From Pseudolabrys taiwanensis (GTDB lineage Bacteria > Pseudomonadota > Alphaproteobacteria > Rhizobiales > Xanthobacteraceae): 64,000 nucleotides of DNA. The stretch lies in assembly GCF_003367395.1 (NCBI RefSeq), contig NZ_CP031417.1:310001-374000 (forward strand), given 5' to 3'. Position numbers and translations under genes: made by a program. The notes under the pieces were generated by a model. It had not been told where the DNA came from. It ran no database searches and saw nothing but the letters and a program-made list of their open reading frames with translations. Positions 1 through 64,000 of the stretch are shown here, piece after piece. Positions within the stretch are counted from its first letter, which is position 1, and the number at the start of each line of letters is the position of its first letter.

Positions 1-600
1 CCGCGCGATCTCGAGCCGGCGTTGCGCGCCGTAGGGCAGGTCGCCCGCGGGGTCGTCGGCGCGGGCGAGGAGGCCGACGCGATCGAGCCAGGCCCTCGCC
101 TTGTCGATGGCCGCGCGCTCGGCCGCCGCGAAGGAGGGAAAGCCAAGCACGCCGAGCAGCGTATAGCCCGAGGCGAGCATCAGGCGGTTGTGCTGGGCGA
201 CCATCAGGTTCTCCAGCACGGTCATGCCGGCGAACAGGCGGATGTTCTGGAAGGTGCGCGCGACCCGCGCCTCCTGCGTGACGAGATAGTCCGGCATGCG
301 CTCGAGCAGGAACAGCGCGCCGTCCTCGCGCGTCAGGCTGCGCTTGCCGCTGTCGGTCAGTGTATCGAGGCCATCCCACACCGTGGGCGCGCCATGGCGG
401 AGCGCGAGCCGGCCTTCGCTGGGTTTGTAGAAGCCGGTGATGCAGTTGAACACCGTCGTCTTGCCAGCGCCGTTCGGGCCGATCAATGCCGTGATCTCGC
501 CGGTGCGTGCCTCGAAGGACAGATCGTCGACGGCGACGAGCCCACCGAAGCGCATGCGTAGATGCTCGATCCTGAGCAGGATGTCGGACGCCTCAGCCAT
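1..600 (-). CDS. livG: ABC transporter ATP-binding protein, LivG type (C-terminus beyond window)
   Basis: This is the cytoplasmic ATPase of a branched-chain amino acid (HAAT) type importer. About 200 residues are visible; the family is usually 250-300, so the C-terminal part with Walker B lies outside the window. Walker A GPNGAGKTT is at residues 41-49 and a Q-loop region reads ARTFQNIRLFAGMTVLEN. A segment of about 45 residues between Walker A and the Q-loop is longer than in E. coli LivG. The ATG at 600-598 overlaps the livM stop by one base (TGATG), which suggests translational coupling. The solute-binding protein and LivF are not in the window. The substrate is not proven; many paralogues import amides or other amino acids. 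Confidence 0.93.
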   Translation of the reverse strand, partial: MAEASDILLRIEHLRMRFGGLVAVDDLSFEARTGEITALIGPNGAGKTTVFNCITGFYKPSEGRLALRHGAPTVWDGLDTLTDSGKRSLTREDGALFLLERMPDYLVTQEARVARTFQNIRLFAGMTVLENLMVAQHNRLMLASGYTLLGVLGFPSFAAAERAAIDKARAWLDRVGLLARADDPAGDLPYGAQRRLEIAR

Positions 601-1985
601 CAGCCGCGACCCTCACCGACGAGATCGGACGAGATGGCTTTGCGCTGCTTGAGGAACACCGAGGGCTCGCGCGTCGAGATGAGGCCCCGCGGCCGCCAGA
701 TCATGATCAGCGCCATCGCGAAGCCGAACAGCAGCATGCGGTACTGCGTCGGGTCGAAGGTCGGGCCGAAGATCGTCTTGAGAAAATCCAGATCGCGCAT
801 GATCTCCGTGCCGCCGATCATGGCGACGGCGGCGATGGCGACGCCGATCTGGCTGCCCATGCCGCCGAGCACGACGATCGCGACGATGCTGGCCGACTCC
901 ATGAAGGTGAAGGAGTCGGGCGAGATAAAGCCTTGCCGGGCGGCGAAGAAGGAGCCGGCGAAGCCCGCGAACATCGCGCCCAGCGCGAAAGCCGTGAGCT
1001 TGGTATTGGTGGTGTTGATGCCGAGCGAGCGGCAGGCGATCTCGTCCTCGCGCAGCGCTTCCCACGCGCGGCCGACCGGCAGACGCCGCAGCCGCACGGT
1101 GACGAAGGCGGTGAGCAGCGCGAGCGCGAGAATGAGATAATAGAGGAAGATGGTGCGGTAGACCGGCGAGAACTCCAGCCCGAAGACGGCCGCGAAGCCG
1201 TCGTCATCGGCGTTGAAGGGGATGCCGAAGAATGTCGGGCGCGGGATGCTCGATATGCCGGCGTAGCCGTTGGTGAGGTCGACGAAATTGATCAGGACGA
1301 TGCGGATGATCTCGCCGAAGGCGAGCGTCACGATGGCGAGATAGTCGCCCCGTAGTCGCAGCACCGGAAAGCCGAGCAGCACGCCCCAGAACGAGGCGAG
1401 GACGCCGGCGATCGGCAACAGGATCCAGAAGGACAGCCCGAATTCCTTGGCGAACAGCGCATAGGAGTAGGCGCCGACGGCGTAGAAGGCGACGTAGCCG
1501 AGATCGAGCAGGCCGGCGAGGCCGACGACGATGTTCAGCCCCCAGCCGAGCATGATGTAGATGAGGATCTGAATGCCGAAATTGTCGAGCCATTTCACCG
1601 CGCTGCCCCAACCGGCGGTGAAGATCACCAAAGGCGGATAGACCAGCACGAAGCCGACGGCGAACGGGACGAACCACCGGCCGACGGCGCCGCGCCAAGC
1701 GGCCGGCGCGGCGGCAGGTCTGCGCGCGCGTGCGGCGAGCCGCGGCGCAACGAACAGCGCGTAAGCAAGACGCCCGAAACCGATGACCGCGACGATCGAG
1801 AACAAGAGCGGCCAGCGCGTCGTCAGCACCAAATTGTTGCTGAAGTCCTGGACCGTCAGGAAGCCGATCAGGGGCAGGAACAGCGCGAACGCCAGCAAGG
1901 CGGTGAGTCCGGCGTCCTTCAAGGCGCGGCCGACATCCACGCGCGTTTCGTCCGCGTGCGTCGCCATGTCAGACTTTTTCGACAT
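600..1985 (-). CDS. livM: High-affinity branched-chain amino acid ABC transporter permease LivM
   Basis: Inner-membrane permease of the HAAT importer, 461 residues. It has an N-terminal extension with hydrophobic segments (about residues 25-85, like the DUF3382 region often fused to LivM) ahead of the permease core. The core includes the family segments [22 protein letters not shown] and [19 protein letters not shown]. It overlaps livH by 17 bases upstream and livG by one base downstream, so livH-livM-livG are one transcription unit. Subunit assignment is firm from sequence character; substrate specificity is inferred from the family only. Confidence 0.95.
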
Positions 1986-2886
1986 CCGGACGGCCGAACA
2001 ATCCCTGCGGCAGGAAGATCAGCGTGATGGCGAGCACCGAAAAGGCGGCAACGTCCTTGTAGTCAATCGAAACGTAGTTCGACCACATGGTCTCGATCAA
2101 TCCGATCAGAAGGCCGCCGATCACCGCGCCGGGCAACGAGCCGATGCCGCCGAGCACGGCGGCGGTGAAAGCCTTCACGCCAGGCGTGAAACCGTCGGCG
2201 AAGCTCACGACGCCGTAGTTCATCAGGTACAAGGTGCCGGCGATGGCGGCGAGTGCCGCCGCGATGACGAAAGTGGTCGATATGGTGCGGTCGACATCGA
2301 CGCCGACAAGCGCGGCCATGCGCTGGTCCTGCTCGCAGGCGCGTTGGGCCCGGCCGAGCGAGGTCTTGGCGACGATGTACCAGAAGCATCCGAGCAGCAC
2401 GGCGGTCACCGCCCAGATGATGAGATATTTGTAGGGCAGCGTGACGTTGAAGTCGTTCTGCCGCAGCAATACGAACTCGCCCTGCACCAGCGGTGAGATG
2501 GATTTGTTGCGCGGTCCCTGGGTGACCTGCACGAAATTGGACAGGAAGATCGACATGCCGATCGCCGAGATCAACGGCGCCAGGCGGAATGAGCCGCGCA
2601 ACGGCCGGTAAGCCACGCGCTCGATGGCCCAGTTCACCAGGGCGGTGAACAGCATCGCCACGATGAGGACGAGGAACAAGGTCAGCGCGATGGAGGACAG
2701 GCCGACCCAGGTCGTCAGGAACAGGAGCGCGATGAGCGCGATGAACACCGACACCATGAACACATCGCCATGGGCGAAATTGACCATGCCGATGATGCCG
2801 AACACCATCGTGTAGCCGAGAGCGATCAGGCCGTAGATCGAGCCGAGCGTGATGCCGTTGATGAGCTGCTGGAGGAAGACTTCCAT
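1969..2886 (-). CDS. livH: Branched-chain amino acid ABC transporter permease LivH
   Basis: Second permease subunit, 305 residues, normal length. The N-terminus has the typical LivH pattern [20 protein letters not shown] followed by [12 protein letters not shown]. The C-terminal half has the conserved [19 protein letters not shown] segment that contacts the ATPases. It is the first gene of the visible operon, with about 180 bases before the next gene on the same strand. LivH and LivM normally form the heterodimeric channel, with LivG/LivF attached on the cytoplasmic side. Confidence 0.95.
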
Positions 2887-2997
2887 CCCGTCCCCTAAAG
2901 GCCTTCCCAGGTCGCCCGGCTGACAACCAATGATGTCATAGGCTTAACAGGGCCTTGGGGGAGCGGCAATCGTCCTCTGCGGGCTTGTTATCAAGTC

Positions 2998-3022
2998 GCA
3001 GCCCGCGCGGTGCGCGGGCTGC
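2998..3022. terminator. Perfect 11-bp hairpin between small-protein gene and livH
   Basis: Bases 2998-3008 and 3012-3022 form a perfect GC-rich 11-bp inverted repeat around a 3-base loop. It lies downstream of the minus-strand small gene at 3067-3150 and upstream of livH. No T-tract follows on either strand, so intrinsic termination is uncertain; it could be an RNA-stabilising hairpin. Confidence 0.4.
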
Positions 3023-3066
3023 CTCGATGACGCCGTGCGGTCGATGTGCGGCGGTGCGATGACGCT

Positions 3067-3150
3067 CTAGTGCAGACCGCCGAACACCCAGATCAGCAGC
3101 AGAAGGGGGAGCGGCACTCCCAGCAGCCAGAGCAGCATATAGCGTCCCAT
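3067..3150 (-). CDS. 27-residue hydrophobic small membrane protein
   Basis: It encodes MGRYMLLWLLGVPLPLLLLI followed by WVFGGLH: one membrane segment (about residues 5-23) with a short polar start. A purine-rich ribosome-binding site (AAGGGG) lies a few bases before the ATG, which favours this start over an upstream in-frame ATG at 3339 that would run through non-coding sequence. From memory, near-identical mini-proteins occur in many Rhizobiales genomes, which supports a real gene. Function is unknown. A divergent small gene starts about 170 bases away. Confidence 0.65.
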   Translation of the reverse strand: MGRYMLLWLLGVPLPLLLLIWVFGGLH

Positions 3151-3319
3151 GTCGTTAGCCCCTTTTGTGTCCGAAGGACGTTTTCCATGGGATAAGGAAC
3201 ACGGGCGGGCAGCGCTGGTTCCCAATGTTTTGTCGCCAACAAAACCGGGAACGTCGGGGCGAGGCCGCGCGTTGACATGCTGCGAAGGCCGGGGAGCGCA
3301 ATCCACGGAAGGAAGTGCC

Positions 3320-3487
3320 ATGCAGCAAAATAAACCCACGCAGCAGTCGGGCCAGCAGAACCAAGGCGGCCAACAAGGCGGTCAGCAGGGCGGCGGTCAG
3401 AAGCCTGGGCAGCAGCAGCAGGGTCAGCCGGGCCAGCAGCGGCCTGGACAGGGCGGGCAGCAGGGTGGTCAGCAAGGCGGCCATTAA
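3320..3487 (+). CDS. 55-residue Gln/Gly-rich low-complexity protein
   Basis: After MQQNKPTQQSGQQNQ the protein is almost entirely Q, G and P, with imperfect QQGGQ repeats, ending in GGH. It has no signal peptide or membrane segment and is likely disordered. A ribosome-binding site (GGAAGGAAG) precedes the ATG, and a good intrinsic terminator (3528-3555) follows about 40 bases after the stop, which supports a real transcription unit. Function is unknown. A longer reading from 3149 would run through the promoter region and is not preferred. Confidence 0.6.
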   Translation: MQQNKPTQQSGQQNQGGQQGGQQGGGQKPGQQQQGQPGQQRPGQGGQQGGQQGGH

Positions 3488-3527
3488 TGCGGCCGTGATC
3501 GACGGTTGAATTTTTCAGCGAGAACGA

Positions 3528-3555
3528 GGGCTCCGCCTGGCGGCGGGGCCCTTTT
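3528..3555 (+). terminator. Rho-independent terminator after the Q/G-rich gene
   Basis: Stem 3528-3537 pairs with 3542-3551 (10 bp including one G-U pair) around a 4-base loop, followed by TTTTGTT. This is the classical form for plus-strand termination. It also argues that the AraC gene begins at 3608, not inside the hairpin. Confidence 0.75.
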
Positions 3556-3607
3556 GTTATCCACGGGGCTCGTTGGCCGCCCCGGCGTGGTCGCCTATGC
3601 TGCCGCC

Positions 3608-4501
3608 ATGACAGCGACGGCGCTCCCTCTGTTTCATCTTTACGGCGATCCGCCGGACGACGCCGCGTTCGATTTCATCCATATCGAAACCATCGCGTCG
3701 CGCTCGTCGGTGCACGATTGGACGATTCGTGCGCATCGCCATCGCAACCTGTCGCAGATCCTGGTGATCGAGAAGGGCGGCGGCGAGATGATCTTCGAGA
3801 CCGCCACCGTGCAGTTCGCCGCGCCGACCGCCATCCTCGTGCCGGCCACCGCCGCGCACGGCTTCCGTTTCACGCCGCAGGAGACCGACGGCTGGGTGGT
3901 GACATTCACCGACGACGTCGCCGATGTCCTGGGCGAACAATCGTCCGGAGAAGCCTTGAAGCGGCTCAAGGCGGTCGCGGCCGATCCCCTGGTGCCGCTC
4001 TACAACGCCGCGGAGGCCAGGCGGTTGTCGGCGCTGTGCGCGGACTTGCACGAGGAAGGCGCCGTGGCGCGCGAAGGCTATCGGCTGGCGATGCGCGCGC
4101 TGCTCGCCCTCATCGCGATCGAAGTCGTGCGGCTGGCCGCGAGCCGCGCGCGCACCGGCGCCGTGACGCTGACGCGCGCCGATGCGCAGGTCGAGGCGTT
4201 GCGCGGTCTGATCGAGCAGCATTTCCGCAAGGAGCGGCTCATCAGTTTTTACGCCGCGAAGCTGGCGATGACGCCGGATCGTCTCAACGATCATGTCAAG
4301 CGCGCAACAGGCGTCACCGCGGGCCATCTCATCCGGCAACGCGTGCTCACCGAAGCGAAGCGTCAGCTCGTGTTCACGGGCCAGGCGATTCACGAGATCG
4401 CCTATGATCTTGCTTTCTCCGACCCGTCGCACTTCACGCGCTTCTTCCGCAAGCAGACCGGCGTGACGCCGCAGGTGTTTCGCGAAGGCCGCGGCGGGTA
4501 G
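3608..4501 (+). CDS. AraC-family transcriptional regulator, PobR-like
   Basis: 297 residues. The N-terminal half is a cupin-like effector domain (HRHRNLSQILVIEKGGGEM, ILVPATAAHGFRF). The C-terminal 100 residues hold two helix-turn-helix units, including RLNDHVKRATGVTAGHLI and DPSHFTRFFRKQTGVTP. The opening LPLFHLYGDPPDDAAFDFIH resembles AraC-type PobR activators of 4-hydroxybenzoate hydroxylase genes; that is family resemblance, and no pobA is in the window. The start at 3608 was chosen because an upstream in-frame start at 3506 would read through the terminator hairpin. It converges on the MFS gene with a 3-base gap. Confidence 0.88.
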   Translation: MTATALPLFHLYGDPPDDAAFDFIHIETIASRSSVHDWTIRAHRHRNLSQILVIEKGGGEMIFETATVQFAAPTAILVPATAAHGFRFTPQETDGWVVTFTDDVADVLGEQSSGEALKRLKAVAADPLVPLYNAAEARRLSALCADLHEEGAVAREGYRLAMRALLALIAIEVVRLAASRARTGAVTLTRADAQVEALRGLIEQHFRKERLISFYAAKLAMTPDRLNDHVKRATGVTAGHLIRQRVLTEAKRQLVFTGQAIHEIAYDLAFSDPSHFTRFFRKQTGVTPQVFREGRGG

Positions 4502-4504
4502 GCA

Positions 4505-5920
4505 TCACGCGCCTCTCGCCTCGAGCGAATGGCGCCGGATGCAGGCGAAGGCAAGCGCGGCGCCGAGCATCTCACCTATGCCGCCGACGGTAAGAGCCGC
4601 TCGCAGGCCGGGCAGAAAGCCGGCGCCGGAGGCTGCCTCCTGTCCGGCGTAGGCCGCGAAGATCGCTCCCAAGATGGCGACGCCGAACGTTGCACCGATC
4701 ATGCGCGCGGTGTTGAGGAGGCCCGAGGCCGTGCCGGCGCGAACCGCCGGCACGGCGGCGACAGCGACGCCATTGACAGGGGCGGTATTGAGTCCGAGAC
4801 CGACCCCCACGACGAACAGCGCGATGCCGATGACCATCATGCTCGTCGCCGGCCCAATCTCGCCGAGGACAAGCGCGCCGGCGGCCATGCAGGCCATGCC
4901 GGTCGTCATGACGACGCGCGGGCCAAAGGCATTGGTCAGGTAGCCGACCAGTTGCGATACGATCACGAAGCTCAGGGACATCGGCAACAGGGCGAGACCG
5001 GCCTCGAACGGCGTCGCGCCGCGCACGGTCTGGAAGTAAAGCGGCATCAGGAACAGCAATGCATACATGCCGAACGTCATTAGGCCGGCGATCGCAAGCG
5101 CAGCCGCGAACACCGGATCACGCAGAAACTCGAGCGGCAGCAATGGACCCTCGGTGCGCGCCTCGACCCACACCAGGAGCGTCAGTGCGATGAGGGCAGT
5201 TGCCCCAATCGCCAGGATGAGCGGTGACGTCCAATGCCAATGGCCGCCCTCAATGGCGGCGAAGGCCAAACCACCAAGGCCGGCGATCGCCAGCAACTGA
5301 CCCGGGATGTCGAGGTGGCGTTCGCGCGGATCGGCGCTCTCCTTTACCGCGTGATAGGTGAGCGCCACGGCGACCATGCAGATCGGCAGCGCCAGATAGA
5401 ATATGCTGCGCCAGCCGATGCTGTCCACGAGCCAGCCGCCGAGCGTCGGGCCGATGATAAAAGCAAGTCCGTTGCAACTGGCCCAGATGCCGAGGGCGTG
5501 GGCGCGTTCTTCCCTGCCGGGATAGGCGATCGTCAGCAGCACCAGTGACATCGGCAGGGCGAAAGCCGCCCCCAGGCCGCTGACGATGCGGCCGAGAATG
5601 AGGACCGTCGCTGACGGCGCCAAAGCGCAGATGAGAGTTCCCATCGCGAACAGCGCGATGCCAGTCACAAAGATGCGCCGGCGGCCGTACAGATCGCCCA
5701 GTGTGCCGCCCGTCAGCAACAGGCTCGCATAGACCAGATTGTAGGCGTCGATCACCCACTGCATGGCGCTCACGCCGGCGTGCAAATCGATCGCGATGCT
5801 TTTGAGCGCGAGATTGACCACGGACGTGTCGATCTGTGCGAGCAAAACGCCGAGCGACGTGGCGATCAGGACGAGGCTTGGCCGCGTGGGCGCGACCGTA
5901 TGGTTGGGCATGGCGCTCAT
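4505..5920 (-). CDS. MFS drug/solute exporter, DHA2 (EmrB/QacA-like) family
   Basis: 471 residues, inner membrane, about 14 hydrophobic segments as expected for DHA2. Conserved motifs seen are the early acidic DTSVVNLAL (motif D1), GGTLGDLYGRRRIF (motif A) and LGGWLVDSIGWRSIFYLALP (motif C-like). Proton-coupled export of drugs or aromatic compounds is the family role; the substrate is not predictable. The reading frame starts MSAMPNHTV, and a second ATG lies three codons in. The 205-base region to the next gene is AT-richer and probably carries both divergent promoters. Confidence 0.92.
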   Translation of the reverse strand: MSAMPNHTVAPTRPSLVLIATSLGVLLAQIDTSVVNLALKSIAIDLHAGVSAMQWVIDAYNLVYASLLLTGGTLGDLYGRRRIFVTGIALFAMGTLICALAPSATVLILGRIVSGLGAAFALPMSLVLLTIAYPGREERAHALGIWASCNGLAFIIGPTLGGWLVDSIGWRSIFYLALPICMVAVALTYHAVKESADPRERHLDIPGQLLAIAGLGGLAFAAIEGGHWHWTSPLILAIGATALIALTLLVWVEARTEGPLLPLEFLRDPVFAAALAIAGLMTFGMYALLFLMPLYFQTVRGATPFEAGLALLPMSLSFVIVSQLVGYLTNAFGPRVVMTTGMACMAAGALVLGEIGPATSMMVIGIALFVVGVGLGLNTAPVNGVAVAAVPAVRAGTASGLLNTARMIGATFGVAILGAIFAAYAGQEAASGAGFLPGLRAALTVGGIGEMLGAALAFACIRRHSLEARGA

Positions 5921-6125
5921 GCAAGTTCCCGTGCTGCGTGCAGTTATTTGTTAACCCTGAACTAGTGACGCGCATGTGGAAAACCCACCCGTTTTCTGCA
6001 TTTTACGCGCTAAGGCTTGCTCCGCGTTGTGGTTAAGCGCCTAACAAGTAAGGTAAAGAATTGGTTTCTTTTGTAATCGGCGGTTGAAACGCTTACGCGT
6101 TGAGACGGCTCAGGTGGAGGAACAT

Positions 6126-6656
6126 ATGCGCAAATTTTCGGGCGCCAGCACGGCCATCGTGATCGCGATCGCTCTCTACTTCACGCTCGTCTGGGGTTAC
6201 GACGCGGTGCGTGTTTTAACTTCGCCGAACTACGGTCTCGATGAAGTCTGGCGGTCGGAATACGTGTTCATCGTCGGCCGCATGTTGGGGCTCGATCCGG
6301 TCGGTCTCCTTAAGGTCGCGGCGTTCTTCGGCGCGGTGAAGCTTGTCGTGGCGGGCGCCTGCGCCTGGCACATCGTCGATCGCGTCCGCGCGCTGATCCG
6401 CGGCACGGCGGACGCCGACGTGCTGGAAGGCGCGCTGATCATCATCGTGGCGATCGGCATCATGTCGGCGGGTCTGGCGGCGCGGTCCGGCAACGGCGAG
6501 ATCGTGCGCGAATACGCGATCCAGCTTGTCCTGGCCTGTCTTGCCACGGCGCTGTGCATCGCCGAGCGCAGCAAGACGTATAGCGTGAGCGAGGTCGATA
6601 ACGCTGAGTCCGAGAGCGAGACGGGCGCCTATTCCGGCCCGGCGATCCATCCCTGA
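6126..6656 (+). CDS. Inner-membrane protein of unknown function (176 residues)
   Basis: The protein has about four hydrophobic segments (roughly residues 7-25, 60-80, 100-120, 130-150) and a polar acidic tail (SEVDNAESESETG). The ATG at 6126 has a strong ribosome-binding site, GGTGGAGG, a few bases upstream, better than the in-frame ATG at 6084. I recognise no named family. A small membrane-protein gene follows after 30 bases in the same orientation and may be co-transcribed. Confidence 0.8.
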   Translation: MRKFSGASTAIVIAIALYFTLVWGYDAVRVLTSPNYGLDEVWRSEYVFIVGRMLGLDPVGLLKVAAFFGAVKLVVAGACAWHIVDRVRALIRGTADADVLEGALIIIVAIGIMSAGLAARSGNGEIVREYAIQLVLACLATALCIAERSKTYSVSEVDNAESESETGAYSGPAIHP

Positions 6657-6686
6657 TCGCGGGTTGCAGCACCGGGGCGCACGACC

Positions 6687-6827
6687 ATGCCGACGCTGGA
6701 CCGCATCATCGCCATGCTCATGCTCTGGGGCATCCGGGGTGCGCTGGCATGGTTCATCGCTTATGAGTACACGACGACCGTACGCGAAAAGCTCGAAGTC
6801 GTGACGCGCGCCTTGTCGAAAATCTGA
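6687..6827 (+). CDS. 46-residue single-span membrane protein
   Basis: It reads MPTLDRIIAMLMLWGIRGAL followed by AWFIAYEYTTTVREKLEVVTRALSKI: one amphipathic or membrane helix, then a charged helix. It follows the membrane-protein gene at 6126-6656 by 30 bases and stops 24 bases before the end of the convergent flavodoxin-like gene. No clear Shine-Dalgarno is present, so this is a moderate call from coding character and position. Function is unknown. Confidence 0.5.
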   Translation: MPTLDRIIAMLMLWGIRGALAWFIAYEYTTTVREKLEVVTRALSKI

Positions 6828-6851
6828 AATCGGGCACCCGGCTGCGCTCAC

Positions 6852-7925
6852 TCATTTCGGCCGCGGATCCTTGAGGCGCCGGTCCGGCGGCTTCAACTCG
6901 CCATTCCGCAATTGCTTCACCGCCTGAACGACCGCGCGCGCCACGTTGCGCACGTCCTCCTGCGTCGCTGTCTCCTTATCGAGATCCTCGTGGCTGGTGG
7001 CGTAAGGTCTGAGATAGCCGATGTAGCGGTCGACGTTCGAAAGGTGTCCGGCCGCAACGAGGCCGATGTCTTCCAGCCAGTCGCCGAGGATGCGCCTGAG
7101 CGTGTCGGCGCCGGCCGCGTCGCCGTGGACGAACACGCCGAAGGTGCGTCCGGCGAGATGGCGTGGATAGGACCAGCCCGCGAGCTCAAGCTGCTTTGCT
7201 TCCTGCGCGTTCTTACCGTGAGTCGATGTAGGATCGGGATTGCCGCCGTCGGCGCAGACGAGCCGGTCCATCATCAGCTTGAATGCCGACGAAACCTGAT
7301 ACCAGTTGACCGGCGACACGATTATGACGCCATGCGCGGCGACCCACCTCGGATAGATCTCGTTCATCCAGTCATTGTTCTGCTGTAAGCCGTGGTTCGG
7401 ATAGCAGGAGCACGGCCAGTGACAGAGCGGCATTGCCGTCGAGACGCACGACTTGCATGGGTAGATGACGCGGTTGAACTCGGAAGCGAGCACCGAGAGA
7501 TTGAGGATGTCGCATTCAAAGCCCGGCTCGTCGCGGATGATCTCGTCGGCCGTTTCCAGCAGCCGCCAGCTCTTCGACATTTCGCCGGGGCAGGTATGCT
7601 CGCTGCGTGTCGATCCGTTGATCAGCAGGATGCGGGAGGGTCCGGTCGCATCTTCAAAGCGTCGTTGCGCATCCTTGATCGCCGCCTGGGCGTCCAGCCA
7701 CTCGATCGACATGTCGTAATCGGGATCGGCAAAGCCGGGGCCGGCCTTGACGGTTCGCGGCGCCTTGCGGTTGTGGCTGTAGGCGTCCCAGGCGGCGTTG
7801 GCGACTTTCTCCAGCTCGACGGTGAGCGGTTCGAAGGCGGGATCGTAGAAGCGTGACAGATATCTTTTCTTGAACTCCGCCTCGTCGAGCTTGACCGGCG
7901 GCATGCCCTTGCGGACCTCGACCAT
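6852..7925 (-). CDS. Flavodoxin-like NAD(P)H-dependent FMN oxidoreductase with a cysteine cluster
   Basis: 357 residues. The flavodoxin fold begins around residue 97 (SRILLINGSTRSEHTCPGEM, FMN-phosphate loop) and includes the flavin-ring loop SPVNWYQVSSAFKLMMDRL. An N-terminal extension of about 95 residues is absent from simple FMN reductases. Residues 157-174 hold C-x2-C-x7-C-x3-C-x-C, inside the fold, reminiscent of but not identical to iron-sulfur flavoproteins. Redox role with FMN is inferred; substrate unknown. The start codon directly abuts the left copy of the ~90-bp direct repeat, so its leader comes from that repeat. Confidence 0.82.
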   Translation of the reverse strand: MVEVRKGMPPVKLDEAEFKKRYLSRFYDPAFEPLTVELEKVANAAWDAYSHNRKAPRTVKAGPGFADPDYDMSIEWLDAQAAIKDAQRRFEDATGPSRILLINGSTRSEHTCPGEMSKSWRLLETADEIIRDEPGFECDILNLSVLASEFNRVIYPCKSCVSTAMPLCHWPCSCYPNHGLQQNNDWMNEIYPRWVAAHGVIIVSPVNWYQVSSAFKLMMDRLVCADGGNPDPTSTHGKNAQEAKQLELAGWSYPRHLAGRTFGVFVHGDAAGADTLRRILGDWLEDIGLVAAGHLSNVDRYIGYLRPYATSHEDLDKETATQEDVRNVARAVVQAVKQLRNGELKPPDRRLKDPRPK

Positions 7926-8012
7926 GAGCGTCTCCGTGCTGTCGGGTCACCAACGCACGAAGACGCCAAAAGGATAGGGCGCGTGCTATTTTGCCTTGCC
8001 CAATGTCGGCGA
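7926..8012. repeat. Left copy of a ~90-bp imperfect direct repeat, with a relic of the pcaC 3' end
   Basis: Bases 7926-7946 match 23001-23021 at 19 of 21 positions. Bases 7953-7970 match 23030-23047 exactly (acgcacgaagacgccaaa). Bases 7985-7994 match 23064-23073 exactly, with weaker similarity to 8012. On the minus strand, 8000-7986 reads G-K-A-K-stop, the same last four residues and stop as pcaC at 23065. Homology ends at the flavodoxin start codon on one side and near 8012 on the other. Overall identity by hand is about three quarters. Confidence 0.8.
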
Positions 8013-8132
8013 AGCTCCGGCTGCGCAGGGGCCGGTACGACGCCGCCCACTGTCGTCAAAGTGCCATGCGCGCTGGATAAAGTACGAAGAACAAAAGGGA
8101 AATTTGCGGCCGCCGCGCGCAATTGTATCGAG

Positions 8133-8933
8133 ATGGCGTTTATGGATTTGAGCGGAGCGAGCCTCTTTCGACGCTCACGCCGGTGCATTGAGTCTGCGAC
8201 GCGGGCAACGTGCCGTTCGCGGGTGTCGATCGGCATCGCTTGGCGATGGGCTTCGTTCGTTTTGGGTGCCTTTTTATCCGTGGGCGCTGTGAGCGCGGCG
8301 GGGGCCGAGGTCGCGCCATCGTCGTTGATGCGGCAAACGATCGTGTTTGACATTCCACCGCAGCCGGTGGCCCGAGCCCTGCTGAAATTCAGTGCGGCGA
8401 CCGGCGTCGATGTGCTTCTGGATGCGCGTCATGCCGCCACGGACACGAAGTCGTTCGATGTGAGGGGTTCGATGGAGGCGCGCGACGCGCTGGACACGTT
8501 GCTGGTCGGTTCTGGATTCGTCGCACGCGAGTTCGGGCCGGACACTGTCTTGGTGGGGACCGCCGCGGCCGGACGCGAAGGTGCACGGGCCGCGTTCTCG
8601 GGTCGCGAGAAAGTCTATTTTGCGATGGTTCAAGGCAAGATTGAAACAACGCTCTGCGCACATGCGGAGACGGTGCCGGGACGGTACCGGTTGGCCTTGA
8701 CGCTTTGGGTTGGTAGATCGGGCAGGGTGGTGCACTTCAAACGTCTGGACACGACCGGTGAGGCGGTCCGCGACGCGGCCGTGGATGAAGCCATGCGCGC
8801 GATAGCTTTTGATCAGTCGCCGCCGGCCGGCATGCCGCAGCCGCTCACCTTGGTGATGGCGCCACGCGACGAAGGCGCAGGCGATACATGCCGGTCCGCG
8901 GTGCGGACGCAGCGCGACGCGTCGACGCGATAG
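8133..8933 (+). CDS. Exported STN-domain protein with TonB-C-like C-terminal domain
   Basis: 266 residues from ATG 8133 (other in-frame starts at 8142 and 7983). A long signal peptide (hydrophobic core about residues 38-56, likely cleavage near AAGA-EV) points to the periplasm. Residues 68-142 form an STN (secretin/TonB short N-terminus) domain: FDIPPQPVARALLKFSAATG through DALDTLLVGSGF to TVLVG. Residues 160-244 resemble a TonB C-terminal domain: YRLALTLWVGRSGRVVHFKR, AMRAIAF. In FecA-type receptors the STN domain talks to FecR. Here the domain is free, and no barrel follows. The sigma gene starts 10 bases downstream, so they form one operon. A role as signal input is inference. Confidence 0.8.
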   Translation: MAFMDLSGASLFRRSRRCIESATRATCRSRVSIGIAWRWASFVLGAFLSVGAVSAAGAEVAPSSLMRQTIVFDIPPQPVARALLKFSAATGVDVLLDARHAATDTKSFDVRGSMEARDALDTLLVGSGFVAREFGPDTVLVGTAAAGREGARAAFSGREKVYFAMVQGKIETTLCAHAETVPGRYRLALTLWVGRSGRVVHFKRLDTTGEAVRDAAVDEAMRAIAFDQSPPAGMPQPLTLVMAPRDEGAGDTCRSAVRTQRDASTR

Positions 8934-8943
8934 TCGGGGGCAA

Positions 8944-9537
8944 ATGGTGCAAGGTGGCACGGCGCTGCTGAGGCAATGGCTTATCGCGAGCTACGACGAT
9001 CTGCGGCGCCGGCTCTCGCGCCGGCTCGGTTCGGAGGATGTCGCGACGGAGGCGCTGCACGAGGTTTGGCTGCGCCTCGATCAGGCAAGCGTTGTCGGCG
9101 CTGTCGAGCAACCGCAATCGTATCTGTATCGCATGGCGTTGAATGCCTCGGCGGATCGGCGCCGGGCCGACATTCGCTGGCTCAGCCGCAACCAAATCGC
9201 CGCCTTCCTGCGCTCGGAAAGCGATGCCATCGATCCCGAGCATGCTTTCTCGGTCAAATCGGAATTCGTCGCGCTCGAGCGGGCGCTCGCCGAACTGCCA
9301 GCGCGAAGCCGCGCCGTTTTTCTCGCCGCGCTGTACGAGGAGTTATCGTATCGGGAGATCGCCAAACGATTCGGCATGTCCGTGCGCTCGGTCGAACGCG
9401 ATATGAACAAGGCCTTCGATCATTGCACGAAGCGGTTGGGCAAGCACAAAGAAGGACGGCGCGTTGCGGCGCCGGCCGAGCTCCTGGAAGCGAGCCGGTC
9501 CGTGGGGCGTGTCCTGGACGCCGGCGATGACGAGTGA
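8944..9537 (+). CDS. ECF-subfamily RNA polymerase sigma factor (FecI-like)
   Basis: 197 residues. The sigma-2 region covers about residues 8-75 (ATEALHEVWLRLD, YLYRMALNASADRRR). The sigma-4 helix-turn-helix lies at about 110-165 (LPARSRAVFLAALYEELSYR, EIAKRFGMSVRSVERDMNKA). A purine-rich site precedes the ATG. It overlaps the anti-sigma gene by 11 bases, the usual arrangement of a FecI/FecR pair. The expected targets are promoters of the downstream exoprotein and perhaps its own operon; this is inferred from gene order. Confidence 0.92.
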   Translation: MVQGGTALLRQWLIASYDDLRRRLSRRLGSEDVATEALHEVWLRLDQASVVGAVEQPQSYLYRMALNASADRRRADIRWLSRNQIAAFLRSESDAIDPEHAFSVKSEFVALERALAELPARSRAVFLAALYEELSYREIAKRFGMSVRSVERDMNKAFDHCTKRLGKHKEGRRVAAPAELLEASRSVGRVLDAGDDE

Positions 9538-10513
9538 TCCCGATCTGCTGACGGCGAGTTCGGAGCTTCGCGCCGAGGCCCGGCGTTGGTTGGTGCATTT
9601 GCATTCGGGCGAGGTCGTGCAGGCGGACCTCGACGCCGCGCGGCGGTGGCGCGAGCAGAGCGCCGCCCATCGCGCGGCTTTCGCGGAAGCTAATGCGCAA
9701 TGGCAGGCTTTGCGCGCTATGCGGCGAAGCGCGCAGATAGCCGATGTCGACACGGTCGCGGCGAGACATCGTCTGGGCCGGCGCGCTTTGCTGGGCGGCG
9801 CGGCCGCGGCGGCTGCCGGCGCGGCGATATATGTCGGAATCCGTCCGCCTCTCGGATTGTGGCCCTCGTTTTCGGAGTTCACCGCGGATGTTCGGACGGG
9901 CGTCGGGGAGCGGCGCCGGATCGCCTTATCGGACGACGTCACCATCGATCTGAATACCAGAACGAGTTTGGTGATGGATCATGCGCGAAACGAGCAAAGA
10001 CGGATCGAATTGCTCGCCGGGCAGATCGCCGCGACAGTGGGCGTCAACCGCGACGGAGCATCGATGCCGCTGGCGGTCAGCGCCGGTCCCGCGGTTGCTC
10101 GTGCTACGCATGCCGTATTCGACCTGAGTTTCGATGGTGAGGCCGGTCATGTCACCTGTCTCGAGGGTTCGCTGACGCTCCAATGCAACGGCGAGAGCAC
10201 GACGCTTCGTGGCCGTGAGCAGATCGCGTATACAGCGAAGGGACTTGGTGTCGCCGCGGCGAATGATGGTCGGGTGACGTCGGCTTGGCGCGACGGCCGA
10301 TTGTTGTTCGAGAATGCGCCACTATCGGAAGCGATCGAGGAGATCAACCGCTATCGGCGCGGACGGATCATTCTGATGAGCGGCGACGTCGGGCAGCTGC
10401 CGCTGAATGCCGCGTTCCGGCTCGACCGTCTCGATGAGGTCGTGCCGAAGCTCGCGAGCCTGTTTGGCTTGCAAGTGCGGAGGCTGCCCGGCGGCTTCGT
10501 CCTCCTTGGGTGA
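9527..10513 (+). CDS. FecR-family anti-sigma factor / transmembrane sensor
   Basis: 328 residues from ATG 9527, inside the sigma gene end. The cytoplasmic N-terminal sigma-binding domain (about residues 13-65, AEARRWLVHLHSGE, FAEANAQW) matches the DUF4880 type. A single membrane segment lies at residues 86-104 (RALLGGAAAAAAGAAIYVG). The periplasmic FecR domain covers about 115-215 (DVRTGVGERRRIALSDDVTI, LNTRTSL). A C-terminal domain at about 255-327 (LFENAPLSEAIEEINRYRRG) is of the DUF4974 type, which has an STN-like pattern. It should hold the ECF sigma factor at the membrane and release it on a periplasmic cue. Confidence 0.92.
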   Translation: MTSDPDLLTASSELRAEARRWLVHLHSGEVVQADLDAARRWREQSAAHRAAFAEANAQWQALRAMRRSAQIADVDTVAARHRLGRRALLGGAAAAAAGAAIYVGIRPPLGLWPSFSEFTADVRTGVGERRRIALSDDVTIDLNTRTSLVMDHARNEQRRIELLAGQIAATVGVNRDGASMPLAVSAGPAVARATHAVFDLSFDGEAGHVTCLEGSLTLQCNGESTTLRGREQIAYTAKGLGVAAANDGRVTSAWRDGRLLFENAPLSEAIEEINRYRRGRIILMSGDVGQLPLNAAFRLDRLDEVVPKLASLFGLQVRRLPGGFVLLG

Positions 10514-10704
10514 TCGCGGGCTCTCTCGCATGAGCCGGACTGTCACGAAATCTTCATCGAAATCTTTGGCGGCTCACGCCGTCGCACGGTCGTCTGGTGA
10601 ACAGGAAAGCAGCTCCGTCGTCGAAGGCAGGTCGCCATCGACGACGGACTGCGCGCTCAAGCCGAGCAGCCTGTCCGTTCAGAGCCGTGCGAAAAGGTCG
10701 TGTC

Positions 10705-13700
10705 ATGTTCAATTCTCCGTCCGTTGCCTGTGAGTCTTCGTTCTCGCGGCACGAGCCTTGCCGCCTGACCTCGAACGCGGCGGACGGTGCTGGGCACGGC
10801 CAGGAGCATCGCAAGGCTTCCTGTTCCGTTCGCTTGTTCCGTACCGCCTGCCTCGCGAGCGTGAGCGCGGTCGCTTTGCTGCTGGCGGCGCCTCAGGCCT
10901 TTGCGCGACCTTTGGGCGGATATGGCGGCGGGTCGCCGAGCGCTGCGGCGCAGGCGCAACAAGCCGCGCAGCAAGCGGCGCAGAACGGGAGCCTGGCGGC
11001 GAGCAATGCGCTCAAGCGCGCGACGCAGGCGGTGCAAGCGATGCAGGCGACGCAGGCGGCGGCGCGGAACGCGGCGCTGCAGGCGGCCGGCGGCGTGCCC
11101 AACGGCCTGACGGTCGGCGGCCTGCAGGTCGCGCCGGGCGCGACGCCGGGATCGAGCTTGTGGCAGGGCGCGCAACTGCCGACGCAGGCGCAGGCGAATG
11201 GCCGCACGCAGGTTGAGGTGCGGCAGTTCCAGCAGAAGGCCATCCTGACCTGGCAGACCTTCAATGTCGGTAGCGAGACGGATCTGCGTTTCGATCAGCA
11301 GGGCAACCGCAACTGGGTCGCGCTCAACCGCGTGCTCGACACGACGGCGCCGAGCCGCATCCTCGGCACGATCAAGGCGGACGGTTCGGTCTACGTCATC
11401 AACCGCAACGGCATCATCTTCGGCGGCGCCTCGCAGGTGAATGTCGGTTCGCTGATCGCCTCGAGCGCCGACATCGCCGACACGCAGTTCCTCACCAACG
11501 GCATCTATTCGGCGCAGGCCGGCGGCGTCTATCTGCCGAGCTTCACCGGCGCCACCGGCAAGATCACGGTCGAGGCGGGCGCGCAGATATCGACGGCGGC
11601 GCCGGCCTCCGTCACTGCGGGCGGCGGTTTTGTCGCCTTGCTCGGCACGCAGGTCGACAATGCCGGCGCGATCGCGACGCCGAAGGGGCAGGCGATCCTG
11701 GCCGCCGGCGACGACTTCATCCTGCGGCCGGGCTTCGGCACCACGGCCAACGTCACCTCGACGACGCGCGGCAGCGAGATCGCGCCGGTGATCGGCGCCG
11801 GCAGCGCCAGCGGCAATGTCACCAACACCGGTCTGATCTTCGCGCAGCAGGGCGACATCACGCTCGCCGGACGCACCTTGATGCAGGATGGCGTGCTGCT
11901 GTCGACCACCTCGGTCAATACGCGCGGCACCATCCATCTCTTGAACGCGGCATCGGATGCGCAAGGCAGCATCACCTTGGGCGCGTCGAGCCTCACCGAC
12001 ATCCTGCCCGAGCTCGACAGCACCGACACCGCGCTCAACACGCAGCGCGACGCGCTGATCGCCGCCTCGGCCGCCGCCAATCTGGCGCGCGCCGGCAGCG
12101 CCACCGGCGCCTTCGACAATCTCTCGCTGCTCGCCGACCGGCAGGATCAGTCGCGCATTGAGATCGTCAGCGGCGGCGATGTGGTGTTCAAGGGCGGCTC
12201 GCTGACGCAAGCGCAAGGCGGCCAGGTGGCGGTCAGCGCCGGCCGGCGCGTCTTCACCGAGAGCGGCGCCACCATCGACGTGTCCGGCGTGCGCGACGTG
12301 GCGGTCGCCATGGCCGCCAACAACATCCAGGTGAACGTGCAGGGCAACGAGCTGCGCGACTCGCCGGTCAACCGCGACAGCGGCAATCTGCTGAACGCCA
12401 ATGTCTGGATCGACCTGCGCGATCTCATCCTGGTGCCGGCCGGCACCGGCGGCTACGCCTCGGACCGTTACTACACGCCCGGCGGCCTGCTCGAAGTGTC
12501 GGGCTACGTGAACAACACCGCACACACGATCGGCGAATGGTCGGCGCTCGGCGGCACCATCACCTTGGCGGCGCCGGAGGTGATCGCGCAGCAGGGTTCA
12601 GTGTTCGACATCTCCGGCGGATCGGTCGCGTATCAGGGCGGCTACATCCGTACCTCGAACTTCCGCGGCGCCGACGGACGCAGCTACAACGTCGGCGATG
12701 CCTCGGCGAACATGCTGTTCACCGGCATTGCCGGCGGTTGGACGCGCGGCAGCGCGCGGTGGAACGTCAGCGAGACCTGGACCAGCGTCTTCAACAAAGG
12801 CGCGGTCAGCACGCGCTGGGAGGACGCTTATACGGTCGGCCGCGACGCCGGCAGTCTCGTTCTGTCGACGCCGACCGCGATCTTCGAAGGCGATATCCTG
12901 GCCGCCGTGGTCAAAGGCGGCCGGCAGCTCAGCGCGCGGCCGGACGGCGTCGGCGACGGCTACAAGCTGCCGCAGAACGCCGCGCCACTTGCCGGCACAT
13001 TGGCGATCGGCCGTTACGATGCGCGCGGCTTGATCAACGGCACCGCCGCCAAGGTTACGTTCGACGACGTCGTCAGGATCACCGCCGGCATGAACGCGGC
13101 CGACGCGGTGCCGGCCGGGCGCACCGGCACGGTGCTGTTCGATGCGGGCATCGTCAACAAAGCGCAGCTCGGCGGCCTGAACGTCGCCAGCGACGACGCC
13201 ATCGCGGTCAACGCGCCCTTGACCTTGGCGCCCGGCGCGGTGGTGACCTTCACGGCGCCCGACGTCGGCATCAACGCCGATATCACGGCGCATGGCGGCC
13301 GCGTCACGCTCGGCAACATCATGAGCGCGCAACTGGCCGTCAACCTGCCCGTGCAGTATTGGGCGCTGACCGATGGCGCCGGCCATGCGCAGGTCTCGAT
13401 CGGCAATGGCGCGACCGTTGATCTCACCGGTCTGTGGACCAATGCCGCGCAGGATCCGTCCGATCAATCGGGCCTGGCCTTCGTCAACGGCGGCAGGCTG
13501 AAAGTGGCGACCACCGGCGGCATCACCGTCGCATCCGGCACGCTGCTCGATGTGTCGTCGGGCGGCGCCATGCTGACGAGCGGCAAGATCAAGGGCGGTA
13601 AAGGCGGCGATGTCAGCCTGATCGCCAACGACTTCGAGAACCTGCCCGACGGCGGCTTCTACACGACGCCGCGCGACGCCAAACTCATACTTGACGGCCG

Positions 13701-16700
13701 CGTGCAATCCTACGGCTTCAATGGCGGCGGCACGCTGACCTTGAACGCGGGTCAGAAGATCGTGATCGGCGGCGGCGCGCAATCCGGCGATCTGCACCTC
13801 GACACGGCGTTGTTCGCGTCGGGCTTCACGGCCTACGACATCACTGGCATCGGCGGCGTCGCCATCGGCGACGGCACGGCGGTCGCACCGACCGTGCCGG
13901 TCTATCGCGCCGACGATGGCTTGGCGTCGCTGCCGACCGGCAGCCGCATCGCGGCGGATCTCTGGCTGCCGCCGGCCTTCCTCGGTAACCCGATTGCCGC
14001 CACGGTCACGCCGCGCGCCGGCGCGGACCTGACTCTGGTGGCAAGCAACGGCGACTTCACGCTCGGCCAGGGCGCGTCGATCGCGGTCGATCCGGGCCAC
14101 GCCGTCAACATCTACGCCTACGGCCAGACCACGATCGACGGCACGATCACGGCCAAGGGCGGCAACATCCTCGTTGCCGGCGCGCAACTGTTTCGAGGTC
14201 AGTGGCGCCAGCTCGGCGGCAACGGCGCCTTCTCGCTGACGCGCTCGATCTGGATCGGCGACGACGCCGTGCTCGACGTGTCCGGCTATGCCGCGACCGT
14301 CACCGATTTGCGCGGCCGCGTCTCAGGCATGGTGGCCGATGGCGGCTCGATCGCGCTCGGCGGCGCCAACGGCACGGCCAGCGACGCCTTCGTCGTCATC
14401 CGCCCCGGCGCGCTGCTCGATGCCTCGGGCACCGCAGCGACGATCGACATCCTCGACGGCAATGGCGCGACGCCGACCGTCGTCGCCAGCGACGGCGGCT
14501 CGATCGCGCTCAATTCCAACAGCGGCATCTATATCGACGGCACGATGCGCGCCGCCGCCGGCGGCGCCGGGGCCTCGGGTGGCACGCTGAGCATGAACCT
14601 GGTGAGCCGTGTCTATTCGCCGACAACACCCAACGCGCAGGTTCCGGATGGCATTGGCACGGTGCCGGAGGTGCTGCGCAAACTGCGGGACATCACCGTT
14701 ACCCAGCAGCGCGAGGCCAGCGGGCTTTCCGGCAGTGCTCAGGCGGGACAGGCGGATAGTGGTCTGCTGTTCGGCAATGCCGCCATCAGTGCCGAGCAAA
14801 TCGCACAAGGCGGCTTTGCATCGCTGGCGCTGCGCACCTCCGACCTGTTCGTGTTTAAAGGGGACGTCAATCTGGCGCTCGCCCGCAGTATCGCATTCGG
14901 CGGTGGCATCTTCAGCGTTTCAGACGCAACGCCCAACATCAGTGTCGCGCTTGCCGCCCCCTATGTGAGGATTGACGGCTTCACCGAAGATAAAGTGGGC
15001 GCGACACATTATAATCCCGGATTGACCAGTGTGCTCCCGAGCGCGAAGCTAAATAGCAGCACCTTGTCCGTCGCGGCCGATCTGCTCGATATCACCGGTG
15101 GTGTTCGCTTCGGCGCATCCGGCCAGCAAGGCAGCGGCTATGTGCGCTGGGTATCCGACACCGATAATACGCTGGGCGGAGGCGCGTTCGTCGATGCTGG
15201 CGGCTTCGCGCAGGTCAATCTCATGAGCCGCGGTGATATCCGCTTCGGCAACGGCCGTCTCTCGACCGATAGCACGCAGCAACCCGGAGGCTGGCTGAAG
15301 ACCAGCGGTGATCTGACCCTGACGGCGGCGCAGATCTATCCGCTCAGCGGCGCCTCGGTGGCGATCTATGCGGGACTGATTGGAAGCCGGGGAAATGAGA
15401 CCTTCGATCCGGCGCGGCAGAAGACGATCACAATTCGCCGCAGCAGCGGCGACATACCGCAGCAACCGGCATCGGTGTTCGGCAATCTGTCCTTGATCGC
15501 GGCCACGATCGACCAAGGCGGTGTCGTGCGCGCGCCGCTGGGCAGAATTATTTTCAATGGTCTTCCAGACAAATTTACCGAGAAGCCCGACGTAACAACG
15601 GTAATCTTCCGTGCCGGCAGCGTCACCTCCGCGACAGCTAATGGGCTGATCATGCCGTTCGGCGGCACCGCCGATGGCACCAGCTATCAAGGCGCCGACG
15701 GCACCTTGGTCGATCTCGGATCGGCATTGGTGAGTACTGCCAACGGTGCGGTCATCACCACCGGCATTTCCGTGACTGCAGGCACGGTCATCGGGGAGAA
15801 AGGCGCCGTCCTCGATCTGTCCGGTGGCGGTTCATTGACGGGCGCTGGCTTCGTGTCCGGCCGCGGCGGTTCGGTCGACACCCTCAAGACGCCGCTCATC
15901 AACGCCAACCCGGTCAACACATTCAGTTCGGCTGGCAATAAAGTCTACGCGATCATGCCGGGTTATGCGTCGGCCTACGGACCGGCGATCGCCACTAATG
16001 GCGCCGGCGATCCAAATATCGGCCGTCAGATCACGATCCCGGCCGGCGTGCCGGGGCTGCCGGCCGGCAACTACACGTTGCTGCCGTCGAGCTACGCCCT
16101 GCTGCCGGGCGCGTTCCGCGTCGAACTGGGTGGCAGCACCAACCGCGCGATGTCTCCGTTCGCGATGGCGAATGGCAGCTATGTTGCGTCCGGCATCCTG
16201 GGCGTCGCCAATACAGGCATTCGCGACGCGCTGCCCACCGAGCTCATCCTGTCGGCAGGGCAGGTGACACGCAGTTATTCGCAATATAACGAGACCAGCT
16301 ACGCCGACTTCGCGCGCAGCAAAGCCGCGTTGTTCGGCAACGTCCGCCCACGGCTGCCCGATGATGGCAAAATCCTGCAGTTCAACATCGGGGCGTCCAC
16401 CGGGGCGCCATCGTTGTCCTTCGACGGTACCGCGAATTTCGATCCCGCCAATGACGGTATTGCCGGTAGCCTGCTGATTACGTCGTCAGCACCAAGCCAC
16501 ATCATCGATATAACCGCGCCGGGCGTTGCGCCCATCATCGGTCACAGTTCGATTTCGACCGACGATCTCAACGCGTTCCACGCCGCGTCCCTGTTCGTCG
16601 GCGGCGGGCCTCTTTATGTCGCGCCAGGTACGACTTCGGGCGGGGTTGAGATCAGCGGGGTCTCGCTGACGGGCGGCGACTCGGTGGTCAACGTTCTCGA

Positions 16701-19700
16701 TGGCGCCTACCTGCAAGCGAGGCAGGTGTTCCTGATCGGCTCATCGATCAGTGTTGCCGGCGGAGCGGCGATCGACACGCGCGGCCAGAGCAGGGCCGGG
16801 CTCGATTCGAGCCTCGGCTATGTTTTCCGCGGCGCAAACTTCCTTGCAGTCGCCAACGGTCGGCTCAACTTCCTGCCGTCTACCGGCACCGGGAGCATAA
16901 TGATCGCTACTGGTGCATCGCTGCTCACCGATGGCGGCATCGTGATCGGGGCGCCAGGATCGCTCAGCATGGGCGACGTCAATTTCGGCGCCCGCTATCT
17001 TTCCGTTACGCTGAATACGATCAATGCCGGCGACCCGGCGGCGCTCGCCGCGGCGCAGGCGGCAGGCGTGTTGCCAAACGGTTGGACGTTGAACCAAGCC
17101 GCTTTGGACCGGTTGCTACGGCCGTCATCCACCGCGGGCGTGCCAGCGCTCGAGCAGCTCACGCTCACCGTCGGCGGTTCCATCAATCTGTTCGGCAGTG
17201 TGACCCTCGATGCGCGAAGCCAGTCGACGAGCGATGTCGAATTCGTGCTCAACACGCCGGCCATTTATGGCCTTGGGAGCGCGAGCGACACCGCGATGGT
17301 CATCGCGGATCGGCTGTTCTGGAATGGCATCCGCACCGGCTATTTCGATAACACGGGCGCCGGCACGCCACATTATGGCGTCCAACCGCCGGCACCTATC
17401 ACTCCCAATGGCGCGGGGACAGGTGCGGGCAATCTCGTATTGCAGGCGCAGGATGTTACGTTCGGCTATGACAAATACAGCCGTCAGAGCGATGGCGTCA
17501 CGCTGGACCGGATCGCGGTCGGCTTCGCCAATGTCGCGATCAATGCGACCGACCGCATCACAGGCAACAGCGATGGCACGTTGTCGGTCGGTCTCAGCAA
17601 AGACCCATCGGGCAAGCTGATCGGCGGCAATCTCACGCTGTCGTCGCCCTTGATCACCGCGGAGGCCGGGGCCACCATCGATTACACCGCCGGCGGCGCC
17701 ATCCGCGTCGTCACGCCGGCCGGCAGCGTGCCAAGCGAAACGTCCGTCGTTGCCGATCAAGGCGGTACCTTATCGTTCAAGGGCGACAGCGTGTTCGTCG
17801 ATACGGCCTTCGCGCTACCGAGCGGCAAGCTGACGCTGACCGCGACCAACGATATCGTGCTCGGTGGCAACGCCCGGGTCGATCTCGCCGGCCGCGCCAT
17901 CACATTCTACGACATCACCAAATTCGGCTGGGGCGGCGACCTGATGCTGCAGAGCGCTAATGGCAACATCACGCAGGCGGCCGGATCGCTGATCGACGTG
18001 TCGGCGACCTATAACCAGGCCGGGTCGATCGCCGCGGTCGCTGATGACGGCGTGATCGCGCTGGACGGGACTCTGCGCGGCAGCACGGCCGATGATGCGC
18101 AGAGCGGCCGGATCGGCCTGCGCGCCGCGAGCCTGGGAGATTTCACCGCGCTGAACGCGATGCTCAATCAGGCGGGTTTCTTTGGCGGTCGCGCCTTCGT
18201 GCTCAAGCAGGGCGATCTTGTGGTGGGCGCGGGCGTGCGCGCGCATACGGTGTCGATCTCGGTCGATAACGGCAGCTTGACCGTGAACGGCACCATCGAT
18301 GCATCGGGCGCGAAGCCCGGCAGCATCCGTCTCGCGGCGCGAGACGATCTCACGCTGGCTTCAACGGCGAACCTCGATACCCACAGCACCGTGCTGCAGA
18401 CCGACAGCTACGGCGCGCCGATCGAGGCGAATAACACGGCGCATGTGGACCTCACGAGCTCGCAGGGTTGGGTAAATCTTGCACCCGGCGCGAGCATCGA
18501 CATGCGATCGGCGGATGGCATTGCGCGCGGCAAGCTCGAGATCAACGCGCCGCGGCTCGGCTCGGGGAGCAGTGCGACCGGTGCCGGCGCGCCGGACAAT
18601 GCGACCGGCGATGATATCGCGATCTCAGCAGCCGGTCCGCTGAACATCCGCGGCGCCGCCTCGGTCGCGGTCAACGGCTTCGCCACCTACACGAATGCGC
18701 CGGCCGATCCCGACGATGCCAATGGGCAGATCATCGATCAAGCTTGGCTCGATCTGGTCGATGAGGACTCGACCGTCTTTTACAACGCCGCGCTCGGCAA
18801 TACGAACCTCCAAGCTCGGCTTGCCGGCTTGAAGAACATCGCTGGCTCGACCTTCCATCTCCGTCCTGGCGTTACGATCGCGAGCGCAACGCCGAACGGC
18901 AATCTGACGGTCAAAGGCGATCTCGATTTTTCTAATTATCGCTACGGCCTTGGCGCCGACACACAAAACCACACGGGTCTCGGCGAAGTCGGCGTGATCA
19001 ACTTCCGCGCCGGCGGCACGCTGACGGTGAAGGGCAGCATCAATGACGGCTTCGCGCCACCGCCGGTCTCGCCCGATGCTTTGACCACGTTATTCTCCGG
19101 CACGCTGGGGGCAGATTACACGGTCACGACGGGTGGCGTGACGTTGGGGGCGGGCTGGTTGACGGGCATCTTCAACGACTGGGATCCGGCGGTGACGGTT
19201 GGATTCGACATTCCGTTGGGGCCTGGCTTCCTCATTCTGATCGATCCCACGCCCGATCATCCAATTCCGATCGATATCCCGCTAGCGCAGGATCTGATGT
19301 ATGGCGGGTTTGGTGATCCGCTTGGCGGCGATATTCGCGACGCCAATGGGCATATCCTTTATAGGGCGACCGACATCCTTGATTGGGGGACGATCATTCC
19401 GGCCGGCAGTGTGCTCGGCAGGGGCATCAATTCCTCGATCGGCGGCTGGGGTGGAATCTATACATCTCTAACCGCTTGGCCGGCCAATACCGATCTTTAC
19501 ATGATCGGCGGTAACCCGGTCGAAAAGGCAATATCGCTCCCACCCGGCACCGTGCTGCCATTCAATTTTTCGCTCACGGATATAACTCTGACCGGACCTG
19601 GCGATCGCAAGGTCTGGGCAACCTCGGCGATGCAGACGCCGGGCGCGCAGTCCTGGTCGATGCGGCTGGTCGGGGGCGCCGATCTCACCGGTGCCGACAG

Positions 19701-22700
19701 CCGCGCGTTGCAAGCGACAACCAAGCTTGCGAGCGGCACCGGCAATGTTGTGTTGAACGATCCTTTCACCGTCAATCTGCTCGGCACGGGGACATCGAGC
19801 GCCGGGGTCAGCGTGGTGCGCACCGGCACCGGTAATCTGGAAATTCTCGCCGGCGGTAGCTACCGGCAGGATTCGCCCTATGGTGTCTATACGGCAGGCA
19901 CGGCAATCGCCGTGGATAGTGCCTATAACACCGGCCGCGCGCTCGCGCCGGACGGCACTGTGCTTGGCAGCACCGACCATCCGCAAAATGCCGACTATGA
20001 GGCGACGTTGAAAGACGCGGGGGGCAATTATCGGCCGCGGATGTACTACACCGAAAATGGCGGCGACTTCCTGCTGGTGGCGCAAGGCGATATCGGCGGC
20101 AAGCAGAAGATGGTGAATACGTCGCAAAGCGACTCCACGGTGGTTGGCAACTGGCTATGGCGTCAGGGTGGTAACGGGCAAGCCACCGCCTGGGGCATCA
20201 ATTTCGGCAGCTATGTCGGGACCGATATCGGAGGGGGGCCGCAGATCGGTCTTGCTGCCTTCTCCGGCATGGGCGCGCTTGGCGGCGGCAACGTCACGCT
20301 GCAAGCCGGCGGCGATATCGGTAACGCCGGGCAGGGCGTCGTCGTTGCTATTGGCGGCAGCGGCCGGGTCACGGCCGACGGCCAATTGATCCAGACCGGC
20401 GGTGGCACGCTGTCGGTCGTCGCCGGTGGCAATGTTGGTACCGGGGGCAACCAGTTCGTCAATCTGCGTGGCGACACACAAGTCGCGGCCGGCGATTTTG
20501 GCAGTCTCGTCAGCAAAAACTATGGATATAACGGGCAGTTCGATCCACGGCCGCTCGACCCCTTCAAGAATTTCGGAGTCGCGGCTTTTGCGGGGGGCTC
20601 TTTCGCACCGGGCGATGGTGCGATCGCCGTACGCGCGCGCGGCGATCTGGCAATGGGAAGTATCGACGATCCTGGCCGTGTCACTCTCGGTCAGGACACC
20701 GCCGGCGGGGCGAATGGCGTGAAGAGCTCGACGTGGTTCACGCTGTGGACCGGTCGCACCGTAATCGATCTGACCGCCGCCGGCGGTGATGCGTCGCCGC
20801 TGTCGCCAAACCAGTCGGTCGGCATTTTGCCGTCGGTGTTGCGGGTCACAGCCGCAAGCGGTGACATTTTCCTGAACCCGGCACTGGACGGAGTCTCGCT
20901 GATGATGCCGTCGCCGGATGGCGAGCTGCAATTGCTCGCGCAGGGTTCGGTTATCGAGGTCAATTCCACGACTGCGTCGTTTGGCCCGCTATCGACCTCG
21001 CTTGCCAGCATTGCGACACCGTTCAGACCCGCATGGGCATGGCACGCATTGGTCGGCTCCAGCGATACCGTGCAGGAGTCCAATCTCTGGGCGCAGGGAA
21101 ATATGCTGCGCGATCAGCTCGGCGCGACGGAAGCTGGGATAAACGCTCTCGGCCGGCTGTTCGCATTCGGCCCTGACACCACCAGCGATGCGAGTGCAGC
21201 CGGCAACGGCGTCCGCTCGAAGATCTATGCGCTGACTGGCGATATCAGCGGTTTGCGCTACGGCGAGGTCTATCACGACGTCCAGTTCCTCGGTTCAGGC
21301 TATGTCGGCACGGATTATTATCGTGCGGCAAAGCCGATCGATATCATCGCCGGCGGCGACATCTTCAATATTGGCGGCCTCATCCTGCACAGTGAGCCGA
21401 CCGACGTGTCGACCATCGCCGCGGGCGGCAATGTGATCTATGCGGGAACGAATGTGGGTTACTCTGTTGGGGCCACGTCCGTTACGGCGGTCGGCCTGCA
21501 GATCGCCGGCCCCGGCACGCTCGAAGTCACGGCGGGCGGCAACATCTATCAAGGCTCGCTCGCCGGCATAGAAAGCATCGGCGCATTGGTGCAGGGCGAC
21601 AGCCGGCCGGGTGCGAGCGTCGTGCTGCAAGCCGGCGTCGGCCAAGGCACGCCCGGCGTCGGGCAGGTCGATTGGACGGGCTTTGCCAAACTCTATCTCG
21701 ATCCGGCCAATCGCGCCGGCGCGGGACCGCTGGCGGATCAGCCGGGCAAGGTCGCGAAGACCTACGACACTGAACTGGTGACCTGGCTCAAGGATCGCTT
21801 CGGCTATAGCGGCGCGGACGCGGATGCGCTCGCTTACTTCAACGCGCTGCCGGGCGCGCAGCAGCGCGTGTTCCTGCGGCAGGTCTATTACGCCGAGCTC
21901 ACGGCCGGCGGCCGCGAGTATAACGACAAAGCGAGTTCGCGTTTCGGCAGCTATCTGCGCGGCCGTGAAGCCATCGCAGCGCTGTTCCCGGCCGGTAATT
22001 ATGCCGGCGACATCACGATGTTCAGCGCCAAGGCGGCCTACAGCACGACGATCAACAGCGGATTCGTGCACACCGACTTCGGTGGCGACATCCAGTTCCT
22101 CACGCCGGGCGGTAAGGTCGTGGTCGGCACCGAGGGGCTGGCCCCGGGCGCCGACGCAGGCTTGATCACGCAAGGACAGGGCGAGATCCAGGTCTATTCG
22201 AAGGACAGCGTGCTGCTCGGCCTGTCGCGCATCATGACGACGTTCGGCGGCGACATCCTGATCTGGTCGGCGGAAGGCGACATCAACGCCGGCCGCGGCT
22301 CAAAAACAACGGTGCTCTACACGCCGCCGAAGCGGACGTATGACATCTACGGCAATGTCACGCTGTCGCCGGTCGTGCCGTCGAGCGGCGCCGGCATCGC
22401 GACGCTCAATCCGATCCCCGAGGTCAAGGCCGGTAACATCGACCTGATTGCGCCGCTCGGCACGATCGATGCGGGCGAAGCGGGCATCCGCGTCTCGGGC
22501 AACGTCAACCTGGCAGCGCTGCAGGTCGTCAACGCGGCCAACATCCAGGTCCAGGGCACGACGACGGGCGTGCCGGTGGTGCAACTGCCGAACGTCAGCG
22601 GCGCCTTGGCGGCGTCCAACACGGCCGGCGCGGCCCAGCAGACGATGACGCCGGCGGGGAACGGCAACGCGGCGCAGCCCTCCATCATTATCGTCGAGGT

Positions 22701-22881
22701 GCTGGGCTTTGGCGGTGACGATTCCACGCCCGAAAACCACCGCCCCGACACGCGGACCGATGTGCAAGGTCGAGGCCAGGAATCGCGCAGCGCTATTGAG
22801 GTCATCGGTGCCGGCGAACTGACACCGGGCCAGCGTGGGAAGCTGACCGAAACCGAAAGGCGTAATCTCGGTGCGCCTTGA
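10705..22881 (+). CDS. Giant filamentous-haemagglutinin-like secreted exoprotein (about 4,058 residues)
   Basis: The start at ATG 10705 has AAAAGG upstream; an in-frame ATG at 10597 lacks support. An unusually long signal peptide runs to about residue 67 (core SVSAVALLLAAPQAFA). A TPS/haemagglutinin-activity domain follows at about 130-300, with INRNGIIFGG at 232-241 in place of the usual NPNGI. The long middle is repetitive Gly/Asp/Thr/Ala beta-helix sequence. The C-terminal region at about 3560-3975 (GYLRG-like REAIAALFPAGNYAGDITMF, TIDAGEAGIRVSGN) matches the DUF3739 region of this family. The last 85 residues are polar and acidic. I saw no cysteine in the mature part. No TpsB (FhaC/ShlB) gene is in the window. 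It is probably a surface adhesin or matrix protein. Confidence 0.93.
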   Translation: MFNSPSVACESSFSRHEPCRLTSNAADGAGHGQEHRKASCSVRLFRTACLASVSAVALLLAAPQAFARPLGGYGGGSPSAAAQAQQAAQQAAQNGSLAASNALKRATQAVQAMQATQAAARNAALQAAGGVPNGLTVGGLQVAPGATPGSSLWQGAQLPTQAQANGRTQVEVRQFQQKAILTWQTFNVGSETDLRFDQQGNRNWVALNRVLDTTAPSRILGTIKADGSVYVINRNGIIFGGASQVNVGSLIASSADIADTQFLTNGIYSAQAGGVYLPSFTGATGKITVEAGAQISTAAPASVTAGGGFVALLGTQVDNAGAIATPKGQAILAAGDDFILRPGFGTTANVTSTTRGSEIAPVIGAGSASGNVTNTGLIFAQQGDITLAGRTLMQDGVLLSTTSVNTRGTIHLLNAASDAQGSITLGASSLTDILPELDSTDTALNTQRDALIAASAAANLARAGSATGAFDNLSLLADRQDQSRIEIVSGGDVVFKGGSLTQAQGGQVAVSAGRRVFTESGATIDVSGVRDVAVAMAANNIQVNVQGNELRDSPVNRDSGNLLNANVWIDLRDLILVPAGTGGYASDRYYTPGGLLEVSGYVNNTAHTIGEWSALGGTITLAAPEVIAQQGSVFDISGGSVAYQGGYIRTSNFRGADGRSYNVGDASANMLFTGIAGGWTRGSARWNVSETWTSVFNKGAVSTRWEDAYTVGRDAGSLVLSTPTAIFEGDILAAVVKGGRQLSARPDGVGDGYKLPQNAAPLAGTLAIGRYDARGLINGTAAKVTFDDVVRITAGMNAADAVPAGRTGTVLFDAGIVNKAQLGGLNVASDDAIAVNAPLTLAPGAVVTFTAPDVGINADITAHGGRVTLGNIMSAQLAVNLPVQYWALTDGAGHAQVSIGNGATVDLTGLWTNAAQDPSDQSGLAFVNGGRLKVATTGGITVASGTLLDVSSGGAMLTSGKIKGGKGGDVSLIANDFENLPDGGFYTTPRDAKLILDGRVQSYGFNGGGTLTLNAGQKIVIGGGAQSGDLHLDTALFASGFTAYDITGIGGVAIGDGTAVAPTVPVYRADDGLASLPTGSRIAADLWLPPAFLGNPIAATVTPRAGADLTLVASNGDFTLGQGASIAVDPGHAVNIYAYGQTTIDGTITAKGGNILVAGAQLFRGQWRQLGGNGAFSLTRSIWIGDDAVLDVSGYAATVTDLRGRVSGMVADGGSIALGGANGTASDAFVVIRPGALLDASGTAATIDILDGNGATPTVVASDGGSIALNSNSGIYIDGTMRAAAGGAGASGGTLSMNLVSRVYSPTTPNAQVPDGIGTVPEVLRKLRDITVTQQREASGLSGSAQAGQADSGLLFGNAAISAEQIAQGGFASLALRTSDLFVFKGDVNLALARSIAFGGGIFSVSDATPNISVALAAPYVRIDGFTEDKVGATHYNPGLTSVLPSAKLNSSTLSVAADLLDITGGVRFGASGQQGSGYVRWVSDTDNTLGGGAFVDAGGFAQVNLMSRGDIRFGNGRLSTDSTQQPGGWLKTSGDLTLTAAQIYPLSGASVAIYAGLIGSRGNETFDPARQKTITIRRSSGDIPQQPASVFGNLSLIAATIDQGGVVRAPLGRIIFNGLPDKFTEKPDVTTVIFRAGSVTSATANGLIMPFGGTADGTSYQGADGTLVDLGSALVSTANGAVITTGISVTAGTVIGEKGAVLDLSGGGSLTGAGFVSGRGGSVDTLKTPLINANPVNTFSSAGNKVYAIMPGYASAYGPAIATNGAGDPNIGRQITIPAGVPGLPAGNYTLLPSSYALLPGAFRVELGGSTNRAMSPFAMANGSYVASGILGVANTGIRDALPTELILSAGQVTRSYSQYNETSYADFARSKAALFGNVRPRLPDDGKILQFNIGASTGAPSLSFDGTANFDPANDGIAGSLLITSSAPSHIIDITAPGVAPIIGHSSISTDDLNAFHAASLFVGGGPLYVAPGTTSGGVEISGVSLTGGDSVVNVLDGAYLQARQVFLIGSSISVAGGAAIDTRGQSRAGLDSSLGYVFRGANFLAVANGRLNFLPSTGTGSIMIATGASLLTDGGIVIGAPGSLSMGDVNFGARYLSVTLNTINAGDPAALAAAQAAGVLPNGWTLNQAALDRLLRPSSTAGVPALEQLTLTVGGSINLFGSVTLDARSQSTSDVEFVLNTPAIYGLGSASDTAMVIADRLFWNGIRTGYFDNTGAGTPHYGVQPPAPITPNGAGTGAGNLVLQAQDVTFGYDKYSRQSDGVTLDRIAVGFANVAINATDRITGNSDGTLSVGLSKDPSGKLIGGNLTLSSPLITAEAGATIDYTAGGAIRVVTPAGSVPSETSVVADQGGTLSFKGDSVFVDTAFALPSGKLTLTATNDIVLGGNARVDLAGRAITFYDITKFGWGGDLMLQSANGNITQAAGSLIDVSATYNQAGSIAAVADDGVIALDGTLRGSTADDAQSGRIGLRAASLGDFTALNAMLNQAGFFGGRAFVLKQGDLVVGAGVRAHTVSISVDNGSLTVNGTIDASGAKPGSIRLAARDDLTLASTANLDTHSTVLQTDSYGAPIEANNTAHVDLTSSQGWVNLAPGASIDMRSADGIARGKLEINAPRLGSGSSATGAGAPDNATGDDIAISAAGPLNIRGAASVAVNGFATYTNAPADPDDANGQIIDQAWLDLVDEDSTVFYNAALGNTNLQARLAGLKNIAGSTFHLRPGVTIASATPNGNLTVKGDLDFSNYRYGLGADTQNHTGLGEVGVINFRAGGTLTVKGSINDGFAPPPVSPDALTTLFSGTLGADYTVTTGGVTLGAGWLTGIFNDWDPAVTVGFDIPLGPGFLILIDPTPDHPIPIDIPLAQDLMYGGFGDPLGGDIRDANGHILYRATDILDWGTIIPAGSVLGRGINSSIGGWGGIYTSLTAWPANTDLYMIGGNPVEKAISLPPGTVLPFNFSLTDITLTGPGDRKVWATSAMQTPGAQSWSMRLVGGADLTGADSRALQATTKLASGTGNVVLNDPFTVNLLGTGTSSAGVSVVRTGTGNLEILAGGSYRQDSPYGVYTAGTAIAVDSAYNTGRALAPDGTVLGSTDHPQNADYEATLKDAGGNYRPRMYYTENGGDFLLVAQGDIGGKQKMVNTSQSDSTVVGNWLWRQGGNGQATAWGINFGSYVGTDIGGGPQIGLAAFSGMGALGGGNVTLQAGGDIGNAGQGVVVAIGGSGRVTADGQLIQTGGGTLSVVAGGNVGTGGNQFVNLRGDTQVAAGDFGSLVSKNYGYNGQFDPRPLDPFKNFGVAAFAGGSFAPGDGAIAVRARGDLAMGSIDDPGRVTLGQDTAGGANGVKSSTWFTLWTGRTVIDLTAAGGDASPLSPNQSVGILPSVLRVTAASGDIFLNPALDGVSLMMPSPDGELQLLAQGSVIEVNSTTASFGPLSTSLASIATPFRPAWAWHALVGSSDTVQESNLWAQGNMLRDQLGATEAGINALGRLFAFGPDTTSDASAAGNGVRSKIYALTGDISGLRYGEVYHDVQFLGSGYVGTDYYRAAKPIDIIAGGDIFNIGGLILHSEPTDVSTIAAGGNVIYAGTNVGYSVGATSVTAVGLQIAGPGTLEVTAGGNIYQGSLAGIESIGALVQGDSRPGASVVLQAGVGQGTPGVGQVDWTGFAKLYLDPANRAGAGPLADQPGKVAKTYDTELVTWLKDRFGYSGADADALAYFNALPGAQQRVFLRQVYYAELTAGGREYNDKASSRFGSYLRGREAIAALFPAGNYAGDITMFSAKAAYSTTINSGFVHTDFGGDIQFLTPGGKVVVGTEGLAPGADAGLITQGQGEIQVYSKDSVLLGLSRIMTTFGGDILIWSAEGDINAGRGSKTTVLYTPPKRTYDIYGNVTLSPVVPSSGAGIATLNPIPEVKAGNIDLIAPLGTIDAGEAGIRVSGNVNLAALQVVNAANIQVQGTTTGVPVVQLPNVSGALAASNTAGAAQQTMTPAGNGNAAQPSIIIVEVLGFGGDDSTPENHRPDTRTDVQGRGQESRSAIEVIGAGELTPGQRGKLTETERRNLGAP

Positions 22882-22887
22882 CGGGGC

Positions 22888-22905
22888 GATGGGCGGCCAT
22901 CTTTT
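22888..22905 (+). terminator. Weak hairpin-T terminator after the exoprotein gene
   Basis: Stem 22888-22892 pairs with 22897-22901 (5 bp) around a 4-base loop, followed by four T residues, seven bases after the stop codon. The stem is short, so this is tentative. Confidence 0.35.
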
Positions 22906-23000
22906 GCCTCCCGTCGTCGCGCCGCCTTCGGCGTGCACCGTACTCGTAAGGGACCGATCTCTTAAGGACCTGTGACGGCGCTCGTCGTATGCCGCCAACG

Positions 23001-23090
23001 GAGCGTCTCCGTTATGTCGGGGTTAACCGACGCACGAAGACGCCAAATGAGCGAGGGAGCCGCGCTATTTTGCTTTCCCGACCTCGGCGA
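23001..23090. repeat. Right copy of the ~90-bp direct repeat, overlapping the pcaC 3' end
   Basis: This copy aligns to 7926-8012 in the same orientation, about 15,075-15,079 bases apart with small indels. Its right third is the coding 3' end of pcaC (minus strand) including the stop at 23065-23067. Its left end sits in a perfect 7-bp hairpin (22997-23003 with 23007-23013), half of which is lost in the left copy. The intact coding function here suggests this is the original and the left copy the duplicate. Confidence 0.8.
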
Positions 23091-23454
23091 TGATCTCGGC
23101 GGCTTCCTTGAAGGCGTGGTTCGCCGCCGGTACGCCGCAATAGATCGCCTGCTGCAGGATGATCTCCTTGATGTCGTCCGGCGTGAAGCCGCCTTCGGTC
23201 AAGGCCGCGCGCACATGCATGCGGAATTCGTCCCACTTGTCGATGGCGAGCATGGTGCCGATGACGAGAATGCGGCGCGTGCGTTCGTCGTAATGCGGCC
23301 GCGTCCACACTTCGCCCCAGGCGGCGCGGGTTATGAAGTCTTGGAACTCCTCGGAGAAGGCCGTCTTCTTGGCGTTGGCGCGGTCGACCCAGGCATTGCC
23401 AAGCACCTTGCGCCGCTGCGCCATGCCCTTTTCGTAGCGTTCGCGTTCGTCCAT
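23065..23454 (-). CDS. pcaC: 4-carboxymuconolactone decarboxylase
   Basis: 129 residues, normal length for PcaC. It converts 4-carboxymuconolactone to 3-oxoadipate enol-lactone in the protocatechuate branch of the beta-ketoadipate pathway. Typical segments are ERYEKGMAQRRKVLGNAWVD at the N-terminus, FQDFITRAAWGEVWTRP, and EIILQQAIYCGVPAANHAF near the catalytic end. It follows pcaD by 12 bases on the same strand. Its last codons are part of the right direct-repeat copy. The other pca genes (pcaHG, pcaB, pcaIJF) are not in the window. Confidence 0.95.
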   Translation of the reverse strand: MDERERYEKGMAQRRKVLGNAWVDRANAKKTAFSEEFQDFITRAAWGEVWTRPHYDERTRRILVIGTMLAIDKWDEFRMHVRAALTEGGFTPDDIKEIILQQAIYCGVPAANHAFKEAAEIIAEVGKAK

Positions 23455-23466
23455 GGGAAAGCTCCT

Positions 23467-24249
23467 TCAGCCAAGCAGAAATTCGAGCGTCGCTTTGGCG
23501 AAGGCCTGCGGTTGCTCGACGTTCGAAATGTGGGCGGCGTCGAGCGCGACGAGCTTGGCGCCTGAGATGGCTTTCGCAATCGCCTCGCCGGCGGCGGGCG
23601 GCGTCGCCGGATCCTGCGTGCCGACGATGACCAAGGTGGGTGCCTTGATGGTCGGATTGCTGTCGCGGAAGTCGATGTCGCGGACGGCGGCGACGCTGGC
23701 CATATAGCCTTCGTGGTCGGTGGCGACGAACATCTTGGTCATCCATTCGATCTTCTGTGGCGCGCGTTCGCGGAAGCCCTTGGTGAACCAGCGCTCCATA
23801 TTAGCGGCGACCATCTCGCTCAATTGATGGTCTTTGAGAAAGCGGAGACGATCGTTCCACGGCGCCTTGTCGGCATAATGGAAATGGGTGTTGGCCAGCA
23901 CCAGCTTCTCGATGCGGTCCGGAGCATGGGCGCCCAGCCATTGGCCGTCCATGCCGCCCATCGACAGGCCGCACCAGTTCGTCTTCTCCACCCCCAGCGC
24001 GTCAAGGACGGCGAGGATATCGCGGCCGAATAGCTCGGAGCTGTAGGGCCCTGTCGTCGTGCCGGACTGGCCGTGGCCGCGGCGGTCGTAACGGATGAGC
24101 CGGAAGTGTTTGGCAAATTCGGCGGCCTGGTCGTCCCACATGTGGAGGTCGGTGCCGAGGGAGTTCGACAGCATCAGCGGCGGCGCGTCGTCGCGGCCTT
24201 CCACCTGCACGAAAAGGCGGCAGCCATCGTCGGTCGTAACAATCGGCAT
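23467..24249 (-). CDS. pcaD: 3-oxoadipate enol-lactonase
   Basis: 260-residue alpha/beta hydrolase that opens 3-oxoadipate enol-lactone to 3-oxoadipate. The nucleophile elbow GLSMGG has Ser96. The oxyanion region is SNSLGTDLHMWDDQ, the acid lies in VIVGTQDPATPP, and the catalytic His is in LDAAHISNVEQP near the C-terminus. pcaD-pcaC form a compact operon. The upstream gap of about 160 bases to the divergent coxG-like gene must hold both promoters. Confidence 0.95.
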   Translation of the reverse strand: MPIVTTDDGCRLFVQVEGRDDAPPLMLSNSLGTDLHMWDDQAAEFAKHFRLIRYDRRGHGQSGTTTGPYSSELFGRDILAVLDALGVEKTNWCGLSMGGMDGQWLGAHAPDRIEKLVLANTHFHYADKAPWNDRLRFLKDHQLSEMVAANMERWFTKGFRERAPQKIEWMTKMFVATDHEGYMASVAAVRDIDFRDSNPTIKAPTLVIVGTQDPATPPAAGEAIAKAISGAKLVALDAAHISNVEQPQAFAKATLEFLLG

Positions 24250-24407
24250 GAAAAATTCCTCCCCGCCCGCGGAACGGTTGCTTTGGCAACAGACCTAACG
24301 TGCCCGTATGCGGCTGCAAAGCTCTTTTCAGCGGGCCATTAAGGGCTTAAAGGCCAGGGTTGGGCCGGCGCCGATTGGCTTGGCCGCGTGAGAAGGAGAC
24401 GACGCCA

Positions 24408-24857
24408 ATGGCGATGACGATGACGGGCGAGGTTCAACTCGCCGCGAGCCGCGACACGGTATGGGCCGCGCTCAATGATGCCGAGGTGCTCAAGGCCTGC
24501 ATCCCAGGCTGCGAAGAACTCAACAAGACCTCGGACACCGAATTCCAGGCCGTCGCCACGCAAAAGATCGGCCCGGTCAAAGCCCGCTTCAAGGGCAAGG
24601 TGCATCTCACCGATCTCGACCCGCCGAACGGTTACAAGATTTCCGGTGAGGGCGATGGCGGCATCGCCGGCTTCGCCAAGGGCGGCGCAACGGTGGCGCT
24701 CTCCGACAAGGACGGCGGTACGCTGCTGACCTACAACGTAGAGGCGCAGATTGGCGGCAAGCTCGCTCAGCTCGGTCAGCGCCTCATCAATGGCGCAGCC
24801 AAGAAGGTGGCCGACGAGTTCTTCCAGAACTTCGCAGCCGCGGTGGCAGCCAAGTAG
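24408..24857 (+). CDS. CoxG-like SRPBCC protein (carbon monoxide dehydrogenase subunit G family)
   Basis: 149 residues, start chosen at the ATG after AGAAGGAGA. It has the SRPBCC/CoxG pattern: SRDTVWAALNDAEVLKACIP at the N-terminus, IGPVKARFKGKVHLTDLDPP, and GGKLAQLGQRLINGAAKKVA near the end. CoxG proteins help recruit or mature molybdenum hydroxylases at the membrane. Its location 280 bases before coxS-coxL-coxM homologues fits that. Unlike longer CoxG proteins it lacks a C-terminal membrane-anchor extension. Confidence 0.88.
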   Translation: MAMTMTGEVQLAASRDTVWAALNDAEVLKACIPGCEELNKTSDTEFQAVATQKIGPVKARFKGKVHLTDLDPPNGYKISGEGDGGIAGFAKGGATVALSDKDGGTLLTYNVEAQIGGKLAQLGQRLINGAAKKVADEFFQNFAAAVAAK

Positions 24858-24904
24858 CTTCGCGCTGGCGGCACAGCCGCCATGCATTTCCCTAAATTGC
24901 CGGC

Positions 24905-24971
24905 GGCGCAAAAACGGCTCGAATCTGGCCTAAACGATTTTGTGAAAGGCCGATTTGCCGATTTTTGCGCC
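24905..24971. promoter_or_regulatory. Spaced 10-bp inverted repeat in the coxG-coxS gap
   Basis: ggcgcaaaaa at 24905-24914 is exactly inverted at 24962-24971 with 47 bases between. It lies 48 bases after the coxG-like stop and could be a large stem-loop (attenuator or terminator) or an operator pair. The 280-base gap shows no other gene. Confidence 0.3.
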
Positions 24972-25137
24972 GTTTGCGATGGAGTCCCTTGACCCGATAG
25001 GGGACGGGGGTTCAAAGTTATTGTAGTTCTAAACCGCGATCGGGCCGGGAATCGGCTCGATTCCGCGGCTCAGTCGTCCCCGCGAGGTGCGGGAGGGGCG
25101 AAAAAGGGCCGATGGGCCCCAAGTCGGGAGGAAGGCC

Positions 25138-25638
25138 ATGCCGTCCGTATCCATGACGGTGAACGGGAAACCGGTCACCGGCGATGTCGAAGCGCGCACG
25201 TTGCTCGTTCAATTTTTGCGCGAAAATCTGCGGCTGACCGGCACCCATGTCGGCTGCGACACGTCGCAGTGCGGCGCCTGCGTTATCCACATCGATGGCA
25301 TCGCCGCGAAGTCCTGCACCACGCTTGCGCTCCAGTGCGAAGGCGCGTCGATCACCACCATCGAAGGCTTGGCGGAAGCGAACGGTCCGCTGCACGCGAT
25401 GCAGGAGGCCTTCCGCGAGCATCACGGCCTGCAATGCGGCTTCTGCACGCCCGGCATGATCATGGCCGCGCTCGATATCGTGCGCCGCAACGGCAACGAT
25501 CTCGACGAGCATACGATCCGCGAGCAGCTCGACGGCAACCTCTGCCGCTGCACGGGCTATCACAACATCGTCAAAGCCATCCAAGCAGGAGCCAAGGCCA
25601 TGGCCGCGGGCGCGCCGAGCGCCCAAGCCGCCGAGTAA
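25138..25638 (+). CDS. Molybdenum hydroxylase small subunit, (2Fe-2S) protein, CoxS-like
   Basis: 166 residues, start at the ATG following GGGAGGAAGG. The N-terminal plant-ferredoxin-like cluster uses [15 protein letters not shown] plus a later Cys (KSCTT). The second cluster uses [12 protein letters not shown] and [12 protein letters not shown]. Electrons pass from the Mo site through these clusters to FAD. The gene is 36 bases before the large subunit, with the usual S-L-M set. The length is normal for the family. Confidence 0.94.
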
Positions 25639-25674
25639 AGCCGACTAAAAAACTCAAAGGGAAGGAAGACCGCC

Positions 25675-28032
25675 ATGAGCGCGACGGGTATCGGCGCGGC
25701 GGTGCGCCGAAAGGAAGACTTCCGCTTTATTACCGGCAAAGGCCAATACACGGACGACGTGACGCGGCCGGGCGAGACGCGCGCGGTGTTCGTGCGCTCG
25801 CCTCATGCTCACGCCAAGATCAAGAGCATCGACGCCGGCGAAGCCAAGCGCATGCCCGGCGTGATCGACGTCCTCACCGGCGCCGATCTCGCCGGCGACA
25901 AGATCGGCAATCTCATCTGCGGCTGGATGGTCCACTCCAAGGACGGATCGCCGATGAAAATGTCGCCGCATCCGGCGCTCGCGGCCGGCAAGGTCAACCA
26001 TGTCGGCGACGCGGTCGCGGTGGTGATCGCCGAGAGCGTCGCGCTCGGCAAAGACGCCGCCGAGAAGGTGAAGGTCGAGTACGAGGAGCTGCCGGCGGTG
26101 GTCGATCCGGCGCAGGCCAAGTCCGGCCCGCAGATTCACGACGTGGCGCCGAAAAATACGATCTACGAATGGTCGCTCGGCGACGCCAAGGCGACCGAAG
26201 CCGCGTTCGCCGCGGCCAAGCATGTCACCAAGCTCGACTTCATCAATAACCGCCTCGCGCCGAACGCGATGGAGCCGCGGGCCGCGCTCGCCGAATACGA
26301 CGCCGGCACCGATCAGCTTACGCTGTGGAACACGTCGCAGAATCCGCACGTCGCGCGCCTCGTCATCTCGGCCTTTGTCGGCATCGCGCCGGAGCACAAG
26401 CTGCGCGTAATCGCGCCGGATGTCGGCGGTGGCTTCGGCTCCAAGATCTTCATCTATCCCGAAGAAGTGGTGTGCCTGTGGGCGTCGCGCCGCGTGCGCC
26501 GTCCGGTGAAGTGGACGTCCGAGCGCACCGAGGCGTTCCTGACCGACGCGCACGGCCGCGATCACATCACGCATGCCGAGCTGGCGCTCGATGCCAACGG
26601 CAAGATCCTGGCGCTGCGCGCGCACACCATCGCCAATCTCGGCGCCTATATGTCGACCTTCTCGTCGTCGGTGCCGACCTATCTCTACGCCACGCTGCTG
26701 TCCGGCCAGTACAACATCCCGCACATCTATTGCGAGGTGGACGCGGTCTACACCAACACCGTGCCGGTCGACGCCTATCGCGGCGCCGGGCGTCCCGAGG
26801 CGACTTTTGTGGTCGAGCGTCTGGTCGAAGTCGCCGCGCGCGAGATGGGGCTCGAGCCGCCCGAATTGCGCAAGCGCAATTTCATCACGAGCTTCCCGCA
26901 TCAGACGCCGGTGATCATGGCTTATGACGCCGGCGACTATAACGCGTCGCTGAAGAGGGCGATGGAGCTTGCCGACGTGAAGGGCTTCGGCAAGCGCAAA
27001 CGCGAAGCCGCCCGTCACGGCAAGCTCCGTGGCCTCGGCTACTCGACTTACATCGAGGCCTGCGGCATTGCGCCGTCGCAAGCCGTCGGCTCGCTCGGCG
27101 CCGGTGTCGGTCTCTGGGAAAGCGCGGAAGTCCGCGTCAACCCGACCGGCAGCGTTGAAGTGCTGACCGGTTCGCATGCGCACGGGCAGGGGCACGAGAC
27201 GACGTTCGCGCAGCTCGTGTCGGAGCGTCTCGGCATTCCTTTCGAGAACGTCTCGATCGTGCACGGCGACACCGACAAGGTGCAGTTCGGCATGGGCACT
27301 TACGGCTCGCGCTCCGGCGCGGTCGGCATGTCGGCGATCGTCAAGGCGCTCGACAAGGTCGAGGCCAAAGCCAAGAAGGTCGCCGCGCACATGCTCGAAG
27401 CCGCCGAAGGCGACATCGAGTTCAAGGACGGCAAGTTCACCGTCGCCGGCACGGACAAGTCGGCGGCGTGGGGCGATGTCGCGCTCAACGCTTATATCGC
27501 GCACAAGTTCTCGGGGCAGGAACTGGAGCCGGGCCTGAAGGAAACGTCCTTCTACGATCCGACCAACTTCACGTTTCCGGCCGGTTGCCACATCTGCGAG
27601 ATCGAAATCGATCGCGACACCGGCAAGACCGAAATCGTGAAGTGGACCGCGGTGGACGATTTCGGCACGGTCATCAATCCGATGATCGTCGAGGGCCAAG
27701 TGCATGGCGGCATCGCGCAGGGCGTCGGCCAGGCCATGCTGGAAGGCGTGATCTACGACAAGGACGGCCAGCTCGTGACCGGCTCGATGATGGACTACAC
27801 CATGCCGCGCGCCCACGATTTGCCGGCGTTCAAGGTGGAGACCACCGAGACCAAGGCGCCGTCCAATCCGCTCGGCATGAAGGGCTGTGGCGAGGCCGGC
27901 GCGATCGCCGCACCCGCCGCGGTGATCAACGCCATCACCGATGCCATCGGCACCGAGCAACTTGCTATGCCGGCCACCGCCAACGCGGTCTGGTCGGCGC
28001 TGCAACGCGCGACACCGCGCGCTGCGGCGTGA
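25675..28032 (+). CDS. Molybdenum hydroxylase large (molybdopterin) subunit, form II CoxL-like
   Basis: 785 residues of the xanthine dehydrogenase family. The molybdopterin-binding pattern is [17 protein letters not shown]. The active-site loop is AYRGAGR at residues 367-373, the form II signature; true aerobic CO dehydrogenase (form I) has AYxCSFR with the Cu-binding Cys. The base Glu is E740 in [11 protein letters not shown]. So CO oxidation is not supported and the substrate (an aldehyde or heterocycle) is unknown. The cofactor would be Mo-MCD by family. It is co-directional with coxS and coxM; a palindromic repeat separates it from coxM. Confidence 0.93.
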
Positions 28033-28042
28033 ACGACTTACT

Positions 28043-28142
28043 CCTCATCCTGAGGAGCCCGCCGGAGGCGGGCGTCTCGAAGGATGAGGCCCGGTCCTTA
28101 CCCTTCGAGACGCGGCCTCGCGGCCGCTCCTGAGGGTAAGGA
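28043..28142. repeat. Palindromic intergenic repeat, two inverted units
   Basis: The unit at 28043-28089 runs from cctcatcctgaggagc to gcgtctcgaaggatgagg. A second unit at 28096-28142 is roughly its inverted copy (ccttacccttcgagacgc to gctcctgagggtaagg). This pattern resembles dispersed REP/BIME-like elements of Bradyrhizobium and Rhodopseudomonas genomes. It sits inside the coxL-coxM gap and could form a strong stem-loop in the message. Confidence 0.75.
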
Positions 28143-28167
28143 CGAAGAAGATCGCAGGAGAACTGAC

Positions 28168-28971
28168 ATGTACAACTTCACCTTCCATCGTCCGACCACG
28201 GTGCGTCAGGCGGCCGGGCTGCTCGCGCGCAATCCCGAAGGCAAGATCCTGGCCGGCGGACATTCGCTGCTGCCGGTGATGAAGCAGCGGCTGGCGCAGC
28301 CATCGGCGCTCGTCGATCTGTCGCTGGTCGAAGGGCTGACCGGTGTCGAGGTCAAGGGCCGTTCGGTGGTCATCGGCGCGATGACGCGCCACGCCGACGT
28401 CGCCAAGTCGCCGGTGCTGCTCGAAGTGATGCCGGGTCTTGCCGCCGTGCCGGGCTCGGTCGGCGATCCGCAGGTGCGTAACCGCGGCACGATCGGCGGC
28501 TCGATCGCCAACAACGATCCGAACGCCGATTATCCGGCGGCCTGCCTCGGCCTGGGTGCGACCATCATCACCAACAAGCGCCGCATCGCCGCCGACGATT
28601 TCTTCCAGGGCATGTATACGACGGCTTTGGAAGACGGCGAGATCATCACCAAGGTCAGCTTCCCGATCGCCAAGAAGTGCGCCTACGAGAAGTTCAAGCA
28701 TCCGGCCTCTGGCTTTGCGCTGGTCGGCGTGTTCGTGTCGAAGCGCGGCCCTGACATCCGCGTCGCGGTGACGGGTGCGGGCGCCAACGGCGTCTTCCGC
28801 GTGAAGTCGTTCGAAGAGGCGCTGAAGAAGCGCTTCTCGCCGAAGTCGATCGAAGGCATGTCGATCCCGGCAACGGGCATGAACGTCGACATTCACGCCT
28901 CGGCCGAATATCGCGCGCATCTCGTGGCCGTGCTGGCGCGCCGCGCCCTCGCCAAGGCGGTCGCGGGCTAA
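28168..28971 (+). CDS. Molybdenum hydroxylase medium (FAD-binding) subunit, CoxM-like
   Basis: 267 residues, slightly short of the usual 280-290. FAD contacts are AGGHSLLPVMKQRLAQP (AGGHS motif) and GTIGGSIANNDPNADYPAA (TIGGS motif). The start at 28168 follows GCAGGAG; the in-frame ATG at 28084 lies inside the repeat and is rejected. The stop TAA shares bases with the stop of the convergent kinase gene (ctaa, 28968-28971). Confidence 0.93.
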   Translation: MYNFTFHRPTTVRQAAGLLARNPEGKILAGGHSLLPVMKQRLAQPSALVDLSLVEGLTGVEVKGRSVVIGAMTRHADVAKSPVLLEVMPGLAAVPGSVGDPQVRNRGTIGGSIANNDPNADYPAACLGLGATIITNKRRIAADDFFQGMYTTALEDGEIITKVSFPIAKKCAYEKFKHPASGFALVGVFVSKRGPDIRVAVTGAGANGVFRVKSFEEALKKRFSPKSIEGMSIPATGMNVDIHASAEYRAHLVAVLARRALAKAVAG

Positions 28972-30371
28972 GCCGCGCCGGCCGCGCGCGGCAAGGTCAG
29001 CGTCGCGCGCAGGCCGCCGTCGGCGGCATTCTGCAACATGAGTTCGCCGCCATAGAGTTCGGCGAGTTCGCGCGCGATCGGCAGGCCGAAGCCGAAGCCC
29101 GGCGCGCTCTCGTCGAGCCGGGCGCCAGGCCGCAACGCCTGCGCCATCTCCTGCTCGGACAGGCCCGGGCCGTCGTCTTCGATGCTGAGACGGACGATTG
29201 GGCCGTCGGCTGCCGCACGGATACGAATGACCGTGCGCGCCCATTTGCAGGCATTGTCCAGCAGGTTGCCCGCCATCTCATCGAGGTCCTGCTGCTCGCA
29301 GGCCACGGCGACATCGGCACCGACGGCGACGTCGAACGTCAGGTGCCGCTCCGCATAGATTTTCCGCTGCACCACGACGAGATCGGCGATCCGCGGCGCG
29401 AGCGCCGTGCGGGCGCGCGCCGGTCCGTTCAGCGCCGCCATGCGCGCGCGGCCGAGGTGATGGCGGATGCGGCGCTCCATCAGACCGGTCAGCGCGGCCA
29501 GATCGCCGGCGGCGCTGTCGCCGCCTTTGCGCTCGGACACCGCCAGCGCCAGGGTCGCCAGCGGCGTCTTGAGCCCATGCGCGAGATTGGCGACATGGGC
29601 GCGGGCGCGCTCGAGATTGGCGGCGTTCTGCGCCAGCAGCGCGTTGATCTCATCGACCACCGGCTGCACTTCGCGCGGCTGGTCGTCCGGGATGCGGTCG
29701 ATGCTGCCGTCGCGCACGCCCGCGATATCGCGCCGCAGGCGTTCGAGCGGTCTGAGACCAAGGCGCACCTGCAGCACCATGGCGAGCACGAGCGCGCCGC
29801 CGAGTGCGATCAGCGACAGCGCCAACGTACCCATCGCGGCGCGCAGCGGGCCCATCACCGCATCGCGCGGCGCGGTCGCGAGAATCGTCACCGGCGCGCC
29901 GCCGACCACGATCTGCAGCACGCGGTAGTGGAGGCGCATCCCGTCGGGTCCCGGACCATCGGCAGGGCGCACATCCGTCGGCTCGGGTGGAGGCGGTCCG
30001 GGCGGGCGATGCGGCGGCTTCGGCGGGACGCGCGGAAGAGCGAGCGCACGATCTTCAAGCGAGGCCGCGCGCAGCGTGTTGCGCGGGCCCTCGACCTGCC
30101 AGTACCAGCCGCGCTGCGGCCGATCGAAAGGCGGGCCATCGACGGCGCCGCTGAGGCGCAGCGTGCCGTCCTCCGCCATATGCAATTGCGATTGCAGGAA
30201 GACGATCTGGGTGTCGAGCCGCTGATCGATCTGTCCTTGCACGAAGCGATGCAGCGCGAAGCCGATGGCGAAGGTCGCCAGCAACAAAGCGAGAGCGATG
30301 AACAAGGCCGCGCCGAGCAGCAGCCGCCGGCTGAGCGAAGCGCCGCGCCATCGTCCGCGCCAGCGCATCAT
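28968..30371 (-). CDS. Sensor histidine kinase, PhoQ-like
   Basis: 467 residues from ATG 30371, which overlaps the response-regulator stop (ATGA). Membrane segments are at about 18-40 and 180-202. The periplasmic loop between them contains a Pro/His-rich stretch at about 115-131. A HAMP-like linker follows. The H-box NLAHGLKTPLA has His265, the N-box is LDNACKWA (372-378), and the G-boxes are DDGPGL and GFGFGLP. It phosphorylates the paired OmpR-type regulator. The divergent OB-fold-like genes across the regulator promoter are likely targets (inference). Confidence 0.93.
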   Translation of the reverse strand: MMRWRGRWRGASLSRRLLLGAALFIALALLLATFAIGFALHRFVQGQIDQRLDTQIVFLQSQLHMAEDGTLRLSGAVDGPPFDRPQRGWYWQVEGPRNTLRAASLEDRALALPRVPPKPPHRPPGPPPPEPTDVRPADGPGPDGMRLHYRVLQIVVGGAPVTILATAPRDAVMGPLRAAMGTLALSLIALGGALVLAMVLQVRLGLRPLERLRRDIAGVRDGSIDRIPDDQPREVQPVVDEINALLAQNAANLERARAHVANLAHGLKTPLATLALAVSERKGGDSAAGDLAALTGLMERRIRHHLGRARMAALNGPARARTALAPRIADLVVVQRKIYAERHLTFDVAVGADVAVACEQQDLDEMAGNLLDNACKWARTVIRIRAAADGPIVRLSIEDDGPGLSEQEMAQALRPGARLDESAPGFGFGLPIARELAELYGGELMLQNAADGGLRATLTLPRAAGAA

Positions 30372-31033
30372 GCGTCTCCGGCCGTCAGCCGATAGCCCCG
30401 TCCGCGAACGGTCTCGATGGCGTCGCGCCCGATCTTGCGACGCAGCCGCGCGACGATGACTTCGAGCGAGTTGGAGTCCGTGCCGGCGTCGCCTTCGTAG
30501 ACCGTCTCGGACAGTTCGATGCGGTCGATCACGGTTTCCTTGCGCATGATCAAGCATTCGAGCACGCGCCATTCGAGCGCGGTCAACTTGAGCGGCAAGC
30601 CGTTCAATTCAAACACGCCGGTCTGGGCATCGAAGGTCAAGGCGCCGCAGGCGATGCGCGGGGCGGCGTGCCCCGCCGCGCGCCGCACCAGCGCCCGCAG
30701 CCGCATGATCAGCTCTTCCACGCGAAAGGGCTTTGTCAGATAGTCGTCGGCTCCAGCCTTGAAGCCCTCGACTTTATCCGTCCAGCCGTCGCGCGCCGTC
30801 AGGATCAGCACCGGCAGCGAGCGGCCGCCGGCGCGCCAGGCCTGCAAAACCTTGGCGCCCGGAATCTTCGGCAGGCCGAGGTCGAGCACGGCGGCATCGT
30901 AGTACTCGGTATCGCCGAGATGCTGGCCGTCCTCGCCGTCGCGGGCGATGTCGACGGCGAAATTCTCAGCACGCAATGCGCTCGCGATTTCCTGAGCCAG
31001 CAGGGCGTCGTCCTCGACCAGAAGTATTTTCAT
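30368..31033 (-). CDS. OmpR/PhoP-type response regulator
   Basis: 221 residues from ATG 31033 (MKILLVEDD); an alternative ATG at 31048 adds five residues, and neither has a strong ribosome-binding site. The receiver has the acidic pair E7-D8-D9, phospho-acceptor Asp51 (AVLDLGLP) and the Lys of DDYLTKPF. The C-terminal winged helix includes TALEWRVLECLIMRKETVID and SLEVIVARLRRKIGRD. It is co-transcribed and coupled with the kinase. The gap to the divergent gene holds an inverted repeat that may be its operator. Confidence 0.93.
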   Translation of the reverse strand: MKILLVEDDALLAQEIASALRAENFAVDIARDGEDGQHLGDTEYYDAAVLDLGLPKIPGAKVLQAWRAGGRSLPVLILTARDGWTDKVEGFKAGADDYLTKPFRVEELIMRLRALVRRAAGHAAPRIACGALTFDAQTGVFELNGLPLKLTALEWRVLECLIMRKETVIDRIELSETVYEGDAGTDSNSLEVIVARLRRKIGRDAIETVRGRGYRLTAGDA

Positions 31034-31083
31034 CGCCGTGTTCTGCATCCCGCCGAGGGCTAGTCCCGCGAGCTTAACTCAAC

Positions 31084-31101
31084 CTGAACGGTTCGGTTCA
31101 G
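31084..31101. promoter_or_regulatory. Candidate operator between the response regulator and the OB-fold genes
   Basis: CTGAAC at 31084-31089 and GTTCAG at 31096-31101 form a perfect 6-bp inverted repeat with a 6-base spacer (ctgaacggttcggttcag). It lies 50 bases from the regulator start and 46 from the divergent gene. The location suits autoregulation and control of the neighbour. Confidence 0.4.
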
Positions 31102-31146
31102 CTTGGCGAGGGCGGGGCGCGCGTAGGTTGGCGGCATCAAACGTTC

Positions 31147-31692
31147 ATGGAGATGACGATGACTGAAACGTCGAATACGCCAGACACCGTGCCGCGGCAG
31201 CCGCCGCGGACATCCCGCCGCCGGGTGACCGTTGCCGCCGGCATCGTCGCGGCGCTTGCCATCGGCGGCATTGGCGGCGCCGGGGCTTCGCGCCTCATTC
31301 ACCGGTGGGAGCCGGAGCGCGTGATGCTGCTGCAGCCGGAGGCGATTGCCCAGTTCAAAGACGACACCGTCGTGGCCGCCAAAGGCACGGTCGCCGAGAT
31401 ATTCGGCAACAAGTTCATCCTGCAGGACGACAGCGGCCGCGCGCTGATCGATACGGGACCGCGCGGCGAGGACGTCCGCATCGCCGACAAGGGTGAGGCC
31501 GTCACGGTGCAGGGCCGCTTCGATCGCGGCGTGTTGCACGCGCAATTGCTCGTGCGTCCCGACGGTTCGACGCAAGCCTTCGGTCCGCCACGTCCCCCGC
31601 GGCCGCCGCACCCACCCATCGATGGCCCTGAGGCGCGGCGTGGACCACCGCCGCCGCCGCCGCCAGGACCTGACGCGCCGCCCGCGCGTTGA
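31147..31692 (+). CDS. Membrane-anchored OB-fold-like protein with Pro-rich tail
   Basis: 181 residues from ATG 31147 (in-frame ATGs also at 31153 and 31159). There is a single membrane segment at about 27-49, so the rest is probably periplasmic. Residues 72-135 (VVAAKGTVAEIFGNKFILQD, GEAVTVQGRFDRGVLHAQLL) look like a small OB-fold of the BOF/YgiW kind. The C-terminus is strongly Pro-rich (PPRPPRPPHPP and PPPPPPPG). It is divergent from the two-component system. The next gene has a related domain. Function is unknown; envelope stress or cation sensing would fit the context. Confidence 0.75.
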   Translation: MEMTMTETSNTPDTVPRQPPRTSRRRVTVAAGIVAALAIGGIGGAGASRLIHRWEPERVMLLQPEAIAQFKDDTVVAAKGTVAEIFGNKFILQDDSGRALIDTGPRGEDVRIADKGEAVTVQGRFDRGVLHAQLLVRPDGSTQAFGPPRPPRPPHPPIDGPEARRGPPPPPPPGPDAPPAR

Positions 31693-31752
31693 GCGCCTGC
31701 CGGGCCGGCCCCGCGCCGGCTCGGCCCTTCCTCTGCCATTTAGGAACATGAC

Positions 31753-32328
31753 ATGCCGCATCATCCCATCATTTCCGTCACGGGCCGGATCACGCACGTG
31801 TTTGCGCATCGCTTCGTCGTCGAGACCAAGCGCGGCGCCGTTCTCGCTGACGTCACGCCACATGGACTCGATCTCGTCACGCTGCGCAAAGGCACGGCGG
31901 TGTCGCTCGAAGGCGAGATGAAGCCGTCGGAACTGAAGGTCCATCGTTTCGCGAGCGGCCGGAAGACGGTGACCATCGAGCACCACAAGCCGCATCACCA
32001 TCACGGCCCGCACCACCACCACCATCACGAGCCGGCGGATCCGAAGGTGGCGCGCGCCAGCGCACGGGCCGCCGGCTACGAGGTCATGAGCGAGCCGCAG
32101 CGTCACCCCAAGCATTTCGAGGTGCTCGGCCGCCAGAACCGCCGTTTCACCGAGCTGCACATCGCTCTCGACGGTGAGATCTACAAGTGGAAGCCGGTGC
32201 GGGCGGGCGATCCGAAGTGGCCCGAGGCGGTGAGCGCGCCGGCCCGCCGCCGTCCCGCGCCGCGACGATCGACCAAAGCCGTCGCGCCGCGAAGGCGCGC
32301 CAAGTCCCGCGCGCGCGCCGCCGACTAA
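31753..32328 (+). CDS. Histidine-rich protein with OB-fold-like N-terminus
   Basis: 191 residues. Residues 5-65 (ISVTGRITHVFAHRFVVETK, GTAVSLEGEMKPSELKVHRF) parallel the OB-like part of the upstream gene, so the two look like paralogous domains. Residues around 77-94 read HHKPHHHHGPHHHHHHEP, a plausible Ni/Co/Zn/Cu binding tract. A further conserved-looking segment is GYEVMSEPQRHPKHFEVLG, and the C-terminus is Arg/Lys/Ala-rich. No signal peptide is seen, so a cytoplasmic location is likely. The gene starts 60 bases after its neighbour, probably in the same operon. Confidence 0.7.
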   Translation: MPHHPIISVTGRITHVFAHRFVVETKRGAVLADVTPHGLDLVTLRKGTAVSLEGEMKPSELKVHRFASGRKTVTIEHHKPHHHHGPHHHHHHEPADPKVARASARAAGYEVMSEPQRHPKHFEVLGRQNRRFTELHIALDGEIYKWKPVRAGDPKWPEAVSAPARRRPAPRRSTKAVAPRRRAKSRARAAD

Positions 32329-32402
32329 CCCCGACGCGCTTCGGTCGAACGAAATCGTCCGCCGTGGCCGAAGGCTGCGGCGGACGAAGTGCTGTGCAAT
32401 CG

Positions 32403-33485
32403 CTAGCGTTGTGCGGGCAGGAAGGTCGGGCCGACCGTGCGCACGGGGCGTTTGCCGGGCTCTGATTCGGCGGGCGGCGCGCTGGCCTGCGGATCGCTCG
32501 TCGGCGCGGTGCCCGCCTTCGCATCAGGGCGGATCGGCTTGCCGTCGGCGCCGATGCGCGGTTGCGACAAGCGGCGCGCGTTCTGTTCGGTCACCACCAC
32601 GTCGCCGGGAGCGACGGTCTGGTCCGGTCCGTTGACCTTCAGCGCATCGGCCCAGCTTTCGCCCGCTCGCCGGCAACTGCAGGCGGGGGTCATGGCCTTG
32701 CGATACGCAAATGCCGTCGGGAGGTCGGTGTAGGGACGGCCGGCAAGCGACACCGCCTGCGACACGTCCTCGCCCGGGTTGTGATAGGTGTAGAGCTGCA
32801 CCTCGGCCGCGGGGCAGGTGCGCTGGCAGGCCTGTTCGTCGGCGGCAAAGCGCTCCGGCGAGGTCGAATACGAGATCGGATAATAATAGCCGTCGCAGGT
32901 GCGCACGCAGAGCGTGCGGAAGGTGCCGCCCATCGGGCCGGCTGGCGTCGAGGAGATGCCGGGGCCGATGTCATTGTTCGGCGTGCCGTCATTGCCGAAC
33001 AGCCGGTCGAAGAAGCCGCCCTTCTGGCTGGCCGTTACCGCCGCGCGGTACTGCGGGCCGCAATTGTTCTCGCCGAGCGCGATCATCAGCGACTGGCGCT
33101 GCGCCAAACGCTGCGTGGTGCCGCCGTTGAGCTGCTCCAATTGCATCTGCAGCCGCTCGAGCGTGTTGCGCTGCTGGCCGATCTGGCGCGTCAGGCCGCC
33201 GCACTCGGGGGGCGGATTGGAGAAGATCGAGAAGAAGCCGGTGTTTTCGCAGCCCATGCGCCGGCTCTGGGCGACCATCCGGTCGACCTCGTATTGCTGG
33301 CGGTTGACCGCGTCTTCGGCGCGACGAATCTGGTCGGCGCGGCCGGGATCGCTGTTGCCGCGGTCGAGCGAGGCAAGCTGCGCTTCCAGCCGTTGGCACG
33401 TTGGATTGGCCGATTGCGCCAGCGCGCTGACGCAAGAAAGCAGCGCGAAGGCCGTGGCCGCGGACGTAAGGATCGTTCCCCTCAT
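32403..33485 (-). CDS. Exported DUF2865-family protein
   Basis: 360 residues with a signal peptide (about 1-23, ALLSCVSALAQS). The first half is a coiled-coil-like region (NTLERLQMQLEQLNG). The second half has the DUF2865 core FRTLCVRTCDGYYYPISYST and CQRTCPAAEVQLYTYHNPGE with paired cysteines, then a Pro/Ala-rich tail. DUF2865 proteins are periplasmic and of unknown function, common in Hyphomicrobiales. It is transcribed alone; the next minus-strand gene ends 23 bases upstream. Confidence 0.88.
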   Translation of the reverse strand: MRGTILTSAATAFALLSCVSALAQSANPTCQRLEAQLASLDRGNSDPGRADQIRRAEDAVNRQQYEVDRMVAQSRRMGCENTGFFSIFSNPPPECGGLTRQIGQQRNTLERLQMQLEQLNGGTTQRLAQRQSLMIALGENNCGPQYRAAVTASQKGGFFDRLFGNDGTPNNDIGPGISSTPAGPMGGTFRTLCVRTCDGYYYPISYSTSPERFAADEQACQRTCPAAEVQLYTYHNPGEDVSQAVSLAGRPYTDLPTAFAYRKAMTPACSCRRAGESWADALKVNGPDQTVAPGDVVVTEQNARRLSQPRIGADGKPIRPDAKAGTAPTSDPQASAPPAESEPGKRPVRTVGPTFLPAQR

Positions 33486-33508
33486 GGGCCGGCACTCTAA
33501 CGGGTAAA

Positions 33509-34465
33509 TTATGGCGATGCGAGGTCAGCCGCGCGGCCCGCGCGTGCACTTTCCGCGCGCAGGTTCCAGACGACACCGACGATGATGATGAGCGCGCCCA
33601 GAAACACGAAAATGTCGAGGGATTCGTTGTAAAACGCCCAACCCACCACGGCGATCAACGGAATGCGCATGAAATCGAGCGGGACCACGAGCGTGGCGTC
33701 GCCGGCGCGGAACGCGTTGCTCAGACAATAGTGTGACGCCGCACCGCCGAGCCCGATGCCCAGCGCGGGCAGAATGTGACTGCTGTTCATGTTGAGGAGC
33801 GCTTGCAGGTCGCTGCCGATCAGCGACAGCGGAAACTGGATCGCCGCCATCCAGAAGACGATGCCGAAGGTGGTTTCGGTCATGGTCAGCTTCTTGGTGG
33901 CGATCATCGTGATGGCGTAGCCGAAGGCCGCGCCGAGCACGAGAAACGCTGCCGGGTTGATGCTCGCCACGCCCGGCCGCAGGATCACCAGCACGCCGAC
34001 GAGCCCGAGCACGACGACGCCGATGCGACTCGGAGTCATTTTTTCGTGCAGCAGCCAGGGCGCGAGCAGCACGGTCCAGGCCGGCATCGTGAATTCGAGC
34101 GCGAAGACCATCGCGAGCGGCAGCATGGTGAGCGCGAGCGCCCAGCCGAACTGGGAGATGTAATGCACGACGTTGCGCAGCAGCGTCAGGCCGATCCGGC
34201 GCGGCAGCGTGTAGTGCCGCAACGATGGACGCGCCGCGAGCAGCGCCAGCATGATCAGCAGCGCGGCGCCGCTGCGAATGGCCAGAATCTCAAAGATGCT
34301 CATGCCGCGCAGCGACAGTTCGCGCACGGAGACAGCCATCATCGAGAACGAGAGGAGCGTGCCCGTCATCCACAAGACGACGCGCACGAGGTTGTTGGTG
34401 ACGAGAGGCAAGATCCGGCAGTCCGATGAGTATTGCAACGCGCGGTCTAGCAGACCGCGCGCCAC
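33509..34465 (-). CDS. EamA/DMT-family transporter
   Basis: Inner-membrane permease, about 10 hydrophobic segments, two EamA repeats, up to 318 residues. Typical segments are RNVVHYISQFGWALALTMLP and FMRIPLIAVVGWAFYNESLD. The given start is a GTG whose first codons run through a perfect hairpin (34441-34459), so a start further in (TTG 34411, GTG 34387 or ATG 34369) is more likely. The substrate (metabolite export) is unknown. It is transcribed in the same direction as, and directly after, maiA. Confidence 0.9.
   Translation of the reverse strand: MARGLLDRALQYSSDCRILPLVTNNLVRVVLWMTGTLLSFSMMAVSVRELSLRGMSIFEILAIRSGAALLIMLALLAARPSLRHYTLPRRIGLTLLRNVVHYISQFGWALALTMLPLAMVFALEFTMPAWTVLLAPWLLHEKMTPSRIGVVVLGLVGVLVILRPGVASINPAAFLVLGAAFGYAITMIATKKLTMTETTFGIVFWMAAIQFPLSLIGSDLQALLNMNSSHILPALGIGLGGAASHYCLSNAFRAGDATLVVPLDFMRIPLIAVVGWAFYNESLDIFVFLGALIIIVGVVWNLRAESARAGRAADLASP
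34441..34459 (-). terminator. Perfect 8-bp hairpin just after maiA
   Basis: cgcggtct (34441-34448) pairs with agaccgcg (34452-34459) around a 3-base loop, ten bases after the maiA stop. No T-run follows on the minus strand, so it may be a weak or Rho-assisted terminator. Confidence 0.4.
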
Positions 34466-34468
34466 ACG

Positions 34469-35104
34469 TCACTCGGCATCAGGCTGATTCTCAGGCCGCG
34501 CTTTGTCGAAGGCGGGGAGCTTGAGGCAGGCCGCCTCGACCGCGAGGATCTTCGGGAAGGCGTCGAGCGGCACTTTGAGCCGGCGCGCATTGTAGACTTG
34601 GGGAATGAGGCAGATGTCGGCGATCGTCACCTGCGCGCCGCAGAGGTACGGCCCGGGCATGATCATCTCTTCCATCGCCTTAAAGCCCTGGATCACCCAA
34701 TGATGATACCAGGCGTCGATCGCGGCCTGCTCGTGCTTGAGCTCGCGCTTGAGATACTGGAGCGAGACCAGGTTGTTGAGCGGGTGGATGTCACAGGCGA
34801 CGATCTGCGCCATGGACCGCGCCTTGGCGCGCGCGAGCGCATCGGCGGGCAGCAGCGCCGGCTCGGGCTGGATCTCGTCGAGATATTCGATGATGGCGAG
34901 CGACTGCGTCAGCACCTCGCCGGTCGACAAGGCGAGCGCCGGCACGCGCTCCTGCGGATTGACGGTGTGAAATTCCGGTCTGTGCTGATGACCGCCGTCT
35001 TTGGTGAGATGGATCGGCACCATCTCGTAGGGCAGACCCTTGAGATTGAGCGCGATACGAACGCGATAGGCGGCAGACGAACGGAAATACGTGTAGAGCT
35101 TCAC
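34469..35104 (-). CDS. maiA: Maleylacetoacetate isomerase (zeta-class GST)
   Basis: 211 residues with a GTG start at 35104 preceded by GGAG; a much longer in-frame reading is not credible because it has no GST homology. The zeta-class signature YFRSSAAYRVRIALNLKGL holds the catalytic SS pair. NPQERVPAL and the C-terminal VYNARRLKVPLDAFP are also typical. It isomerises 4-maleylacetoacetate to 4-fumarylacetoacetate in tyrosine/homogentisate degradation. The other steps (hmgA, FAH) are divergent, 0.9 kb away, across the MarR gene. Confidence 0.93.
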   Translation of the reverse strand: MKLYTYFRSSAAYRVRIALNLKGLPYEMVPIHLTKDGGHQHRPEFHTVNPQERVPALALSTGEVLTQSLAIIEYLDEIQPEPALLPADALARAKARSMAQIVACDIHPLNNLVSLQYLKRELKHEQAAIDAWYHHWVIQGFKAMEEMIMPGPYLCGAQVTIADICLIPQVYNARRLKVPLDAFPKILAVEAACLKLPAFDKARPENQPDAE

Positions 35105-35139
35105 TGAGACCACTCCGGCGGTACGATTGCGCCGGCAGC

Positions 35140-35703
35140 TTACCGTCCGCCGCGCGGATTGGCGATATCCGCATTGATCTGCGACGAGCGCTCGATGAGC
35201 TTTTCGAGCGCGCGGTCGAGCGCGGCGCGGTCGGCCGCATCGACGACCGAAAGAAGCTGCTCCGCAAAACCGAGCGCGCTCGGGGCGAGGTCGTTGTAGA
35301 TGTCGCGGCCGGCGGGCGTGAGCGAGAGGAAGGCCTCGCGCAGGTCGGCACGGTTGGCGCGCCGTGCGATGAGTTTCCGACGTTCGAGCAGGGCGACGGC
35401 GCGCGACACCTTGGTCTTGTGCATACAGCTGTGGGTGCCGATCGCCTTGGCCGTCATCATGCCGAACTCGCCGAGCGTGACCAGCACGCGCCATTCCGGC
35501 ACGCCGATCTTGTAGCGGTCCGCGTAAACGCGGGAGAGCGCCTGCGAAACCTGGTTCGAGCAGACGTTGAGCTTATAGGGCAGGAATTCTTCGAGTTTGA
35601 GGGCGGCGTCGGCCGGCCCCGCACTCATCGGGCTCCCGATCTCCCGGGTGTCGGTATTACCCGACGCTTCCTTCGTCGTATCGATCATATTGCGCTGCCG
35701 CAT
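35140..35703 (-). CDS. MarR-family regulator of the homogentisate cluster
   Basis: Up to 187 residues; in-frame ATGs at 35688 and 35628 give shorter proteins, the latter (MSAGPADAALKLEEF) being the more usual MarR start. The winged helix covers EWRVLVTLGEFGMMTAKAIG, THSCMHKTKVSRAVALLERR and the wing RANRADLREAFLSLTPAGR. A Cys pair region (NVCSN, HSCMH) is present. It lies between maiA and the divergent hmgA. Repression of hmgA-fahA relieved by a pathway intermediate is the likely role, by analogy with HmgR/HpaR-type MarR proteins. Confidence 0.88.
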   Translation of the reverse strand: MRQRNMIDTTKEASGNTDTREIGSPMSAGPADAALKLEEFLPYKLNVCSNQVSQALSRVYADRYKIGVPEWRVLVTLGEFGMMTAKAIGTHSCMHKTKVSRAVALLERRKLIARRANRADLREAFLSLTPAGRDIYNDLAPSALGFAEQLLSVVDAADRAALDRALEKLIERSSQINADIANPRGGR

Positions 35704-35925
35704 TCCCCTGGTGCCGAGGGGTCCATTGGCAGGACCTCCTTCCAGCGTGGACAGACATTGGCTGAAGTTACGACCGCGCGCAACGAGTTTGGAAGTGTTC
35801 TAAGTTAGTGGTTGCATATATGATTTTCTGTGACCGGCGTTACGCCGGCGCCCAGACACCGGCATTTTTCACGCTCCAAGACTGGGTGGCGGAGGCTTTC
35901 GCAACGCCCGTGCACGAGGGTCTAT

Positions 35926-35954
35926 TTGACCTTGGTTACAGAAGAAACTAAATA
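35926..35954 (+). promoter_or_regulatory. Candidate sigma-70 promoter for hmgA
   Basis: TTGACC (35926-35931), a 17-base spacer, then TAAATA (35949-35954), 33 bases before the hmgA start. A GGTTA...TAACC inverted pair (35934-35938, 35953-35957) overlaps it and could be the MarR site. The -10 match is poor. The rest of the 284-base gap shows no gene. Confidence 0.4.
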
Positions 35955-35987
35955 ACCGGGCCCGTTACGGGCAGGGGAGAGTCAAGA

Positions 35988-37295
35988 ATGACCGGCTACA
36001 TGTCCGGCTTCGGCAATACGTTCGAGACCGAGGCGCTGCCCGGCGCGCTGCCGGTCGGACGCAACTCGCCGCAGAAGTGCAATTACGGGCTCTACGCGGA
36101 ACAGCTCTCCGGCACGCCGTTCACGGCGCCCCAGTCATCCAATCAACGGTCCTGGCTCTATCGCATCCGGCCAACGGTCCGGCACACCGGCCGTTTCGAG
36201 AAGATCGATAAGGGCGCGATCCGCACCGCGCCGACGCGGGAGGACACCGAACTGCCGATCGGCCAGATGCGCTGGTCGCCCGTGCCGATGCCGCAAGACA
36301 AACAGACCTTCGTCACCGGGTTGCGCACGATCACGATCGCCGGCGATGTCGACAGCCAGAACGGCATGGCGAGCCACCTGCTGTTCGTCACGCAGTCGAT
36401 GGAGCGCGAGCATTTCTTCAATGCCGATGGCGAAATGCTGATCGTCGCCGAGCATGGCAAGATTCGCTTCCGCACCGAGTTCGGCGTCATCGAAATCGAG
36501 CCGGGCGAAATCTGCGTCATCCCGCGCGGTGTCATGTTCCGCGTCGAATTGGTCGACGGGCCTGTGCGCGCTTACGTGTGCGAGAACTACGGCGGCGGCT
36601 TCATCCTGCCGGACCGCGGTCCGATCGGTGCGAACTGCCTCGCCAATCCGCGCGACTTCCTCGCGCCGGTCGCGGCCTACGAGGATGTCGAGGGACCGCA
36701 CACTTTGTACGTGAAGTGGGGCGGGGACCTCTTCAAGACGGAGGTATCGCAGTCGCCGCTCGATGTCGTCGCCTGGCACGGCAACTACTATCCCTACAAA
36801 TACGATCTGCGCCGCTTCTCGCCGGTCGGGGCGATCATGTTCGATCATCCCGATCCGTCGATCTTCACGGTGCTGACGTCGCCGTCCGAGACGCCGGGTA
36901 CGGCCAATGTCGACTTCGTCATTTTCCCGGAGCGCTGGCTTGTGGCGGAGAACACGTTCCGCCCGCCCTGGTATCACCGCAACATCATGTCGGAGTTCAT
37001 GGGCCTGATTTACGGCGTCTACGATGCCAAGCCCGAGGGCTTCGTGGCGGGCGGTTTCAGCCTGCACAATCAGATGCTGCCGCACGGACCCGACACGGAT
37101 GCGTTCGAGCATGCCAGCAACAGCGAACTCAAGCCGGTGCGGCTCTCCAACACGCTCGCCTTCATGTTCGAGACGCGCTTCCGCCAGCGCGTCACACAAT
37201 ACGCGGCAGCGCTCGACACGTTGCAGGAGAACTATATCGACTGCTGGAGCGGCCTGAAGAAGCACTTCGACCCCAACCGGCGCGAGCCGAAATAA
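35988..37295 (+). CDS. hmgA: Homogentisate 1,2-dioxygenase
   Basis: 435 residues, normal length. It opens the ring of homogentisate to 4-maleylacetoacetate using Fe(II). The N-terminus [18 protein letters not shown] is characteristic. Iron-ligand region: [20 protein letters not shown] (His and Glu) and [12 protein letters not shown] (His). The start follows GGGGAGAG. It is the first gene of hmgA-fahA-MBL-(relic)-monooxygenase-DUF2783, with only 13 bases to the FAH gene. Confidence 0.97.
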
Positions 37296-37308
37296 AGAAA
37301 AGATCGTC

Positions 37309-38325
37309 ATGAAACTCGCTTCGTTAAAGGACGGCCGCGACGGGCGGCTGGTCGTCGTCGCCAAGGACCTCACGCGCTGCGCCGACGCCGGCGCGGTCGC
37401 GCCGACGTTGCAGGCCGCGCTCGACGACTGGTCGTCGGCCGCGCCGCGGCTGAAAGAGATCGCCGCCGCGCTCGAAGCCGGCCGCGTGTCCCATGCCCCG
37501 TTCGATGCCGCCAAATGCGCGGCGCCGCTGCCGCGCGCCTATCAATGGCTCGATGGCTCGGCTTACGTGAATCACGTCGCGCTGGTGCGGCAGGCGCGCG
37601 GCGCCGAGATGCCCGCGTCGTTCTGGACCGATCCGCTGATGTACCAGGGCGGGTCCGATATCTTCCTCGGGCCGCGCGAGCCGATCCCGGTCGTCGACGA
37701 GGCCTGGGGCATCGATCTCGAGGCGGAAGTCGTCGTCATCCTCGGCGACGTGCCGATGGGCGCCACGCGCGAGGAGGCCGCGGCGGCGATCAAGTTGATC
37801 ATGCTGGTCAACGACGTCACCCTGCGCAATCTCACCGGCCCCGAGCTCGCCAAGGGCTTCGGCTTCGTGCAGTCAAAGCCCGCCTCCGCCTTCACGCCGG
37901 TGGCGGTGACGCCGGACGAGTTCGGCGCGGCCTTCGACGGCGCCAAGGTCAACCTGCCGCTCCTGTCCTTCGTCAACGGCAAGCCCTTCGGCAAGCCGCA
38001 GACCGGCAACGACATGACCTTCGATTTCCCGGCGCTGATCATGCACGCCACCCGGACGCGCGCGCTCGTCGCCGGCACGATCCTGGGCGCCGGGACGGTA
38101 TCCAACCGCGATGCCGACGGCGGCCCGGGTAAGCCGATCGAGGAGGGCGGCCTCGGCTATTCCTGCATCGCCGAGCAGCGGACGGTCGAAACGATCCGGC
38201 TCGGCAAACCCCTGACGCCTTTCCTAAAGTTTGGTGACAAAGTGCGCATAGAAATGAACGATGCGCAGGGCCGCCCGATTTTCGGCGCTATTGAGCAAGA
38301 CGTGGTACGCTATCGCCGCGGATAA
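37309..38325 (+). CDS. Fumarylacetoacetate hydrolase family protein
   Basis: 338 residues. The FAH fold has the acidic metal site WGIDLEAEVVVILGDVPMG and NDVTLRNL, plus QSKPASAF and GTGxV-like TILGAGTVSNRD. It should cleave fumarylacetoacetate to fumarate and acetoacetate, the last step after HmgA and MaiA. It is of the shorter bacterial type, not the roughly 420-residue eukaryotic-like FahA. Position and spacing indicate the hmg operon. Confidence 0.92.
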   Translation: MKLASLKDGRDGRLVVVAKDLTRCADAGAVAPTLQAALDDWSSAAPRLKEIAAALEAGRVSHAPFDAAKCAAPLPRAYQWLDGSAYVNHVALVRQARGAEMPASFWTDPLMYQGGSDIFLGPREPIPVVDEAWGIDLEAEVVVILGDVPMGATREEAAAAIKLIMLVNDVTLRNLTGPELAKGFGFVQSKPASAFTPVAVTPDEFGAAFDGAKVNLPLLSFVNGKPFGKPQTGNDMTFDFPALIMHATRTRALVAGTILGAGTVSNRDADGGPGKPIEEGGLGYSCIAEQRTVETIRLGKPLTPFLKFGDKVRIEMNDAQGRPIFGAIEQDVVRYRRG

Positions 38326-38354
38326 CCCGCGAACGTCAGGCGAGGTGTGACGGT

Positions 38355-39308
38355 ATGGTTGGTAAGGGTTTTGCTTCCACTGAAGATCTTGGTGAGAAGA
38401 AGGTCTCGTTCGACCAGATTGGGCCGGGACTCTACGCCTACACTGCCGAAGGCGATCCCAACTCCGGCGTAATCGTCGGCGATGACAGCGTCATGGTCAT
38501 CGATGCGCAGGCGACGCCGGCGATGGCCAGCGAGCTCATCGCGCGTGTTGCCAAGATCACCGACAAGCCGATCAAATACGTCCTGCTCACGCACTATCAC
38601 GCGGTGCGCGTGCTGGGCGCCTCGGCGTTCAAGGGCGCTGAAATTCTTGCCTCCGACACCACGCGCGGATTGATCGCCGAGCGGGGCAAGCAGGACATGG
38701 ACTCCGAAATCGGCCGCTTCCCGCGGCTGTTCCGCGCGGTGGAATCGATCCCGGGGCTCACCTGGCCGTCGCTGACCTTTCCCGACCAGATCTCGGTCTG
38801 GCTCGGCCGGCGCGAAGTGCGCATCATGCATATCGGCCGTGGCCACACCGCCGGCGACGTGATCGCGGCGGTGCCGGATTGCGGCGTCGTATTTTCCGGC
38901 GATCTCGTGGAGTACAAGTCGGCCTGTTATTGCGGCGACGCGCATTTCACCGATTGGCCGTCGACGCTCGACAATCTTGCCGAGATGCAGCCGACCGCGC
39001 TGGTGCCGGGTCGTGGCGCCGCGCTGACGACGGCGGAACAGGTCAAGGAAGGCATCGAGCTGACCACCGATTTCCTGTCGACGCTTTACGGCTCGGTGAA
39101 GGAGAGCGTCGCCAAGGGCCGTTCCTTGAAGGATGCTTTCGACTTCGTTCGTTTGGCGATGGACCCGAAGTTCAAGAGCTACGCGATCTACGAACATTGC
39201 CTGCCGTTCAATGTCTCGCGTGCCTATGACGAAGCGCGGGGCATCGAGTGGCCGGTGATCTGGACGGAGGAGCGCGACCGCGAAATGTGGGCGGCGCTAC
39301 AGGGCTGA
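38355..39308 (+). CDS. MBL-fold metallohydrolase-like protein with degenerate metal motif
   Basis: 317 residues. The beta-lactamase fold shows as GVIVGDDSVMVIDAQATP, then THYHAVRVLGAS where an active enzyme has T-H-x-H-x-D-H-x-x-G: the Asp and second-site His are Val and Arg. Later elements HIGRGHTAGDVI and VFSGDLVEY look normal. It could bind one metal or be catalytically altered. It lies 30 bases after the FAH gene, so it may act on an aromatic-pathway thioester or lactone; that is inference. From memory, related proteins keep the same HYHAVR variant in other rhizobial hmg clusters. Confidence 0.85.
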   Translation: MVGKGFASTEDLGEKKVSFDQIGPGLYAYTAEGDPNSGVIVGDDSVMVIDAQATPAMASELIARVAKITDKPIKYVLLTHYHAVRVLGASAFKGAEILASDTTRGLIAERGKQDMDSEIGRFPRLFRAVESIPGLTWPSLTFPDQISVWLGRREVRIMHIGRGHTAGDVIAAVPDCGVVFSGDLVEYKSACYCGDAHFTDWPSTLDNLAEMQPTALVPGRGAALTTAEQVKEGIELTTDFLSTLYGSVKESVAKGRSLKDAFDFVRLAMDPKFKSYAIYEHCLPFNVSRAYDEARGIEWPVIWTEERDREMWAALQG

Positions 39309-39326
39309 CGTCGACAGGGGGAAAGC

Positions 39327-39521
39327 ATGGCGTTGCGTCTTAGACCGTCGTCTCCACTGCTTCCCTCCGCCGATGCCCTTGCCGTTCGGTGGGACGCGCA
39401 GCACTCCTGGCCCCACCCGGCGGCACAGCGGGGTGGGCGATACGTCAATTTCTTGAAGAACCTCTCGATCGTTGGCGGCGCGCTGTCTGTCGTTGCCGGC
39501 GGGCGGGACGTTACGCGGTGA
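39327..39521 (+). pseudogene. Probable DoxX-family remnant (C-terminal fragment)
   Basis: A 64-codon reading frame with GGGGGAAAG before its ATG. Only the end looks like protein of a known family: W...P..AAQRGGRYVNFLKNLSIVGG resembles the conserved C-terminal helix of DoxX/DoxD membrane proteins (typical FLKNLaixGG). The N-terminal helices of DoxX are missing and the first 30 codons look random, so this is more likely a decayed gene than a working one. It fills the 315-base gap between the MBL gene and the monooxygenase; nothing else was seen there. Confidence 0.5.
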
Positions 39522-39623
39522 ACGCAGCACCGGCGCGGCGATAGCGACCGCGCCAGTGAGCGCCCCATCGGGGCAACAAAAACAGAGCGTCCGAACGGAC
39601 GCCGCGACTGGAGAGGAAATGCC

Positions 39624-41219
39624 GTGAGGAATGCTCTCTATAACTTCGCCTATCGCCGTTCGCCGGACCAGGACGCGCGTGCGCCGGTGCGCCATCCGGT
39701 GGTGGTCGTCGGCGCCGGTCCGGTCGGTCTTGCCGCCGCGATCGATCTCGGCCAGCGCGGCGTGCCGGTCGTGCTCCTCGACGATGCCGACCGCATCGGC
39801 GAGGGATCGCGCGGCATCTGCTGGTCGAAGCGCACGCTGGAAATCTGCGACCGGCTCGGCGTCGGCGAGAAGCTGGTGGCGCAGGGCGTCACCTGGAAGC
39901 TGGGCAAGGTGTTCTCGGGCGACGATCTCGTTTTCGCGTTCGATCTCTTGCCGGAGGAAGGCCATAAGATGCCGGCCTTCATCAACCTGCAGCAGTTCTA
40001 TCTCGAGAAGGCGCTGTGCGATCGCGTTGGCGACATCGACGCCATCGACTTGCGCTGGAAGAACAAGCTGATCGGCGTCGAGCCGCACAACGATCATGTG
40101 CGGTTGAAGATCGATACGCCGGATGGGCCTTATACTTTGGAGGCCGGCTGGCTGATCGCGGCGGACGGTGCGCGCTCGACCACGCGGGACATGCTCGGCC
40201 TCAGCTTTTCCGGCGTGACCTTCGAGGACAAGTTCCTGATCGCCGATATCAAGATGGCTGCGGATTTTCCGACCGAGCGCCGGTTCTGGTTCGATCCGTC
40301 CTTCCATGCCGGACAGTCGGCGCTGATGCATCGGCAGCCCGACAATGTCTGGCGCATCGATCTCCAACTCGGGCCCGATGCCGATATCGTTGAAGAGCAG
40401 AAGCCCGAACGTGTTACCGAGCGGCTGAAAGGGATGCTGGGCGACATCGCCTTTACCATCGAGTGGATATCGATCTATCGCTTCAACTGCCGCCGGCTCG
40501 ATCGCTTCGTGCATGGCCGTGTCGTCTTCGTCGGCGACGCCGCGCATCAAGTGTCGCCGTTCGGTGCGCGCGGTGCCAACTCCGGCATTCAGGATGCCGA
40601 GAATCTGGCCTGGAAGCTTGCGGCGGTGCTGAAAGGCGAAGCGGGGCCGTCGCTCATCGAGAGCTATGAGCGGGAGCGCATCCAGGCCGCGGACGAGAAC
40701 ATAGCGCACTCGACGCGGTCGACAGATTTCATCGCGCCGCATTCGCCGGCCGAGCGGCAGTTGCGCAACGCGGTGCTGGGTTTGGCGCCGAAAGCAGACT
40801 TCGCGCGCCGCATGATCAATTCCGGCCGGTTGTCGGTGGCGACGGTCTACGACACGTCGCTGTCGACGCCGGACGAGAGTGGCTTTGGCGGCAGCGCGCG
40901 CCTGGGCGCGCCATTGCCCGATGCGCCCGTGCGGCGCAAGGACGGCACGTCCGGTCATCTGCTGGATAATATCGCCGGTGAGTTCACGCTGCTCTACGTC
41001 AAAAATGGTGCGGCGCCCGAGGTGCCGGACGGCGTCATGTCCATCTGCCTCGGCGAGGACCTCATCGACAGCGAGGGTGTGCTTTGCCAGCGCCTCGATG
41101 CCTCGCCCGGTGCGGCCTATCTTGTGCGGCCGGACCACCATCTTGCCGCCCGCTGGCGGCATGCCGACGGCGCTAAGATCGCGGCCGCGCGCCGGCGCGC
41201 GATGGGGAGGGCGGGATGA
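39624..41219 (+). CDS. FAD-dependent aromatic hydroxylase (MhpA/PheA-TfdB type)
   Basis: 531 residues, GTG start with GGAGAGG upstream. The FAD fingerprint VVVVGAGPVGLAAAIDLGQR lies at about 26-45. The ADGARS motif and GRVVFVGDAAHQVSPFGARG (GD motif) mark a class A flavoprotein monooxygenase, followed by the thioredoxin-like C-terminal domain of this subfamily. It needs NAD(P)H and O2 to add a hydroxyl to a phenolic acid. Placement after hmgA-fahA suggests it feeds homogentisate or a related compound; the substrate is inferred. It overlaps the DUF2783 gene by 4 bases. Confidence 0.9.
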   Translation: MRNALYNFAYRRSPDQDARAPVRHPVVVVGAGPVGLAAAIDLGQRGVPVVLLDDADRIGEGSRGICWSKRTLEICDRLGVGEKLVAQGVTWKLGKVFSGDDLVFAFDLLPEEGHKMPAFINLQQFYLEKALCDRVGDIDAIDLRWKNKLIGVEPHNDHVRLKIDTPDGPYTLEAGWLIAADGARSTTRDMLGLSFSGVTFEDKFLIADIKMAADFPTERRFWFDPSFHAGQSALMHRQPDNVWRIDLQLGPDADIVEEQKPERVTERLKGMLGDIAFTIEWISIYRFNCRRLDRFVHGRVVFVGDAAHQVSPFGARGANSGIQDAENLAWKLAAVLKGEAGPSLIESYERERIQAADENIAHSTRSTDFIAPHSPAERQLRNAVLGLAPKADFARRMINSGRLSVATVYDTSLSTPDESGFGGSARLGAPLPDAPVRRKDGTSGHLLDNIAGEFTLLYVKNGAAPEVPDGVMSICLGEDLIDSEGVLCQRLDASPGAAYLVRPDHHLAARWRHADGAKIAAARRRAMGRAG

Positions 41220-41404
41220 GCAAGCTGATCACGCAGTTGCAGTTTCCCGATCCAGACGCCGCCTATGTCACATTGGTGGAGGCGCGGCGCGGCTTGAGCA
41301 TGGAGGCGTCGGCCGAGCTGGACACCAAGCTCGTGCTGATACTCGCCAACCATATCGGCGATCTCGATGTGCTCAGGGAAGCCGTAGCGCTGGCGAAGGC
41401 GTGA
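41216..41404 (+). CDS. DUF2783-family small protein (62 residues)
   Basis: The ATG overlaps the monooxygenase stop (ATGA), a translationally coupled pair. The all-helical protein includes LQFPDPDAAYVTLVEARRGL and LVLILANHIGDLDVLREAVA. DUF2783 proteins are recurrent partners of MhpA-like hydroxylases in alphaproteobacteria, which supports both calls. A helper or chaperone role for the hydroxylase is likely but unproven. It ends 6 bases before the convergent kinase gene. Confidence 0.85.
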   Translation: MSKLITQLQFPDPDAAYVTLVEARRGLSMEASAELDTKLVLILANHIGDLDVLREAVALAKA

Positions 41405-41410
41405 GACCGG

Positions 41411-43621
41411 TCAGGCCTTCTTGCCGTCGAGCACGTTGCGCACCTTGCTGGTCAAGGCCTCGGTGGTGAACGGCTTGATCAGCAGTTCGACGCCAGCGTC
41501 CAGCCGTCCGTGATGAATGATGGCGTTGCGCGTATAGCCGGTGGCGAACAGCACCGGCAGATCCGGTCGCAGCTTCTGTACCTCATTGGCGAGCTGGCGG
41601 CCGTTCATGCCACCCGGCAACACCACGTCGGTGAACAACAGGTCGATATCCGGCGTCTTGCTGAGGAGCTCCAAGGCGTCGGCGGCCGTGGCCGCATGGT
41701 CGACGCGATAGCCAACTTCGGAAAGTGCCTCGATGACGTAACGGCTGACGTCGAGATCGTCTTCGACCAGCAGGATGCGCTCGTGATGGCGGTCGCCGCG
41801 CGGAATAGCCGGTTCCTCCGGCGCCGTCCATGTCGGAAAGGCGGCTTCGTCGGCAAGCCGCGGGAAGTACATCTTGAGCGACGTGCCTTGCCCCGGCTCG
41901 CTGTAGATCTGGACGTGGCCATCCGACTGCTTGACGAAGCCATAGACCATGCTGAGACCGAGCCCGGAGCCGACGCCCGTGGGCTTCGTGGTGAAGAACG
42001 GCTCGAATGCTTTGTCGCGCACTTCCGGTGTCATGCCCGTGCCGGTGTCGCTGACCGCGACCATGACGTATTGCCCGGACTTGAGTTCGGTGCCGGTGCG
42101 TTGAACGTAGGCCTCGTCGAGATAGGCGTTCGACGTTTCGATCGTCAGCCGGCCACCCTCCGGCATGGCGTCGCGCGCGTTGACCGCCAGATTGAGAATG
42201 GCGTTTTCGAGCTGGTTCGGGTCGATCGCTGCCCGCCACAAGCCGCTTGCCAGCACCGTCTCCACCGTGACCGCTTCGCCGATGGTCCGGTGCACGAGCT
42301 CGGACATCTCCTGCACCAGGCGATTGATGTCGACTGTCTTGACCTCTTGCGGATGCTGACGCGAAAACGCGAGCAGGCGTTGCACCAAAGTCGCGGCACG
42401 CAGCGAAGCCTGCCGGATGGCGCTCAGCGAACGGCCGACGCGTTCGTCGGCGCCGTCGAGGCGGCGCAGCGCCAATTCGACATTGCCGATGATGGCGGTC
42501 AGCAGGTTATTGAAGTCGTGCGCGATGCCGCCGGTCAGCCGGCCGACCGCCTCCATCTTCTGCGCCTGCTGTAGCGCGAGCTCGGTGGTCTGCCGCCGGA
42601 CAGTTTCCTCGCGCAACTGCCCATAAGCCGAGGAGATCTTGCGTGTGTTGCGCAACGTGAGGATCGCGAGCGCGAACAAAGCGAGCGTTGCCGGAAGGCC
42701 GAATATCAGATGCGATGACATGTCCCGCAGCCAAGCGAGACGAATCGAGTTCACCGTAAAGCCGACGATGACGTAGACATTCTGGCCGGGCAGCTTGCGA
42801 TAAGCGGCAATGCGGTCAATGTTGTCGACCGATGAGGCGCCCGACGCCAGGCCGCCCTCGGGCCGCTGGGCGATGCCCAGCATGATCGGCGAATTTGCCC
42901 CCAACCGGGGAGAGCCTGGCAGCGCCGGATAGCGCGCCAGGATAGCGCCGTCGCTGCGAAGAATGGCGGCGTTGCTGACGGCATTCTCCGGCAGTGTGGC
43001 GTAGTAATTGCTGAAATATTCGGGCGCGATGGAGACGAGATAGACGCCTTCGAACTTGCCGGTCGGACCCGTGCGCTTGCGCGTGATTGCGAAGAATGAC
43101 GTGTCGGCGGCGCGTGCCTGAACGACCTCGCTGACGTAGGTGCCGATGTTGCCCGTCTTCTGCAGCCGGAAATAATCGCGGTCGCTGAGGTCGAGCGGCG
43201 GCATCGGATAAACCGTGCCGCCGACCAATGGATGGCCGTTGCCGTCGATCACCCAGAGGTCGCGAAGCTGCGGCAGATCGCGGATGAAGTTGCGGATGCG
43301 GCCGCTGTATTCCGCCTCTTGGGCCCGGATCTGCTCATTGCTCAGGTCGCCGAACATCTCCTCCATGTAGCGCTCGGTGACCTCGAAGGTCTCGAACACC
43401 TTGGCGGCGTGCTCCTGCATCTGCGCCGACGTGCGCAGGAGGCGGTCCTCCGCATCCGCGAAGTGGTCGCGGTAGGAGATCCAACTTGCGATGGCGAAGA
43501 GGACGATGGGAACAATGACGGTGCCCGCCACCAGCAAACGCAGGGGGCGGTCGCTGGGCCCAGGGGGCGCCGTCGGGCCGGCCGGAACCCGAGGGGACGG
43601 TCGGGTGAATGAGTAGGGCAT
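41411..43621 (-). CDS. Hybrid sensor histidine kinase with extracytoplasmic Cache-like sensor
   Basis: 736 residues. Membrane segments lie at about 29-49 and 305-324. Between them is a periplasmic sensor of dCache/PDC type (LWVIDGNGHPLVGGTVYP, LSDRDYFRLQ, VYLVSIAPEYF). The HisKA H-box GRLTGGIAHDFNNLLTAIIG has His368. The ATPase domain has NARDAMPEGG, DTGTGM and GSGLGLSMVYG. A C-terminal receiver starts ERILLVEDDLD with Asp in LLFTDVVLPGGMNG. There is no PAS or HAMP that I can see. It is transcribed alone; its partner regulator is not adjacent. Ligands of related Cache kinases are small organic acids or amino acids. Confidence 0.93.
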   Translation of the reverse strand: MPYSFTRPSPRVPAGPTAPPGPSDRPLRLLVAGTVIVPIVLFAIASWISYRDHFADAEDRLLRTSAQMQEHAAKVFETFEVTERYMEEMFGDLSNEQIRAQEAEYSGRIRNFIRDLPQLRDLWVIDGNGHPLVGGTVYPMPPLDLSDRDYFRLQKTGNIGTYVSEVVQARAADTSFFAITRKRTGPTGKFEGVYLVSIAPEYFSNYYATLPENAVSNAAILRSDGAILARYPALPGSPRLGANSPIMLGIAQRPEGGLASGASSVDNIDRIAAYRKLPGQNVYVIVGFTVNSIRLAWLRDMSSHLIFGLPATLALFALAILTLRNTRKISSAYGQLREETVRRQTTELALQQAQKMEAVGRLTGGIAHDFNNLLTAIIGNVELALRRLDGADERVGRSLSAIRQASLRAATLVQRLLAFSRQHPQEVKTVDINRLVQEMSELVHRTIGEAVTVETVLASGLWRAAIDPNQLENAILNLAVNARDAMPEGGRLTIETSNAYLDEAYVQRTGTELKSGQYVMVAVSDTGTGMTPEVRDKAFEPFFTTKPTGVGSGLGLSMVYGFVKQSDGHVQIYSEPGQGTSLKMYFPRLADEAAFPTWTAPEEPAIPRGDRHHERILLVEDDLDVSRYVIEALSEVGYRVDHAATAADALELLSKTPDIDLLFTDVVLPGGMNGRQLANEVQKLRPDLPVLFATGYTRNAIIHHGRLDAGVELLIKPFTTEALTSKVRNVLDGKKA

Positions 43622-43701
43622 GCGCCTTTAGGTTGAAAAAGCGTGGAAACCCATAGGTAGCCGGGGATGGATGAGAACTCAATGTTGTTGGCTGGGCCCC
43701 G

Positions 43702-43732
43702 AAAATAAAAAGGCCCGGCTGGATGCCGGGCC
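43702..43732 (-). terminator. Rho-independent terminator of the small secreted-protein gene
   Basis: On the minus strand an 8-bp stem (43732-43725 with 43719-43712) around a 5-base loop is followed by TTTTTATTTTC (43711-43702). It lies 27 bases after the stop of the gene at 43759-44064 and isolates it from the kinase gene. Confidence 0.85.
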
Positions 43733-43758
43733 CCCAAAACTGGCGATCGGTTGGCGTG

Positions 43759-44064
43759 TCAGCGGGTGCAGACGATCGCGACGTAGTGCTCGCAGCCGGC
43801 GCCGGTACAGGCATCGCCGGTCGGCACGCTGCCGGTAATCTCCTCCCGGTCGACCTTGTGATAGGTCGATGCGGAGGCGAATGCCCGGGTCTTGCAATAG
43901 GCGTTGGCGGCCGCGGCGCCGCATCGCTCGCCATTGGCGAGGCAGCGGTCGACGCCGTAGCCGTCGGCATCGTTGGCGATGATGAACATGCGCCGCTCGT
44001 CCGCGTGGACGGTGGACGCGAGGCACAACAGGGCAGTGAGGCCGGCAAAGAGGGTCCGCATCAT
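43759..44064 (-). CDS. Small secreted cysteine-containing protein (101 residues)
   Basis: The signal peptide is MRTLFAGLTALLCLASTVHA with cleavage before DERR. The mature part of about 80 residues carries six cysteines (DRC, ERC, YCK, DAC, GCEHY, VC), likely disulfide-bonded in the periplasm. I recognise no named family; similar short proteins occur in Bradyrhizobium relatives. A strong terminator follows, and a 15-base palindrome lies 66 bases upstream. Confidence 0.78.
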   Translation of the reverse strand: MMRTLFAGLTALLCLASTVHADERRMFIIANDADGYGVDRCLANGERCGAAAANAYCKTRAFASASTYHKVDREEITGSVPTGDACTGAGCEHYVAIVCTR

Positions 44065-44129
44065 CTAAAGTCGCTCGAATGGTGGAGGCGCCGTCCCGGG
44101 CGTCGGCCGCTACAATGCGGGCAAAATCC

Positions 44130-44144
44130 TTAAACTGCGTTTAA
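44130..44144. promoter_or_regulatory. 15-base palindrome upstream of the secreted-protein gene
   Basis: ttaaac-tgc-gtttaa is a perfect inverted repeat in the 303-base divergent gap between the secreted-protein gene and cysS. It is a possible operator. Apart from a TTGACG hexamer near 44198, nothing else stood out in this gap. Confidence 0.35.
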
Positions 44145-44367
44145 CCTTGCCGCCCGGTGGCGGCTGGGAGGGAAGGGGGACATACCGTCCGCGGCCCTTG
44201 ACGGCCCGCCCGCGACAAATCATTGTGCGCCCCGATGGACCGCCTTAACCATATCTGCGGTATCGCCCGCAAGATTATTATTAGCTAGCGCACAACGCTG
44301 GCTGCGGCCGTCTTTTCTCAAATCGAGATCGGTTAAGACGCCCGGCCAGCGGCCGATGGGTGTCTTT

Positions 44368-45738
44368 ATGACTTCGGAACTCAAACTTTACGATACGCTG
44401 ACGCGTGAGAAGCGGCCGTTCAAGCCGATCGATCCCGCCAACGTGCGCATGTATGTGTGCGGACCGACGGTCTACGACTTCGCCCATATCGGCAATGCGC
44501 GGCCGGTCATCGTGTTCGACGTTTTGTTTCGGCTGTTGCGCCATATCTACGGCGAAGCCCACGTCAAATACGTGCGCAACATCACCGACGTCGACGACAA
44601 GATCAATGCACGCGCGGCCGAACGCGGCATCTCGATCCGCGATCTGACGGAGGAGACCTATCGGAATTTCAAGGCCGACGTTGCGGCGCTCGGCTGTTTG
44701 CCGCCGTCCGTCGAGCCGCGTGCCACCGAGCACATCGACGAGATGAAGGCGCTGATCGAACGCCTCGTGAGGGACGGCCACGCTTACGTCGCGGAAGACA
44801 ACGTGCTGTTCAACGTGCCGTCGATGCCGGATTACGGGAAGCTGTCGAAGCGGCCTATGGATGAAATGATCGCCGGCGCCCGCGTCGAAGTCGCGCCCTA
44901 CAAGAAGGACGCGCAGGACTTCGTGCTGTGGAAGCCGTCGAAGCCGGGCGAGCCGTCGTGGCCGTCGCCGGCCGGCATCAAGACGCCGGGACGGCCGGGC
45001 TGGCATATCGAATGCTCGGCGATGAGCTGGAAGCACCTCGGCCAGACCTTCGACATTCACGGCGGCGGGATCGACCTCGTCTTTCCGCACCACGAGAACG
45101 AGATTGCGCAATCGCGCTGCGCCTTCCACACCGACGTGATGGCGAACTACTGGATGCACAACGGCTTCCTGCAGGTCGAAGGTGAGAAGATGTCGAAGAG
45201 CCTCGGCAACTTCTTCACCATCCATGAGCTGCTCGCGGACTGGCCCGGGGAAGTGCTGCGCTTCAACATGCTGCGCACGCATTACCGCCAGCCGATCGAC
45301 TGGACGGTGAAGGGGCTGGAGGAGAGCTGGAAGACGCTCGACGATTGCTATGCGGTCGTCGCAGACAGCGCGGATACCACGATTTCCGATGAGCTTCTGG
45401 TCGCGCTTGCCGATGACATGAATACGCCGCAGGTGATTGCGGTGCTGCACGGCCTTCGTCATGCCGCGCATGGCGGCGATCCTGCGGCGCGCGCGCAGCT
45501 GTCCGGTTCGCTGCGGCTCCTTGGCTTTCTGCGCGACAGCGCGGCGGGTTGGGCCGGCCGTCGTAAAGCTGGTCACGACATCGACGCCTCGAAAGTCGAG
45601 GGACTGATCGAAGCCCGCACTGCCGCGCGCAAGGCTAAGGATTTCAAGGAGTCCGATCGTATCCGCGACGAGCTCGCCGCTATGGGCGTGGTGCTCAAGG
45701 ACTCCAAGGACGGCACCACCTGGGAGATCGCGCGATGA
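44368..45738 (+). CDS. cysS: Cysteinyl-tRNA synthetase
   Basis: 456 residues from ATG 44368 (an ATG at 44356 adds four). Class I synthetase: the zinc Cys and HIGH element lie in [19 protein letters not shown] (Cys31, HIGN 40-43). The zinc/active-site segment is [10 protein letters not shown] with [19 protein letters not shown]. The KMSKS element is [12 protein letters not shown]. It charges tRNA-Cys. It is the first gene of a tight cysS-GNAT-small ORFs-cimA run, with ATGA overlap to the GNAT gene. Confidence 0.97.
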
Positions 45739-46247
45739 GCGCCCAAGCGCACCCGCAGTTCGCCTTGCGGCCCTTTCTCGCCGAAGACGCGCCTGTGCTC
45801 GCGGAGATCTTCCGCGAGAGCATCACCGAATTGACCGGCGACGACTATAGCGAGGCGCAGCAGGAAGCGTGGATCGAGTCCTCCGACGATGTCGCGGGGC
45901 TCGCCAAGCGGCTCGCCGGCGCACTGACGCTGGTCGTGACGATGCAGGGTTCGCCCGTGGGCTTCGCCTCGCTCGCCGGCAAAGACAAGATCGACATGCT
46001 GTATGTGCATCCGGCGGCAGCCGGTCACGGTGCCGCGGCGATGCTCGTCGATGCGCTGGAAAAGCTCGCCGGGGCACGCGGAGCCGAGAAGCTGAAAGTG
46101 GATGCCAGCGACACGGCGCGCGGCTTCTTCGAGAAGCGCGGTTACGTGCCGCAACAGCGTAACTCGATTTCCCTCGGCGACGAATGGCTCGCCAACACAA
46201 CGATGTCCAAAGCGCTCGTCAAGCCGGAGGCCGTGAAGCCGTCATGA
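45735..46247 (+). CDS. GNAT-family N-acetyltransferase
   Basis: 170 residues. The acetyl-CoA site pattern is [20 protein letters not shown] (motif A, R/Q-x-x-G-x-G/A) followed by [20 protein letters not shown] (motif B). It starts on the cysS stop (ATGA) and its own stop overlaps the next small gene's ATG. The acyl acceptor is unknown; the linkage with cysS is conserved-looking but not informative about substrate. Confidence 0.88.
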
Positions 46248-46357
46248 GCAAGCCCGACACGCCGTTTCCACGTCACTGGCTCTACTACATCGTGCTCAAG
46301 ATCGCGATCATCGGCGCCGCGGTGGCGGTGGCGACCAAGTATTTCGGACTGTGGTGA
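46244..46357 (+). CDS. 37-residue single-span membrane protein
   Basis: It encodes [20 protein letters not shown] followed by AIIGAAVAVATKYFGLW, one membrane helix. The ATG overlaps the GNAT stop (ATGA), and another tiny membrane gene follows after 10 bases. Such coupling across three genes makes chance unlikely. Function is unknown. Confidence 0.6.
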   Translation: MSKPDTPFPRHWLYYIVLKIAIIGAAVAVATKYFGLW

Positions 46358-46367
46358 GGCGCGCGCA

Positions 46368-46448
46368 ATGAAACGCCATCACGTCATCATGGGCGTCGTC
46401 GCCCTTCTCGTCGTCGTCGCGCTGGCGGCGAACTATTATCTCTGGTGA
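46368..46448 (+). CDS. 26-residue single-span membrane peptide
   Basis: It encodes MKRHHVIMGVVALLVVVALA followed by ANYYLW: a basic start, then a membrane helix. It lies 10 bases after the 37-residue gene and 7 bases before cimA. Both tiny proteins end in an aromatic Leu-Trp. No good ribosome-binding site is present, so confidence is moderate. Confidence 0.5.
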   Translation: MKRHHVIMGVVALLVVVALAANYYLW

Positions 46449-46455
46449 GGCTACC

Positions 46456-48051
46456 ATGGCCCGCGAACGGCTCTATCTCTTCGACACCACGTTGCGCGAT
46501 GGCGCGCAGACCAACGGTGTCGATTTCACGCTTGCCGACAAGCTGGCGATCGCCGGCATGCTCGACGAACTCGGCATCGATTATGTCGAAGGCGGCTATC
46601 CCGGCGCCAATCCGACCGATACCGAACTGTTCGGTGAGAAGCGCAAGCTCAATACGACCTTCACCGCCTTCGGCATGACGCGCCGGCCGGGCCGTTCGGT
46701 GTCGAACGATCCTGGTCTCGCCGCGCTGCTCGACGCCAACGCCGACGCCATATGCTTCGTTGCCAAGTCGTCCGACTATCAGGTCAAGGTCGCGCTCGGC
46801 ACGACGGAGGAGGAGAACCTCGCCTCGATCCGCGACAGCGTCAAAGCGGCTAAGGCCAAGGGCAAGGAAGTTTTGCTCGACTGCGAGCACTTCTTCGACG
46901 GCTACAAGGGCAATCCGCAATACGCGCTTGCTTGCGCGAAGGCGGCCTATGACGAAGGCGCGCGCTGGGTCGTGCTCTGCGATACCAACGGCGGGACTTT
47001 ACCGCACCAGGTCGAGGCGATCGTCAGCGCGGTGTGCAAGGTCATCCCGGGCGATCATGTCGGTATCCATGCCCACAATGACACCGAGCAGGCGGTGGCC
47101 AATTCTTTCGCGGCGGTGCGTGGTGGCGCCCGCCAGATTCAGGGCACGCTCAACGGTCTCGGCGAGCGGTGCGGCAATGCCAACCTCGTCTCCATCATCC
47201 CGACCCTGAAGCTGAAGAAGGAATACGCCGATCAATTCGAGATCGGGGTCAGCGATGCGGCGCTGAAGAAGCTTTCACAGATTTCGCACGCGCTTGATGA
47301 GCGCCTCAACCGCGCGCCGGACCGGCACGCGCCGTATGTCGGCGACAGCGCGTTCGCCACCAAGGCCGGCATTCACGCTTCGGCCATCATCAAGGATCCG
47401 ACGACCTACGAGCACGTGGCGCCGGAGGTGGTTGGCAACAAGCGCAAGGTGCTGGTCTCCGAACAGGCCGGCAAGTCGAATGTGCTGGCGGAACTCGAGC
47501 GCATCGGTCTGACCGTCGATAAGGACGATCCGCGCATTGCGCGTTTGTTGGACGTGGTGAAGGAGCGTGAGGCGATCGGCTATGCCTATGAAGCGGCGGA
47601 TGCGTCGTTCGATCTCCTGGCGCGCCGCACGCTCGGCAAGGTGCCGGCCTATTTCGACGTCAGCCAGTTCGATGTGAACGTCGAGCAGCGCTATAACGCG
47701 GTCGGCGAGCGCGTCACCGTCGCCATGGCAGTGGTGAAGGTGAAGGTCGGCAACGACAGCCTGATCTCGGCCGCGGAGGGAAATGGTCCCGTCAACGCGC
47801 TGGACCAGGCGCTGCGCAAGGACCTTGGCAAATATCAGGACTACATCAAGGGTCTGAAGCTGTCGGACTTCCGTGTGCGTATCCTCAACAGCGGCACCGA
47901 GGCGGTCACACGCGTGCTGATCGAGAGCGAAGACGAGAGCGGCGACCGCTGGACCACGGTCGGTGTGTCGCCGAACATCATCGATGCGTCATTCCAGGCG
48001 CTGATGGACTCGATCATTTATAAGCTGGTGAAGTCCGGCGCGCCGGCGTGA
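46456..48051 (+). CDS. cimA: (R)-citramalate synthase
   Basis: 531 residues. The DRE-TIM barrel signature FDTTLRDGAQ has Asp10-Arg14, and metal ligands lie in GIHAHNDTEQAVANSFAAVR. The C-terminal regulatory domain (about 400-525) is that of CimA/LeuA-type enzymes. The length matches the long CimA type, which joins pyruvate and acetyl-CoA to citramalate for isoleucine synthesis; 2-isopropylmalate synthase is the main alternative but the overall pattern (DGAQTNGVDFT) fits CimA. Confidence 0.92.
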   Translation: MARERLYLFDTTLRDGAQTNGVDFTLADKLAIAGMLDELGIDYVEGGYPGANPTDTELFGEKRKLNTTFTAFGMTRRPGRSVSNDPGLAALLDANADAICFVAKSSDYQVKVALGTTEEENLASIRDSVKAAKAKGKEVLLDCEHFFDGYKGNPQYALACAKAAYDEGARWVVLCDTNGGTLPHQVEAIVSAVCKVIPGDHVGIHAHNDTEQAVANSFAAVRGGARQIQGTLNGLGERCGNANLVSIIPTLKLKKEYADQFEIGVSDAALKKLSQISHALDERLNRAPDRHAPYVGDSAFATKAGIHASAIIKDPTTYEHVAPEVVGNKRKVLVSEQAGKSNVLAELERIGLTVDKDDPRIARLLDVVKEREAIGYAYEAADASFDLLARRTLGKVPAYFDVSQFDVNVEQRYNAVGERVTVAMAVVKVKVGNDSLISAAEGNGPVNALDQALRKDLGKYQDYIKGLKLSDFRVRILNSGTEAVTRVLIESEDESGDRWTTVGVSPNIIDASFQALMDSIIYKLVKSGAPA

Positions 48052-48059
48052 GATAGTCC

Positions 48060-48166
48060 CTGTCGTCCCGGGCGACTGAGCGATAGCGAAGGAGACCCGG
48101 GACCCATGCGCCGCAGCCTATCGAGAGTGCACGGTGTATGGATCCCCGCCTTCGCGGGGACGACAG
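48060..48166. repeat. Intergenic palindromic repeat element
   Basis: It is bounded by a perfect 10-bp inverted repeat, ctgtcgtccc (48060-48069) and gggacgacag (48157-48166), with internal stems such as cccgggtc-like and ccccgccttcgcgggg. It resembles the abundant CGTCCC/CCCGCGAAGCGGGG elements of rhizobial genomes. Its right end can be misread as an N-terminal MDPRLRGDD extension of the next gene. Confidence 0.75.
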
Positions 48167-48179
48167 CGGAGCGAATTCG

Positions 48180-48554
48180 ATGATCGACCACGTCTCCGTC
48201 GCTGTGCGCGATCTCGCCGCGTCGACACGGTTTTATGAAGCCGTGCTCACCACGCTCGGCTTTGCCAAGCTCGAGCAGCGGCCCGCGACCGTCGGCTTCG
48301 GCAAGGCCTATCCCGAGTTCTGGATCAATCTGCGCGAAGGCTTGTCGCCGCTGGTGGAAGGCAACGGCGCGCATGTCTGCTTCCGCGCGCGCTCAACCGC
48401 TCTCGTCGACGCGTTTCACGCGGCGGCGCTGGCCGCGGGCGGCGTGAGCGACGGCGCGCCGGGTCTGCGCCCGCAGCACGGGGATGGGTACTACGCTGCG
48501 TTCGTTCGCGATCACGACGGCAATCGCATCGAAGCGGTGACGTTTGTGAAGTGA
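48180..48554 (+). CDS. VOC-family (glyoxalase-like) protein
   Basis: 124 residues from ATG 48180. The vicinal-oxygen-chelate fold shows as MIDHVSVAVRDLAASTRFYE (metal His in the first strand) and FVRDHDGNRIEAVTF (acidic ligand at the end). It could be a lyase, dioxygenase or resistance protein; no closer call is possible. An in-frame start at 48138 belongs to the repeat element and is rejected. Confidence 0.87.
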   Translation: MIDHVSVAVRDLAASTRFYEAVLTTLGFAKLEQRPATVGFGKAYPEFWINLREGLSPLVEGNGAHVCFRARSTALVDAFHAAALAAGGVSDGAPGLRPQHGDGYYAAFVRDHDGNRIEAVTFVK

Positions 48555-48566
48555 AGCCGTCATCCT

Positions 48567-48666
48567 GGTGCGCAAAGGCGCGCGCTTGCGTGCCGTGCGC
48601 ACGTGCCGCGTCTCGCATGTCTGCGGACGCTCACGTGGGCAGGGCGCTGACGCGCCTTTGCGCACC
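48567..48666. repeat. Perfect 16-bp inverted repeat with 68-base spacer
   Basis: ggtgcgcaaaggcgcg at 48567-48582 is exactly inverted at 48651-48666. The whole unit fills the gap between the convergent VOC and LOG genes and may act as a bidirectional stem-loop or be another dispersed element. Confidence 0.6.
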
Positions 48667-48699
48667 CTACGCCTCTGACCTGAGGGGAAAGAGGGAGGC

Positions 48700-49305
48700 C
48701 TACAACTTCTCCGCCAGCTTCGGCGGCATCTCTTTGGCTTCTTCTGGAACGCCGGCGGCGGCCTTCTCCAGCATCGGCAAAATCTCGTCCACGGTCTTCG
48801 CCTCGAGCAGGTCGAAGTTGAAGTCGCCGCGGATGAACTCCAGCGCCTTCATGTGATCGAGCAGGGCGCAGAGCGGGTTCCAGAAGCCGTTGATGTTGGC
48901 GAGCAGGATCGGCTTCTTGTGCCGGCCGAGCTGCGCCCAGGTCATCTGCTCGACCACTTCCTCCAGCGTGCCGATACCGCCGGGCAGCGTCACGAAGGCG
49001 TCCGCCATGTCGAACATCTTGCGTTTACGCTCGTGCATGTCCTGCGTGATGATGAGCTCGTGCGTGCCGCGCAACGCCCGCTCGCGGTTCATCAGGAACT
49101 CGGGGATGATGCCGATGACCTCGCCGCCGTGGTCGAGGACCGAATAGGCCGTCGCGCCCATGATGCCGATGGCGCCGCCGCCATAGACGAGCCCGATACC
49201 GTTTTTGGCCATGATGGCGCCGAAAGCCTTGGCCGCCTCGACGAAGGCCGGGTCGGTTCCCGGGCTCGAGCCGCAGTAAACGCAGATTCTTCGGATTTTG
49301 CTCAT
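48700..49305 (-). CDS. LOG-family (TIGR00730) phosphoribohydrolase
   Basis: 201 residues. The Rossmann-like fold starts RRICVYCGSSPGTDPAFVEA. YGGGAIGIMGA and the catalytic PGGxGTxxE motif (LPGGIGTLEE, 107-116) define the family, formerly misannotated as lysine decarboxylases. Members release adenine or cytokinin bases from nucleoside 5'-monophosphates. It is a single gene, divergent from the ABC exporter. Confidence 0.92.
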   Translation of the reverse strand: MSKIRRICVYCGSSPGTDPAFVEAAKAFGAIMAKNGIGLVYGGGAIGIMGATAYSVLDHGGEVIGIIPEFLMNRERALRGTHELIITQDMHERKRKMFDMADAFVTLPGGIGTLEEVVEQMTWAQLGRHKKPILLANINGFWNPLCALLDHMKALEFIRGDFNFDLLEAKTVDEILPMLEKAAAGVPEEAKEMPPKLAEKL

Positions 49306-49483
49306 TTTTCCATTCTCTTCCGGCCGCGGCGGGTGTGCAACGCAGCGACCATATCGTCAAGCGGCCACGCAAATTCCTGCGGGATTAAGGCCTTATTCCA
49401 GGTCTCCCGGGGTGATTACCGGCCGGAAACCTCCTATATGGGGCGCGGCGGGGCTTGGCGCCCTGCCGATTCCGGACCTCCGA

Positions 49484-51475
49484 ATGACCGCTGACCGCAA
49501 TCCCCACCGCACTTCCGGGTCACCCCCGCGCGTCTCCGCCGACCGCGAGGCGCTGCTGCGCACCGTGGTGCATCTGTGGCCCTATATCTGGCCGAGCGAC
49601 CGGGCCGACCTGAAGGGGCGGGTGGTCGGTGCCATGGCGCTCCTGCTGGTCGCCAAGCTTGCCACCATCGCCGTGCCGTTCACCTTCAAATGGGCGACGG
49701 ACGCGCTCGCGGGCGGCGGCAGCGCGCCGGTGGCCTCTTCCGACTGGCTGGTTTGGATCGTCGCTGCGCCCATCCTGATGACGGTCGCTTACGGCGGCAT
49801 GCGCATCCTGATGGCGGTGCTGACGCAGTTGCGCGACGGCCTGTTCGCCAAGGTCGCCATGCACGCGGTACGAAGGCTTGCCTACCGCACCTTCGTGCAC
49901 ATGCACGAATTGTCACTGCGCTTTCACCTCGAGCGCAAGACCGGCGGTTTGACGCGCGTTTTGGAGCGTGGCCGCAACGGCATCGAGACCATCGTACGCA
50001 TGGTCATCCTGCAGCTCGCGCCGACGATCATCGAGCTCGCGCTCGTGACCGGCGTGCTGATGTGGCAGTTCGACTGGCGCTATGTGGTCGTGATCCTGAT
50101 CACCGTCGTGCTGTACATGGCTTACACGTACTACGCGACGGAGTGGCGTATCGGCATCCGCCGCAAGATGAACGACAGCGACACCGACGCCAACGTGAAG
50201 GCGATCGACTCGCTGCTCAACTACGAGACGGTGAAGTATTTCTCGGCCGAGGAGCGCGAGGCCGCGCGGTACGACCGCGCCATGGAGCGCTACGAGGACG
50301 CGAGCGTCCGTGCTTACACCTCGCTCTCCGTGCTTAATGCCGGACAGGCCACCATCTTCACCGTCGGTCTCGCCGCCGCGATGGTGATGTGCGCCTTCGA
50401 AATCCGGGCGGGTTCGAAGACGGTCGGCGACTTTGTGCTGATCAACTCGATGATGATCCAGCTCTACCAGCCGCTTAATTTCATGGGCATGGTCTATCGC
50501 GAGATCAAACAGGCGGTGATCGACATCGAGACCATGTTCTCGATCCTGGCGCGCAATCCGGAGATTCAGGACGCGCCCGGCGCCGCGCCGCTCACGGTCT
50601 CGGCCGGCGTCATCCGCTTCGACAATGTCGCCTTCGCCTACGAACCGGACCGTCCGATCCTCAAGGGCATCAGCTTCGAGGTGCCGGCGGGCAAGACCGT
50701 CGCCGTCGTCGGCCCGTCGGGGGCCGGCAAGTCGACCATCTCGCGGCTTCTGTATCGCTTCTACGATCTGTCGGCCGGTCGCATCACCATCGACGGCCAG
50801 GACATCGCGCAGGTGACGCAGGCGTCGCTGCGCCGACAGATCGGCATGGTGCCGCAGGACACCGTGCTGTTCAACGATACCATCCGCTACAACATCCGCT
50901 ACGGCCGCTGGGAAGCGAGCGATGCCGAAGTGGAAGAGGCGGCGCGGCTGGCGCAGATCGACGGCTTCATCCGTCTGTCGCCGAAGGGCTACGAGACCGA
51001 GGTGGGCGAACGTGGCTTGAAGTTGTCCGGCGGTGAGAAGCAGCGCGTCGCCATCGCGCGCACCATTCTGAAAGCCCCGCCGATCCTGGTCTTGGACGAG
51101 GCGACCTCGGCGCTCGACAGCCACACCGAGAAGGAAATCCAGGATGCGCTCGAGCGCGTATCTCAAGGACGCACGACCCTGGTCATTGCGCACCGGCTCT
51201 CGACCATTGTCAGCGCCGATGAAATCATCGTGCTGAGCCAAGGGGAAATCGTCGAGCGCGGCACGCATTACGCGCTGCTCGCCAAGAACGGGCTCTATGC
51301 CAGCATGTGGAATCGGCAGCGCGAGGCCGAGGAGGCGCGTGAGCGTCTGGCCCGCGCCGGCGACGACGAGGGCGCGCCCAATCGCAATCCGCCGCCCGTG
51401 GAAGATGCCATCACCGCCGCCGCAGCGACCGCCGAAACAGCGCCCCCAGTGGCGCCGGCCGACGCGGCAGAGTAG
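49484..51475 (+). CDS. Atm1-type ABC exporter (heavy metal / glutathione-conjugate family)
   Basis: 663 residues from ATG 49484. The membrane domain is about 60-400 with the Atm1/HMT1 segment YYATEWRIGIRRKMNDSDTD and NYETVKYFSAEEREA. The ATPase domain has Walker A VGPSGAGKSTI, signature KLSGGEKQRVAIARTIL and Walker B ILVLDEATSALD. The C-terminal 50 residues are Ala/Pro-rich. Alphaproteobacterial Atm1 homologues export glutathione-metal or sulfur species and support Fe-S protein homeostasis. It lies 12 bases before psd. Confidence 0.93.
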   Translation: MTADRNPHRTSGSPPRVSADREALLRTVVHLWPYIWPSDRADLKGRVVGAMALLLVAKLATIAVPFTFKWATDALAGGGSAPVASSDWLVWIVAAPILMTVAYGGMRILMAVLTQLRDGLFAKVAMHAVRRLAYRTFVHMHELSLRFHLERKTGGLTRVLERGRNGIETIVRMVILQLAPTIIELALVTGVLMWQFDWRYVVVILITVVLYMAYTYYATEWRIGIRRKMNDSDTDANVKAIDSLLNYETVKYFSAEEREAARYDRAMERYEDASVRAYTSLSVLNAGQATIFTVGLAAAMVMCAFEIRAGSKTVGDFVLINSMMIQLYQPLNFMGMVYREIKQAVIDIETMFSILARNPEIQDAPGAAPLTVSAGVIRFDNVAFAYEPDRPILKGISFEVPAGKTVAVVGPSGAGKSTISRLLYRFYDLSAGRITIDGQDIAQVTQASLRRQIGMVPQDTVLFNDTIRYNIRYGRWEASDAEVEEAARLAQIDGFIRLSPKGYETEVGERGLKLSGGEKQRVAIARTILKAPPILVLDEATSALDSHTEKEIQDALERVSQGRTTLVIAHRLSTIVSADEIIVLSQGEIVERGTHYALLAKNGLYASMWNRQREAEEARERLARAGDDEGAPNRNPPPVEDAITAAAATAETAPPVAPADAAE

Positions 51476-51487
51476 AACACACCCACC

Positions 51488-52186
51488 ATGTCCATCGTCA
51501 ATTCGATCCGCCAGCAGTTCGTCCCAATTACGCCCGAAGGCTATCCGTTCATCGGCGCCTTCGCGCTCATCGCTCTCATCCTGTTCTGGCTGTGGAGCCC
51601 GCTCGGCTGGATCGGCACCGTACTGACGCTGTGGTGCGTCTACTTCTTCCGCGATCCGCCGCGGGTGACGCCGGTACGCGAGGGCCTCGTGGTGTCGCCC
51701 GCCGACGGGCGTGTGAGCCAGATCACCACCGCCGCGCCGCCGCCCGAGCTCGGCCTGGGTCCGCTGCCGCTGCCGCGCGTGTCGATCTTCATGAGCGTGT
51801 TCGACTGCCACGTGAACCGCAGTCCGGTGTCCGGCCGCGTCGAGCGGATCGCCTATACGCCGGGGAAGTTCTTCAACGCCGACCTCGACAAAGCGAGTGT
51901 CGATAACGAGCGCAACGCGCTGGTCATCTCGACCGGCGGCACCCGCATCGCGGTGGTGCAGATCGCGGGCCTGGTGGCCCGCCGCATCGTCTGTTTCGTG
52001 AAGGAACAGCAGCCGGTGGGGGCTGGCGAGCGCTTCGGCATGATCCGCTTCGGCTCGCGCCTCGACGTCTATTTGCCGCCGGGTTCGATGCCGCAGGTTG
52101 CGGTCGGGCAGATTGCGACCGCCGGCGAGACCGTGCTCGCGGACCTCGCCCATTCCGACACGGGGCGCGCTTTCCGGGCAGGCTGA
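51488..52186 (+). CDS. psd: Phosphatidylserine decarboxylase
   Basis: 232 residues, the short proenzyme type. A hydrophobic N-terminal anchor lies at about 22-48. Conserved elements are [31 protein letters not shown] and the autocleavage/pyruvoyl site in [13 protein letters not shown]. The enzyme makes phosphatidylethanolamine from phosphatidylserine. pssA follows after 87 bases, so both steps of PE synthesis are together. Confidence 0.95.
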
Positions 52187-52273
52187 GGCGCGAAATCGTC
52201 GTTAACGGCGGCGCGTGGTCGCGGCTGACCGCCGTGGCGGAACCGTGGGCGACGTTGTATATTTCCTATTACC

Positions 52274-53146
52274 ATGGTGTTTCAGCCCTTCGACCCCGCT
52301 CCGCCGCCGTTCCGCCGCCGCTTCAAAGCGATTCCGGTGCGCACGCTGCTGCCCAACCTCATCACGCTGCTGGCGCTCTGCGCCGGCCTGACGGCGATCC
52401 GGCTGGCGATCGAGAGCAAGCTCGAATGGGCGCTTGCCGCCATCGTTTTCGCGGCCTTGCTTGACGGCATCGACGGCCGTGTCGCGCGCATGCTCAAGGG
52501 CACGTCGAAATTCGGTGCCGAACTCGACAGTCTGGCCGATTTCGTGAACTTCGGCGTGGCACCGGCCCTGATCCTGTATTTCTGGGGCTTGCACGATCTG
52601 AAATCGGCGGGGTGGATCGTCGCGATGGTGTTCGCGATCTGCGCGGGCTTAAGGCTCGCGCGCTTCAATGTGATGATCGACGATCCGAACAAGCCGGCTT
52701 GGGCTGCCGACTTCTTCACCGGCATTCCGGCCCCGGCGGGCGCCATCACCGTGTTGCTGCCGATCTATCTCTATTTCCTCGGCGTGCCGAACAGCCTCGT
52801 CGTCATCTGGTTCACCTTCGTCTACACGCTCGCGATCGCGTTGCTCATGGTGTCGCGGCTGCCGGTCTTTTCCGGCAAGCGCATGGGCAAGCGCGTGCCG
52901 CCGGAGATGGTGCTGCCGGTCTTCGTCGTCGTGGTGCTGTTCTTCGCGTTGTTGATCAGCTACCCATGGGCCGTCCTGACTCTCGGGACGATCGCGTATC
53001 TTGTGTGTCTACCGCTCGGCTGGTGGGCTTATCGCGAAAACGTCCGGAAGGACGCCGAAGCGGCGGCCGTATCTGACGCCGATGTCGGTGTTGCGCCGCC
53101 GCCAATGGGCGCCGGCGACGACGACCGGCCCGCGCGGCTCAATTGA
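52274..53146 (+). CDS. pssA: CDP-diacylglycerol-serine O-phosphatidyltransferase
   Basis: 290 residues, inner membrane, about eight hydrophobic segments. The CDP-alcohol phosphotransferase motif D-x2-D-G-x2-A-R-x8-G-x3-D-x3-D is seen starting LDGIDGRVARM and continuing FGAELDSLAD. It makes phosphatidylserine, the substrate of the neighbouring Psd. The C-terminal 40 residues are polar. Its stop overlaps a possible TTG start of the next gene. Confidence 0.95.
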   Translation: MVFQPFDPAPPPFRRRFKAIPVRTLLPNLITLLALCAGLTAIRLAIESKLEWALAAIVFAALLDGIDGRVARMLKGTSKFGAELDSLADFVNFGVAPALILYFWGLHDLKSAGWIVAMVFAICAGLRLARFNVMIDDPNKPAWAADFFTGIPAPAGAITVLLPIYLYFLGVPNSLVVIWFTFVYTLAIALLMVSRLPVFSGKRMGKRVPPEMVLPVFVVVVLFFALLISYPWAVLTLGTIAYLVCLPLGWWAYRENVRKDAEAAAVSDADVGVAPPPMGAGDDDRPARLN

Positions 53147-53175
53147 CTCTTTTGGCTCCTTCCGCCGGACGATCC

Positions 53176-53772
53176 ATGCCCCGTGCTCTCCGCGCTATCG
53201 CCGCAAACGACCGTCACGGTCGTACGCCCGTCGACACTGTTATCCTCGATTATGCCCAGCGCAGCACGCCGAAGATCACGGTCAGCGGCGTGAAGGGCAC
53301 CGGCATCGATATCGATCTGGAAACGCCGGTGCGGCTGCGCACCGATGATCTGCTCGAGCTCGATAACGGCGCATTGATCGAGGTGGTCGCGGCGCCCGAA
53401 CCGTTGATCGAGTCGCGCGCGACCGATGTATCGGCCCTAGCGCGGCTTGCCTGGCATCTCGGCGACCGCCATGTGCCGGTGCAGCTTCTGCCGAACCGTA
53501 TCCGGGCGCAGCGTGATCCAGCGATCGAGGCGTTGTTGAAATCGCTGGGCGCCAAGGTGGTGCACCTCGAAGCGCCGTTCGAGCCCGAAGGCGGCGCCTA
53601 CGAAACGGCACATGCGCATCACGATCATGCGCATCATGACCACCATCACGATCATGACCATCATCATGGCCATAACCATGATCACGCCCATTGCGGGCAT
53701 GATCATCATCATCACGACCATGATCATGGGCACGATCACCATGGCCACGGGCATCATCACCACGACAAATAG
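53176..53772 (+). CDS. ureE: Urease accessory protein UreE with an extended His-rich tail
   Basis: 198 residues from ATG 53176 (a TTG at 53143 is possible). The UreE N-terminal domain and the nickel-binding core (LARLAWHLGDRHVPVQLLPN, with the conserved His) are clear. The last 53 residues contain 32 histidines (my count), mostly as HH/HD/HG runs. UreE delivers Ni(II) to apo-urease. No urease structural or other accessory gene is in the window; instead the neighbours are pssA and a GST gene. Confidence 0.92.
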   Translation: MPRALRAIAANDRHGRTPVDTVILDYAQRSTPKITVSGVKGTGIDIDLETPVRLRTDDLLELDNGALIEVVAAPEPLIESRATDVSALARLAWHLGDRHVPVQLLPNRIRAQRDPAIEALLKSLGAKVVHLEAPFEPEGGAYETAHAHHDHAHHDHHHDHDHHHGHNHDHAHCGHDHHHHDHDHGHDHHGHGHHHHDK

Positions 53773-53784
53773 GCTCGCTCGATC

Positions 53785-54447
53785 TCAGACGGCCGGCTTC
53801 GATCCGAACGGATAGCCGGGCATCAGATCGTAAGGATGGCCCCAGCCGGGCAGGGCTTTCATGCGCCCGAGCCACGCGCCGATCGCCGGATGATCCTTGG
53901 CGATGTCGAAGCCGAATTCGTCGGCGGGATAATAGAGATAGCCGGTCATCGAGATATCCGCGATGGTCGGTTTGTCGCCGACCAGAAAGGGCGTTTGCTC
54001 GAGCCGCTTGTTGACGATGGCCAGCGCCGCCTGCGCGCGCCCTTTCAGGAACTCCATCACCGCGGGGTCGCCCGGCGTCGGCGCAAAGTTTTTCAGGAAG
54101 CGAAAGGGGCCGAGAAAGCCGTTAACTTTCTGATTGTCGAAAATGATCCAGCGCAGTGCTTCCAGCTTCGCGTCCTCGCCTTCGGGTTTGTACTGGCCGG
54201 TGAGGTCCGACAGATAGGTCAGGATCACGCCCGATTGCGACAGCTTCTTGTTACGAACGTTGTCGACGAGCACCGGCGCTTCCCCCATCTCGTTCACGCT
54301 CTCGCGGAACTCCGGCGTACGTTGCGGCGCGGTGCCGAAAAAGTCGTACCAGACCGGCTTCCAATCGGCGCCGATGAGGTTGAGCATTAGGGCGCCCCGA
54401 TACGCATTGCCGGATTGGGCGAAGCAATAGAGCTGATATTCGGACAT
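53785..54447 (-). CDS. Glutathione S-transferase family protein
   Basis: 220 residues from ATG 54447. Thioredoxin-like N-terminal domain (SEYQLYCFAQSGNAYRGALM with GEAPVLVDN, then QSGVILTYLSDLTG) and all-helical C-terminal domain (GDKPTIADISMTGYLYYPAD, the N-capping box). The specific reaction is unknown. It converges on ureE with a 12-base gap, and a palindromic repeat lies upstream. Confidence 0.92.
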   Translation of the reverse strand: MSEYQLYCFAQSGNAYRGALMLNLIGADWKPVWYDFFGTAPQRTPEFRESVNEMGEAPVLVDNVRNKKLSQSGVILTYLSDLTGQYKPEGEDAKLEALRWIIFDNQKVNGFLGPFRFLKNFAPTPGDPAVMEFLKGRAQAALAIVNKRLEQTPFLVGDKPTIADISMTGYLYYPADEFGFDIAKDHPAIGAWLGRMKALPGWGHPYDLMPGYPFGSKPAV

Positions 54448-54535
54448 TGATGAACTCACATGGAGGGCGGACGATGGCCGCGCCATGAAAGCTCTTCATC
54501 GAGTCACGATCAAGCGCCGACGCAACACCGATTTC

Positions 54536-54595
54536 CGCTCGTCCCCGCGAAATCGGGGACCCAGCGCTGGATTCCCGCTTGCGCGGGAACGAGCG
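54536..54595. repeat. Intergenic palindromic repeat element
   Basis: cgctcgtccccgcg (54536-54549) is inverted with one mismatch at 54582-54595, and inner arms also pair. It shares the cgtccccgcg...gcgggaacg style of the 48060-48166 element, so both probably belong to one dispersed family. Confidence 0.7.
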
Positions 54596-54618
54596 GAGGT
54601 CAACTTGCGCCGAACCGC

Positions 54619-54996
54619 TCAGCGCGCCAGCGTGATCTTCATGCCGGTGACGGCTTCGCCGTCGAATTGTCCGGCGGCAAATTTCAGCGTGCCGAGCGGT
54701 TGGCCGTCATCTTCACTGATGGTGAGAGCGTCGCCTGCCAGCGACCAGCGTCGGCTGAGAAAGAACCGGCCGGGGCAGCCGCCTTCGGGCGCCATGCGGC
54801 CTTCGGGCGCACCGTTGGCGCCGCTGAAATTAATGCCGCAGGGTGGGGCGTTAGGCGCTGCCAGAAACCAGCGGCCGCTCATCGTGGTCGGCGGGCCGGC
54901 TTGAGGCGAAGAGGATGTGGCAGCGGTAAGCTGCTCGCCGGCGCAGCCGGCGAGCAGGAGCATTGTCGATAAGGCCGCGAATCGGACGAATGCCAT
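54619..54996 (-). CDS. AprI/Inh-family metalloprotease inhibitor lipoprotein
   Basis: 125 residues. The lipobox is MLLLAGC, so it is probably a lipoprotein. The mature domain matches AprI/Inh: GRWFLAAPNAPPCGINF, APEGGCPGRFFLSRRW with the conserved Cys pair, then LTISEDDG. Family members inhibit secreted serralysin-type proteases in the periplasm; no such protease is nearby. It ends 15 bases before the mmsA stop side, on the same strand. Confidence 0.85.
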   Translation of the reverse strand: MAFVRFAALSTMLLLAGCAGEQLTAATSSSPQAGPPTTMSGRWFLAAPNAPPCGINFSGANGAPEGRMAPEGGCPGRFFLSRRWSLAGDALTISEDDGQPLGTLKFAAGQFDGEAVTGMKITLAR

Positions 54997-55011
54997 TCGC
55001 GACTTTGTAGC

Positions 55012-56508
<1,497 letters not shown>

Positions 56509-56765
56509 GGGTCTCAACTCCTTCGATTTGACTGGATATTCGCCAGTGGGCTGTTTCCGGTCCGGGGCCCCCCAGGAGGGCGCGGATTCCGGGCTGCTTT
56601 TTGCAGAATTTTGCCCGCAGGTCACGGGGGGTGACACGGCGTCTGGCGCGTTTTTCTTTCACCATCGGTTAGCCTTTACCCCCCCTTAAGCGGCCCCAGT
56701 CTAGGGTCGCCGCGTGGCGTCGGCTTTGTTACGGCGCAAGTCGTGCGTGGGGTGGGGTTCAAGTC

Positions 56766-57551
56766 ATGGATATTGCGACCGGTCTCGGTCTTGTTGCCGG
56801 CGGCATCGTTCTCATATCGTTGATCTTGATGGGCGGCGATGTCGGGATGTTCCTCGATTTGCACGCGTTCATCGTCATCTTCGGCGGCTCCTTCTCGGCA
56901 ACGCTTATCCGCTTTCCCTTCAGTGCGATGGTGCACGGCCTGCCGCTCGGCATGAAGTTCGCCTTCACCATGCGCCGCATGAGCCAGCGCGAACTGGTCG
57001 ACGAGATCGCCGGCCTTGCCGAAATCGCGCGTAAACAAGGCCCGATCGGCCTCGAGAAGGTCGAGGTCGAAGACCCCTTCCTCGCCAAGGGCATTCGCTT
57101 CGTCGCCGACGGTTACGACACCGAATTCATCCGCGACAATCTCGAGCGCGATCGCGACAATTTCCTCACGCATCTCGACGAAGGCTCGAAGATCTATCGC
57201 GCGGTCGGCGACTGCGCGCCGGCCTTCGGCATGATCGGCACGCTGATCGGCATGGTGCAGATGTTCGCCAACATGACCGATCCGTCGAAGCTCGGTCCCT
57301 ACATGGCGGTCGCGCTCCTTGCCACGTTCTACGGCGCCGCGGTCGCCAACCTGTTCTGTCTGCCGATCGCCGACAAGCTGCACCTCAAGCTGATCGACGA
57401 AGAAATCAATCGTACCCTGATTATCGACGGCGTGCTCATGATCCGCGAAGGCAAGAGCCCGACCTTGGTCCGCGAAATGTTGCTCGCTTATCTGCCTGAA
57501 AAGCATCGTCACAGCGAAGCGGAAGGCGAGGCGGAGGCGGTGCCCGCTTAG
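56766..57551 (+). CDS. MotA/PomA-like proton-channel subunit
   Basis: 261 residues with four membrane segments: two at the N-terminus (GLVAGGIVLISLILMGG, FIVIFGGSFSATLI) and two after a long cytoplasmic loop. PAFGMIGTLIGMVQMFANM and GPYMAVALLATFYGAAVANL are the MotA/TolQ/ExbB channel helices. The next gene is the MotB-like partner, 27 bases away. No other flagellar gene is in the window, so the pair could power a flagellum encoded elsewhere or a different envelope machine. Confidence 0.9.
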   Translation: MDIATGLGLVAGGIVLISLILMGGDVGMFLDLHAFIVIFGGSFSATLIRFPFSAMVHGLPLGMKFAFTMRRMSQRELVDEIAGLAEIARKQGPIGLEKVEVEDPFLAKGIRFVADGYDTEFIRDNLERDRDNFLTHLDEGSKIYRAVGDCAPAFGMIGTLIGMVQMFANMTDPSKLGPYMAVALLATFYGAAVANLFCLPIADKLHLKLIDEEINRTLIIDGVLMIREGKSPTLVREMLLAYLPEKHRHSEAEGEAEAVPA

Positions 57552-57578
57552 AAGGCGGACACGTGAAGGAGCGCCAGG

Positions 57579-58406
57579 ATGGCGAGACGTAAAGACGGTG
57601 GACACGGTGGCGGTCACGGCTGGTTCGTGACGTTCGCCGACCTCATGGGCCTGATGATGGCCTTCTTCGTGATGCTGGTCGCGTTCTCCACCCAGGACCA
57701 GGCGAAGCTACAAGTCGTCGCCGGATCGATGCGCGACGCTTTCGGCGTGCAGGACCGCGTGCGCTATTCCGGCATCATCGAGGTACTCGGCCTGCCGACG
57801 CGTCCGAAGCTCAAGAACGCCGCGCACATCGATCCGTCGGAAGCGTCGGCGACGCCGTCTCCGGACGAGCACGACCGCCAGCGCACCTACGGCGCCCGCT
57901 TCAAGGAAGACCGCAACTTCGCGCTGGCCTCGGCCTCACTCCGGCAGGCGTTGCAGGAGATGCCGGAGATCAGCGAGATCTCGAAACACATCATGATGGA
58001 GGAGACCAAGCAGGGCCTGAACATCGAGATCGTCGACCAGGACGGCCGCTCGATGTTCCCCGACGGTCTCAAGCAACCCTATGAGCGTACGCGCAAGCTG
58101 ATCCAGAAGATCGCACCGTCGCTCAAGGCCATGCCGTACCGCATTTCCATCGTCGGTCACACGGCGACGAGCAATCTGCCGGCGAAACCCGGCTACGGCC
58201 CCTGGGATCTCTCCGCGGACCGGGCCAATGCCGTGCGCGAGATCCTCGCGGCGGAAGGTGTGCCAAACGGTCACATCTACATGGTCGCCGGCCGGGCCGA
58301 CACCGACCCGCTTTTCCCCGACAATCCGTCGATGCCGCCGAACCGCCGCGTCACTATAACGTTGATGCGGGAGGAGCCGCCGGTTCCGCCCGATTTGAAG
58401 CCCTAA
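57579..58406 (+). CDS. MotB-like protein (OmpA-family peptidoglycan-binding stator subunit)
   Basis: 275 residues. The short cytoplasmic start is rich in Gly/His (GGHGGGHGW). The single membrane helix [20 protein letters not shown] carries the MotB channel Asp. The OmpA-like domain (about 140-265) includes [15 protein letters not shown] and [13 protein letters not shown] with NRRVTITL. It pairs with the upstream MotA-like protein. The start follows AAGGAG. Confidence 0.9.
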
Positions 58407-58608
58407 GCCAATTCCGGCGTCGTGGTCTTTAGAGGACGGCCGGTCGCGAGAGGAACCCGGACGGTACTTCGGTAGCGTCCGATCCTGCCTGCGACGCCTA
58501 TTTGGCCGAATCGGGTCGGTTCACAGCGGTGGCTATGCAGACGGGGCACTCCGGTCTATAAGCCGCCGCCTCGTATGCTGTGATCCAGAGGCCCAGGCCG
58601 TTCACGTG

Positions 58609-60531
58609 ATGTCCCATACCAATGCAGCCGCTGCGGACGCGCCCATCGCCGGCGTCGATGGGGCCGACCCGGTAAAGCACAATTTTTGGGCTTTGACCCT
58701 CGGTAGCATCGGTGTCGTGTACGGGGACATCGGTACCAGCCCCCTCTATGCGTTACGCGAATCGGTCGTCGCCGCTACCAGCGGTGGCGGGCCGGCCAAC
58801 GAGCCAGTGATCCTCGGCATCCTCTCATTGATCATCTGGGCGCTGCTGCTGGTGGTGACGGTCAAGTACGTCATCATTCTTTTGCGCGCGGACAATAACG
58901 GCGAGGGCGGTACGCTTGCATTGATGGCGCTCGCCTCGCGCTCGCTCGGGCGCGTGAGCGGCACCGTCATTCTGCTCGGCATCATCAGCGGCGCGTTGTT
59001 CTATGGCGATGCAATCATCACGCCCGCCTTATCGGTGTTATCGGCGGTGGAGGGCCTCAAGGTCGCGACGCCAACCTTTGAGCACTATGTGGTGCCGATC
59101 ACGATCCTGATCCTGGTCGGGCTGTTTTCGGTTCAGTCGCGCGGTACCGCCAAGGTGGCGGCATTCTTCGGCCCGATCATGGTGGTCTGGTTTGTCGTTA
59201 TCGCGGTCGCCGGCTTGTGGCACATCGTGAAGAATCCGATGGTGCTTTATGCCTTCAATCCGTACTACGGTATCTACTTCCTAATTCATCACGGCATCAT
59301 CGCATTCTTCACGCTGGGCGCCGTGTTCCTCTGCGTCACGGGCTGCGAGGCGCTATACGCCGATCTCGGCCATTTCGGCCGCACGCCGATCCGTTTCGCC
59401 TGGCTCGTCATGGTGCTGCCGGCGCTCGCTCTGAACTATCTCGGCCAAGGCGCACTGGTGCTCGCCGACGCGAAGGCGATCGAGAATCCGTTTTTCCTTT
59501 TGTTTCCCGAATGGGCGCTGCTGCCGATGGTGGTGCTGGCGACGATCGCGACGGTGATTGCGAGCCAGGCCGTCATCAGCGGCGCCTATTCGCTGACCCG
59601 TCAGGCCATTCAGCTTGGCCTGCTGCCGCGTTTCGAAATTCGCCACACGTCGGCGACGCTCGCGGGACAGATATTCATGCCGCGCGTCAACGTCCTGCTG
59701 CTGGCCGGCGTGTTGCTGCTGGTCGGCATCTTCCGTTCTTCGAGCGCGCTGGCGTCGGCCTACGGCATCGCCGTCACCGGCACGATGGTGGTGACCGCGA
59801 TGATGGCTTTCATCGTCATCTGGAAGGTGTGGCGCTGGTCGGCGGTGGCGGCGGCGGCGCTGATCGCGCCGTTCTTGTTCATCGATTTCACGTTCCTCGT
59901 CGCCAACATGCTCAAGATCATCGAGGGCGGTTGGATGCCGCTGGCGCTCGGCGCGCTGGTGATGGTGGTGATGTATACGTGGCGCCGTGGCAGCCGCCTG
60001 TTAATTCAGAAGACGCGGCGCCAGGAAATTCCGCTGTCGACTTTGGTCGCGAGCCTGGAAAAGAAGATGCCGCACACGGTGCCGGGAACGGCGGTGTTCC
60101 TGACGAGCGATCCCGAGTTCGCGCCGACCGCGCTGCTGCACAGTCTCAAGCACTACAAGGTGCTGCACGAGAAGAACGTCATTCTCACGATCGAGACGGC
60201 GGACACGCCGCGTATCGATCCGGCCGAGCGCGTGCGCATCGAGCCGGTCGGCGAGACCTTCTTGCGCGTGACCTTGCGCTTCGGCTTCATGGAGACGCCG
60301 AACGTGCCGAAGGCGCTGGCGATCGCGCGTAAGCTCGGCTGGCAATTCGACATCATGTCGACGTCATTCTTCCTGTCGCGGCGCCTGCTCAAGCCGGCCG
60401 CCAAGTCGAGCATGCCGCGCTGGCAGGACCGGCTCTTCATTGGCCTCACGCGCTCCGCCAACGACGCCACCGATTACTTCCAGATTCCCACCGGCCGCGT
60501 GGTCGAAGTCGGCACGCAGGTCACGATCTGA
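58609..60531 (+). CDS. kup: Kup-family potassium uptake protein
   Basis: 640 residues from ATG 58609 (a GTG directly precedes it). About 12 membrane segments; the family start [20 protein letters not shown] is unmistakable, as are [13 protein letters not shown] and [19 protein letters not shown]. The C-terminal cytoplasmic domain ends VGTQVTI, normal for Kup/KtrD relatives in rhizobia. It imports K+ with protons. It converges on the MarR gene (3 bases apart). Confidence 0.96.
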
Positions 60532-60534
60532 CGC

Positions 60535-60966
60535 TCACGCCTTCGGCTTGAAGTGCGTCAGCAGCGTTTGCAGCAGCGGCGCCAGCCGTTCGAGTTCGTC
60601 CCGGTGTGCGGCCGACAGCTGTGCCAGCAGTTTCTCGGCCTTCGGCGTCAACGTCAGCAATACCTGCCGCCGGTCCTCTGAGCCCGTCTGCCGTTTCACC
60701 AGCGCATTCGACAAGAGACGGTCGATCAGTCCGACCGCGCTGTGAGGCCGGATGCCCAGCCGCTCGGCGAGGTCGCCGGTGGTCATCGTTTTCTTCTGAC
60801 CGAAGCCCTTGATCGCCAGCAGTGCTTGATGCTGCTGGGCGGTGAGCCCGGCTTCTTCGGCTGCGCCTTCGCTGAAGAGCAGAAAGCGGCGCAGCAGATA
60901 GCGGAACTCCGCCAGCCGCTCGTAGTCGGCGTCGGTGAGGGGGCGGCCTGACGCCTTGGTGCTCAT
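60535..60966 (-). CDS. MarR-family transcriptional regulator
   Basis: 143 residues from ATG 60966; an in-frame ATG at 61056 would read through the operator palindrome and is rejected. The winged helix-turn-helix covers LTAQQHQALLAIKGF, MTTGDLAERLGIRPHSAVGL and wing RQTGSEDRRQVLLTLTPKAE. It is divergent from the ClC channel gene, with a perfect 21-base palindrome between them that is the likely binding site for auto-repression and control of the channel. Confidence 0.92.
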   Translation of the reverse strand: MSTKASGRPLTDADYERLAEFRYLLRRFLLFSEGAAEEAGLTAQQHQALLAIKGFGQKKTMTTGDLAERLGIRPHSAVGLIDRLLSNALVKRQTGSEDRRQVLLTLTPKAEKLLAQLSAAHRDELERLAPLLQTLLTHFKPKA

Positions 60967-61008
60967 GACCGTGCTCCGCGAGCTGCCATGCAATATCCCT
61001 GTTTCAAA

Positions 61009-61029
61009 ATATATCGTACTACGATATAT
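61009..61029. promoter_or_regulatory. Perfect 21-base palindrome, probable MarR operator
   Basis: atatatcgta-c-tacgatatat: two exact 10-base arms around one base, AT-rich in a GC-rich neighbourhood, 42 bases from the MarR start and 38 from the ClC start. Size and symmetry suit a MarR dimer, and it would overlap both divergent promoters. Confidence 0.75.
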
Positions 61030-61067
61030 GTGCCGGCCTTCATTTTCCTCGTCCACAGGTGCCGATT

Positions 61068-62966
61068 ATGCCGAGCGACGTTTCCCCTGATCGTTCAACA
61101 CGCTCCCCGGTTGGGCCGCAGGAAACAGGCGGCCGGTCGGTCCAGGATCGTTTGCGGGATTTCAGCACGGATCGGCGTCTCTTTCTGCTGGTCGGGATGG
61201 CATTGATCGTCGGCTGCGCCGGCGCCGCGGCCGCCTGGGCGCTGTATCATCTGATCGCGCTTGCCACTAATATCGCCTATTACGGCCGTTTCAGCACGGC
61301 CCCGGCGTCCCCACCGGATCACGGGCTCGGCTGGCTCTCGGTGCTGATCCCGGTGACGGGCTGTATCATCATTGGCCTGATGGCGCGCTTCGGCTCGGAG
61401 AAGATCCGCGGCCACGGCATCCCCGAAGCCATGGAAGCGATCCTGATCGGCCGCAGCCGCATTCAGCCGCGCGTCGCGTTGCTCAAGCCGCTGTCGTCCG
61501 CGATATCGATCGGCACCGGCGGCCCGTTCGGCGCGGAAGGGCCGATCATCATGACCGGCGGTGCCTTCGGCTCGCTGTTCGCGCAGCTGTTTCATCTCAC
61601 GAGCGCGGAGCGCAAGACGCTACTCGTCGCCGGCGCGGCGGCAGGCATGAGCGCGACCTTCGGCACACCGGTCGCGGCGATGCTGCTCGCGGTCGAGCTT
61701 CTGTTGTTCGAATGGAAGCCGCGCAGCTTCGTGCCCGTTGCCATCGCGTCCATCATCGCGGCGGCGCTCAGGCCTTATCTGCTTGGCGGCGGCGTTTTGT
61801 TTCCGATGGCCGAGAGCGCGGAGTTCGTTCCCCTGGCGCTCGGCTGCGCCGCTGTCCTCGGCGTGGTGGCCGGGCTCGCCTCCGGTCTCCTGACTCAAAT
61901 GGTCTACGCTTGCGAAGATGCGTTTCAGCGCCTGCCGATCCATTGGATGTGGTGGCCCGCCCTCGGCGGCGTCGTTATTGGCGTCGGCGGCATGATCGAG
62001 CCGCGCGCCCTCGGCGTCGGCTATGACAATATTGCCGCGCTTCTCAACGGGCAGATGTCGACCGTGGAGATTGTGCGGTTGATCGCCGTGAAGGCCATCA
62101 TCTGGTCGGTCGCGCTCGGCTCCGGCACGTCGGGAGGCGTATTGGCGCCGCTGTTGATGATGGGCGGCGCGCTCGGAGCGCTGTTCGGCGGCATCGTGCC
62201 GTTCGGTGACGGCGGCACGTGGGCGCTGATCGGTATGGCCGCGATCATGGGTGGCACGATGCGTTCGCCGCTGACGGCTATCGTCTTTGCGCTCGAGCTC
62301 ACGCACAATGTCGATGCGCTCGTTCCCGTGACCGTGGCTTGCGTGTTGGCGCATGCGACGACGGTGCTGCTGTTGCGCCGCTCGATCCTGACCGAAAAGG
62401 TGGCGCGCCGCGGCCATCACGTGATGCGCGAGTATGTGGTCGATCCCTTCGAGATGATGCGGGTCTCCGACATCATGGCGCGGCCGGTCGAAACGCTACC
62501 GGCCGACATGCCGGTCGCCGACGTCGTCACGTTCTTCACGTCCGACGATATGGCGACACGCCACAAGAGCTATCCGATCATCGACGCCGACCGCCGGCTT
62601 GTCGGCATGGTTTCGCGCTCCGACGTACTGCGCTGGACGGTCGAAGGTTGGGGTACGGGCCAAGTGTTGCGCGAGGCGATCGGCGAGCAGGACGTGACCG
62701 TGGGCTACGAGGACGAATTGGTCGGCCGTCTGGCCGACCGCATGGCGGCCCTGGACGCGAGCCGGGTTCCGATCCTGCGACGGAGTGACAATGCCGTGGT
62801 CGGCCTCGTCGCACGCCGTGACTTGCTGCGCGTCCGCGCGCAGGGCGTGCGGCACGAGACCGAACGCGAAATCCTGCTCAGGCTGCGGCGTGGCCCGGCA
62901 GAGCAGGGGGATCTGGCTGCGAGAGGCGGCCAAAAGTCTGATGCCAGACCGGCCGTTTCCGGCTAG
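61068..62966 (+). CDS. ClC-family chloride channel/transporter with two CBS domains
   Basis: 632 residues from ATG 61068 (GTG 61059 is possible). The ClC core has GTGGPFGAEGPIIMTGG (gating Glu in GxEGP) and VALGSGTSGGVLAPLLMMGG. CBS domains lie at about 465-530 (VSDIMARPVETLPADMPVAD) and 535-595 (SRVPILRRSDNAVVGLVARR). It is inner-membrane; whether a channel or Cl-/H+ exchanger cannot be told from this. It is likely controlled by the divergent MarR protein. Confidence 0.94.
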   Translation: MPSDVSPDRSTRSPVGPQETGGRSVQDRLRDFSTDRRLFLLVGMALIVGCAGAAAAWALYHLIALATNIAYYGRFSTAPASPPDHGLGWLSVLIPVTGCIIIGLMARFGSEKIRGHGIPEAMEAILIGRSRIQPRVALLKPLSSAISIGTGGPFGAEGPIIMTGGAFGSLFAQLFHLTSAERKTLLVAGAAAGMSATFGTPVAAMLLAVELLLFEWKPRSFVPVAIASIIAAALRPYLLGGGVLFPMAESAEFVPLALGCAAVLGVVAGLASGLLTQMVYACEDAFQRLPIHWMWWPALGGVVIGVGGMIEPRALGVGYDNIAALLNGQMSTVEIVRLIAVKAIIWSVALGSGTSGGVLAPLLMMGGALGALFGGIVPFGDGGTWALIGMAAIMGGTMRSPLTAIVFALELTHNVDALVPVTVACVLAHATTVLLLRRSILTEKVARRGHHVMREYVVDPFEMMRVSDIMARPVETLPADMPVADVVTFFTSDDMATRHKSYPIIDADRRLVGMVSRSDVLRWTVEGWGTGQVLREAIGEQDVTVGYEDELVGRLADRMAALDASRVPILRRSDNAVVGLVARRDLLRVRAQGVRHETEREILLRLRRGPAEQGDLAARGGQKSDARPAVSG

Positions 62967-62995
62967 AACGGCGCCGGAAGAACGGAGTGCCGTCC

Positions 62996-63337
62996 ATGGC
63001 CGATGAAATGGCCCGAGCCAACGAAGTCACCAATCTGACCCCGGCGGAAGTCGCGGCCGGCGTCGAGGCGGGTCGCATCCTGCTCGTCGACGTCCGCGAG
63101 CCGAACGAAACCGCCGTCGAGCGCTACCCCGAGGCGGTGATCGTGCCGCTGTCGACGTTTGACCCCGCGACCATTCCTGATCCGCAAGGCCGTCAGGTCG
63201 TTTTCGCGTGCCGGTCTGGCCGACGCTCCATGACGGCGTCGCTCGCCGCCCAGGACGCCGGCTATCCCTATAAGGCGCACCTTGCCGGCGGCATCCTTGG
63301 CTGGAAGGCCGCCGGGATGCCGACGCGTACCGGCTAA
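62996..63337 (+). CDS. Rhodanese-like domain protein
   Basis: 113 residues from ATG 62996 (GTG 62987 possible). Single rhodanese domain: ILLVDVREPNETAVERYP, then the active-site loop VFACRSGRRSMTA with catalytic Cys, and HLAGGILGWKAAGMP. It transfers sulfane sulfur or is a sulfur-trafficking module; the donor is unknown. It starts 29 bases after the ClC gene and may be co-transcribed. Its stop shares bases with the stop of the convergent outer-membrane gene (ctaa, 63334-63337). Confidence 0.9.
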   Translation: MADEMARANEVTNLTPAEVAAGVEAGRILLVDVREPNETAVERYPEAVIVPLSTFDPATIPDPQGRQVVFACRSGRRSMTASLAAQDAGYPYKAHLAGGILGWKAAGMPTRTG

Positions 63338-64000
63338 AGCCCGAAGCGATAGTTCAGGCCAAGCTTGACCACTTGGGTGTTGAGCTTGACGCCTGACGAA
63401 CCGTCGACGGTGAGCCCGCCGGCGGTGGCGAAGCTCGGTGTGACGGACGGAAACGTCAGATAATTGTATTCCACCTTCACCGAGACGTTCTCCCAGAAGG
63501 CATATTCGAGGCCCGCGCCGAAGAGCCATCCGGTGCGGTTAGAGGTGGCCGTGGCGGTGCCGCCGAAACCGTCGTTGGCGTCCCACTTGTCGCGGGTCCA
63601 TGCTGCGCCGACTTTGCCGAAGAGCAGAAGCCGGTCGAAGGCATAGCCGAGGCGGCCCGCAGCGGTGGCGAAATAGTCGTTCTTGAGCGTCAGTGTGCCG
63701 GCGAACAAAGTCTCGTCGACTTTGACGTTGGCCCATGAGTATTCGCCTTCGACGCCAAGCACGAACTGGCCGATCTGATAGTTGAAGCCGGCCTGCGCGC
63801 CGCCGAGGAATCCTTTGGCCGTGCGCGCGTCACCATCGGCGCTGAAGCGGCTCCAGCCGTAGCCGATGTGTCCGCCGATATAGAAACCGGTCCAGCTGAA
63901 AACCGGAACGGGCGTGAGAAGCGGCGGCGCCTTGTAGACCGGTGCGCGCAAGTCGGCTGCGATGGCGGTGGAAAGGACTGACGAGAACGCTACAAACGCA
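63334..64000 (-). CDS. Outer-membrane beta-barrel protein, porin family (start beyond window)
   Basis: 222 codons are visible and run off the right edge. The first visible residues AFVAFSSVLSTAIA are the end of a signal peptide, cleaved before ADLRAPVYKAPP. The mature protein has the Omp25/Omp31-like start FSWTGFYIGGHIGYGWSRF and alternating beta strands to the terminal VVKLGLNYRFGL, with the C-terminal aromatic-X signature close to the end. It is an 8-stranded barrel of the rhizobial porin-family type. Only a few signal-peptide residues are missing. Confidence 0.9.
   Translation of the reverse strand, partial: AFVAFSSVLSTAIAADLRAPVYKAPPLLTPVPVFSWTGFYIGGHIGYGWSRFSADGDARTAKGFLGGAQAGFNYQIGQFVLGVEGEYSWANVKVDETLFAGTLTLKNDYFATAAGRLGYAFDRLLLFGKVGAAWTRDKWDANDGFGGTATATSNRTGWLFGAGLEYAFWENVSVKVEYNYLTFPSVTPSFATAGGLTVDGSSGVKLNTQVVKLGLNYRFGL

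Follow-up and report, generated by a model that had tools for sequence, protein, structure and literature searches.

A ~15-kb signalling and exoprotein cassette between direct copies of the pcaC-flavodoxin junction in Pseudolabrys taiwanensis: a probable integrase-independent entry with target duplication

Many bacterial gene gains leave no visible scar of entry, or one that points to an integrase. The locus described here raises the question of how a ~15-kb cassette of four genes came to sit between two formerly adjoining genes, neither of which is broken. The window, by which we mean the whole stretch of DNA that was analyzed, comprises 64,000 nt of Pseudolabrys taiwanensis (assembly GCF_003367395.1, contig NZ_CP031417.1, positions 310,001 to 374,000 of the forward strand), the genome of which is a single contig of 5,593,641 bases; coordinates below are those of the window. 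The left neighbor of the insertion is a gene of the flavodoxin/NADPH-dependent FMN reductase family (PF03358; 6852..7925) and the right neighbor is a pcaC-like gene of the carboxymuconolactone decarboxylase family (PF02627; 23065..23454), beside which lies a pcaD-like alpha/beta hydrolase gene (23467..24249). As stated in a preliminary description of the sequence, these three genes run on the minus strand and all four genes of the cassette on the plus strand. The length of the cassette is almost wholly taken up by its four genes, and here the scar of entry, its undamaged cargo and, in relatives, the empty site can all still be made out.

The two ends of the cassette carry a duplicated target. 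The left copy (7926..8012, minus strand) holds a relic of the pcaC 3' end, which reads G-K-A-K-stop with no pcaC attached, followed by intergenic sequence that ends directly before the flavodoxin ATG. The right copy (23001..23090, minus strand) holds the true pcaC 3' end and its stop codon, followed by the same intergenic sequence, including a stretch that resembles the flavodoxin ribosome-binding site without the flavodoxin gene. End-to-end alignment of the copies gave 73 matches, 13 mismatches and 1 and 4 unpaired bases, corresponding to an identity of about 80-85%, and recovered all three matching blocks that had been reported (19/21, 18/18 and 10/10) in shared order and orientation; the longest identical run is 18 bases. 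The local alignment score of the two copies was 89, compared to at most 36 when segments of the window were paired at random (1974 pairs, 26 of the 2000 drawn having been skipped as too close). When the 87-bp left copy was searched against its own 5.59-Mb genome, it matched itself at 158 bits and its partner at 70.7 bits (80%), and the remaining eight matches spanned 14-23 bases with E above 2, so no third copy exists in this genome. These results confirm that the two stretches are direct copies of one another. The edge of homology is sharp on the flavodoxin side, where 250 of 500 random pairs extended at least as well, and a possible weak further extension on the pcaC side was equalled or bettered by 33 of 500 random pairs. 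The entry at the pcaC 3' end with a duplication of ~90 bp, as originally proposed, can be refined: the duplicated stretch takes in the last pcaC codons and everything between pcaC and flavodoxin, as far as the start codon of the latter. A target duplication of this length is unusual; the insertion is otherwise well documented and fairly ordinary. No Rfam match at the gathering score and no tRNA was found in the window, the predicted fold of 22890-23067 was no better than that of shuffled sequences (z -0.96; 29 of 200 shuffles as good), and promoter and terminator matches near the repeats amounted to just one weak terminator-like site 3' of the exoprotein gene.

The order of genes in relatives reveals the site without the cassette. 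Three of the 60 genomes searched, P. taiwanensis included, have a close homologue of flavodoxin (E of 1e-60 or lower), and in the genomes G022 and G024 pcaC lies directly upstream of flavodoxin on the same strand with no cassette between them, the gaps being 69 bp and ~74 bp (the latter counted by eye), respectively. Among the best 80 of 582 loci with flavodoxin relatives, some of which have little flanking sequence, pcaC was found just upstream on the same strand in two, one of them the G022 locus itself (L042) and the other from a Xanthobacteraceae metagenome-assembled genome (MAG) with ~0.2 kb between the genes (L086); a Variovorax locus in the same set (L119) carries a pcaC relative close by, in the opposite orientation. 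Uninterrupted pcaC-flavodoxin order is therefore found in three distinct genomes, which bears out the ancestral row pcaD-pcaC-flavodoxin that had been supposed. The closest relative is G022, a Pseudolabrys MAG (titled Pseudolabrys sp. in L042), which runs collinear to the window over 2-4500, 6037-7941 and 23066-28960 and lacks the cassette between the last two of these blocks. Its 69-bp intergenic region is homologous to both copies and is present once. The G024 intergenic region has no recognizable homology to either copy, with scores of -20 and -25 that are no better than those of shuffled sequence in the comparison with G022, and the single-copy comparison is accordingly one with G022 alone. 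With a score of 89 against at most 36 for 1974 random pairs, no third copy in the genome and both copies homologous to the G022 region, chance similarity or a dispersed repeat is refuted and retains a negligible probability.

Comparison with G022 also gives the event a polarity and a relative age. When only intergenic sequence was aligned, the right and left copies scored 58 against each other and -1 and 4 against G022, where the best of 500 shuffles reached -12 and -14. Both copies thus derive from the region that G022 has once, and each is nearer to its partner than to that region, so the duplication followed the split from G022. DUF3739, the hallmark domain of the cassette exoprotein and located near its C terminus, occurs in one of the 43 genus genomes, that of P. 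taiwanensis itself, and its lack elsewhere in this set indicates that the cassette was probably acquired; completeness reaches 90% and contamination stays within 5% in 28 of the 43, such that absence is not certain in each. A point against acquisition is that the G+C content of the cassette is near that of its flanks; third-position G+C is lower in the three small cassette genes (0.73-0.76) than in six flanking genes (0.81-0.86), and is 0.80 in the exoprotein gene, three more frames at 28-32 kb (0.63-0.80) having been left out as probable readings in the wrong frame. With the scar, the event can be dated against the split from G022: of 86 aligned sites, 13 differ between the copies (Jukes-Cantor distance 0.169), and four-fold sites differ from G022 at 12 of 54 positions in pcaC and 56 of 152 in flavodoxin, together 68 of 206 (0.435). 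Under a simple clock and with these few sites, the insertion would fall roughly at 0.39 of the age of the G022 split. Under neutrality, the 12.3-kb frame of the exoprotein should have gathered ~23 stop-creating changes (0.084 x 12282 x 0.0219) over this time, an expectation valid only if the copies diverged in place, and none was found, suggesting that the cassette is probably under selection if the date of ~0.39 holds.

The content of the cassette points to a predicted regulatory switch joined to a very large secreted protein. The first gene (8142..8933, plus strand, with an in-frame alternative start at 8133) encodes a VreA-like periplasmic sensor, which has an STN domain and, in the predicted model, a TolA/TonB-like C-terminal domain, and no beta barrel. 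It is adjoined by genes for an ECF sigma factor (8944..9537, plus strand; Sigma70_r4_2 and Sigma70_ECF) and a FecR-type anti-sigma regulator (9527..10513, plus strand; FecR and DUF4880, start codon read by eye). The fourth gene (10597..22881, plus strand) encodes a 4094-aa two-partner-secretion exoprotein with a TPS domain near the N terminus as well as the C-terminal DUF3739; its start is uncertain, an ATG at 10705 being likewise in frame. By analogy, the cassette most likely works as a switch of the PUMA3/Vre type, in which the periplasmic STN-TolA-like sensor would act on FecR, the ECF sigma factor would thereby be freed and the exoprotein would be expressed; the action of sensor, FecR and sigma factor on the exoprotein is presumed from gene content. 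PUMA3 (VreA-VreI-VreR) is a cell-surface signaling system of Pseudomonas aeruginosa and shares with the cassette a barrel-less sensor with STN and TolA/TonB-like domains alongside an ECF sigma factor and a sigma regulator, and a putative two-partner secretion pair is among the genes raised by its sigma factor, just as the cassette has a TPS exoprotein (PMC2729926). In contrast to PUMA3, the exoprotein of the cassette is giant, of the DUF3739 type and directly downstream of the signaling genes, the cassette has neither a TpsB gene nor type II secretion genes, and its function is predicted. Two ShlB-type genes are present in the P. taiwanensis genome outside the cassette. The cassette would thus add a case of a giant secreted protein that travels with its own Vre-type switch. 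In the locus L145 (G000:C1:1938000-1957900), at ~8760-17900, a second sensor-ECF-FecR set is followed by genes for a ShlB-type transporter and for a MotA/ExbB-DUF2341-Laminin_G protein. In L146 (G000:C1:445000-463000), a 2587-aa frame (59-9516) directly precedes a ShlB-type transporter gene; this frame had no Pfam match at E 0.001 and is possibly another two-partner exoprotein.

The same four-gene block recurs in other genomes of the order. A search with the sigma factor, in which at most eight candidates were scored per genome, gave at least 16 matches outside P. taiwanensis, at which 10 four-gene clusters were found; nine of these were analyzed for flanking repeats, and the second cluster in G352, whose end lay beyond the sequence covered, was left out. 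Of 72 mismatched control pairs, 70 scored at most 37 and two scored 788 and 979, presumably because they derive from neighboring or overlapping stretches. The flanks of a cassette on contig C124 of G213 scored 210 and are 150-bp direct repeats containing the 3' half of a tRNA-Lys(CTT) gene, an identity taken from the tRNAs that ARAGORN predicts where the same 50 bases occur in G077 and G394; ARAGORN called no whole tRNA at the three repeat copies of G213 C124. A cassette on contig C105 of the same genome (at 47 kb), which has a tandem second cassette alongside, scored 53, a cassette in G132 (at 1775 kb) reached 39, slightly more than the highest of the ordinary controls, and the six remaining cassettes scored 24-34. 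A duplicated protein-gene target was found at none of the nine. Cassettes of this kind probably ride on integrase-type islands elsewhere. The three direct repeats of G213 C124 are at 2034-2179 and 17865-18014 of L157 and at G213:C124:37722-37767; two of them bracket a 15.8-kb stretch containing a cassette like that of the window, and together they are possibly a tandem island array. On contig C105, between ~47 and 77 kb (L155, L156 and L168), two four-gene sensor-ECF-FecR-exoprotein cassettes follow one another head to tail, with a third sensor-sigma-FecR set upstream of them.

How, then, did the cassette reach the pcaC-flavodoxin junction? The explanation that we favor, and hold to be rather probable, is that an acquired block of ~15 kb entered the junction after the split from G022 by an integrase-independent route that duplicated the target. 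According to this explanation, a horizontally acquired signaling and exoprotein block of 15 kb would have entered between pcaC and flavodoxin in one Pseudolabrys lineage, and about 90-130 bp of the target would have been duplicated, so that pcaC kept its 3' end and flavodoxin its ribosome-binding region. Two nicks or resected ends ~100 bp apart may have been filled in, after which Ku/LigD joined them to a linear piece of foreign DNA, or a repair fork may have switched into foreign DNA and returned ~100 bp behind its exit point; both copies would have drifted afterwards while the cassette stayed intact. We infer end joining or template switching as the physical step from the form of the scar, as a staggered-break fill-in or a template switch fits the pattern of a duplicated target, no enzyme and an arbitrary length. 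The direct duplication in P. taiwanensis and the single copy at the empty site of G022 are what an insertion by staggered break and end joining requires, and the host has end-joining machinery, with Ku at two loci and LigD_N beside one of them. Among inverted repeats with arms of at least 20 bases, none of the pairs listed (25 of 26) joined one cassette end to the other. Against end joining or template switching, the locus bears no specific trace of that step. The duplicated stretch presumably covers both the pcaC end and the flavodoxin start region because only then do both genes survive; that it ends almost exactly at the flavodoxin start codon could reflect such selection or coincidence, and random breakage alone is insufficient to explain it.

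Insertions of related form are known from other settings. Vaughn and Bennetzen in 2014 reportedly described insertions with tandem duplication in rice and put them down to asymmetrical nicks and end joining, and Dupuy et al. in 2019 are said to have treated NHEJ and the acquisition of heterologous DNA in bacteria. The latter would resemble our case as a proposed route for foreign DNA into an end-joining bacterium. More tentatively, and with somewhat less than even confidence, the locus may be the fossil of an integrase-free capture of a working 15-kb operon, in which the ~100-bp staggered-end duplication served as a safeguard that spared both genes; because the duplicate held the end of one gene and the start signals of the next, foreign DNA could enter the operon without breaking either. 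If such capture is true, genomes with Ku and LigD could be screened for the same signature, and if it is also general, long diverged duplications of this kind would allow gene gain without an integrase to be traced in Ku-bearing bacteria. In rice, the insertions put down to asymmetrical nicks measure 10-1000 bp, far less than the present insert, and come with target duplication; like them, the present locus has a target duplicated without a transposase and end-joining genes on hand, and unlike those eukaryotic insertions it holds a foreign operon of 15 kb (PMC7407515).

A site-specific route is the strongest of the alternatives to this integrase-independent entry, and one that we regard as unlikely. 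The cassette would then be what is left of an island that entered by means of a tyrosine recombinase, the pcaC 3' end serving as attB; the repeats would be attL and attR, and the integrase gene would since have been lost. Many island sites show a duplicated gene end like that of pcaC here, and this fits such an origin, as does the related G213 cassette between repeats that carry half a tRNA gene. However, none of the 11 PF00589 (Phage_integrase) matches in the genome falls within positions 310001-374000, the nearest being at 573.9 kb as opposed to a window end at 374.0 kb, so that the absence of an integrase noted in the preliminary description holds for the tyrosine kind. In addition, the homology reaches the flavodoxin start codon, beyond what an att core in a gene end needs, the window lacks a tRNA, and no segment like the repeat was seen by eye behind pcaC at 10 other genus loci (of 30 loci, 23 yielded sequence, and the 12 of these that were in the pcaC direction, G022 and G024 among them, were used). 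The genomic island SGI1 at trmE reportedly likewise inserts at a gene 3' end with cargo of cassette size, and differs from the present case, where there is no tyrosine integrase, the duplication extends to the start codon of the next gene and the copies are strongly diverged (PMC8409611).

Two further explanations fare worse. Integration of the Campbell type, in which a circle carrying the ~100-bp pcaC-flavodoxin region from a sister strain entered by a single recombination at the homologous site, would yield direct repeats of exactly the homologous region, and the 15% divergence of the copies would be the difference between donor and recipient. Nevertheless, the donor must already have held the cassette at this place, which moves the first insertion elsewhere, and no such donor is found among the 43 genus genomes; we consider this explanation improbable, more so than the site-specific one. 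Least credible is a cassette ancestral to the junction and lost in G022, G024 and L086. Loss between direct repeats would leave one copy, as in G022, but several losses would be needed, a search for DUF3739 in the remaining 42 genus genomes found none, and the two copies are nearer to each other than to the single copy of G022; we give this explanation very little weight. Neither outcome that the preliminary description named as a refutation was found: the repeat is not dispersed, and G022, a relative free of the cassette, has one copy rather than two. One expectation of the preliminary description is not supported, namely that recombination between the copies could excise the whole cassette. 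Efficient RecA recombination usually needs an identical run longer than 18 bases, and since the copies, at about 80-85% identity, have no longer run than this in common, clean excision is now unlikely.

The window differs from G022 at other places as well. An MFS transporter gene (4505-5920, within the unmatched stretch 4501-6036) is absent from G022, where the neighboring matches abut; no flanking repeat was found at this gene (score 19), indicating that it is not a second case of such an insertion. Beside pcaD, a coxG-like gene (24408-24857) is unmatched at that place in G022 (24233-24955) and matched in G024 and L086, so that it was gained or lost near the same junction. Finally, a 43-bp stretch with a short GC-rich palindrome (54554-54596) matches a non-collinear position of G022 at 93% identity and is probably a dispersed intergenic repeat.
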